This document shows, piece after piece, positions 1 through 34,467 of a stretch of DNA of 34,467 nucleotides. The DNA is from a virus: positions 1-34,467 of the IMG/VR virus record IMGVR_UViG_3300047550_005315, one strand, 5' to 3'. Under the pieces are notes generated by a model. It did not search any database, was not told where the DNA came from, and was given only the letters and a program-made list of their open reading frames with translations. The position numbers and the translations under genes are program-made. Numbering within the stretch: the first letter of the stretch is position 1; each line of letters begins with the position of its first letter.

Positions 1-2
1 CA

Positions 3-554
3 AAAAAACTTTGTAGAAAGTTTGATTATCAGAAGGAAATGGATTTCATAGTAACAAACGACAAAAGAAATAAATTCATCCGAAACCTTTCTCTAGATTG
101 CAAAGGAAATACACTAATACTTTTTCAGTATATTGAAAAACAAGGCAAGGTGTTGTATAATCTATTACAAGAAAAAATTGTAGATGAGAGAAAGTTATTC
201 TTCATCCACGGAGCAACTGAAGCCACAGATAGAGAAATGGTTAGATCAATAGTAGAGAAAGAACAAAATGCTATTATAATTGCATCTTATGGTACATTCT
301 CTGCTGGTGTAAATATTAAAAATTTGCACAATATAATTTTTGCCTCACCAACAAAATCGAGAATAAGAAATTTACAATCTATCGGTAGAGGACTTAGAAC
401 ATCAGATCAAAAAACTCAATGTGTTTTATATGATATTGGTGATGATTTAAGTTGGAAAAAGAGAAAAAACTTTACTCTTACGCATATAGTAGAGAGAATT
501 AAAATATATGCTGAGGAGTCTTTTGAATATAAAATTATTAACATAAAATGGTGA
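3..554 (+). CDS. uvsW: UvsW-like DNA/RNA helicase, C-terminal part (5' end outside window)
   Basis: Superfamily 2 helicase C-terminal domain. The reading frame is open from base 3, so the ATG at 39 is probably internal and the gene begins before the window. Visible motifs are a motif IV-like segment (LILFQYIEKQGK), motif V (SYGTFSAGVNIKNLHN) and motif VI (QSIGRGLRTS) with its arginine finger residues. T4 UvsW is a 587-residue 3'-5' helicase that remodels branched DNA and R-loops and shifts replication to recombination-dependent initiation. Here only about 183 residues are seen, without Walker A or B. The neighbours fit, since gp55 follows one gene later as in other T4-like phages. The assignment to UvsW rather than another phage SF2 helicase rests on this synteny plus the motifs. 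Confidence 0.85.
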   Translation, partial: KKLCRKFDYQKEMDFIVTNDKRNKFIRNLSLDCKGNTLILFQYIEKQGKVLYNLLQEKIVDERKLFFIHGATEATDREMVRSIVEKEQNAIIIASYGTFSAGVNIKNLHNIIFASPTKSRIRNLQSIGRGLRTSDQKTQCVLYDIGDDLSWKKRKNFTLTHIVERIKIYAEESFEYKIINIKW

Positions 555-979
555 TTATGGATACTGAAACAAAAAATAATGAATTTTATGGTATATTAAA
601 ATTAATCAACGGAGATAGTATTATTGGTATAGTTGATTTGAAAGAGATGGTTGGAGAAATCGTTGCTAATGTACAAAATCCTGTACAAATTTTTAATATT
701 CCACAAATGACAGAAGAAGGTACTTACATTGAAAAAGTAATGTTACAAGATTATGTACCTTATAGTTCATCTAAAACTATAGTTCTTGCACTAACCACAA
801 TACTTTTTGTAACTCCTCTAGCTACTCAATATATTTCTAGATATGAAAATTTTCTAAAAAATATACAGGAATATGTAACTGAATTCACAGATGAAGAAAT
901 TAGTGATGAAAATACACCAGATGAAGATGGTAATGATTTATCAATTGAAAAACAAGATTTAAAGAAATGGCTACACTAA
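548..979 (+). CDS. Conserved small phage protein, Sm-like N-terminus, acidic tail
   Basis: A protein of 143 residues (140 if the ATG at 557 is used). The start at 548 overlaps the helicase stop (ATGGTGA). The N-terminal 50 residues (FYGILKLINGDSIIGIV followed by QNPVQIF) have the glycine and 'NPV' spacing of short Sm-like beta-barrels that occur as unnamed genes in T4-like marine phages. A hydrophobic stretch near residues 78-93 is part of the fold or a weak membrane contact. The last 35 residues are very acidic (Asp/Glu-rich). It sits between uvsW and the late sigma factor and is translationally coupled to both. No function is assigned; the Sm-like call is a pattern resemblance only. Confidence 0.7.
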   Translation: MVIMDTETKNNEFYGILKLINGDSIIGIVDLKEMVGEIVANVQNPVQIFNIPQMTEEGTYIEKVMLQDYVPYSSSKTIVLALTTILFVTPLATQYISRYENFLKNIQEYVTEFTDEEISDENTPDEDGNDLSIEKQDLKKWLH

Positions 980-1521
980 TGCAAAAGAATACTCATTATG
1001 TTGATAACAAAAAATTTTTGGCGGCATTGATTGAATACAAGAAACAATGTAAAATGGCAGAGGATAGTGGAGAGGAAGATCCGATTGTCACCAACTACAT
1101 TGGAGAATGTTTTTTAAAGATATCAACAAATCTTAGATATAAAACCAACTTTATAAACTATCCGTTTGGTGATGATATGGTATCGGATGGAATAGAAAAT
1201 TGTTTAGTTGCAGTTAAGAAATTCAATCCGGAAAAATCAGAGAATCCTTTTGCGTATTTTACACAGATTATATACTTTGCTTTTATTCGTAGAATTCAAA
1301 AAGAGAAGAAACAATTAGCTCTTAAGTATAAAATGCTTGAAAATACTGATTTTGAGCAAATTATTACTCAAGAACATGATTCGGGTAACTTCAATGAACA
1401 ATTTCTTGACTATGTTCGTAGACAATTAGAATATGTAGATTCATTGAAACTAAATGAAAAGATATTAGAAAAGAATAAAGAAGAAAAGTCTACAACCGAT
1501 GGAGAAAATTATGAAGATTAA
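967..1521 (+). CDS. 55: Late-transcription sigma factor gp55
   Basis: Small divergent sigma factor that directs host RNA polymerase to late promoters (TATAAATA), working with the sliding clamp as activator. The length (184 residues) matches T4 gp55 (185). Shared signature segments are NYIGECFLKISTNL, ISDGIENC-like VSDGIENCLVAVKKFNP and NPFAYFTQIIYFAFIRRIQK, the region 2-like core that binds the -10 element. Two starts are possible: ATG 967 (an AAGA-rich leader) or ATG 979, which overlaps the upstream stop. The 979 start would give 180 residues. Its targets may be within this window: TATAAATA boxes at 2370, 32859 and 33417. The clamp needed for activation is encoded at 30395. Confidence 0.93.
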   Translation: MATLMQKNTHYVDNKKFLAALIEYKKQCKMAEDSGEEDPIVTNYIGECFLKISTNLRYKTNFINYPFGDDMVSDGIENCLVAVKKFNPEKSENPFAYFTQIIYFAFIRRIQKEKKQLALKYKMLENTDFEQIITQEHDSGNFNEQFLDYVRRQLEYVDSLKLNEKILEKNKEEKSTTDGENYED

Positions 1522-2359
1522 AGTAAGTGAGTTGTTTTATTCTATTCAAGGTGAAGGTCGTTTCATGGGAGTACCTAGTGTATTCCTACGTACATTTGGT
1601 TGTAATTTCACATGCTCTGGTTTCGGCATGCCTAGGGGAGAATTGAGTAATGAAAGAGACGCAATTGCAAATAAAAAAACGAATTATAACAATTATAACG
1701 ATCTTCCTCTTACTCATACTGGGTGTGATAGTTATGCTTCTTGGGATACTAGGTTTAAGCATCTTAGTCCTCTTCTTGACATTGATGATATTGTTGAGTC
1801 CATTATGGGGTTGTTACCTTTTGGTGAATGGAGGGACGAGCACCTGGTAATTACAGGTGGAGAACCTTTGTTAGGTTGGCAAAGAGCTTATCCCGATCTG
1901 TTAAATCATGAAAAGATGGAGAGTTTAACTCATCTTACTTTTGAAACTAATGGAACACAACCTTTATCATCTATATTTGAAAATTATCTTAGTAATTGGG
2001 CTTGTGATAGATGGAATACTGAAGATCTTACTTTTAGTGTAAGTCCTAAATTACCATCTAGTGGTGAAAAATGGGAAGATGCTATTAAACCAAAAATAGT
2101 TAGAGATTATGCTTCTCTTGGTTATACTTATTTAAAATTTGTTGTAGCCACAGAGGAAGATGTTAAAGATGCCGAGAGGGCTGTTGAAGAATACAGAAAG
2201 CATGGATTTGATGGACCAGTTTATCTGATGCCAGTAGGTGGAGTAGAACAAATATATTCACTAAATAATAAAAATGTTGCTTTAATGGCAATGAAAAGGG
2301 GCTGGAGATATTCTGACAGGCTTCAAGTTCCTTTATTTAAAAATGCATGGGGGTGGTAA
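1499..2359 (+). CDS. queE: 7-carboxy-7-deazaguanine synthase (radical SAM) with expanded cysteine motif
   Basis: Radical SAM enzyme that contracts 6-carboxytetrahydropterin to 7-carboxy-7-deazaguanine, the third step to preQ0. The N-terminus has the QueE signature FYSIQGEGRFMGVPSVFLR and then C35-N-F-T-C39. The third cluster cysteine is not two residues later: it seems to be C76 in GCDSYASWD, which matches the CDSxxxWD that normally follows directly. About 36 residues (GFGMPRG and an Asn/Lys-rich loop) are inserted between the second and third cysteines. VITGGEP (about residues 117-123) is the GGEP SAM-binding motif. The total of 286 residues is longer than a typical bacterial QueE (about 210-245), largely through the insertion. 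ATG 1514 (MKIKVSELF) is an alternative start. It overlaps gp55 by 23 nt. Confidence 0.9.
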   Translation: MEKIMKIKVSELFYSIQGEGRFMGVPSVFLRTFGCNFTCSGFGMPRGELSNERDAIANKKTNYNNYNDLPLTHTGCDSYASWDTRFKHLSPLLDIDDIVESIMGLLPFGEWRDEHLVITGGEPLLGWQRAYPDLLNHEKMESLTHLTFETNGTQPLSSIFENYLSNWACDRWNTEDLTFSVSPKLPSSGEKWEDAIKPKIVRDYASLGYTYLKFVVATEEDVKDAERAVEEYRKHGFDGPVYLMPVGGVEQIYSLNNKNVALMAMKRGWRYSDRLQVPLFKNAWGW

Positions 2360-2369
2360 AACACGAAAT

Positions 2370-2377
2370 TATAAATA
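2370..2377 (+). promoter_or_regulatory. T4-type late promoter (TATAAATA) before GIY-YIG gene
   Basis: Exact match to the octamer TATAAATA recognised by gp55-RNA polymerase. It lies in the short gap after queE, about 33 nt before the homing endonuclease ATG. The predicted transcript start, near 2383, leaves room for the AAAGGAG ribosome site at about 2399-2404. Confidence 0.65.
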
Positions 2378-2409
2378 CTCTTATTAATGTCAACAATAAA
2401 GGAGTATTT

Positions 2410-2982
2410 ATGAAAAAATATGGATTCGTTTATATTTGGTTTGACAAAAAACACAAAAAATACTATATTGGTTGTCATTGGGGTCAAGAAAGTGATGGTT
2501 ACATCTGTTCATCAAATTGGATGAGAATGGCATATAGGAGAAGACCTTATGATTTTAAGAGACGAATATTAAAAAGAACTGAGTTAAGAGATGAGCTGTT
2601 TTTGATTGAAGAAAGTTTCCTAAAAAGAATTAAACCTGAAGAATTTGGTAAAAAATATTACAATCTTCAAAATCATTGGAGACATTGGTCGGAATCTAGT
2701 ACGGGAAGACTGTCTGTTAGATCAAAAATATCAGAAACTAAAAAGAAATATTGGGCTAGTTCAGAATCTGCTGTTACAAGAGAAAAATTGAGTAAAATTA
2801 ATAAAGAACGAGGGGTTAGGCCACCTTCGCGAAAAGGTAAGATTCCTTGGAATAAAGGATTGACTAAAAACACAGACGAGAGAGTTGCTGCAAATGCTGC
2901 AGCATGTAGAAAACCTAAGGCTAATACACAGAAAATGGGTAGATATAAACATAAAAAGGAATGTGATGAATTATTCGTTTGA
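2410..2982 (+). CDS. GIY-YIG homing endonuclease with NUMOD-type DNA-binding repeats
   Basis: Free-standing homing endonuclease of 190 residues. The N-terminal catalytic GIY-YIG module shows GFVYIWF and YYIGCHWG, then a conserved Arg-rich helix and a Glu (EESFLKR). The C-terminal half has short NUMOD-like DNA-contact elements: GRLSVRSKISETKKKYW and RKGKIPWNKGLTK, the second being the typical NUMOD3 'PWNKG' motif. I chose ATG 2410 over the in-frame ATG 2347 because AAGGAG stands just before it and 2347 lies inside queE. It has its own late promoter box at 2370, unlike the surrounding operon genes. It is inserted between queE and a phosphoribosyltransferase and overlaps the latter by 17 nt. Confidence 0.88.
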   Translation: MKKYGFVYIWFDKKHKKYYIGCHWGQESDGYICSSNWMRMAYRRRPYDFKRRILKRTELRDELFLIEESFLKRIKPEEFGKKYYNLQNHWRHWSESSTGRLSVRSKISETKKKYWASSESAVTREKLSKINKERGVRPPSRKGKIPWNKGLTKNTDERVAANAAACRKPKANTQKMGRYKHKKECDELFV

Positions 2983-3409
2983 AATGATGCAGGATGATAT
3001 TAGAAATATTTTGAATCAAATGGAGGCGGTAAATTACCGACCTTCAATCATTTTGGGAATTACAAGAGGCGGATTGATTCCAGCAACATTGATTGCTCAA
3101 AGATTAAATGTGAACTTCGTAGATGCAATTCATCCGAAAAATCACGATGTTAATCTTTTGAGAAAGGTTTATGAAAAATACATAGCTGATACTGTGGCGA
3201 ACTGCAAATCAAGTACTTTAATTGTTGATGATATTTTCGACACAGGAAAAACTTACGTATATTTTAAGAAAATATTTCCTGATGCAAAATTTGCCTCATT
3301 GTTGTATAATAAGGGGTGTGAAATTAAAGAAAAGCCAGAATATATTGGAACTACAATTGACAAAACTATAGATCCATCTTGGGTAGAGTTTTGGTGGGAA
3401 CATGAGTAA
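2966..3409 (+). CDS. Type I phosphoribosyltransferase
   Basis: Protein of 147 residues with the PRPP-binding signature VDDIFDTGKT at residues 87-96 (two acidic residues then D-T-G-K-T) and an upstream ILGITRGGLIPA loop typical of purine or xanthine/guanine phosphoribosyltransferases. The family transfers phosphoribose from PRPP to a nucleobase. The substrate cannot be read from sequence. Its place between queE and folE raises the idea of a purine or deazapurine base, but that is inference. ATG 2966 is preferred over 2885 because AAGGA at 2956-2960 precedes it and the upstream extension is a frame-shifted reading of the endonuclease tail. The C-terminus DPSWVEFWWE is typical of XPRT-like proteins. 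Confidence 0.85.
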   Translation: MNYSFEMMQDDIRNILNQMEAVNYRPSIILGITRGGLIPATLIAQRLNVNFVDAIHPKNHDVNLLRKVYEKYIADTVANCKSSTLIVDDIFDTGKTYVYFKKIFPDAKFASLLYNKGCEIKEKPEYIGTTIDKTIDPSWVEFWWEHE

Positions 3410-3914
3410 TATTCAAGTAATGATTGACTTGGAAACAATGTCAACAAGATCTAATGCTGCTATTTGTTCTATAGGTGCAGTAAAGTTTTCTGTAGAAGAT
3501 GGTATTCTAGATAAGTTTTATAAAACTATTGATGCTAGAAGTGCTAAAGAATATGGATTGCATTTCTCCAAAGATACTGTAGAATGGTGGAGACAACAAA
3601 ACACCGAGGCATTGAGAGCTCTAACTATTGATTGTGTTGAATTGGATGAAGCTCTAGATAAATTCACTGAGTGGTATGGTGAAAAGGGGATTCCTACTTG
3701 GGGCAATGGAGCAGGATTTGATAATGTTATTATGGAGAATGCTTATTTCGCAATTGGAAAAGTAAGACCTTGGAAATACTGGCACGATAGATGTTATAGA
3801 ACTCTAAAAAATCTAATTGTTGTAGAGGAAGATTCAAGGGAAGGTGTTTATCATAATGCTTTACATGATGCTATACACCAAACTAATCATTTATTAAAAA
3901 TTTTGAGGTCATAA
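3402..3914 (+). CDS. DEDDh 3'-5' exonuclease, Rv2179c/DexA-like
   Basis: Nuclease of 170 residues with the Exo I motif DLETMSTRSNAAICSIGAV (D9, E11), an Exo II aspartate in GNGAGFDN, and Exo III HNALHDA with the terminal His and Asp of the DEDDh class. Families with the 'DLETM' opening include Rv2179c-like exoribonucleases and the phage DexA-type exonuclease A. T4 DexA degrades single-stranded DNA from the 3' end and is larger (about 227 residues). The gene overlaps the preceding stop by 8 nt and is followed by folE through a TAATG junction. Substrate (RNA or DNA) is uncertain. Confidence 0.85.
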   Translation: MSNIQVMIDLETMSTRSNAAICSIGAVKFSVEDGILDKFYKTIDARSAKEYGLHFSKDTVEWWRQQNTEALRALTIDCVELDEALDKFTEWYGEKGIPTWGNGAGFDNVIMENAYFAIGKVRPWKYWHDRCYRTLKNLIVVEEDSREGVYHNALHDAIHQTNHLLKILRS

Positions 3915-4579
3915 TGGAAATTTCAGATGTAATTCGTGAGCGTATAATTGCTGATAATGCTCCATATCTTTGCAACGATAATATTTCACAATATATTAAA
4001 GAGGGTGAGAAGAATCTTCTAATTTTAGAATTAGAGAAGAAGATGGAGTCTGTACTTAAATCCCTTATTATTAATACTGAGGAAGATCATAATACAAGGG
4101 AAACAGCTCATAGAGTTGCTAAAATGTGGGTTAATGAAATATTTGCTGGTAGATATCATCCCGCACCGGATGTTACTAGTTTTCCTAATGTAGGATATAA
4201 TAATCTTTATACATGTGGACCAATTTCAATTAGATCTACTTGTGCTCACCATTTTCAAAATATTGTAGGTAAGTGTTGGGTTGGAGTATTGCCTCAAGAT
4301 GAAGTAATTGGCTTATCAAAATTCAACAGAATAGTTCATCACATTTCAGAGCGTCCTCAAATTCAAGAAGAAATGACTACTCAAATTGCAGATGCACTGG
4401 TTAAATTCTCCGGTACTCCAAATATTGCTGTAGTTGTTAAGGCAGAACACCACTGCATGACTCACCGCGGTGTGAGAGAACATGAATCTGATATGACTAC
4501 CGCTGTACTTAGAGGTAGATTCCTCGATGATAAGAGTTTGAAAACTGAATTTTATCAAGTATTGAGTTTAAAACAATAA
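3914..4579 (+). CDS. folE: GTP cyclohydrolase I
   Basis: Converts GTP to 7,8-dihydroneopterin triphosphate, the entry step of both folate and 7-deazaguanine synthesis. At 221 residues it matches E. coli FolE (222). The zinc ligands fall at C110, H113 (TCAHHF) and C181 (EHHCMTHRGV), the same numbers as in E. coli. The substrate-contact segment GLSKFNRIVHHISERPQIQE is intact. The start is a TAATG overlap with the exonuclease stop, with GAGG just upstream. Together with queE and the QueD-like gene it supplies the front half of the preQ0 pathway; the phage copy would boost flux during infection. Confidence 0.95.
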   Translation: MEISDVIRERIIADNAPYLCNDNISQYIKEGEKNLLILELEKKMESVLKSLIINTEEDHNTRETAHRVAKMWVNEIFAGRYHPAPDVTSFPNVGYNNLYTCGPISIRSTCAHHFQNIVGKCWVGVLPQDEVIGLSKFNRIVHHISERPQIQEEMTTQIADALVKFSGTPNIAVVVKAEHHCMTHRGVREHESDMTTAVLRGRFLDDKSLKTEFYQVLSLKQ

Positions 4580-4580
4580 T

Positions 4581-5840
4581 ATGAATAATGTAAAATTTGA
4601 ATATGTAGCTTCGGGATTTAGTTATTTTAGAATAAACAAACAAAATGCATTAACTCCAGAGATCATAGATTATTTCAAGAATACCTTTGCCTCCATTAAT
4701 GGTAATCATAATCACTTAGTATCTCTTTTATATAATGCCTACACCGAAGCAAATCACGGTGAGATGTTTAATTCTACTATTAGACCTATTGTTAATAAAA
4801 TTCATGCAGACTCTGGTGGTCTGCAGATGATTACTCTAGGTAAAACTATCACAGAAGAATTGAAGATGGAGATCTATGCCAATCAAGCAAAGTATAGCGA
4901 TATTGCCATGGCATTTGATATGATTCCAGTTAAGGTTCTCGGAGATCGTTCTGTCAGACTAGACACAAATACTAGAAAATTTGATCCTGCAAATTTTGAG
5001 AATTGTGCAAGGCAATCGGGAAAAAATTTGAAAACTCAAATAGAGTATTTTCTAAAGAATAAATCTAAATCAAAACCATTTCTAATTACTCAAGGTAATT
5101 GTTACGATACTTACATGAAATGGGTTGAATATGTTGTAGAGGAACTTCCATCTGAATATATTGATCATATTGGTGGCATAGCTATGGGAGCTGCTGCTCT
5201 AGGTAAGGGGACTCTAGAGGATATAAAGCGAGCTTTCTATTATACACAACTTCCAATAAAACTTAAAAATAATCATATGCACTTACTAGGAGTCGGAGCA
5301 TTCCCTCGAATGATACCAACTCTGGTATTTGTGCAAAATGAACTGTACAATAATATGGTTATTAGTTATGATTCGACAACTCATACTGCATCTATAACTA
5401 GAGGTTTATACTTTTATAAAACAAAAATGTTAAATTACTCTAGAGTAATGAATCCGGATTATGATACTATTTTTGAGGATATTAATAATAATTTCCCCGG
5501 TGTTTATGAATTTGATGTGAATATGCTACATGCTTGTCTAAATAATCCACCTTCTAAAATTGCAGAAAAGTACGGATCATCTGATGCATCAGTTAAAACT
5601 GCAATTTCTTATATCTCATCTGCAATTAAGAATTTCGCTAAATGTGTGGATCATATGTCAACAAATCAAAAAGACATGATTAGATTATTATCTCCACTTT
5701 ATCAAAATGCATTTTTATCTTTATATGAAGTAAAAAACATGGATGATTTTAATCATTGGTTAAGATCTGTTGGAAATCATATTGACAGCGACGCATTAGG
5801 TGTTTATAATTCTGGTTTGTCTCATTTATTTGGTGAATAA
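4581..5840 (+). CDS. dpdA: DpdA-like DNA guanine transglycosylase (TGT superfamily)
   Basis: TIM-barrel base-exchange enzyme of 419 residues related to tRNA-guanine transglycosylase. Landmarks in order: D77-SGGLQ (the DSGGFQ-type substrate motif, general base Asp), YSDIAMAFD around residues 105-113, GGIAMG (the base-recognition GGLAVG-type motif), HLLGVGAFPRM, then ISYDSTTHTASI with D264 as the likely nucleophile. The zinc site of tRNA enzymes (CxCxxC...H) is absent, and a helical C-terminal tail of about 110 residues follows. That pattern fits phage DpdA proteins, which swap guanine in DNA for preQ0 or a derivative. It lies directly after folE and in the same operon as queE and the QueD-like gene. 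Known phage users of this pathway protect their DNA from host restriction. Confidence 0.85.
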   Translation: MNNVKFEYVASGFSYFRINKQNALTPEIIDYFKNTFASINGNHNHLVSLLYNAYTEANHGEMFNSTIRPIVNKIHADSGGLQMITLGKTITEELKMEIYANQAKYSDIAMAFDMIPVKVLGDRSVRLDTNTRKFDPANFENCARQSGKNLKTQIEYFLKNKSKSKPFLITQGNCYDTYMKWVEYVVEELPSEYIDHIGGIAMGAAALGKGTLEDIKRAFYYTQLPIKLKNNHMHLLGVGAFPRMIPTLVFVQNELYNNMVISYDSTTHTASITRGLYFYKTKMLNYSRVMNPDYDTIFEDINNNFPGVYEFDVNMLHACLNNPPSKIAEKYGSSDASVKTAISYISSAIKNFAKCVDHMSTNQKDMIRLLSPLYQNAFLSLYEVKNMDDFNHWLRSVGNHIDSDALGVYNSGLSHLFGE

Positions 5841-5842
5841 TT

Positions 5843-6247
5843 ATGTCTGATGTAAAAGTAGAACGATGGATTGAAGTTAAATTTACAAAAGAGGGTATTC
5901 ATAAGTATCCGGAAGCTAGCACAGACCCAGCTTTAGCAACTAATGATGAATATGATGTTAGCTTCCTCGGTGTTCCTCATAGACATATTTTTCACTTTTA
6001 TGTCTCATTAAAGGTTGAACATGATAATAGAGAGGTTGAATTTATTCAATTCAAGAGATGGTTAGAAAATTTATTTAAGGAACAAACTCTAAATATTAAT
6101 TTTAAATCTTGTGAAATGTTAGCAAATGATTTATTTAATATGATTCAAACTCATGAAAAATATTCTAATAGAGAAACTATAATAAAGGTTTATGAGGATG
6201 ATGAAAATGGAGCAATATTGAAATTTACCTCTGAAAATGACTGTTGA
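5843..6247 (+). CDS. Divergent T-fold (QueD/PTPS-like) protein of unknown role
   Basis: 134 residues with no clear family name from sequence alone. It carries an H20, H46, H48 pattern (EGIHKYPEA and VPHRHIFHF) that mimics the three zinc histidines of QueD/PTPS enzymes, followed by a strand-rich segment, a CEMLANDLF helix like the 'SENLA' helix of QueD, and a C-terminal VYEDDENGA that resembles the catalytic-Glu strand. The catalytic Cys before the HxH and the Asp-His pair of QueD are not seen. It is placed 2 nt after dpdA and before the glycosyltransferase, so it belongs to the deazaguanine module. It may bind a pterin or deazaguanine or partner the QueD-like protein. Function is inferred. 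Confidence 0.6.
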   Translation: MSDVKVERWIEVKFTKEGIHKYPEASTDPALATNDEYDVSFLGVPHRHIFHFYVSLKVEHDNREVEFIQFKRWLENLFKEQTLNINFKSCEMLANDLFNMIQTHEKYSNRETIIKVYEDDENGAILKFTSENDC

Positions 6248-6253
6248 GAATTT

Positions 6254-7306
6254 ATGAAAACAATTTATATTGTACCAATAGAACCAATTGATCAAAGATA
6301 CACAAAACAATGGTATGAAAACATACCAAAAATTCTCGAGAGTGAAATACGAAAGAGAAATTTAAATATTAAAATTGACGTAATTGATGGTACGTTAATT
6401 TCTAGTGGAACATCTAAAGGTGCATTTCTAGATTTTGGTGCAACAAATCTTTATAAAGCAACTCAAGTTGAGCGCATATCATCTTTGTTTAGTTTTGGTC
6501 AAGTAAAACCTGGTGATAAATTTCTTGTTACAGATGCTTGGAATTTCGCAATCACTACAATAAAGTATATGAGTGAACTGTTAAACATTCCTGTAGAGAT
6601 TCATTCTATTTGGCATGCTGGTAACTATGATCCATCAGACATTCTCGGTATGAAAATGAGTAAGGAGTGGGCATCTAATCAAGAGAGGGCTTGGTATTAT
6701 GCTAGTTCTCATAATTATTTTGCTACAAATTTTCATCTGAAAATGTTTCAGGAAAATTTGCAAGTGGGTGCTATTAAATCTTATAGATCGGGTCAACCAC
6801 ATACTCCAATTATAGATGCTCTTTTACCATATAGAAGTGTTAAAAAAGAAAACACTATTATGTTTCCTCACAGATATAACGAGGACAAGCAACCAAAAAT
6901 TGCCGAAGATTTGCAAGATTTGTACACAGTTAATATAACTCAAAAAATGAATCTTTCTAAAGAACAATATTATGAATGTTTGAGTAGATCAAAAGTAATT
7001 TTTAGTTGCTCTTTACATGAGAATTTAGGTATTAGTATGATGGAGGGAACACTTGCTGGTGCTATTCCAATTGTACCAGATAGATGCTCATATAAGGAAA
7101 TGTATCTTGATGTATTTAAATATCCATCTGAATGGACATCTAGTTTTGATAATTACTTAAAGTATAAAAAATATCTACTTTCTTTTATAGCAGAAACAAT
7201 GTTAAATTATGATGATTTTGCTAAAGATTTAGAAGAACAAACAAAAATTCTAATTGAGGAATATTTAACACCCACTGTCATGATTAATAATCTTCTAGGA
7301 GCGTAA
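6254..7306 (+). CDS. GT-B glycosyltransferase, GT4-like (EX7E motif)
   Basis: 350 residues. The C-terminal donor-binding half is typical of retaining GT4 enzymes: a domain opening IMFPHRYNEDKQPKI, then H255-E256-NLGISMM-E264 (the EX7E pair) and GTLAGAIPIVPD. The N-terminal half (FLVTDAWNFAI, IHSIWHAGNY, SYRSGQPHTP) is the acceptor side and is less conserved. Such enzymes move a sugar from a nucleotide donor to an acceptor with retention. It is not in the glycan island but between the T-fold gene and the QueD-like gene, with 6 and 1 nt gaps. That placement suggests an acceptor linked to the modified base or DNA; this is inference. It could also be an ordinary glycan enzyme that happened to insert here. 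Confidence 0.85.
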   Translation: MKTIYIVPIEPIDQRYTKQWYENIPKILESEIRKRNLNIKIDVIDGTLISSGTSKGAFLDFGATNLYKATQVERISSLFSFGQVKPGDKFLVTDAWNFAITTIKYMSELLNIPVEIHSIWHAGNYDPSDILGMKMSKEWASNQERAWYYASSHNYFATNFHLKMFQENLQVGAIKSYRSGQPHTPIIDALLPYRSVKKENTIMFPHRYNEDKQPKIAEDLQDLYTVNITQKMNLSKEQYYECLSRSKVIFSCSLHENLGISMMEGTLAGAIPIVPDRCSYKEMYLDVFKYPSEWTSSFDNYLKYKKYLLSFIAETMLNYDDFAKDLEEQTKILIEEYLTPTVMINNLLGA

Positions 7307-7307
7307 G

Positions 7308-7766
7308 ATGGGTAAGTTTATAAGCACAAAAACATATGGTCATGAAAGAGGATATGCTGTTGCTTATCGTCAATGGAGAGCAGATACACATTGTAATAAA
7401 ATCCATGGTTATGCCCTAGCATTTCATTTTGAATTTGAGTGTGAGACTCTAGACAATAGAAACTGGTGTGTTGATTTTGGTGGATTTAAATCACTCAAAG
7501 AAAAATTAGATGATTGGTTTGATCATACACTTTTAGTAGCAGAAGATGATCCAGAGATGGAGACATTTCAAATGCTGCACAATAAAAAACTATGTAAACT
7601 AGTTGTTGTGGAGAAAACAGGTTGTGAAGGTTTAGCTAAGTTCCTTGCAGATTATATTCAAGAATATTGGATGGAGGAAAATGGATATAATGATGGAAGG
7701 GTTAAACTTCGCATGGTGAAAGTAATGGAGACTCCATCAAATTCTGCAATGTGGGTTAATGAATGA
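7308..7766 (+). CDS. queD: QueD/PTPS-family protein with altered metal ligands
   Basis: 6-carboxytetrahydropterin synthase family, 152 residues. T-fold landmarks: C29 in THCNKIHGY, VDFGGFK (the FAD/DFG-like substrate loop), FDHTLLVAEDDP (Asp-His of the charge relay) and the C-terminal KVMETPSNSA with its substrate-binding Glu. In cellular QueD the zinc is held by AAH and HGH histidines. Here the first aligns with Y20 (AVAYRQW) and the second motif reads H33-G-Y35, so two ligands seem replaced; H12 or H28 may compensate. Proteins of this form are common in marine T4-like phages, usually annotated as 6-pyruvoyl tetrahydropterin synthase. ATG 7308 has AGGAG upstream and one base separates it from the preceding gene. 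Confidence 0.82.
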   Translation: MGKFISTKTYGHERGYAVAYRQWRADTHCNKIHGYALAFHFEFECETLDNRNWCVDFGGFKSLKEKLDDWFDHTLLVAEDDPEMETFQMLHNKKLCKLVVVEKTGCEGLAKFLADYIQEYWMEENGYNDGRVKLRMVKVMETPSNSAMWVNE

Positions 7767-8821
7767 AAATAGCTTTAATTACAGACTCTCACTTTGGAGC
7801 AAGATCAGATTCATTTGTTTACGATAAATTTTTCAAAAAATTTTACAAAAATATCTTTTTTCCAGAGTTAGAGAAAAGAAACATAGACACTGTAATTCAT
7901 CTAGGTGACGTTTTTGATAGAAGAAAATTCATAAACTATGTAACATTGAAATCTTGCAAAAAGTATTTCTTTGATGAATTAGAGAAAAGAGATATTACTG
8001 TTCATGTTTTAACAGGCAATCACGATACTACTTATAAAAATTCCAATGAAATAAATTCCCCAGATATTTTATTGATGGGTTATTCAAACATTACTACATA
8101 TTCAGATCCAGTTATTGCAAATATTGGAGGTTTGAATATATTAATGATGCCTTGGATTTGTGCTGCAAATTATGAGCAATCTTTGAAATTAATAAAAGAT
8201 GAAGGTGCTCTTGTTTGCATGGGTCACTTTGAGTTCTCTGGTTTTGAAATGTATAGAGGACAGGTAAGTGAAGGTGGAATGGATGCTAGTTTATTTCAAA
8301 ATTATAAACTTGTTTGCTCGGGTCATTATCACCACAAATCTTCTAAGAAGAATATTACTTACCTAGGTAATCCTTATCAAATCACCTGGCAAGATTATGG
8401 TGATTCAAGGGGTTTTCATATTTTAGATACTGAAACTCTAGAGTTAGAATTTATAGAGAATCCTTATACAATATTTGAGAAGATATACTATAACGATGTT
8501 GAGGTAGATTATAACAAATCAATGGTATCTGAGGATAATTATACCAACAAAAACATAAAATTGATTGTTGTTAATAAAAAAGATGCTTATTTGTTTGATA
8601 AATTTGTAGATTGGCTTTATTCAATAGGTCCTCTAGATTTGAAAATTATTGAGGATTTCTCCGAATTTGAATCTCAAGTTGAGGATGAATCTGTTAGTAT
8701 AGAGGATACAATGTCTTTATTAGGATCATATGTTGATGCTATTGAAACTGACATGAATAAAGAAAAAATCAAAACAATTTTAAAAACCCTTTATGTAGAA
8801 GCACAAACATTTGAAGAATGA
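7763..8821 (+). CDS. 47: gp47 recombination endonuclease subunit (SbcD/Mre11 family)
   Basis: Calcineurin-type metallophosphoesterase, nuclease half of the gp46/gp47 complex that resects DNA ends for phage recombination and host DNA breakdown. 352 residues, near T4 gp47 (339). All metal motifs are present: TDSHFG (D8, H10), HLGDVFDRR, TGNHDT, MGHFEFSG and CSGHYHH. It starts in an ATGA overlap with the QueD-like stop and ends in an ATGA overlap with gp46, so the two subunits are translationally coupled. Confidence 0.96.
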   Translation: MKIALITDSHFGARSDSFVYDKFFKKFYKNIFFPELEKRNIDTVIHLGDVFDRRKFINYVTLKSCKKYFFDELEKRDITVHVLTGNHDTTYKNSNEINSPDILLMGYSNITTYSDPVIANIGGLNILMMPWICAANYEQSLKLIKDEGALVCMGHFEFSGFEMYRGQVSEGGMDASLFQNYKLVCSGHYHHKSSKKNITYLGNPYQITWQDYGDSRGFHILDTETLELEFIENPYTIFEKIYYNDVEVDYNKSMVSEDNYTNKNIKLIVVNKKDAYLFDKFVDWLYSIGPLDLKIIEDFSEFESQVEDESVSIEDTMSLLGSYVDAIETDMNKEKIKTILKTLYVEAQTFEE

Positions 8822-10533
8822 TTACATTTACTAAAGTAAGATGGAAAAACTTTCTCTCTACAGGAAATACCTTTACGGAGATATTGTTAAACAAAAGCAC
8901 AACAACCTTAATTTTGGGTGAGAATGGATCAGGTAAGAGTACTCTACTTGATGCATTGTGCTTTGGATTATTTGGAAAGGCGTTTAGAAAGATAAACAAA
9001 CCACAATTACTCAATTCAATCAATCAAAAGAATTGTATTGTTGAAATTGAGTTTATCTCTGGTAAGAAAAATTATAGAATATCTAGAGGTATCAAACCAG
9101 CAATTTTCAATATCTTTTGTAACGATGAATTGGTAAATCAAGATGCTGACTCCAAGGATTATCAAAAGGTTCTTGAAGAACAAATACTGAAATTCAACTA
9201 TAAAGCATTTACTCAAATTGGTATTTTGGGTAGTGCATCTTTTACTCCTTTTATGCAATTGTCGCCAGCACATCGTAGAGAAGTAATTGAAGATATTCTA
9301 GATATTCAAATTTTCTCTAAAATGAATATTCTTTTGAAAGATAAGATTTTTGAGGTTAAAGAATTTATACGGCAAATAGACTCCAAGATAGAATTGGAGA
9401 AACAAAAAGCCAAGATGCAAAAGGATTTTATTAAGAAAATAGAGGACTCTAGAGATAAGAAGAATTTAGAGGTTAAAGCTGAAATCGATAAGACAATGCA
9501 AGAAATGGAAGATGCACAAAAAATTGTGACTTATCTAATTGATCAAATTCAAATCAAAACATCTAAAACAAATAAAAAAGATGATTTGAATAATAAGCTT
9601 CTACAATTAACCTCTATGAAGCAGAAATTAGATTCTTGCAATGCTAAGCTTAGTGCTGATATAACATTTTATTCTAATAATGACCAATGTCCTGCATGTA
9701 AACAATCAATTACTTTAGATTATAAAAATAATATTCTTGGATCAAAGAAAACTAAGTTTAGTGAGGTAGAGGAAGCAATAAAAACACTAAACAAGGATAT
9801 GGATAAGCTCAACAAAAATATTCAGAAAATTTCTGACATTACGACAGAGATTAAAGAGTTGAGCAAGCAGCTTCAAGAACAAAACAGCATCATAACATCT
9901 GGTGAAAAATACTTAGTTAAGTTGAAAAAACAAGAGGAAGAACCCTCTGATACTATCATAGAAAATTTGAATAATGAAAAACTAAAATTAAAAGAAATAG
10001 CAAAGGAAGTTATTCGATTATCAAATGATAAATCAGATTTTAATCAACACCTAGAGTATTTAACTGTTTGTTCAATGATGCTTAAAGATACTGGTATAAA
10101 GACTAAAGTCATTAAGCAATATCTTCCAATCATTAACAAGATGGTAAATAAGTTTCTAACTGCTATGGATTTCTTTGTTCATATGGAATTGGATGAATCA
10201 TTCAATGAAGTAATGAAATCTAGACATAGAGATGAATTTAGTTATGCATCCTTTAGTGAAGGTGAAAAGCAACGTATTGATCTAGCATTACTGTTCACTT
10301 GGAGAGTAATTGCAAAGATGAAGAACTCTGTAAACACCAATTTACTTATTCTAGATGAAATTTTTGATAGTTCATTGGATAATAATGGAACTGACTACTT
10401 GATGGCATTACTTAATACTTTAGGTGAGGAAACTAATCTTTTCGTCATTAGCCACAAAGGTGATGTACTTTTTGATAAGTTTAGATCAGTCATAAGGTAC
10501 GAGAAACAAAACAATTTTTCGATTTTAAGATAA
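8818..10533 (+). CDS. 46: gp46 recombination ATPase subunit (SbcC/Rad50 family)
   Basis: SMC-like ATPase partner of gp47. 571 residues (T4 gp46 560). Walker A is GENGSGKST near residue 39, two coiled-coil arms flank a zinc hook C291-P-A-C294, the signature SEGEKQRIDLALLF follows, then Walker B LLILDEIFDSSLD with D513/E514 and a downstream switch His (SHKGD). The order and spacing match the family. The gene ends without a recognisable terminator, and a new consensus sigma70 promoter starts 4 nt after the stop. Confidence 0.96.
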   Translation: MITFTKVRWKNFLSTGNTFTEILLNKSTTTLILGENGSGKSTLLDALCFGLFGKAFRKINKPQLLNSINQKNCIVEIEFISGKKNYRISRGIKPAIFNIFCNDELVNQDADSKDYQKVLEEQILKFNYKAFTQIGILGSASFTPFMQLSPAHRREVIEDILDIQIFSKMNILLKDKIFEVKEFIRQIDSKIELEKQKAKMQKDFIKKIEDSRDKKNLEVKAEIDKTMQEMEDAQKIVTYLIDQIQIKTSKTNKKDDLNNKLLQLTSMKQKLDSCNAKLSADITFYSNNDQCPACKQSITLDYKNNILGSKKTKFSEVEEAIKTLNKDMDKLNKNIQKISDITTEIKELSKQLQEQNSIITSGEKYLVKLKKQEEEPSDTIIENLNNEKLKLKEIAKEVIRLSNDKSDFNQHLEYLTVCSMMLKDTGIKTKVIKQYLPIINKMVNKFLTAMDFFVHMELDESFNEVMKSRHRDEFSYASFSEGEKQRIDLALLFTWRVIAKMKNSVNTNLLILDEIFDSSLDNNGTDYLMALLNTLGEETNLFVISHKGDVLFDKFRSVIRYEKQNNFSILR

Positions 10534-10536
10534 TGC

Positions 10537-10565
10537 TTGACATTTTGGTTTGGGTATATTATAAT
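10537..10565 (+). promoter_or_regulatory. Consensus sigma70 promoter before RNA ligase
   Basis: TTGACA (10537-10542), 17 nt spacer, TATAAT (10560-10565): a perfect match to both hexamers at ideal spacing in a 55-nt intergenic gap. The AAGGTGA ribosome site and the ligase ATG follow at 10589. It fits an early promoter read by unmodified host polymerase. Confidence 0.9.
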
Positions 10566-10588
10566 ACAAAAAACTAAAAGGTGACAAG

Positions 10589-11572
10589 ATGAGAAAGTTA
10601 GCATCAATACGTTTGATCGACAATGTAGAACCCATTCCTAACGCAGACGCTATCGAAGTGTGTACTGTAGGTGGTTGGAAAGTTGTCTCAAAGAAAAATG
10701 AATTCAAGATCGGTGACAAAGCAATTTATTGTGAAATCGATTCTTGGATTCCTCATGCTCTAGCTCCCTTTCTAAGTAAGGGTAAAGATCCTCGTGCATA
10801 TAATGATGTTCCTGGTGAGCGTCTACGTACAGTAAAACTACGTGGGCAACTTTCCCAAGGTCTTCTTTTGCCAATCGCTGAATCTCTAATGCATCTAGAG
10901 GATGGTTTTGACCTTACAGAACTTTTAGGTATTCAAAAATGGGAAGCTCCTATTCCTGCTCAATTGAGAGGAGAGGTTCTAGGATTATTTCCTAATTTTA
11001 TTCCTAAGACAGACCAAGAGCGTATTCAAAATATCGACTACGATGTTTCATCTCAATATTGGGAAGCCACTGAAAAACTAGATGGTTCATCTATGACTGT
11101 TTATGTCAATGGTGACAAGCAAGGTGTCTGCAGTAGAAACTACGATCTAGAAAAAGATCTAAATAATTCTTTTTGGAGTGTAGCAGAAAAACAACAACTG
11201 TTAGAGAAAATTATTTCTACTGGTAAAAATCTAGCTCTCCAAGGTGAATTGATCGGGGAAGGTGTTCAAAAGAACCGATACAAGAGAACTGGCCTAGATT
11301 TCTTTTTGTTTGATATCTATGACATAGACAATAAAAGATATCTACTACCAACAGAACGTCTACGTCTCTCTATAGAGTTAGGAATCAATCATGTACCAGT
11401 ACTTGGTACAGCAGTAAAAGTTCCTTCCTCAACAGAAGAAATTCTGCGATCTGCAGAGGGGACTAGTTTACTTTGCAAAGATGTTGAGCGAGAAGGTGTA
11501 GTATACAAAAACCTTTATGAAGAAGAAAGTTTCAAGGCAATTTCCAATAAATTCCTTTTGAAAGAAGACTGA
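10589..11572 (+). CDS. RNA ligase, DRB0094/Rnl-type with N-terminal OB-like domain
   Basis: ATP-dependent RNA ligase of 327 residues. Residues 1-110 form the N-terminal module found in the DRB0094-type family (ASIRLIDNVEPIPNADAIE, tRNA-binding/OB-like). The nucleotidyltransferase core then shows motif I EKLDGSS with K163 as the adenylated lysine, motif III/IIIa LALQGELIGEG and FFLFDIYD, motif IV EREGVVYK and motif V FKAISNKFLLK. Phage RNA ligases commonly repair tRNAs cut by host anticodon nucleases; the substrate here is inferred. It heads a three-gene unit behind a perfect sigma70 promoter. It does not have the short layout of T4 Rnl1. Confidence 0.92.
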   Translation: MRKLASIRLIDNVEPIPNADAIEVCTVGGWKVVSKKNEFKIGDKAIYCEIDSWIPHALAPFLSKGKDPRAYNDVPGERLRTVKLRGQLSQGLLLPIAESLMHLEDGFDLTELLGIQKWEAPIPAQLRGEVLGLFPNFIPKTDQERIQNIDYDVSSQYWEATEKLDGSSMTVYVNGDKQGVCSRNYDLEKDLNNSFWSVAEKQQLLEKIISTGKNLALQGELIGEGVQKNRYKRTGLDFFLFDIYDIDNKRYLLPTERLRLSIELGINHVPVLGTAVKVPSSTEEILRSAEGTSLLCKDVEREGVVYKNLYEEESFKAISNKFLLKED

Positions 11573-11574
11573 TT

Positions 11575-11937
11575 ATGAAGCCGTTACTGCATGCAAATAT
11601 TAGTAGGAAAGCATGGGGTGGTACTGTTGAGGATTACTTGCCAATTCACAACTTTATTGATTCATCTAAGATGGCAATGCCAGACGTTCGACATAGAGCA
11701 ATTCTACACTCAGCATTTGGCTGTTTCGTAGTCGAGCAGGTTTTCGGTACGTATATTACAAATAGTGTAGGTAAGAAAATTAGCACTCGAGATATTGCTG
11801 AGGAGCATATTATTCAAGATCTGGGTTTCATTCCTACAATGGAGAACTACTTGAATAATATGACCATGCAGCCATGGATGTCCGGGACTGAGCGTGGAAA
11901 GAAAAGTGTTAAAAAGCATATTTCTTTAGAGGATTAA
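11575..11937 (+). CDS. DUF6915-family protein
   Basis: 120 residues. It has the family's conserved opening (GGTVEDYLPIHNFIDSSK), the RHRAILHSAFG segment, FGTYITNSVGKKISTRD and a C-terminal GFIPTMENYL. The domain is widespread in bacteria and phages and has no assigned biochemical role that I know. Conserved His and Arg residues could form a metal or nucleic-acid site. It sits 2 nt after the RNA ligase and probably shares its transcript. Confidence 0.8.
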   Translation: MKPLLHANISRKAWGGTVEDYLPIHNFIDSSKMAMPDVRHRAILHSAFGCFVVEQVFGTYITNSVGKKISTRDIAEEHIIQDLGFIPTMENYLNNMTMQPWMSGTERGKKSVKKHISLED

Positions 11938-11939
11938 AA

Positions 11940-12164
11940 ATGCATTTAGCTAAGAAAATTTCTCGCAAAAAGAAAATAATTGAAAAGCATGAAAAAGAAT
12001 TAAGAGAATTATTTGCTTCATGTACGCATGAACAAATTATTCCCAAGTTTAAATATTATCCCGGTAACTATAATGATAAAGCAGAGACACATTCATGGTC
12101 AGAGTGTGTCCTTTGCGGTGAACATTTTGAAAATCGAATTGTAACTCATAATTGGTACGGTTAA
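11940..12164 (+). CDS. Small possible zinc-binding protein
   Basis: 74 residues, unrecognised. The basic N-terminal helix (residues 1-25, Lys-rich) is followed by CTHEQ, then a later CVLCGEHFENR; a CxH plus CxxC arrangement could hold one zinc. It follows the DUF6915 gene by 2 nt and is the last gene of the RNA-ligase unit before the next promoter. Small phage zinc proteins often bind host polymerase or nucleic acid, but nothing specific is shown. Confidence 0.6.
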   Translation: MHLAKKISRKKKIIEKHEKELRELFASCTHEQIIPKFKYYPGNYNDKAETHSWSECVLCGEHFENRIVTHNWYG

Positions 12165-12195
12165 AAACCCTTATAAATCAATGGATTAAAACTTC

Positions 12196-12224
12196 TTGAC
12201 ATTCATTGGTGAATGATGTATAAT
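12196..12224 (+). promoter_or_regulatory. Consensus sigma70 promoter before CobT-like gene
   Basis: TTGACA (12196-12201), 17 nt, TATAAT (12219-12224), a second perfect promoter. It lies in an 88-nt gap with no other gene. AGGAG at 12239-12243 and ATG 12253 follow. Confidence 0.9.
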
Positions 12225-12252
12225 ATGTTAGAATGAATAGGAGACTGTACCG

Positions 12253-14331
12253 ATGCAAATCGCAAAAAGCAAATCAATTCTAGCAAAACTATTTGCTCAA
12301 GAAAACATTACGGTTGAGCATAAGAATGTTTCAACTGCTTACTTTGAACTCAGCAATAGAGTTCTTGTATGCCCTATCTGGAAAAACATGTCCGAGGAAC
12401 TATATGACTTGCTTATGGGTCATGAGGTCGGTCATGCTCTATTTACTCCACCACAGGGCTGGCATAATGCTATCACAAAAGAAGGTGCAGGTTTTAAATC
12501 TTTTCTTAATGTAATTGAAGATATTAGAATCGAAAGGTTAATTAAAGAAAAGTTTCCTGGTATTCGGAGATCTTTTTTCTCCGGATATAAAAGCCTTTAT
12601 GAGAATGATTTTTTCGGATTATCTAAATTAGATTATTCGATAAATGACTTACCTTTTATCGATAGAATCAATCTTCACTACAAAGTTGGTATGTTTCTAA
12701 ATGTTAAATTTCATACAGATGAAACTGAATATCTAAAAAAGATTGATAATATCTCTTCTTGGGAAGATACTGAGAGTATTGCCAAAGAATTATTTGAACT
12801 TGCAAAAAATACTGAATCTAAATTTACCTATGATGGATTGAAATTTAATCTAGGTGAAGAAGCAGAAGATTCTGAAGATGACACCGATGATCTAGATGTG
12901 TTTGATGATAGTGAAGATATGATGGAAATTCCATCAGATCCAATTTCTATAACAGACGAAAGTTTCCGTCATCGGGAGCGGAGCCTTGTATCGAGTGATA
13001 AAACTAGTTTTAAATATTTTCTTCTACCTGAGGTTAATTGGGAAGCTCGAGTAATTGATTATAAAACTGTTCATAAAAATATGATTTTTTGTATCGAAAA
13101 GACTAAATCTCTAGATTATCTTGATCAAATAAAAAATAAACTTTTTGCTGAATTCAAAAAGAAGAATGAAAAGTACGTAGCATATATGGTCAAGGAATTT
13201 GAGCTTAGAAAAAATGCTCGTCAATTCGCTAGAGCCTCGGTTTCTAAAACAGGTGAGATTAATACAAAGAAACTTTTTGCATATAAGATAACAGAAGATC
13301 TTTTCAATAGAGTGACTACAGTACCCAATGGTAAGAACCATGGCATGATTATGTTTGTAGATTTTTCTAGATCCATGGAGGATAAGATGAAATCTACATT
13401 AGAGCAAACGATCATTCTAGCAATGTTCTGCAGAAAGATTAATGTTCCTTTCTCAGTGTATTCTTTCACAAATTGTCCTGACATCTACGGAGAAATAGAT
13501 TCAAAATATAAAAATTGTTTCATGAAGAAGTACGTCATCGGTAATCAAAAAATTGATGATCCACATTTTAGAATGCGAGAATACATTAGCTCACGTATGT
13601 CTAGTACAGAATTTAAAAACGCTATCAAAAATTTAATTTTTCTCTCTATGACCTTTATGACTAGATATGAAAAACAGCAAAACAAATTTGATTATTACAC
13701 TCCTCCAACAGATGAATTACATTCTACCCCTCTAGATGCAACTGTAATCGCATCAATTGAAATGGTGAAGCAATTCAGAAAAAATTATCGGCTAGACATT
13801 GTTAACACTATTTTTCTGACAGATGGGCAATCTGATACTACATCAGCGGGAACTGATACATCTGGACACGGTTATCACTCTTGGAAAGAAAGGGGTAGCA
13901 GTATTGTGCGATATGTTACCGATCCAGTAACTAAATTAGTTGGAGCTTCAAAAAATCATCAACCTATGACTTGTGCTTATTTGCAACTTCTAAAGAAGAT
14001 TACAGATTGTAATGTTATTGGATTTTTTATTTCAGATAAACGTCTACGTCATACAATATCTAATTATAATAATATTTACGGATCCTCAACTTTTCTTACT
14101 GACAAAGAACTAACTTCAATAAGAAGTAATGGTTTCCATGATATTGAGGGGGATACATATGATCATTTCTTTATTATGTCTGGTGGTCGAGCACAGGAAT
14201 TAGAGGAAGCTGAAATTAGTGTAGATAAAGATTTCTCTAAAAATGATCTAAAAAAGGCGTTTATGAAATATAGAAGCAGAATAAGTTTTAATCGTATGTT
14301 TCTTAATAGATTTGCCTCAGTAATTTCGTGA
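12253..14331 (+). CDS. CobT-like protein: metalloprotease-type HExxH plus VWA domain
   Basis: 692 residues. The N-terminal part has H57-E-V-G-H61 in LMGHEVGHALFTPP, a zincin-type site, with a downstream Glu-rich segment (NVIEDIRIERL) that can give the third ligand. A long acidic linker lies around residues 205-230. The C-terminal half is a von Willebrand A domain with MIDAS D370-F-S-R-S374 and a later TDGQSD. CobT-type VWA proteins work with a MoxR/CobS AAA+ ATPase, and that partner follows directly at 14396. No CobN is present, so cobalt chelation is unlikely. The pair probably remodels or cleaves a protein target. It has its own sigma70 promoter. Confidence 0.85.
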   Translation: MQIAKSKSILAKLFAQENITVEHKNVSTAYFELSNRVLVCPIWKNMSEELYDLLMGHEVGHALFTPPQGWHNAITKEGAGFKSFLNVIEDIRIERLIKEKFPGIRRSFFSGYKSLYENDFFGLSKLDYSINDLPFIDRINLHYKVGMFLNVKFHTDETEYLKKIDNISSWEDTESIAKELFELAKNTESKFTYDGLKFNLGEEAEDSEDDTDDLDVFDDSEDMMEIPSDPISITDESFRHRERSLVSSDKTSFKYFLLPEVNWEARVIDYKTVHKNMIFCIEKTKSLDYLDQIKNKLFAEFKKKNEKYVAYMVKEFELRKNARQFARASVSKTGEINTKKLFAYKITEDLFNRVTTVPNGKNHGMIMFVDFSRSMEDKMKSTLEQTIILAMFCRKINVPFSVYSFTNCPDIYGEIDSKYKNCFMKKYVIGNQKIDDPHFRMREYISSRMSSTEFKNAIKNLIFLSMTFMTRYEKQQNKFDYYTPPTDELHSTPLDATVIASIEMVKQFRKNYRLDIVNTIFLTDGQSDTTSAGTDTSGHGYHSWKERGSSIVRYVTDPVTKLVGASKNHQPMTCAYLQLLKKITDCNVIGFFISDKRLRHTISNYNNIYGSSTFLTDKELTSIRSNGFHDIEGDTYDHFFIMSGGRAQELEEAEISVDKDFSKNDLKKAFMKYRSRISFNRMFLNRFASVIS

Positions 14332-14339
14332 AATTTTGC

Positions 14340-14368
14340 TTGACATATATCCACTTCTGTGTTATAAT
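14340..14368 (+). promoter_or_regulatory. Consensus sigma70 promoter before CobS-like gene
   Basis: TTGACA (14340-14345), 17 nt, TATAAT (14363-14368), overlapping the region just after the CobT-like stop. AAAAGGAG and ATG 14396 follow. Third perfect match in under 4 kb. Confidence 0.9.
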
Positions 14369-14395
14369 GATAAAGAATATTGAAAAGGAGTTGTT

Positions 14396-15553
14396 ATGGC
14401 TAAAATAGTTTCGCAGCTTGAACGTCAAACACTGATTGATTGCTTAGTTGAGCGTTTCGGTGTTAATGTTTCAACTAAGCAAATTTTGCAATATGTCAAG
14501 GAAAAATCCCTTGACCATCCTAGGTGGTTACTAGGTAATCCTGTATATAAAAGTGGACATGGTAAGTATACATTCACCAATAAACAAGCTGTAGAACCTA
14601 TCTCTGCACCGGTAGCAGAACCAGCGAATATTTTGCCTCTACGTCAGAAAAATCTCAATGTTGAGATTGGTAATTTAGTTCCAGAAAAGGAACAAACATA
14701 TGTTCCTTTCGGATTTTATCGTGACTTAGAATCAATTATTCTCTCTGGAAATTTTTACCCAGTATTCATTACTGGTCTTTCTGGTAACGGAAAGACCACA
14801 ATGATTGAGCAAATTTGTGCAAAAAATCAGCGTGAGTGTGTTCGAGTAAATATCTCGATTGAAACAGATGAGGATGATTTGATTGGTGGAAATACTCTAG
14901 TAGACGGAAATATTGTGTACCGAGAAGGTCCTGTTCTACTAGCTATGAAGCGTGGTGCTATTTTAATTCTAGATGAAATTGACCGCGGTTCAAATAAACT
15001 AATGTGTATGCAGGCAGTACTAGAAGGTAAGCCTTACTTTAATAAAAAGACCGGAGAGGTTATCAAAGCAAAAGAAGGATTCAATATTATTGCAACTGCA
15101 AACACAAAAGGCAGGGGAACTGAGGATGGAAAGTTCATCGCTGCTCAAATTCTAGACGAAGCCTTTCTAGAACGTTTTCCAATTACAATTGAACAAGAAT
15201 ATCCTAGTTCCACAGTCGAGCGCAAAATTATCATCAATAATATGAAACTAAAAAGTTGCATTGATGAAGAATTTGCTGACAAGTTGGTAACCTGGGCAGA
15301 TATTATTCGTAAAACCTTCCAGGAAGGTGGTATTGATGAAATCATCTCAACCCGTCGTCTAGTACACATTATTCATGCTTTTAGTATGTTTAAAGATAGA
15401 ATGAAGGCAATCAACTATTGTATTAATCGTTTTGATGTAGAATCAAAGAGTGCGTTCCTCGATCTTTATAGTAAACTAGATGAGGAAAAAGACGAGGAAA
15501 AAGTAGGTAATGCAGCACCCACTATTCCAGAACCTATAGAATCTAATTTTTAA
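14396..15553 (+). CDS. cobS: CobS/MoxR-type AAA+ ATPase
   Basis: 385 residues. An N-terminal region of about 75 residues (VERFGVNVSTKQILQYVKEK) is a small helical module, followed by a linker and the AAA+ core: Walker A GLSGNGKTT at residues 127-135 (K133), the MoxR insert DEDDLIGGN, Walker B ILILDEIDRG with D193/E194, sensor-1 ATANTKGRG and the arginine finger region (LERFPI). A CobS-like gene is a familiar member of marine T4-like phage genomes. Here it comes with a full CobT-like partner, which makes an ATPase/VWA pair plausible. A strong terminator follows, so it is a monocistronic unit. Confidence 0.92.
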   Translation: MAKIVSQLERQTLIDCLVERFGVNVSTKQILQYVKEKSLDHPRWLLGNPVYKSGHGKYTFTNKQAVEPISAPVAEPANILPLRQKNLNVEIGNLVPEKEQTYVPFGFYRDLESIILSGNFYPVFITGLSGNGKTTMIEQICAKNQRECVRVNISIETDEDDLIGGNTLVDGNIVYREGPVLLAMKRGAILILDEIDRGSNKLMCMQAVLEGKPYFNKKTGEVIKAKEGFNIIATANTKGRGTEDGKFIAAQILDEAFLERFPITIEQEYPSSTVERKIIINNMKLKSCIDEEFADKLVTWADIIRKTFQEGGIDEIISTRRLVHIIHAFSMFKDRMKAINYCINRFDVESKSAFLDLYSKLDEEKDEEKVGNAAPTIPEPIESNF

Positions 15554-15573
15554 AACTAACTGTTTTAAATTAA

Positions 15574-15594
15574 GGGAGACTAAGTCTCCCTTTT
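15574..15594 (+). terminator. Rho-independent terminator after CobS-like gene
   Basis: Perfect stem GGGAGAC (15574-15580), loop TAA, GTCTCCC (15584-15590), then TTTT. The outer T-rich tract continues to about 15599. It separates the early units from the glycan island. Confidence 0.88.
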
Positions 15595-15597
15595 CTA

Positions 15598-15626
15598 TTG
15601 AAGTATAGAGCTACATGATATATACT
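15598..15626 (+). promoter_or_regulatory. Probable sigma70-like promoter of the glycan island
   Basis: TTGAAG (15598-15603), 17 nt, TATACT (15621-15626): four and five of six consensus matches at ideal spacing, directly after the terminator and 29 nt before the FkbM gene. Weaker than the three consensus promoters upstream. It is the only candidate seen for this long operon. Confidence 0.55.
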
Positions 15627-15654
15627 TAATGTTTATCATTGATGAAAGATTTAA

Positions 15655-16374
15655 ATGAATAATTTTGCTCAAGTTGAATTAGATTATGGATATTTTATAA
15701 TTCCAGTAAATTATACTCCCGGTCCACCTACTCCATCCCCGCTCGATGCTTCAAAGCATAAAAGAACCCACATAGAAGAAGAACTTAGTTTTCTAACCAG
15801 AATAGTTTTTTGGTTAGATGATAATTCTGTTATTATTGATGGTGGTGCAAATATTGGTTATGTCTCAATTCCTATTGCAACACAATACAAAAATAAAAAT
15901 CTAGAGATTCACGCTTTTGAACCACAAAAGATGTTATTCTATGCTCTTGGTGGTACTGTTGCACTCAATGATTTAAACAATGTAACGCTTCATAATAAAT
16001 GTCTTGGAGCAGTCTCTGGAAAAGCAAATATACCCGAAATAGATTTTAGTCAAAAATCTGACTTTGGTATGGTGGCTGTCTCTAAAGATAAAGAAGAAAA
16101 TGTTAGAGAAGTTGATGTTGTAGCAATTGATGATATGAATCTACGTAGATTAGATTTTCTTAAATTAGATATTGAGGGTTATGAATGTGAAGCACTCAGA
16201 GGTGGTATAGAGACTATTAAAAAATATCGCCCATGGATATGGATAGAATATAATCTAATTGGAATTGATAATATTAAAAAAGAGCTTGCAGATATTTCCG
16301 ACTATGACTATATAGTCATAGATTGGCAAAACATGCTGCTAGCTCCAAAAGAAAGATTAGATAAAGTAAAATAA
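15655..16374 (+). CDS. FkbM-family methyltransferase
   Basis: 239 residues. SAM-binding motif I is IIDGGANIGYVSI (D62), then HAFEPQK, the VTLHNKCLGAVSGKA segment, EVDVVAIDD and LDFLKLDIEGYECEALRGG, the hallmark order of FkbM O-methyltransferases. These cap or decorate sugars in antibiotics, LPS and viral glycans. It is the first gene of the glycan island, behind a putative promoter. The acceptor is probably a sugar hydroxyl, but is not shown. Confidence 0.9.
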   Translation: MNNFAQVELDYGYFIIPVNYTPGPPTPSPLDASKHKRTHIEEELSFLTRIVFWLDDNSVIIDGGANIGYVSIPIATQYKNKNLEIHAFEPQKMLFYALGGTVALNDLNNVTLHNKCLGAVSGKANIPEIDFSQKSDFGMVAVSKDKEENVREVDVVAIDDMNLRRLDFLKLDIEGYECEALRGGIETIKKYRPWIWIEYNLIGIDNIKKELADISDYDYIVIDWQNMLLAPKERLDKVK

Positions 16375-16388
16375 TTATTGGGAATTGA

Positions 16389-17171
16389 ATGAAAAATATA
16401 CTTATTCATACACACACTGGTTTGGGTGATTATTTCATAACAAACGGTATAATGCATTCTTATACACTTAACTATGATAAAGTGTATCTAATTTATATTA
16501 AGATGTTTCGTGAGACTGTACAGGAATTATATAAAGGTTTTGAATCAATTACGCCTATTGAATTTCCAGATGTTGATGTAACAAAAACTGCAATGCGAGA
16601 AGTGAGACAAACAGCTCAAAATTTAAATGCTGAAATGATTTCTCTTGCAGATCCTTATCTTCATTATCCGGAGAGATTAATTTTTAATAAAGATCAAAAT
16701 TTAGTTAAATTAAATGTGGCTGTTAATTTTGATAGACAATTTTATGAGCTAGCTGGATTGCCTTTTGCATGTAGATATACGAATTGCCGTATTCCTGCAA
16801 AGACAGAACGCAGTGAGGAGATTTATCAGACTCTGTCTGGGGGAGAAGATTATATTCTTATACATGGTGGCAGTAGTCAACAAGATGATTATGGATTGGC
16901 TATTGATCAACTTACCTCTTATAAAGATTTAAAGCGTGTTTATATTAAACCAGGAGTAACAAATAATGTTCTAGATTTTGTTACTTTGATAGAGAGAGCA
17001 AAAGAAATTCATGCTGTAGGATCTTTTTTCCAATGTCTAGTTGATTCTATGGTTAAACGAACTAAAGCAGATTTAATTTTTCATGATGTAATGATGAAAC
17101 ACGAGACTCAAGTGAGTAACAAGTGGAATGATTATAGATGGAAAGTTGTAAATTATGGAGTAAAATATTAA
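16389..17171 (+). CDS. Putative GT-B glycosyltransferase (GT9-like), paralogue A
   Basis: 260 residues, not a named family. It opens with [19 protein letters not shown], close to the GxGD start of heptosyltransferase-like enzymes, and has a second-domain segment [20 protein letters not shown] followed by [18 protein letters not shown], where GT9-type enzymes bind the nucleotide sugar. A clear paralogue lies at 28001, at the other end of the island. It ends in an overlap with the GMD ATG. Substrate unknown. Confidence 0.6.
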
Positions 17172-18172
17172 TGAAAAAAGCATTGATTACTGGTATTACC
17201 GGTCAAGATGGATCTTATTTAGCAGAGCTTTTATTAGAAAAAGATTATGAGGTTCATGGTATAATTAGAAGAAGCTCATCTATAAATACATCCAGAATAG
17301 ATCATATATTTGATAACAAAAATTTAAAATTACATTATGGTGATCTAACAGATTCATTATCATTAAGTGCGACAATTCAAAGAATTGAACCGGATGAAAT
17401 ATATAATTTAGCAGCTCAAAGTCATGTAAAAGTTTCATTTGAAACACCTGAGTATACAGCTCAGGTAGATGCATTGGGAACTCTTAGAATTTTAGAGGCA
17501 GTTAGATTACTAGGTCTAACACATAAAACAAAAATATACCAAGCATCAACCTCTGAACTATATGGATTAGTTCAGGAGATTCCTCAAAAAGAAACTACTC
17601 CCTTCTATCCTCGTTCACCATATGGTGCAGCAAAGATTTATGGTTTTTGGATTACTAAAAACTATCGTGAGGCATATGATATGTTTGCATGCACTGGTAT
17701 TCTTTTTAATCATGAATCTCCTAGACGCGGACACAATTTCGTGACAAAGAAAATTGTTGATGGTTTGAGAAATATTTCTCAGGGCAAGCAAGATATTCTT
17801 TATCTAGGTAATTTAAATGCAAAGAGAGACTGGGGTCATGCAAAAGATTACGTTAGAGCAATGTGGATGATGTTACAGAGAGATACTCCGGATGATTTTG
17901 TTATTGCTACAGGTGAACAATATTCAGTAAGAGAGTTTGTTGAGGAATGTGCTCCTCATTTCAAAATGAATATTTACTGGGAAGGTGAAGGTTTAAATGA
18001 AGTTGGTATTGATAGATTTACATGTAAGCCTGTCATTAAAGTAGATCCCAAATATTTTCGTCCTACCGAAGTAGAAACTTTGCTAGGTGATGCGACAAAA
18101 GCGCAAAATATTCTAGGATGGAAACCAGAATATACTTTTAAAATGTTAGTGGATGAAATGTGTAATGAATAA
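17171..18172 (+). CDS. gmd: GDP-mannose 4,6-dehydratase
   Basis: Converts GDP-mannose to GDP-4-keto-6-deoxymannose, the first step to GDP-fucose. 333 residues, slightly short of the usual 340-375. The extended SDR fold shows [13 protein letters not shown] (NADP site), [13 protein letters not shown], the catalytic STSELYG and YGAAK (YxxxK), and [13 protein letters not shown], a GMD-specific stretch. ATG 17171 is chosen because GGAG stands 10 nt before it; the longer frame from 17138 lies in the upstream gene. It is coupled to the fucose synthase that follows. Confidence 0.95.
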
Positions 18173-19100
18173 AGACTCTAAAATTTTTATTGCTGGGCAT
18201 AGAGGATTGGTGGGTTCAGCTATAGTTAGACGTTTAGAACTTTTGGGATATAAAAATATTATAACTGCTGGAAGAGAATGTCTTGATCTAAGATCACAGG
18301 CTAGTGTTGAATATTTTTTTGAAAATCATAAACCAGATTATGTTTTTGATGCTGCAGCAAAGGTTGGTGGAATTTATGCAAATGATACTTATTCTGCAGA
18401 CTTCATTTATGATAATATTATGATTCAAACTAATTTAATCCATAATTCATGGAAGTATGGAGTAAAAAAATTCCTCTTCCTCGGATCAGTTTGTATATAT
18501 CCTAAATTTGCATCTATCCCCGTAAAGGAAGAAAGTTTACTAACCGGTATTCTTGAACCAACAAATGAGGCATATGCTATAGCAAAAATATCTGGTGCCA
18601 AAATGTGCCAGTTTTATAGCAAACAATATGGATTCAAATCATTAACAATTATGCCATCAAATCTATATGGTATAAATGATAATTTTCATCCAGATAATGG
18701 ACATGTTATTCCAGCTATGTTTACAAAGTTTAGATTAGCTAAACAAGAATGTACTGATGTGACTTTTTGGGGTGATGGTACCGCATATAGAGAATTTATG
18801 TATTGCGATGATATGGCTGATGCTTGCATTTTTCTCATGATACAACAACAATATGAAAATGGAGAAATAATAAATGCTGGTTCTGGTTATAATATTTCTA
18901 TTAAAGAATTGTCTGAGAAAATAGCTCGAATAGTTGATTTCAAAGGTAAGATTTTATGGGATACATCTAGACCAAATGGAACTCCTATTAGACCACTTGA
19001 TTTCACAAAAATAGAAAAATTGGGATGGAGTCCAAAATATGATTTGGATTATGGTTTAGCACTAACATATGATTGGTTAACAAAAAGGAATAACCCATGA
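18165..19100 (+). CDS. fcl: GDP-L-fucose synthase
   Basis: Epimerase/reductase that finishes GDP-L-fucose. 311 residues (E. coli WcaG 321). Features: [17 protein letters not shown] dinucleotide motif, [11 protein letters not shown], the catalytic GSVCIYP serine, [11 protein letters not shown] (YxxxK) and MPSNLYG. ATG 18165 overlaps the GMD stop. Together with gmd it gives a complete two-step route from GDP-mannose, which the host must supply. The GT10 gene at 20677 is the likely user. Confidence 0.95.
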
Positions 19101-20329
19101 AAGAATTATTTTCATTAGGTGATTTGTATGTATCTGACTTCATTAAGGATGAGAATACTTTTAGAGGTGGCAAACATGAAATGAAACTCATGTTTGATGA
19201 AAAGACTGCTGAGGTTCGTTTAGAGAAATCTGCCCCACCAGATGCAATGTATGGTAAATACTGGTATAGATCTGGTATTAATGATACTATGAAAAATGAA
19301 CTTGCAAGCATTGTTTCATCAATTCAATCTGTTAAAAAGTTAAAACCCAACTCTGTATGGTTAGATATTGCTTGCAATGATGGTACATTACTTTCATTTG
19401 TACCAAATACAATGTATAGGGTAGGTATTGATCCCGTTGAGGATTCTTATAAAAAAGAATCTGAAAAACATGCAAATCTAATCATCCAAGATTATTTTTC
19501 TCTTAATGCAATTAAAAATACAGAGTTTGAGGGAAAGAAGGCTGATGTAATTACTTGCATAGCAATGTTCTATGATCTAGAGAATAGAGATTCTTTTCTA
19601 CAAGATGTTAGAAAAATTTTGCATCAAGACGGACTTTTTGTTTTACAATTAAGTTATACTCCATTGATGATTGAACAGATGGCATTTGATAATATTTGTC
19701 ATGAGCACATTTATTATTACACTTTAACTACTATGAGAAATCTATTAGGTAAAAATGGATTTAAAATAGTTGATTGCCAATTGAATGATGTTAATGGTGG
19801 TTCATTTAGATTATATGTAATGCATGATATGGGAAATGTAAATACATTCGGTACTCAACCATACAGAGATGTTTGTAACTTTAGAAAATTCTCTTTAATG
19901 GATTATGAGAGAAGAATGCGTTATAATACAGAGAATGTATGGCAGACTTTTTATTTGAATTTACTTAAATTGAGAGCTAAAACATACAATTTTATTAAAG
20001 AAGAAAAAGAAAAAGGTAAAAAGATTTGGGGTTATGGTGCTTCAACAAAGGGTAATACCTTATTGCAATATTTCGGTTTGAATCATTTGCTCATAGATGG
20101 AATAGCAGAGAGAAGCCATTATAAATTTGGTTTAAAAACTGTGGGAACAAATATTCCAATATACTCCGAAGAAGATATGCGCGCTGCAAAGCCAGATTAC
20201 TTGTTAATTTTGCCATGGCATTTCATTAATGAGTTCAAAGAAAGAGAAATAGAATTTCTTAAAGGTGGAGGAAAGATGATTGTTCCTTGCCCACGTTTCA
20301 ATATAATAACAATAGATGATGTAAATTAA
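19097..20329 (+). CDS. Sugar C-methyltransferase (TylC3/NovU-like)
   Basis: 410 residues. SAM motif WLDIACNDGTLLSF near residues 91-104, then the conserved FDNICHEHIYYYTLTT segment with the His pair used in sugar C-methylation, NDVNGGSFRLYV, and the C-terminal second domain with IWGYGASTKGNTLLQYFGL. The family adds a methyl to C3 or C5 of an NDP-4-keto-6-deoxy sugar. The usual N-terminal zinc subdomain with four cysteines is missing; the protein starts at the 'LG...' stretch just after it. It follows fcl in an ATGA overlap, with AAGGA upstream. GDP-4-keto-6-deoxymannose from gmd is a possible substrate. Confidence 0.88.
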   Translation: MKELFSLGDLYVSDFIKDENTFRGGKHEMKLMFDEKTAEVRLEKSAPPDAMYGKYWYRSGINDTMKNELASIVSSIQSVKKLKPNSVWLDIACNDGTLLSFVPNTMYRVGIDPVEDSYKKESEKHANLIIQDYFSLNAIKNTEFEGKKADVITCIAMFYDLENRDSFLQDVRKILHQDGLFVLQLSYTPLMIEQMAFDNICHEHIYYYTLTTMRNLLGKNGFKIVDCQLNDVNGGSFRLYVMHDMGNVNTFGTQPYRDVCNFRKFSLMDYERRMRYNTENVWQTFYLNLLKLRAKTYNFIKEEKEKGKKIWGYGASTKGNTLLQYFGLNHLLIDGIAERSHYKFGLKTVGTNIPIYSEEDMRAAKPDYLLILPWHFINEFKEREIEFLKGGGKMIVPCPRFNIITIDDVN

Positions 20330-20339
20330 GGAGAACATT

Positions 20340-20693
20340 TTGGGTGATTATCTAGATAAAATGATAAGAGATGCAGTACAAAGAATTCTCTCTGAAAAGA
20401 AGATGCCAGATATTCAGTATATTGCTACTGATAGTATATCAGAGATAATTGAAAAACTTATTATCATTAATATTAGAATTTGGATGTTAGAGGATGCTAT
20501 TCAAGAGGCAAAAACAGATGCTGAAATAGCAGATCTAAAGAGAAAGATTGATATTAGTTCTAAAATTAAAAGACCAAAATTCATTGAAGCAATTAATTTG
20601 ATGATTGATGATTGTATTAGAAATAAAAACAAAAGTTTAGTTGAAGGTTCAGTAAAATTATATAGAGGTGTTGATAATGAAACAGAAGCTTAA
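20340..20693 (+). CDS. Small helical protein, DUF4254-like, TTG start
   Basis: 117 residues, mostly alpha-helical and charged. The segment ISEIIEKLIIINIRIWMLEDAI and LKRKIDISSKIK resembles DUF4254-type proteins found inside polysaccharide clusters, which I offer with low confidence. The start is TTG at 20340, supported by AAGGAGA at 20328-20334; the first in-frame ATG at 20361 has no such site. It lies between the C-methyltransferase and the fucosyltransferase, overlapping the latter. Role unknown. Confidence 0.6.
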   Translation: MGDYLDKMIRDAVQRILSEKKMPDIQYIATDSISEIIEKLIIINIRIWMLEDAIQEAKTDAEIADLKRKIDISSKIKRPKFIEAINLMIDDCIRNKNKSLVEGSVKLYRGVDNETEA

Positions 20694-21573
20694 GCTAGGT
20701 TTTACTGATACAAATGAGCATCTAGCACAATTTTTCTATCACACTCTTTCTCTACGATATGAGATAGAGATTGATAACGAGAAGCCAGAATTTTTAATCT
20801 TCGGTGATGATAATTTTGGAGCTGACAATTTAAATTTCAGTAAGAGAGATTGTATTAAGATTTTCTATACCGGGGAAAATAGACGCCCGGAAAATTTTGA
20901 TTGTCACTATGCTATTTCTTTTGATCATAACTTCAATAAGTGGCATTACAGATTACCACTCTACATCATTTATATGTGGGCTCTAGAGAATATCCATAAA
21001 ACAGATTATAAGTATAATTATATTCTTAGTCCAGCAATTAAAGAGAAAACAGACTTTTGTTCTTTTGTGGTTAGTAATGGTAATTGCACAGAAAGAAATA
21101 TGTTTTTTCAGAAACTCAATGCAATAAAAAGAGTTGATAGCGCAGGTAGATTTCTTAAGAACACCAATATTGAACTAGATGGTGAGCAAGCTAAAATAGA
21201 TTTTCTTGCAAGGAGAAAGTTTAATATATGTTTTGAATCTGGTACATTTCCTGGTTATGTCACAGAGAAAATTTTACATGCGTTTTATGCTGGAACAGTT
21301 CCGATTTATTGGGGAAGTCCTACAGTAACATTAGACTTCAATTCTGGGGCATTTATCAATGCTCATATGTTCAAATCACAAGATGAACTTGCTGACTTTG
21401 TTATGCATGTTGATAGTAATGATGATTTGTATAATCATATATTGACAAGACCCAAGTTTGCGTTTAATATACCACCATCCTACTACTTCCTGGATAATTT
21501 TTTAAATTGGTTTGATGCAATTGTTTATAGAAAGATTGAGACACGAGATGCTAATACATTCATTCATTTTTAA
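20677..21573 (+). CDS. GT10 alpha-1,3-fucosyltransferase family
   Basis: 298 residues. The GT10 donor-binding block runs from F186-E-S-G through PGYVTEKILHAFYAGTVPIYWG to about residue 213, and it binds GDP-fucose in this family. An upstream IFYTGENRRP and FDHNF segment is also typical. ATG 20677 is chosen because AGAGGTG stands before it. The phage encodes both steps to GDP-L-fucose three genes upstream, so donor synthesis and transfer form a matched set. The acceptor is unknown. Confidence 0.92.
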   Translation: MKQKLKLGFTDTNEHLAQFFYHTLSLRYEIEIDNEKPEFLIFGDDNFGADNLNFSKRDCIKIFYTGENRRPENFDCHYAISFDHNFNKWHYRLPLYIIYMWALENIHKTDYKYNYILSPAIKEKTDFCSFVVSNGNCTERNMFFQKLNAIKRVDSAGRFLKNTNIELDGEQAKIDFLARRKFNICFESGTFPGYVTEKILHAFYAGTVPIYWGSPTVTLDFNSGAFINAHMFKSQDELADFVMHVDSNDDLYNHILTRPKFAFNIPPSYYFLDNFLNWFDAIVYRKIETRDANTFIHF

Positions 21574-22258
21574 TTGGCGTGGGCAGTACGAAAAAACAAA
21601 AGAAAAAGAAAAGATTTTAAGCAGTATTCCTGATGTGAAAGTCACAGTTATTAATAGTGATGAAGAACATATGGATGAAGATTGGATTAATATTGGAGAG
21701 GAATCATTCTTCACCGATCAATTCATGATGGCGTTAAAGTTGTTTAGCGGAGATATTTTTTGGCATGTGCAAGGAGACGCTTCTTATGATAAGTGGTCTG
21801 AACTTGTGACAGATGCTAAGAAATATTGGGAAAAGTATGAATGGGGTATCTACGCGCCAAATGTAGATTATACATGGTATACTGCAAATAGAACCGATAT
21901 TTCGGGACTTCTAGTATCAGATACTAATCTTAAGATAGTTGCTTGTACAGATTGTACTTGTTGGTTTATTCATAAAGATGTTATTCAAGATTTTAAGGAT
22001 CGTAACATTGATATGACACCATATACTATGGGTTGGGGTTGGGATATTGTACTTCCTTCTCTAGCATTTCTAAAGCAAAAGCCAGTATTTAGAGACTATA
22101 ATCACGTTATTCAACATCCAGAGGGAACAAATTATAATAAGGATAAGGCGGAGAGAGAAATGCTAGCTTTATTTGAGAGTTTACCTTTAGATCTGAAGAA
22201 ATTGTTTTCTCACATAAAGAGCGACAGAGAATCTATTGCAAAGTATTTCAATGAATAA
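21548..22258 (+). CDS. Putative glycosyltransferase (GT-A-like)
   Basis: 236 residues, no firm family. The layout is GT-A-like: an N-terminal IHSFIFNWRGQYEKT, then IFWHVQGDASYDKW with an Asp at the position of a donor-metal motif, IYAPNVDYTWYTANRTD, and a late WGWDIVLPSLAF resembling the catalytic acidic segment of GT2-like enzymes. ATG 21548 is taken because it keeps a short overlap with the upstream gene. The neighbours are all sugar genes. Donor and acceptor unknown. Confidence 0.65.
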   Translation: MLIHSFIFNWRGQYEKTKEKEKILSSIPDVKVTVINSDEEHMDEDWINIGEESFFTDQFMMALKLFSGDIFWHVQGDASYDKWSELVTDAKKYWEKYEWGIYAPNVDYTWYTANRTDISGLLVSDTNLKIVACTDCTCWFIHKDVIQDFKDRNIDMTPYTMGWGWDIVLPSLAFLKQKPVFRDYNHVIQHPEGTNYNKDKAEREMLALFESLPLDLKKLFSHIKSDRESIAKYFNE

Positions 22259-22901
22259 TATAACTCTTCTCTCAGCAGGGGATCTTAACTACAAACCACT
22301 TGCTGCAATTACCTGGTTTCAAAACAAGGTTAATTATTGCAATAAACATAACTATAGTGGATGTTATGGGGAATATGAGTTCAGAGGAATTCCTCATGGG
22401 TTTGAAAAAATAATGCTAATAAAGCATTTGTTCTCTACCAAAAATATTTCATGGTTATGGTGGACAGGTTGTGATTCAATGATTACAAATTTCAATGTGA
22501 AATTGGAAGATATAATTGATGAAAATTATCACTTTATTATCGGGGTTGATTTAAATGGTATGAACGCTGATAGTTTTCTAATTAGAAATAGTAAAGAGGG
22601 CAATGAGTATCTTGATATGATTTTATCTAGAATGAATTCATATCTCAATCCCATGGGAATGTATGAGCAACAAATCATGTGGGAAACTTATGAAGAATAT
22701 AAAGGTATAATCAAACAAGTGCCCCAGAGAACTTTTAATTCTTATGATTATAGTTATTTGCCCTGGCCTGCTCCTCAATTAGATAAATTGGGTAATGATG
22801 GAAATTGGGTTAAAGGTGATTTTCTAATTCAATGGCCTGCTATGCAATTACATGATAGAATAGCGCGAGCACAAAACATGTTAACAGAGGTTATTGTATG
22901 A
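22251..22901 (+). CDS. GT34-like (GMA12/MNN10) glycosyltransferase
   Basis: 216 residues. WLWWTGCDSMITN corresponds to the DxD-containing block of GMA12/MNN10-type galactosyl- or mannosyltransferases, but the first Asp reads as Gly/Cys, so the metal motif is degenerate. ADSFLIRNSKEGNEYLDMIL matches the family's 'G-x-F-L-I-R-N-S' stretch, and EQQIMWE the later acidic segment. ATG 22251 overlaps the previous stop. These enzymes are known from yeast and plants and also from large viruses. Activity is uncertain because of the altered motif. Confidence 0.7.
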   Translation: MNNITLLSAGDLNYKPLAAITWFQNKVNYCNKHNYSGCYGEYEFRGIPHGFEKIMLIKHLFSTKNISWLWWTGCDSMITNFNVKLEDIIDENYHFIIGVDLNGMNADSFLIRNSKEGNEYLDMILSRMNSYLNPMGMYEQQIMWETYEEYKGIIKQVPQRTFNSYDYSYLPWPAPQLDKLGNDGNWVKGDFLIQWPAMQLHDRIARAQNMLTEVIV

Positions 22902-23821
22902 GAATAGAATTTCAAGAACTAAATCAGCTTATAGCAACAAAGCTACAATTAAACGAATCATTTTCATTAGTAAGAATTGATAATACTGCTGGTTATGTTG
23001 TAGAGTGTATGCTGAATAGAACAGTTCCATCGGAGCAACATTATCACGGTGGATCTTTAGTTGAGTCGGGTATTTATCCCACAGATTTGAATTATTCCTT
23101 TAATGTAGTAATGCCAAAAGTAATTGACTCTATTAATAATAGTGATATACTTGGATTTGTAGATTGTGCACAGACACTGCAAAATAGTCCCACAATAAAT
23201 TCCCTTTATGGGCAAAAACCATTATTCTTTAGTCATAGTTTCCTTATAGTAGATCCAGGAGCTTTACTAGGATATGATAATACTTGGGGTATTCCAGTAC
23301 ATACACCATGGACACATTTTCTAAAAAATAAAAAAGTATTAGTAGTATCTACCCATTATGAAAGCATTATGAGACAGTGGGAAAAAATAGACAAGGTATG
23401 GGGAAAGAATAGAGATATAATTGCTCCTTTTGATTTGGTTGGTTGTGTAAGAGCCCCATACCATCCACTTTTAGATGATAGACAATATCCCAATTGCAAT
23501 TCTTGGGAAGATAATGTAAAATACATGATTAATGAAATTGACAAATATGATTACGATGTACTTTTGAGTGGTTCTACTACATCCTCCCCCATCTTTGTAA
23601 ACCATGCAAAGAAGATGGGGAAGGTAGGTATTCAAACAGGTGGAACTATTCAATTGTTTTTTGGCATCTATGGCTATAGATGGACACATGTAGATGGATA
23701 TAAAAATTGGCATAATATGTACAATGAGCATTGGATCTATCCTCTAACAGTAGATGAACCTAAAAATAAAAATGGTTATTCATACCTTGAAACTACATTT
23801 GCTTACTGGAGCAGAACTTGA
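22898..23821 (+). CDS. Glycan-island protein, possible GT-D-type glycosyltransferase
   Basis: 307 residues, not recognised with certainty. FSLVRIDNTAGYVVECML near residues 22-39 and LLSGSTTSSPIFVNHAKKMGKVGIQTGG near residues 225-252 echo the opening 'RIGDGE' and the closing 'G-x-s-a...DiG' parts of GT-D-type enzymes such as those of the SP_1767 family. The middle holds a hydrophobic Rossmann-like strand (KVLVVSTHYESIM). It starts in an ATGA overlap, with GAGG upstream. The gene ends inside the next gene's TTG start. Call is tentative. Confidence 0.5.
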   Translation: MRIEFQELNQLIATKLQLNESFSLVRIDNTAGYVVECMLNRTVPSEQHYHGGSLVESGIYPTDLNYSFNVVMPKVIDSINNSDILGFVDCAQTLQNSPTINSLYGQKPLFFSHSFLIVDPGALLGYDNTWGIPVHTPWTHFLKNKKVLVVSTHYESIMRQWEKIDKVWGKNRDIIAPFDLVGCVRAPYHPLLDDRQYPNCNSWEDNVKYMINEIDKYDYDVLLSGSTTSSPIFVNHAKKMGKVGIQTGGTIQLFFGIYGYRWTHVDGYKNWHNMYNEHWIYPLTVDEPKNKNGYSYLETTFAYWSRT

Positions 23822-25134
23822 AAGAGATATTGAATTTAGTTGAAAATTATATTAAAGAGAAGCAAAATACAACTTGGACTCCTGGAGTAGATCATGTGAA
23901 CTACTCCGGTCCTTATTTTGGTCCGGAGGAATATGTTGCTGCCGTTGAAACTTTACTAGGTGGTTGGCTAGTAATGGGTAATAAAAGTTTACGCTTTGAA
24001 CAAAAGTTTTGTAAACAATTCGGTAAAAAGCATGGTATTTTAACAAACTCAGGATCTAGTTCCAATCTATTAATGATGGCAGCGTTATCTAGTAAACGGG
24101 GATATAACTTACCTAAAGGTACAAAAATTCTCACACCAGCTGCCGGCTTTCCTACTACATTAAATCCAATTCTTCAGTATGGATATGAACCTGTTTTTGT
24201 TGATATAGAATTAAATACTTTAAACTTAGATTTAGATAAAACAGAAGAAATTTTAAGTAAAAATCCAGACATTAAGGTAATTACCTTTGCACATGTCCTT
24301 GGTAATCCGCCTGCAATGAATAGAGTTATGGAATTGGTTAAGAAACACAATCTAATTCTTTTAGAAGATTGCTGTGATGCTCTAGGATCTTCTTATGAAG
24401 GTAAACCTCTAGGAAGTTTTGGTGAAATGGCATCTTGTAGTTTTTACCCAGCACATCATATGACTATGGGTGAAGGTGGCTATGTAGCATGTAATACTTA
24501 TGAGCAAGAAGTTATTCTACGTAGTTTCCGTGAATGGGGTAGAGGCTGCTATTGTAATGGTCCGGAGGCAAATAAGTTAAAATGTGGAACATGTAAGGAA
24601 AGATTTAAAGAATGGATTCCAAGCTTACCAGGTGAAATATTTGACCATAAGTATGTCTATGACGAGATTGGATATAATCTGAAACCTATTGAGGTGCAAA
24701 GTGCAATTGGTTTGGTTCAATTAGAAAAATTACCAGATATTCATTACTTAAGAAAGAGAAATTACTATTTACTAAAGGAAATTTTTGAGAAGTATGAGGA
24801 ATATTTTATCATTCCAAGGTCTCTAGAAGAAGCCGATGTAAGTTGGTTTGCTTTTCCTTTGACTTTAAAGGACACCGCTCCATTTTATAGAAAGAATTTA
24901 GTTGATTTCCTAGAAGATAATCTAATACAAACTCGTCCATATTTTGCAGGAAATATTTTACTACAACCAGCATATTCACATTTGATGGATATCAATAAAG
25001 TTAAAAGTGAATTTAAAAATGCAACATACTCCATGACTAATACATTCTTCCTAGGTACTAGTCCTGTCATTACTAGAACAAAGATAAATTACATTAGTCA
25101 TATTGTAGATCAGTTCATGAGAAAATATGAATAA
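23818..25134 (+). CDS. rfbH: E1-type sugar 3-dehydrase, PMP/[2Fe-2S] (RfbH/DdhC-like)
   Basis: 438 residues, DegT/DnrJ/EryC1 fold. The PLP lysine is replaced by His: SFYPAHHMTMGEGG, H214 at the lysine position, as in CDP-6-deoxy-4-hexulose 3-dehydrase E1. Cysteines C186, C244, C246 and C256 follow a C-X57-C-X1-C-X9-C pattern, nearly the C-X57-C-X1-C-X7-C [2Fe-2S] motif of E1. The family removes the C3 hydroxyl of an NDP-4-keto-6-deoxy sugar, giving a 3,6-dideoxy sugar. The start is TTG at 23818 with GGAG 8 nt upstream; it overlaps the previous stop. E1 needs an electron donor reductase (E3), and none is seen here. The nucleotide of the substrate (CDP, GDP or dTDP) cannot be told. Confidence 0.88.
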   Translation: MKEILNLVENYIKEKQNTTWTPGVDHVNYSGPYFGPEEYVAAVETLLGGWLVMGNKSLRFEQKFCKQFGKKHGILTNSGSSSNLLMMAALSSKRGYNLPKGTKILTPAAGFPTTLNPILQYGYEPVFVDIELNTLNLDLDKTEEILSKNPDIKVITFAHVLGNPPAMNRVMELVKKHNLILLEDCCDALGSSYEGKPLGSFGEMASCSFYPAHHMTMGEGGYVACNTYEQEVILRSFREWGRGCYCNGPEANKLKCGTCKERFKEWIPSLPGEIFDHKYVYDEIGYNLKPIEVQSAIGLVQLEKLPDIHYLRKRNYYLLKEIFEKYEEYFIIPRSLEEADVSWFAFPLTLKDTAPFYRKNLVDFLEDNLIQTRPYFAGNILLQPAYSHLMDINKVKSEFKNATYSMTNTFFLGTSPVITRTKINYISHIVDQFMRKYE

Positions 25135-25747
25135 AGAATCTTTAATTGAATTTGAAAATGAGATAGCAAGTCTTTTTAACTCTGCTAAAATTAAAGCACC
25201 AATTCATCTGTACCACAATACAGAGGATCTTATTATAAGAATATTTGAGAATATTGATATTCAGAGGGATTGGGTTTGTTGTACTTGGAGAAATCATTAT
25301 CAAGCCCTTTTAAAGGGAATTCCACCAAATCTTTTAAAAGAAAAAATTATGGATGGAAAAAGTATGGTAATGAATTTACCAGAGTATAAGTTCATATGTA
25401 GCAGTATTGTAGGTGGAATTCCTAGTATTGCTACAGGTTTGGCTCTTGCTGCTAAACTTAAAAATACAGATGAAAGAGTATGGTGTTGGACTGGTGATAT
25501 GAGTGCAGAAACCGGTGCATGGGCAGAGGCATATAAGTATTCTGTAGCTCATAATCTTCCAATAAAATTCATAGTGGAGGATAATGAATTGAGTGTTCTA
25601 ACTCCAACAAAACATGTTTGGGGTGAGAATAAATGGTATCTTCCTAAACAAAACTTGGCTTATTTTGAAAATGACCATCTAGTATACTACAAGTATACAA
25701 ACGATAAATATCCTCACGCAGGTGCTGGCATAAGAGTTCAATTTTAA
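25127..25747 (+). CDS. TPP-dependent enzyme, alpha-like subunit (E1-alpha/transketolase N-type)
   Basis: 206 residues. The thiamine-diphosphate motif runs from G123-D124-M to N153 (GDMSAETGAWAEAYKY ... VEDN), about the 30-residue GD-X-N spacing of the family, with Met instead of Gly in the third place. Upstream NHYQALLKGI and GGIPSIATGLALAAKL match pyruvate/2-oxoacid dehydrogenase E1-alpha. It is far shorter than a full E1-alpha (about 350 or more). The beta-like subunit follows 1 nt after the stop. The pair sits straight after the 3-dehydrase, suggesting C2-unit transfer to a 4-keto-dideoxy sugar rather than central metabolism. Confidence 0.82.
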   Translation: MNKESLIEFENEIASLFNSAKIKAPIHLYHNTEDLIIRIFENIDIQRDWVCCTWRNHYQALLKGIPPNLLKEKIMDGKSMVMNLPEYKFICSSIVGGIPSIATGLALAAKLKNTDERVWCWTGDMSAETGAWAEAYKYSVAHNLPIKFIVEDNELSVLTPTKHVWGENKWYLPKQNLAYFENDHLVYYKYTNDKYPHAGAGIRVQF

Positions 25748-25748
25748 T

Positions 25749-26282
25749 ATGAATACATATCAAACAGAATTAATTGAGGCAATGAATTGGCTAGCAAAAC
25801 AGCCTAAAACATTAATTTTAGGACAAGCAGTTTGTTTTGCAGGAACAGGATGTTATGAATCTCTTGTTAAAGTTCCTTATAATAAAAAGATGGAATTCCC
25901 AGTAGCAGAGAATTTTCAAATTGGAGTTAGTATAGGACTAGCTTTAAATGGATTCATTCCTGTTAGTGTAGTTCCTAGATGGAATTTTCTTCTCTGTGCC
26001 ACCGATCAAATAGTAAACCATTTAGATAAGTTATCACTTATTAATAGTGAATGTACACCTAAAGTTATAATTAGAGTAGCAGTGGGTTCTGAAAATCCAA
26101 TTGATCCTCAAGAGCAGCATAAAGGTAACTTTTCAGATGCATTTAGATTAATGTGTAAAACAATTGATATTATTGAATGTAAAGAGCCTCAGGATATTTT
26201 ACCATCCTATCAAAAAGCATACCACAGAACAGATGGAAAAAGTACAATTATAGTTGAGTTTCCTGATTATGGTAAAAAATAA
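25749..26282 (+). CDS. TPP-dependent enzyme, beta-like subunit (pyrimidine-binding domain only)
   Basis: 177 residues. The pyrimidine-binding domain of transketolase/E1-beta is visible: PVAENFQIGVSIGLALNGF with E54, the glutamate that activates the thiamine ring, and FLLCATDQIVNHLDKL, typical of E1-beta. The C-terminal transketolase-C domain (about 120 residues) present in E1-beta proteins is absent. With the alpha-like gene upstream it would form a minimal heteromeric active site, each TPP being held between the two subunits. The next gene's start lies inside its 3' end. Confidence 0.82.
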   Translation: MNTYQTELIEAMNWLAKQPKTLILGQAVCFAGTGCYESLVKVPYNKKMEFPVAENFQIGVSIGLALNGFIPVSVVPRWNFLLCATDQIVNHLDKLSLINSECTPKVIIRVAVGSENPIDPQEQHKGNFSDAFRLMCKTIDIIECKEPQDILPSYQKAYHRTDGKSTIIVEFPDYGKK

Positions 26283-27069
26283 AATAGCAATTCTTGGTGG
26301 AAATGGATTCCTCGGTAATTGTTTTGCTCAAAAATTACCAGAAAAATATTTTGAAATATTACCTGTTACTAGAAAAGATGTTGATCTTAGATCCTATCTA
26401 GATGTTAAAAATTGGTGTGAGAAAAACAAACCCGATTATATTATCAATTGCGCCACAGCGGGTAATAAAAAATCATTTAATTATTATGATGAAGAAGAAT
26501 TTCAAAATAATCTTGACATTTTTTTAAATGTTATAAATTATGGGCGCTATAAAAAGATTATTAATATTGGTAGTGGTGCAGAATTTGATCTGACTTGTAA
26601 TATAGATAGAGTAGAGGAAGGAGATATCTTCTATAGATATCCTAAAGATAGTTATGGTTATAGTAAGAATAAAATATCCAGAATATCTGTGGAATTAGAT
26701 AACGCCTATATTCTAAGAGTATTTGGTTGTTTTGATCATACAGAACCAAATTTTAGATTATTTGCTAAACATCTGAATGGCGATTTAAAATCTATAGATG
26801 ATAGAGAATTTGATTATATAAGTGCAGATGACTTAACTAAAATACTTTTAGAGGTCATATTTAATGATAATATACCAAGAGATATAAATTGTGTATATCG
26901 AGAAAAATTATACTTGAGTGATATTTTAAACCGTGTCTCTTTGTCACCTTTTAAAATAAATTCAGTAAGTGAAAAAAATTATACTGCCTCTGGTAAACTA
27001 TTGTCAAGCCTCAATCTTGATTTGATTGGTTTGGATAGAAGTATTCAAAATTATATTGAAAGAAGATAA
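26269..27069 (+). CDS. SDR-type NAD(P)-dependent sugar reductase/epimerase
   Basis: 266 residues. Extended SDR features: AILGGNGFLGNCFAQKL (GxxGxxG), NCATAGNKKS, NIGSGAEFD at the catalytic Ser position and YGYSKNK (YxxxK). ATG 26269 is used, inside the preceding gene's end; the frame from 26254 adds five residues. Several sugar pathways end with such a reductase, for example 4-ketoreductases and the reductase that completes branched dideoxy sugars. Here it may reduce the product of the TPP enzyme. Exact role unknown. Confidence 0.8.
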   Translation: MVKNKIAILGGNGFLGNCFAQKLPEKYFEILPVTRKDVDLRSYLDVKNWCEKNKPDYIINCATAGNKKSFNYYDEEEFQNNLDIFLNVINYGRYKKIINIGSGAEFDLTCNIDRVEEGDIFYRYPKDSYGYSKNKISRISVELDNAYILRVFGCFDHTEPNFRLFAKHLNGDLKSIDDREFDYISADDLTKILLEVIFNDNIPRDINCVYREKLYLSDILNRVSLSPFKINSVSEKNYTASGKLLSSLNLDLIGLDRSIQNYIERR

Positions 27070-28007
27070 TGAAAAAAATAGTGTATGTAACCGGTTGCTT
27101 AGGCTTTATTGGATATCGTTTAACTCAGAGATGTTTGGAGGAAGGTTGGTATGTAATTGGTGTGGATAAAATTACATATGCAGCAAATCCAGATTATCTG
27201 AAACAATTGACTAATAACAGATTTAAGTTCATACAAGCAGATATAAATGATTTAGAGTTCCTTTATGATTGTGATTTTGTTATTAATACAGCAGCAGAGT
27301 CTCATGTTGATAATAGTATAAACTCGTCAAAAGTATTCCTTCAATCAAATATAAATGGTGTACATAATCTTCTTGAACTTATTAAACAAAAAAGTTCTCT
27401 TAGCAGACCAACTTTCGTTCAGATAAGTACAGATGAGGTATATGGAGATATTATTGAAGGTTCTCATAAAGAAACGGATATACTAAATCCAAGCAATCCT
27501 TATTCGGCATCTAAAGCTGCTGCTGACATGTTGGTATGTTCATGGGCAAGAACATATGGATTAAAATATCTAATAATTAGACCAACAAATAATTATGGTA
27601 TTGGACAGTATGTCGAGAAGCTAATTCCAAAGACATGTAAGAATATTTTATTGGGAAAGAAGATTGATTTGCATGACCATGGATTACCTAAGAGAACGTG
27701 GCTAAATGTAAATGATACAGTAGAGGCAATTTTACTTCTTATTAATTCAAATCAAGAAAATCAAATTTATAATGTCAATGGAAATTATGAATGTCGCAAT
27801 ATTGACGTTGTAAGGAAAATAGTTCAATTAATAACAGGTGCAGAAGAGCCTTATGATTATGTAAACTACTGCACTAGACCAGGACAAGATTTAAGATATT
27901 CTTTAGATGATTCTAAAATTAAAACTTTAGGATGGCAACCCAAAGCAGATTTTGATAAAGAATTATTCAATATAGTGAAGTATAATTCGAGTAATTTTAT
28001 ATGGTAA
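27069..28007 (+). CDS. NDP-sugar 4,6-dehydratase-like (RmlB type)
   Basis: 312 residues; RmlB is about 350. It has VTGCLGFIGYRLTQ, NTAAESHVDNSI, the RmlB-type active site QISTDEVYGDI and YSASKAAADMLV (YxxxK), then IIRPTNNYGIGQ and LPKRTWLNVND. The TDEVYG motif marks 4,6-dehydratases that make NDP-4-keto-6-deoxyglucose. It may create the substrate of the E1-type dehydrase at 23818, which would then be a dTDP- or CDP-linked route separate from gmd. It could also be an epimerase, since the family is broad. TAATG overlap with the upstream gene. Confidence 0.85.
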   Translation: MKKIVYVTGCLGFIGYRLTQRCLEEGWYVIGVDKITYAANPDYLKQLTNNRFKFIQADINDLEFLYDCDFVINTAAESHVDNSINSSKVFLQSNINGVHNLLELIKQKSSLSRPTFVQISTDEVYGDIIEGSHKETDILNPSNPYSASKAAADMLVCSWARTYGLKYLIIRPTNNYGIGQYVEKLIPKTCKNILLGKKIDLHDHGLPKRTWLNVNDTVEAILLLINSNQENQIYNVNGNYECRNIDVVRKIVQLITGAEEPYDYVNYCTRPGQDLRYSLDDSKIKTLGWQPKADFDKELFNIVKYNSSNFIW

Positions 28008-28699
28008 TTGACACATTTATTCTGTATCACCATTTGGGTTTAGGAGATCATTTTGTTTGTAATGGATTAGTACATTATGTTAGTAAAAATGCAAATGTAA
28101 CATTGATATGTAAAAAGCAGCATGTAGAGTGTATAAGTCATCTCTATGAGGATTTTAAGAACATCACAATTTATCCAATAGAGAAAGAACCAGATGATGT
28201 TTTTAAATTATCACAAGATACACAAATTCCCATTCTAAGAGTGGGATTTGAGAATACAGATTTAAATTCATTTGAAAAATCGTTTTATTACCAGTTAAAT
28301 ATTCCTTTTGAGGTTAAGAATGAATATTTCACACTACCCTCTAATCTAAGTAAGTCAAATAAATTTTATAATAAAGTAAAAAATGATCTAGGAGAGGATT
28401 ATATCTTTGTTCATAATGAAAGTACAGCCGGGGTATATGATCTAGCTATAGATTCTCCTCTACCTAAATTCTTTGTACGAAAGGAAGATACAAAGGATAT
28501 TTTAGATTATATCCATACTATTTGTTTTGCTAAGGAAATACATTTTATCAATAGTGGATTATTTCCTTTAATTGTTGGTCTTCTCTATCAAAATAAAATA
28601 AAAACAGATAAAGTATTTTTTCACAATACTAGGAAATTATCAGAGGGTGGACTTCATATAGAATTACCTGAAAATATTATTAGGATAAATTATGAGTAA
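28001..28699 (+). CDS. Putative GT-B glycosyltransferase (GT9-like), paralogue B
   Basis: 232 residues, clearly related to the protein at 16389: YHHLGLGDHFVCNGLVHYV matches [38 protein letters not shown] matches the second block, and AKEIHFINSGLFPLIVGLL the third. The GT9-like reading is by the same weak resemblance. It starts inside the 3' end of the dehydratase gene. Together with paralogue A it flanks the sugar-synthesis genes, consistent with duplication. Substrate unknown. Confidence 0.6.
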   Translation: MVIDTFILYHHLGLGDHFVCNGLVHYVSKNANVTLICKKQHVECISHLYEDFKNITIYPIEKEPDDVFKLSQDTQIPILRVGFENTDLNSFEKSFYYQLNIPFEVKNEYFTLPSNLSKSNKFYNKVKNDLGEDYIFVHNESTAGVYDLAIDSPLPKFFVRKEDTKDILDYIHTICFAKEIHFINSGLFPLIVGLLYQNKIKTDKVFFHNTRKLSEGGLHIELPENIIRINYE

Positions 28700-29387
28700 T
28701 AAAATAATTGCAATGAGTGTATATGGAGATAATCCACGTTACATTGTTGGAGCCAAGAAACAAGTTCAATTGAGTAAGTATTACTATCCCGATTGGAGAG
28801 TAAGAATTTACACAGAGAATGCTAAAAATTTTGAAAATGTTGATGCAGATATTATAGAGAAAGAATTTAATCCCAATGCTGTTTTTTGGAGATTCTATCC
28901 AATGTTTGAATCGGACGACAATATTACCATTGTAAGAGACTCCGATGGTAGAATAACAAAAAGAGAAGCAATGGCAGTTAATGAATGGTTAGATTCAAAT
29001 TGTAATTTCCATACATTTAGAGATCATGAAGCACATTATGAATTTCCTATCATTGCTTGTGCTTTTGGATTAAAGGGAAAATTACCCGATTCGATTAAAG
29101 ATGAAATGGAGAGGTTTATTAGTAATAATTTTTACTATACTAATGACCAAGTATTTCTTCGAGATTGTGTCTGGCCTTTTGTAAGAGATAATGCTATGGT
29201 TCATTCAATGCATGAGGGATGGTTTGGTGAATCTAGAAAAGCTCTTAAAAATGAATATGAGTTTTGTGGTAATGGTTGGGATGAACACGACAATCCTTTA
29301 TATCCAAATACATTAGAAAAATGTGTAGGCTTCAACATAAGCCGAGTGAAACCAGAGGATAAATTTGGATGGAAATTTAATGAATAA
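28692..29387 (+). CDS. Putative glycosyltransferase with DSD motif
   Basis: 231 residues. NITIVRDSDGRITKREAMAVNEWL has a D-x-D-like DSD followed by a basic helix, similar to small GT-A enzymes of large viruses and marine phages. The N-terminus (KIIAMSVYGDNPRYIVGAKKQVQL) and FNPNAVFWRFYPM are conserved-looking, and the C-terminus is aromatic (FGWKFNE). No Pfam-level name can be given by eye. It overlaps both neighbours by 8 nt. The context is fully glycan. Confidence 0.62.
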   Translation: MSNKIIAMSVYGDNPRYIVGAKKQVQLSKYYYPDWRVRIYTENAKNFENVDADIIEKEFNPNAVFWRFYPMFESDDNITIVRDSDGRITKREAMAVNEWLDSNCNFHTFRDHEAHYEFPIIACAFGLKGKLPDSIKDEMERFISNNFYYTNDQVFLRDCVWPFVRDNAMVHSMHEGWFGESRKALKNEYEFCGNGWDEHDNPLYPNTLEKCVGFNISRVKPEDKFGWKFNE

Positions 29388-30099
29388 TCCACTAGTAACA
29401 ATAATAACAGCAACAACTTGTTCTGAATTTTTAAAGAAGAATTTAGAATCAGTACAAAATCAAACCTATAAAAATATTCAGCATTTGGTTTTTATAGATG
29501 GAAAAGAACATTTATCTAATCATGATTTTGAATTAGATCTCACACAAGATGTTATAGTCCTACCTTATCCAACCGGTACTGATAATTACAATGGTCATAG
29601 AATGTATGCAGCAGGTACTTTTTTGGCGAAGGGAGATTATATAGCTTATCTAGATGAAGATAATTGGTTAGAACCCGATCATGTTGAGAGTTTAGTTGAA
29701 TGTACCAAACCTAATAGTTGGTCATGCTCACTTAGAAAAATAACAGATATGGATGGTAACTTTATTTGCAATGATGATTGTGAGAGTCTAGGTAATTGGG
29801 AATCTGTAGTGAATGATTATTTTGTAGATGTAAACTGTTACTTCCTACCAAAAATTTTAGCAGTTCAATTATCACCTATTTGGTATCGTAGAGCAAGACA
29901 TCCACAAGAGCAACCAGAGGTGGATCGCCTATTGACATCTACTCTAAGACATAATAAAATAGAGTGTAATGTGTCAGGTAAGTATACTGTTAACTATAGA
30001 GCAGGAAACAGAGCAGATTCAGTACAGCCAAATTTCTTCATCGAAGGAAACAAAGCTATGGAACAAAAATATGGAGAAACCTTCCCATGGAGAAAATAG
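29380..30099 (+). CDS. Family 2 glycosyltransferase
   Basis: 239 residues. GT-A fold typical of GT2: VTIITATTCSEFLKKNLESV, QNQTYKNIQHLVFIDG, then GDYIAYLDEDNWLEPDHVESL, where DED is the metal-binding DxD. The C-terminal half has ARHPQEQPEVDRLL, a possible acceptor-side segment. ATG 29380 is preferred over 29365 as it matches the GT2 start. Last gene of the glycan island; its 3' end overlaps the DUF3310 gene by 13 nt, so the island joins the replication operon without a gap. Confidence 0.92.
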   Translation: MNNPLVTIITATTCSEFLKKNLESVQNQTYKNIQHLVFIDGKEHLSNHDFELDLTQDVIVLPYPTGTDNYNGHRMYAAGTFLAKGDYIAYLDEDNWLEPDHVESLVECTKPNSWSCSLRKITDMDGNFICNDDCESLGNWESVVNDYFVDVNCYFLPKILAVQLSPIWYRRARHPQEQPEVDRLLTSTLRHNKIECNVSGKYTVNYRAGNRADSVQPNFFIEGNKAMEQKYGETFPWRK

Positions 30100-30398
30100 A
30101 TTACAAATATAGTGAAGATAAAATTTTAGAAGATTTAAAAGTTTATATTGATTCAACGTATAACGAGCATTATGCTCAAAGTAAAATTCAAACATCCGAA
30201 TTTATTATAGACAATGGGCATGGAGTTGGATTTACTGTAGGCAACATAATGAAGTATGTTCAAAGATATGGTAAGAAGGAAGGTAGAAATAGAAAAGATA
30301 TTTTAAAAGTATTACACTATGCTATCATGTTACTTCATACTCATGATAAAGAAGTAGGTTCAGATGAAACAACAAAAGTTAGGGATTATAGAAAATGA
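30087..30398 (+). CDS. DUF3310 protein
   Basis: 103 residues. The family pattern is plain: HYAQSKIQTSEFI, GFTVGNIMKYVQRYGKKEG and DILKVLHYAIMLL. DUF3310 genes are common in phages, often named 'nucleotide kinase-like' without proof; biochemical role unknown. It precedes the sliding clamp and is coupled to it by an ATGA overlap. Confidence 0.85.
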   Translation: MEKIDYKYSEDKILEDLKVYIDSTYNEHYAQSKIQTSEFIIDNGHGVGFTVGNIMKYVQRYGKKEGRNRKDILKVLHYAIMLLHTHDKEVGSDETTKVRDYRK

Positions 30399-31057
30399 AA
30401 TTATGTAATGAAACGATTCAAATTTTGAAAAATTTTGCAATGATTAATCCAAATATGGTTTTTCGTGAAGGGAAGAAGCTTGCCACAGTTAATGTAGCTA
30501 AGTCTATTTTCGCCACAGCTCAGATCGAGGAAGAGATCCCTCAGAAGTTTGGAATTTATGAACTAAATTCCCTTCTACAAATTCTGTCATTCTCCGATGA
30601 TCAAGATATTGATTTTGGAGATAAGAGCATGGTCATTAAGAATGATTCGGGTGCTTTTGAATATTTTTATTGTAGCGTTAATCTGCCAGAGCCACCTACA
30701 AAGGAAGTAGAGTTTGAACCTTTCTTTCAATTTGATTTGACAAGTAAGGACATTCAAACAATCAGTAAGATCATGGCATTACTAGCAGCTCCTACTCTTT
30801 CAATTGTATCTGAAAAGGGTACAGTCACAATGCGTATCGGTGATAAGAAGAATAGTACAGCAAACAATTTCAATCGAGTAATTGGTAAGTGCAAAGATGA
30901 TTTTCAGTGCGATTTGGCAACAGAAAATTTCAAACTAATGCCAAACGATTACAAAGTGACTATTGCAAAGAAGCCCGGATTAGCTGTTGAATTTAGAACA
31001 ACTAAGGGCAAGCAAATGGTTTATATTCTAGCAGTTGAACCAACCTCAAAGATTTAA
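30395..31057 (+). CDS. 45: Sliding clamp gp45
   Basis: DNA polymerase processivity factor and activator of gp55-dependent late transcription. 220 residues (T4 gp45 228). Segments such as FREGKKLATVNVAKSIFATA, FGIYELNSLLQILSFSDD and the RIGDKKNSTANNF loop match the T4-like clamp, which forms a trimeric ring. It overlaps DUF3310 by ATGA and is followed by the loader subunits, the canonical T4 order 45-44-62-regA. Confidence 0.93.
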   Translation: MKLCNETIQILKNFAMINPNMVFREGKKLATVNVAKSIFATAQIEEEIPQKFGIYELNSLLQILSFSDDQDIDFGDKSMVIKNDSGAFEYFYCSVNLPEPPTKEVEFEPFFQFDLTSKDIQTISKIMALLAAPTLSIVSEKGTVTMRIGDKKNSTANNFNRVIGKCKDDFQCDLATENFKLMPNDYKVTIAKKPGLAVEFRTTKGKQMVYILAVEPTSKI

Positions 31058-31059
31058 AA

Positions 31060-32007
31060 ATGGATCAAATTCGTGATGAGCAGTTTTTGTGGGTCGAAAG
31101 ATATCGCCCAGTAACAATTGAAGATTGTATTCTCCCAGAGAGTCAAAAGAACACCTTTAAGGAATATATTACTAAAGGTGAGATTCAAAATATGCTACTC
31201 TGTGGAGGAGCTGGTATGGGTAAAACGACCATAGCTAGAGCTCTTTGTGAGGAGTTGGAAACTGACTATATTATTATCAATGGTTCAGAGGAATCTGGTA
31301 TTGATACTCTAAGAACAAAGATAAAGCAGTTTGCATCTACAGTTTCTCTAACAGGTAAGCCTAAGGTAGTCATTCTAGATGAAGCAGATTACCTGCAGGC
31401 TAGCTCTACACAACCTGCCCTTAGATCTTTCATGGAGGAATTTGCACAAAATTGTAGATTCATTCTAACATGTAACTTTAAGAACAGAATCATTGCTCCT
31501 CTACATTCTCGTTGTGCTGTTGTAGAGTTTAAAATATCAAGGGAGGAAAGTCCCAAGATTGCAGCAAAATTCATGAAAAGAATAAAGTTTATTCTTGATA
31601 ATGAAAAAATTTCATATGATGAAAAGGTAATTGCTGCTTTATTGATGAAATTCTTCCCAGATTATAGAAGAATTTTAAACGAACTACAAAAGTATTCAGT
31701 TCATGGTAATATCGACGAGGGATTACTAAGTAAGGTTGATGATGTAAATACCAAGGAACTAGTCAAGTCTTTGAAAGAAAAAGACTGGAAGAAGATGCGC
31801 CAGTGGGTTGTTGCAAATCTAGACAATGATCCCTCAACTCTTTTTCGTAAGATTTATGATGATCTTCTAGATAAAGCAAACGAGGTTCCTCAATTAGTTT
31901 TAATATTAGCAGATTATGGATATAAGTCAAGTTTTTGTGCAGATCAAGAGATTAATTTAGTTGCTTGTCTGACAGAGATCATGGCATCAATTACATTTAA
32001 GAAATAA
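31060..32007 (+). CDS. 44: Clamp loader large subunit gp44
   Basis: AAA+ ATPase of 315 residues (T4 319). Opening WVERYRP, Walker A G50-AGMGKTT (K55), Walker B VVILDEADYL (D107, E108) and the SRC motif S150-R-C with its trans-acting arginine finger. It opens the gp45 ring and loads it on primed DNA with gp62. Two nt separate it from the clamp stop and one nt from gp62. Confidence 0.97.
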   Translation: MDQIRDEQFLWVERYRPVTIEDCILPESQKNTFKEYITKGEIQNMLLCGGAGMGKTTIARALCEELETDYIIINGSEESGIDTLRTKIKQFASTVSLTGKPKVVILDEADYLQASSTQPALRSFMEEFAQNCRFILTCNFKNRIIAPLHSRCAVVEFKISREESPKIAAKFMKRIKFILDNEKISYDEKVIAALLMKFFPDYRRILNELQKYSVHGNIDEGLLSKVDDVNTKELVKSLKEKDWKKMRQWVVANLDNDPSTLFRKIYDDLLDKANEVPQLVLILADYGYKSSFCADQEINLVACLTEIMASITFKK

Positions 32008-32008
32008 A

Positions 32009-32413
32009 ATGGAAGAGTATAAATTACCCACAATTGCTCCCTTTGCTTTCGTTGAAAGTATCACAAATAGCAAAGAGAACTTGATTGTTGATGATTGGTC
32101 AGAGAAGCAGTATAATCCTTTCATCATAAATAAAGCTCTAAGTTTTGGTGCTGACACAGTAATTTACGCTAATGAAATGAACTCTCGCCCACATCTAGAC
32201 AAGAAACTCCAGCATGACTTTCTTAAATATATAATTAAACCTAAAAAGCGGTACAACAAATGGTTTAAAGCTGATAAGCTGGAGGCGATTGAGATTATTA
32301 AATCTTTTTATGGGTATAGCACACAACAAGCCCACAGAGTTCATACTCTCTTTTCGCAAGAACAACTTGATCTGATAAAACAAAAATTACAAAAAGGTGG
32401 GCTTTCAAAATGA
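32009..32413 (+). CDS. 62: Clamp loader small subunit gp62
   Basis: 134 residues, clearly shorter than T4 gp62 (187). Identity is from position between gp44 and RegA plus family-like stretches WSEKQYNPFIINKALSF, SRPHLDKKLQHDFL and KPKKRYNKWFKADK, which match T4-like gp62. It caps the gp44 tetramer and has no ATPase site. The C-terminal collar part seems reduced. It overlaps regA by ATGA. Confidence 0.9.
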   Translation: MEEYKLPTIAPFAFVESITNSKENLIVDDWSEKQYNPFIINKALSFGADTVIYANEMNSRPHLDKKLQHDFLKYIIKPKKRYNKWFKADKLEAIEIIKSFYGYSTQQAHRVHTLFSQEQLDLIKQKLQKGGLSK

Positions 32414-32844
32414 CTAATATTAAATTCAATGTGAATCTAGAGGGATACCAACCTCTAGAGATAATTTTAGCTAAACCAGATGACTTCTTAAAAATTAAAG
32501 AGACTCTGTCTAGAATTGGTGTTGCTTCCAAAAAAGACAAAATTCTTTATCAGTCATGTCACATTCTGCACAAGCAGGGCAAGTACTTTCTAGTACATTT
32601 TAAAGAATTGTTTGCTCTAGATGGAAAGTATTGTGATATTTCAAATAATGATCTGCAGCGTAGAAATACTATTGCTAAACTTTTAAAAGATTGGGGTTTA
32701 ATAACTATTGCCGATGAATCAACATGCACTGATCTAGCCCCTCTTTCACAAATTAAAGTTCTTACATTTAAAGAAAAGAATGAGTGGACAGCTCAGGCAA
32801 AATATAACTTAGGTAGAAGGAAATCAGCACAAAAAGTTAACTAG
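32410..32844 (+). CDS. regA: RegA translational repressor
   Basis: RNA-binding protein that blocks ribosomes at the start sites of early phage mRNAs, including clamp-loader genes in T4. The conserved core LKIKETLSRIGVASKKDKILYQSCHILHKQGKYFLVHFKELFALDG is split here only for length: it runs over residues 27-71. At 144 residues it has about 20 more at the C-terminus than T4 RegA (122). It ends the replication unit; gene 43, which follows regA in T4, is not in the window. Confidence 0.95.
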   Translation: MTNIKFNVNLEGYQPLEIILAKPDDFLKIKETLSRIGVASKKDKILYQSCHILHKQGKYFLVHFKELFALDGKYCDISNNDLQRRNTIAKLLKDWGLITIADESTCTDLAPLSQIKVLTFKEKNEWTAQAKYNLGRRKSAQKVN

Positions 32845-32858
32845 TTTTTGAGTTCTGT

Positions 32859-32866
32859 TATAAATA
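32859..32866 (+). promoter_or_regulatory. T4-type late promoter before hsp20
   Basis: Exact TATAAATA in the regA-hsp20 gap. The transcript would start near 32872, inside or at the foot of the hairpin at 32868-32898, 50 nt before the hsp20 ATG. Confidence 0.8.
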
Positions 32867-32867
32867 C

Positions 32868-32898
32868 AAATGTGAGATGCCTTAGGGGTCTCACATTT
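32868..32898 (+). other. Hairpin in regA-hsp20 gap
   Basis: Perfect 10-bp inverted repeat AAATGTGAGA / TCTCACATTT around an 11-nt centre (with an inner CC-TTA-GG). It is either a weak terminator for the regA unit, with an AATTCTT tail, or the 5' structure of the late hsp20 mRNA. Confidence 0.8.
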
Positions 32899-32923
32899 AA
32901 TTCTTGCTAAAAAGGAGAAAACA

Positions 32924-33388
32924 ATGACTAAATTACAACCAGTAAACTTTAATGATAAATTTCTTGATCAATATTTTGTAGGGCATGATCGATTCTTTAA
33001 AAATATTAATGAGATTTTTGACGATATTAGTTCCTCAAAAATTAGTACTTCCTATCCTCCATATAATATCAGAAAGACGAGTGATTCCACATTTGCTATT
33101 GATGTAGCAGTAGCAGGTTTTTCTGAAAAAGATCTTGATATTACTCTTCAAGAAAACACTCTAACTATTGTTGGTACACATGCAGAACAAGCAACCAATG
33201 ATGTATACTTGCATCATGGCATTGCAGGTAGAGGCTTTAAGCGCTCCTACATTGTTCAAGATCTTAAAATCACAGAGGTAACATTAGAAAATGGTATGCT
33301 TTCTATTAATCTAGAGCATGTACTACCAGAAGAAAAGAAACCTAAAAAGATCGAAATTTTAAAAAAGAAACAGCTTCTACAAGAGTAA
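32924..33388 (+). CDS. hsp20: Small heat-shock protein Hsp20/IbpA-like
   Basis: ATP-independent holdase chaperone of 154 residues. Alpha-crystallin domain spans about residues 42-145: YPPYNIRKTSDSTFAIDVAVAGF, DLDITLQENTLTIVG, GIAGRGFKRSYIVQDLKI and ENGMLSINLEH, the standard order. Hsp20 is a common gene of marine T4-like phages, usually tied to virion assembly or stress of infection. It has AAGGAG before ATG 32924, a late promoter upstream and a strong terminator after it, so it is probably a single-gene late unit. Confidence 0.95.
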   Translation: MTKLQPVNFNDKFLDQYFVGHDRFFKNINEIFDDISSSKISTSYPPYNIRKTSDSTFAIDVAVAGFSEKDLDITLQENTLTIVGTHAEQATNDVYLHHGIAGRGFKRSYIVQDLKITEVTLENGMLSINLEHVLPEEKKPKKIEILKKKQLLQE

Positions 33389-33395
33389 ATAAGAA

Positions 33396-33417
33396 AACCC
33401 AGCCAGGCTGGGTTTTT
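33396..33417 (+). terminator. Rho-independent terminator after hsp20, fused to late promoter
   Basis: Perfect 9-bp arms AACCCAGCC (33396-33404) and GGCTGGGTT (33406-33414), single-A centre, then TTT. The last T of its tail is the first base of the TATAAATA box. Confidence 0.92.
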
Positions 33418-33424
33418 ATAAATA
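33417..33424 (+). promoter_or_regulatory. T4-type late promoter overlapping a terminator tail
   Basis: Exact TATAAATA. With the usual 6-nt distance the transcript starts near 33430, only about 4 nt before ATG 33434. No ribosome-binding site is seen, so a leaderless message is possible. Confidence 0.75.
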
Positions 33425-33433
33425 AAAATAAAA

Positions 33434-33724
33434 ATGCCTATTCATGTTCAACCTATAGTAGCTAATGTTAGATTTTATTCAGAGGGAAAATCTTTCGAGT
33501 CACAAGATGCTTATGATGCTGTTGCAACTATACAATTTATTGGCAGGAAAGTTTTCCTAGGTTCAATGCATGGTAACATAACAATTGATATGTTAGTTGA
33601 TTTTTTTAATTATGTTTACAAAATGGATTGTGAGGAAGTAATAGCAATTCGTCGAGGTAAAACAAAAATTTATTCTAAGAAAAATATAGAAAAATTCTTA
33701 AAAAAATACAATAAAATCGACTGA
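33434..33724 (+). CDS. Unknown small phage protein (96 aa)
   Basis: Not recognised. 96 residues, basic C-terminus (KTKIYSKKNIEKFLKKY). The N-terminal half looks beta-rich (IVANVRFYSEG, VATIQFIGRKVFLG) and a helix with DMLVDFFNYVYK follows. No Shine-Dalgarno precedes the ATG; the leader is AT only and is overlapped by the late promoter. It stands alone between the hsp20 terminator and a small-ORF region. Function unknown. Confidence 0.7.
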   Translation: MPIHVQPIVANVRFYSEGKSFESQDAYDAVATIQFIGRKVFLGSMHGNITIDMLVDFFNYVYKMDCEEVIAIRRGKTKIYSKKNIEKFLKKYNKID

Positions 33725-33759
33725 GTTGTATATATATTAGTACAATAAGAGGAACTAAA

Positions 33760-33855
33760 ATGTTACATCAATCTATTTTTACAACACCTAGTGGATCAGG
33801 CATAGAAAATTGTGCCTATGATGCACTATGGATGAAAATAAAGGGGTTGGTGTAA
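33760..33855 (+). CDS. 31-residue ORF, possible leader peptide
   Basis: ATG 33760 to TAA 33853-33855, with AAGAGGA at 33747-33753 as a well-placed ribosome site. The peptide is MLHQSIFTTPSGSGIENCAY then DALWMKIKGLV, unlike any family I know. It has no run of one amino acid. The last codons and the stop make the 5' arm of a stem that competes with the terminator downstream. Either a real small protein or a leader peptide. Confidence 0.5.
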   Translation: MLHQSIFTTPSGSGIENCAYDALWMKIKGLV

Positions 33856-33886
33856 GAAAGTTTGCACAGGAGTTACACTAAACCCC
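33843..33886 (+). promoter_or_regulatory. Antiterminator-like stem
   Basis: GGGGTT (33843-33848) and GTGTAA (33850-33855) can pair with TTACAC (33873-33878) and AACCCC (33881-33886), a 12-bp stem with a small 1x2 internal loop. The 3' arm shares 33881-33886 with the terminator, so only one of them can form. Confidence 0.45.
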
Positions 33887-33908
33887 AGGTTTAAATCTGG
33901 GGTTTTTT
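33880..33908 (+). terminator. Rho-independent terminator before the tRNA promoter
   Basis: Stem AAACCCCAG (33880-33888) / CTGGGGTTT (33897-33905) with an 8-nt loop and a TTTTTT tail (33903-33908). Confidence 0.9.
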
Positions 33909-33935
33909 GTTTATGGGGCACTGAAAAAATAATGC

Positions 33936-33963
33936 TTGACATTTAAGCTAAAGGCTGTATAAT
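33936..33963 (+). promoter_or_regulatory. Consensus sigma70 promoter of the tRNA/HNH unit
   Basis: TTGACA (33936-33941), 16 nt, TATAAT (33958-33963). Shares the GCTTGACATT context with the promoter at 10537. The first tRNA begins 12 nt after the -10 box. Confidence 0.88.
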
Positions 33964-33974
33964 GGTCGTAAATT

Positions 33975-34050
33975 GGGCCTATAGCTTAATGGTTAAAGCA
34001 GCGAACTCATAATTCGTTGAGTCTAGGTTCAAATCCTAGTAGGCCCACCA
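33975..34050 (+). tRNA. tRNA with CAU anticodon (Ile2 or Met)
   Basis: 76 nt, all arms fold. Acceptor GGGCCTA/TAGGCCC, D arm GCTT/AAGC, anticodon stem GCGAA/TTCGT with loop CTCATAA, T arm CTAGG/CCTAG with TTCAAAT, and an encoded ACCA end. The anticodon is CAU. The TTGAGTC region and TTCAAATCC are nearer to bacterial tRNA-Ile2 (where C34 becomes lysidine and reads AUA) than to elongator Met, and AUA is frequent in this AT-rich genome. The distinction is not certain. Confidence 0.93.
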
Positions 34051-34057
34051 AATGATA

Positions 34058-34133
34058 GCAGAGTGAGCAAGTCTGGTGATTGCGCGTGCCTGAAGAGCAT
34101 GAGAATAAGGTTCGATTCCTTAACTCTGCACCA
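34058..34133 (+). tRNA. tRNA-Phe (GAA)
   Basis: 76 nt, 7 nt after the first tRNA. Acceptor GCAGAGT/ACTCTGC, D arm GCAA/TTGC, anticodon stem CGTGC/GCATG with loop CTGAAGA (anticodon GAA), T arm TAAGG/CCTTA with TTCGATT, and encoded ACCA. Position 37 is G rather than the A usual in bacterial tRNA-Phe, and position 32 is C. Confidence 0.92.
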
Positions 34134-34147
34134 AAAAGGAGTTTGAA

Positions 34148-34467
34148 ATGAGAAATCTCATTTTGGCGTTGAATAGCGGTGGTCAACCACATAGTTGGAT
34201 GACATGGCAAGATGCTATTACACTTAAGTGTAAGGATCTCATTGCTTGGGAATTTGGTGATGAAGAATTCATGTTTACCGGTGGTATTTCTCGTATGACC
34301 GGTCAACAATCGAAAGTTGAAGTTGCATCTATTATCGCATTGAAGTCTAAGTTTAAGTATATCGAGAGAGTTCCTGCTCTAAACAACAGAAACCTTTTTC
34401 GTAGAGACTTGAACTTGTGTGCTTACTGTGGTAAGAAGTATACTGAGGCACAATTGACAAAGGATCA
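34148..34467 (+). CDS. HNH endonuclease, N-terminal part (3' end outside window)
   Basis: The frame is open from ATG 34148 to the window end, 106 codons. AAGGAG at 34136-34141, 6 nt before the ATG, supports this start. The N-terminal part (LILALNSGGQPHSWMTWQDAI) and the later NNRNLFRRDLNLCAYCGKKY, with LTKD at the edge, match the phage/bacterial HNH family whose core continues as H-V-x-P. The C-A-Y-C is the first zinc pair. Probably a free-standing homing nuclease, co-transcribed with the two tRNAs. The catalytic His is not in the window. Confidence 0.85.
   Translation, partial: MRNLILALNSGGQPHSWMTWQDAITLKCKDLIAWEFGDEEFMFTGGISRMTGQQSKVEVASIIALKSKFKYIERVPALNNRNLFRRDLNLCAYCGKKYTEAQLTKD

Follow-up and report, generated by a model that had tools for sequence, protein, structure and literature searches.

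The window analysed here, that is, the whole stretch of 34,467 nucleotides of the virus record IMGVR_UViG_3300047550_005315, carries on its plus strand a set of genes predicted to act in the 7-deazaguanine modification of DNA. A GT4-type GT-B glycosyltransferase of 350 amino acids (6254-7306; hereafter GT) is directly flanked by Tf2 (5843-6247), a QueD-fold (T-fold) paralogue of 134 amino acids assigned to phrog_17812, and by the 6-carboxytetrahydropterin synthase QueD (7308-7766; PF01242, E 1.9e-18). Further upstream lie a DpdA2-family DNA-guanine transglycosylase (4581-5840; phrog_10773) and, identified by profile matches, the GTP cyclohydrolase I FolE (3914-4579) and the radical SAM enzyme QueE, a 7-carboxy-7-deazaguanine synthase (1499-2359). 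The initial annotation had placed the glycosyltransferase between a T-fold gene and a QueD-like gene, and Tf2 does end just upstream of it and QueD begin just downstream. A xanthine/guanine-type phosphoribosyltransferase (2885-3409, plus strand) recurs in related operons, its type being seen in 89 related loci, and may recycle the guanine released by DpdA. Between this gene and QueE, positions 2347-2982 encode what appears by eye to be a GIY-YIG-type homing endonuclease, and two tRNA genes, Met (CAT) and Phe (GAA), are found at 33975-34133.

The transglycosylase aligns to DpdA2 of Vibrio phage nt-1 with 36% identity over 64% and has the three aspartates that a TGT-fold enzyme should possess, all of them invariant: D77 in DSGGLQ, D113 in FDxIP and D264 in SYDS, the last of which we read as the nucleophile. 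The dpdA gene of the operon can accordingly be placed in the DpdA2 family of nt-1. QueC was not found among the operon genes of the window that were tested, the window being an incomplete genome whose hosts may supply preQ0.

The GT reading frame is genuine, with relatives at 57-71% identity in 43 IMG/VR loci. In named phages, relatives range from 21.8 to 43.6% identity; they occur in Sinorhizobium phage Phosso, the PA5oct/Cassandra group, Acidovorax phage ACP17 and Xanthomonas phage X1, and, as weak matches (21.8%), in the PhiXhv phages and Erwinia phage Ep032. An intact EX7E pair had been noted at the outset, and its residues E256 (nt 7019-7021) and E264 (nt 7043-7045) are respectively invariant and at least 90% conserved in an alignment of 28 sequences. 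In the same alignment R207 and K212, which occupy the place where GT4 enzymes usually contact the donor phosphate, are invariant, as are D94 and H121, and an N-terminal motif, EPxDxRYT, is peculiar to the family. GT misses the Pfam Glycos_transf_1 cut-off (20.7 bits for a gathering threshold of 26.4), searches of PHROG and NCBIfam returned nothing beyond a generic glycosyltransferase match, and its profile retrieved a single chain from the PDB, a GT4-like glucosyltransferase (E=0.008). The AlphaFold2 model (pLDDT 89, pTM 0.86) matched GT4 structures in Foldseek, among them glycogen synthase, BshA and MshA, with E down to 1e-10. Judged from this model and from its conserved residues, the enzyme is a retaining GT4 glycosyltransferase, with the GT-B fold, the EX7E pair and the Arg/Lys donor site all present.

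A sister subfamily (MRKLFYMGLEPY..RYT) takes the place of GT near Tf2 at 7355-8521 of locus L207 and in 19 more loci, and mostly has Asp for the first Glu of EX7E. That substitution would suit a protein that is a non-catalytic remnant or a DNA-binding helper, but in the main family EX7E and the Arg and Lys are conserved across phages of many hosts, and nucleotidyltransferase genes adjoin GT in many loci, so that we consider a loss of catalysis improbable to the point of being nearly negligible. GT is mildly acidic (pI 6.0; family median 5.7) and has no excess of basic residues that would favour contact with DNA, which counts against an acceptor within DNA. Another GT4 family, distinct from that of GT, accompanies the module in 12 loci (for instance L207, 4364-5707, and L235, 12281-13477 on the minus strand), distributed among phage BUCT-ZZ01, several viral contigs and Roseobacter elements.

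Genes for the 7-deazaguanine exchange lie beside GT in about 100 other viruses and a few bacteria. Locus searches were run from three independent entry points, GT, DpdA2 and Tf2. The loci retrieved with GT contain either the DpdA2 type of the window or DpdA-b, a second TGT-fold family, and never both; the two families match each other at profile level (probability 88%, E 3e-6) and have the DSGG and S-[YF]-D motifs in common. Where GT relatives have enough flanking sequence, the genome encodes a DpdA-type transglycosylase in all but two cases. Only four phage or viral loci retrieved with GT lack one: in two of these (L009 and L033) the sequence ends close to GT, phage Phosso (L002) has DpdA-b elsewhere in its genome, and the PhiXhv locus (L006) has no DpdA of either type. 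The GT loci of cellular-genome contigs show the same association. Among the 80 nearest relatives in each scan, GT and Tf2 accompany DpdA2 in 35/36 loci (3 kb on both sides), and GT is present in 48/49 Tf2 loci with adequate flanks; these counts therefore hold for the close relatives of the present operon and do not extend to DpdA2 phages at large. GT lies within 3 kb of Tf2 in 180/198 loci, and Tf2 is directly upstream of GT in 125 of the 198, some contigs being counted twice in both figures. On the GT tree the two DpdA types, although very different, are intermixed, with at least five switches forced by supported branches, which indicates that GT moves together with the pathway instead of being tied to a single lineage. 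The co-occurrence with dpdA proposed as a check in the initial annotation is thus borne out, and the link between GT and the operon, first drawn from position only, now also rests on conserved co-occurrence with DpdA and Tf2. The same annotation would have taken the absence of GT from most relatives carrying the cluster as evidence against the link. Many phages with DpdA2 do lack GT (nt-1/KVP40 type, Stenotrophomonas, pf16), but the ones examined have QueC and are without Tf2. Taken together, the data strongly support a functional role for GT within the operon for 7-deazaguanine modification of DNA.

Several related loci hold further genes. A family of 170 amino acids is encoded between DpdA and Tf2 in 66 loci (for instance L023, 7596-8108) and has no Pfam, PHROG or NCBIfam match. 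At the PhiXhv locus (Xanthomonas phage PhiXhv-15, 450-9707 of L006), the distant GT relative has as its neighbour a gene whose annotation is "GlmS" but whose product resembles a glutamine-amidotransferase-QueC fusion (QueC 169.9 bits), together with a PIG-L deacetylase gene and apparently several GNAT/FemX-type genes; this is perhaps another elaborate 7-deazaguanine hypermodification. In Stenotrophomonas phage Moby (L212, 4517-6998) FolE is separated from a QueC-DpdA2-QueE group by a gene bearing the annotation inositol-3-phosphate synthase, possibly for an inositol-bearing modification.

Phage GT4 enzymes often modify host glycans, and the window itself contains a glycan island of about 15 kb (15655-30099) with genes for a GDP-mannose dehydratase, epimerases, a fucosyltransferase, other glycosyltransferases, DegT, a methyltransferase and a split E1/transketolase pair, which would yield GDP-mannose-derived sugars. 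GT could accordingly serve in glycan or lipopolysaccharide remodelling and sit in the deazaguanine operon by chance. However, GT lies outside this island, as already stated in the initial annotation, and the island is not conserved with the GT loci: 9/13 of the island proteins tested are unmatched in any related locus at E 1e-10, so that a general dependence of GT on the island is not indicated. By contrast, Tf2 and DpdA remain the companions of GT in the scans described above, and the association recurs in bacterial loci that have no glycan genes nearby; we hold a role in glycan remodelling to be extremely unlikely.

These bacterial copies are found in genome contigs of Magnetospirillum, Azospirillum, Pelagibacterium, Shimia and Sulfitobacter, where GT adjoins DpdA-b; in the Alphaproteobacteria the pair is free of surrounding glycan genes. 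In Magnetospirillum (L231, 6330-12059) the gene order is GT, Tf2, DpdA-b and QueD, with a CoiA-like nuclease gene upstream. In Shimia (L235, 7498-14110) a VUT-family transporter is followed by GT, DpdA-b, a protein of 585 amino acids, the second GT4 and an integrase, and the order VUT transporter, GT and DpdA is also seen in L230. Neither FolE nor full-length QueC was found in the Shimia assembly and one Sulfitobacter assembly, both possibly incomplete, and such bacteria may salvage the base through the transporter. The GT-DpdA pair of bacteria could be a self-marking or defence cassette. Several other GT matches, in Nitrosarchaeum, Neomarinimicrobiota and further MAGs, seem to stem from phage contigs that ended up in a MAG through binning. 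A contig of an archaeal MAG (L242) encodes GT, Tf2, QueD, QueE and FolE, without a DpdA detectable by the profiles used.

Genes for sugar activation are frequent around GT. An RfaE/HldE-type nucleotidyltransferase fused to a mannose-6-phosphate-isomerase cupin is its immediate neighbour in about 40 loci, upstream of it in 29 and downstream in 11. A further nucleotidyltransferase, RfaE/TagD-like, adjoins GT in 22 loci that may overlap with the former set, and 8 loci have a DegT aminotransferase gene no more than 3 kb away. All three are activated-sugar synthesis genes, and the presence of the fused enzyme beside GT points to a sugar donor made specifically for it. In the window, GT has no gene of these kinds at its side.

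The neighbouring Tf2 bears on the acceptor of GT. The model of this protein (pLDDT 93) has E. coli QueD as its best PDB match in Foldseek, the His metal triad H20/H46/H48 is invariant and E118 is also kept. QueD uses a Cys nucleophile and an Asp-His pair for catalysis. In Tf2 the position four before HxH, that of the Cys, is an invariant Leu (L42), and the Tf2 alignment contains no DH motif, so that Tf2 is probably a QueD-like enzyme catalysing a different reaction. An assignment to QueF, suggested by a resemblance of motifs, is unsupported: QueD is the top fold and no QueF scored above the Pfam cut-off in the genomes tested.

Tf2 and QueC are mutually exclusive. QueC was found at 0/216 Tf2 loci (some contigs being counted more than once), whereas the sole DpdA2 locus without GT and Tf2 (L072) carries it. 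Likewise, full QueC is absent from the Tf2-bearing genomes of Phosso, Cassandra, ACP17, BUCT-ZZ01, RHph_I1_18, phiST, Ahp1, Bakedbeans and MA9V-3, and the Tf2-bearing X1 and D479 give weak and partial QueC matches only. Conversely, QueC is present in the DpdA genomes without Tf2, namely nt-1, D484, 1.081.O, 2.275.O, pf16 and, with a weaker Pfam score, Moby. Fisher's test on 10 Tf2 and 6 non-Tf2 genomes, which are not independent of one another, gives p = 1e-4, or p = 6e-4 when D479 is scored as QueC-positive. In the named phages GT occurs only together with Tf2, the exception being the distant GT of the PhiXhv type, while Tf2 occurs without GT in six (RHph_I1_18, Ahp1, phiST, Bakedbeans, D479 and MA9V-3).

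Based on this exclusion, the route probably branches at 7-carboxy-7-deazaguanine and not at preQ0, which a host QueC could nonetheless supply. We propose from these sequence comparisons that Tf2 acts on 7-carboxy-7-deazaguanine instead of QueC, and the acceptor of GT in operons without QueC is then probably not dPreQ0 but rather 7-carboxy-7-deazaguanine or the product of Tf2. Cui et al. (2023) reportedly named a 7-carboxy-7-deazaguanine decarboxylase DpdL, to which Tf2 may correspond; if so, GT would act on an unsubstituted 7-deazaguanine, and a ring carbon or nitrogen would have to receive the sugar.

In the resulting scheme, FolE, QueD and QueE would produce 7-carboxy-7-deazaguanine, Tf2 would convert it, the DpdA transglycosylase would exchange the modified base for guanine in DNA, and the GT4 enzyme, a retaining transferase using a nucleotide-sugar donor, would glycosylate the 7-deazaguanine, somewhat more probably once the base is in DNA than while it is free. 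The modification would presumably protect the phage DNA from restriction. A glycosylated 7-deazaguanine in DNA is, on the available models and sequences, the most economical reading of what GT makes, and GT is probably a sugar transferase dedicated to a branch of this phage DNA modification that does without QueC. The main weakness of the scheme is chemical, the expected base being without an evident hydroxyl: 7-carboxy-7-deazaguanine has none, so that either Tf2 creates one or the sugar joins the carboxyl, a nitrogen or a carbon.

In another reading, GT would glycosylate a free pterin or a free 7-deazaguanine precursor, the glycoside remaining a small molecule or being inserted later by DpdA. 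FolE, QueD and the second T-fold protein would make pterin intermediates, GT is not basic, and cyanobacterial pterin glucosyltransferases, which glycosylate biopterin, are GT-B enzymes. Yet the near-constant partner of GT is a DpdA transglycosylase, which would be useless for the synthesis of a pterin glycoside, and some bacterial loci consist of GT, DpdA and the VUT transporter, in the Shimia and Sulfitobacter assemblies with no FolE found. We regard a free acceptor of this kind as unlikely and retain the glycosylated base in DNA as the preferred product.

More broadly, a QueC-less route could be widespread, with Tf2 making a new base from 7-carboxy-7-deazaguanine, DpdA inserting it and GT4 capping it with a sugar from a dedicated nucleotidyltransferase, so that the DNA would hold a sugar-bearing, hypermodified purine. 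T4-like and jumbo phages would possess this route, and bacterial chromosomes would have adopted it, once beside an integrase and perhaps for self-marking or defence. We put forward this wider picture tentatively, as a possibility somewhat short of an even chance. Were a sugar indeed added to a transglycosylase-inserted 7-deazaguanine, two separate strategies of DNA camouflage would be joined and a new bulky purine obtained. Existing isolates are concerned, the PA5oct/Paride jumbo phages of Pseudomonas among them, and the exclusion between Tf2 and QueC gives a testable role to the uncharacterised QueD-like family phrog_17812. In the passages located, papers on Paride and Callisto report no measurement of DNA modification, and a jumbo-phage survey describes a deazaguanine system in PA5oct, its passages on that system mentioning no glycosyltransferase.

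Modified pyrimidines are known to bear sugars in DNA. No description of a glycosylated 7-deazaguanine in DNA was found in the literature searched, with Cui et al. (2023) and a 2024 review lying outside it, and we provisionally consider the modification undescribed. Among the closest solved folds are BshA and MshA of bacillithiol and mycothiol synthesis, retaining GT4 enzymes that use UDP-GlcNAc as donor and a small acceptor; their identity to GT is about 10%, their acceptors are malate or inositol phosphate, and the EPxDxRYT motif occurs only in the GT family described here. The glucosylation of hydroxymethylcytosine in phage T4, to which GT had first been compared, is alike in that a phage GT-B enzyme puts a sugar, here putatively, onto a modified DNA base. 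The GT-B part of that analogy holds, whereas homology to the T4 enzymes does not: the fold is that of GT4 (BshA, glycogen synthase), and the T4 alpha- and beta-glucosyltransferases (GT63/GT72), which belong to other families by fold search, are absent from the 50 best structure matches and from the PDB sequence matches. Base and acceptor also differ, the base being swapped by a transglycosylase here and made as a nucleotide in T4.

Closer in its acceptor is the glycosylation of queuosine in animal tRNA by QTMAN and QTGAL, where sugar transfer to a transglycosylase-inserted 7-deazaguanine nucleoside is proven (PMC12518689). The acceptor of QTMAN and QTGAL is the cyclopentenediol of queuosine, neither has a sequence match to GT, and queuosine-specific genes were found in no phage (PMC6884629). 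GT could by this precedent act on another nucleic acid, such as a 7-deazaguanine tRNA. However, GT is without a QTMAN-family match in Pfam, the transglycosylase of the operon is of the DpdA2 family, and the DpdA2 carrier nt-1 contains 7-deazaguanines in its DNA (PMC6884629). A tRNA acceptor is thus very unlikely, and we return to DNA as the probable target of GT. Here the nearest systems are those of the DpdA1 and DpdA2 phages (9g, CAjan and nt-1; PMC6884629), in which no modification measured by Hutinet et al. (2019) carries a sugar. They have FolE, QueD, QueE and a DpdA2-family enzyme in one operon in common with the window, and in both cases guanine is replaced in DNA, as predicted here from the genes; the operon described here differs in having, instead of QueC, Tf2 and a GT4 glycosyltransferase.
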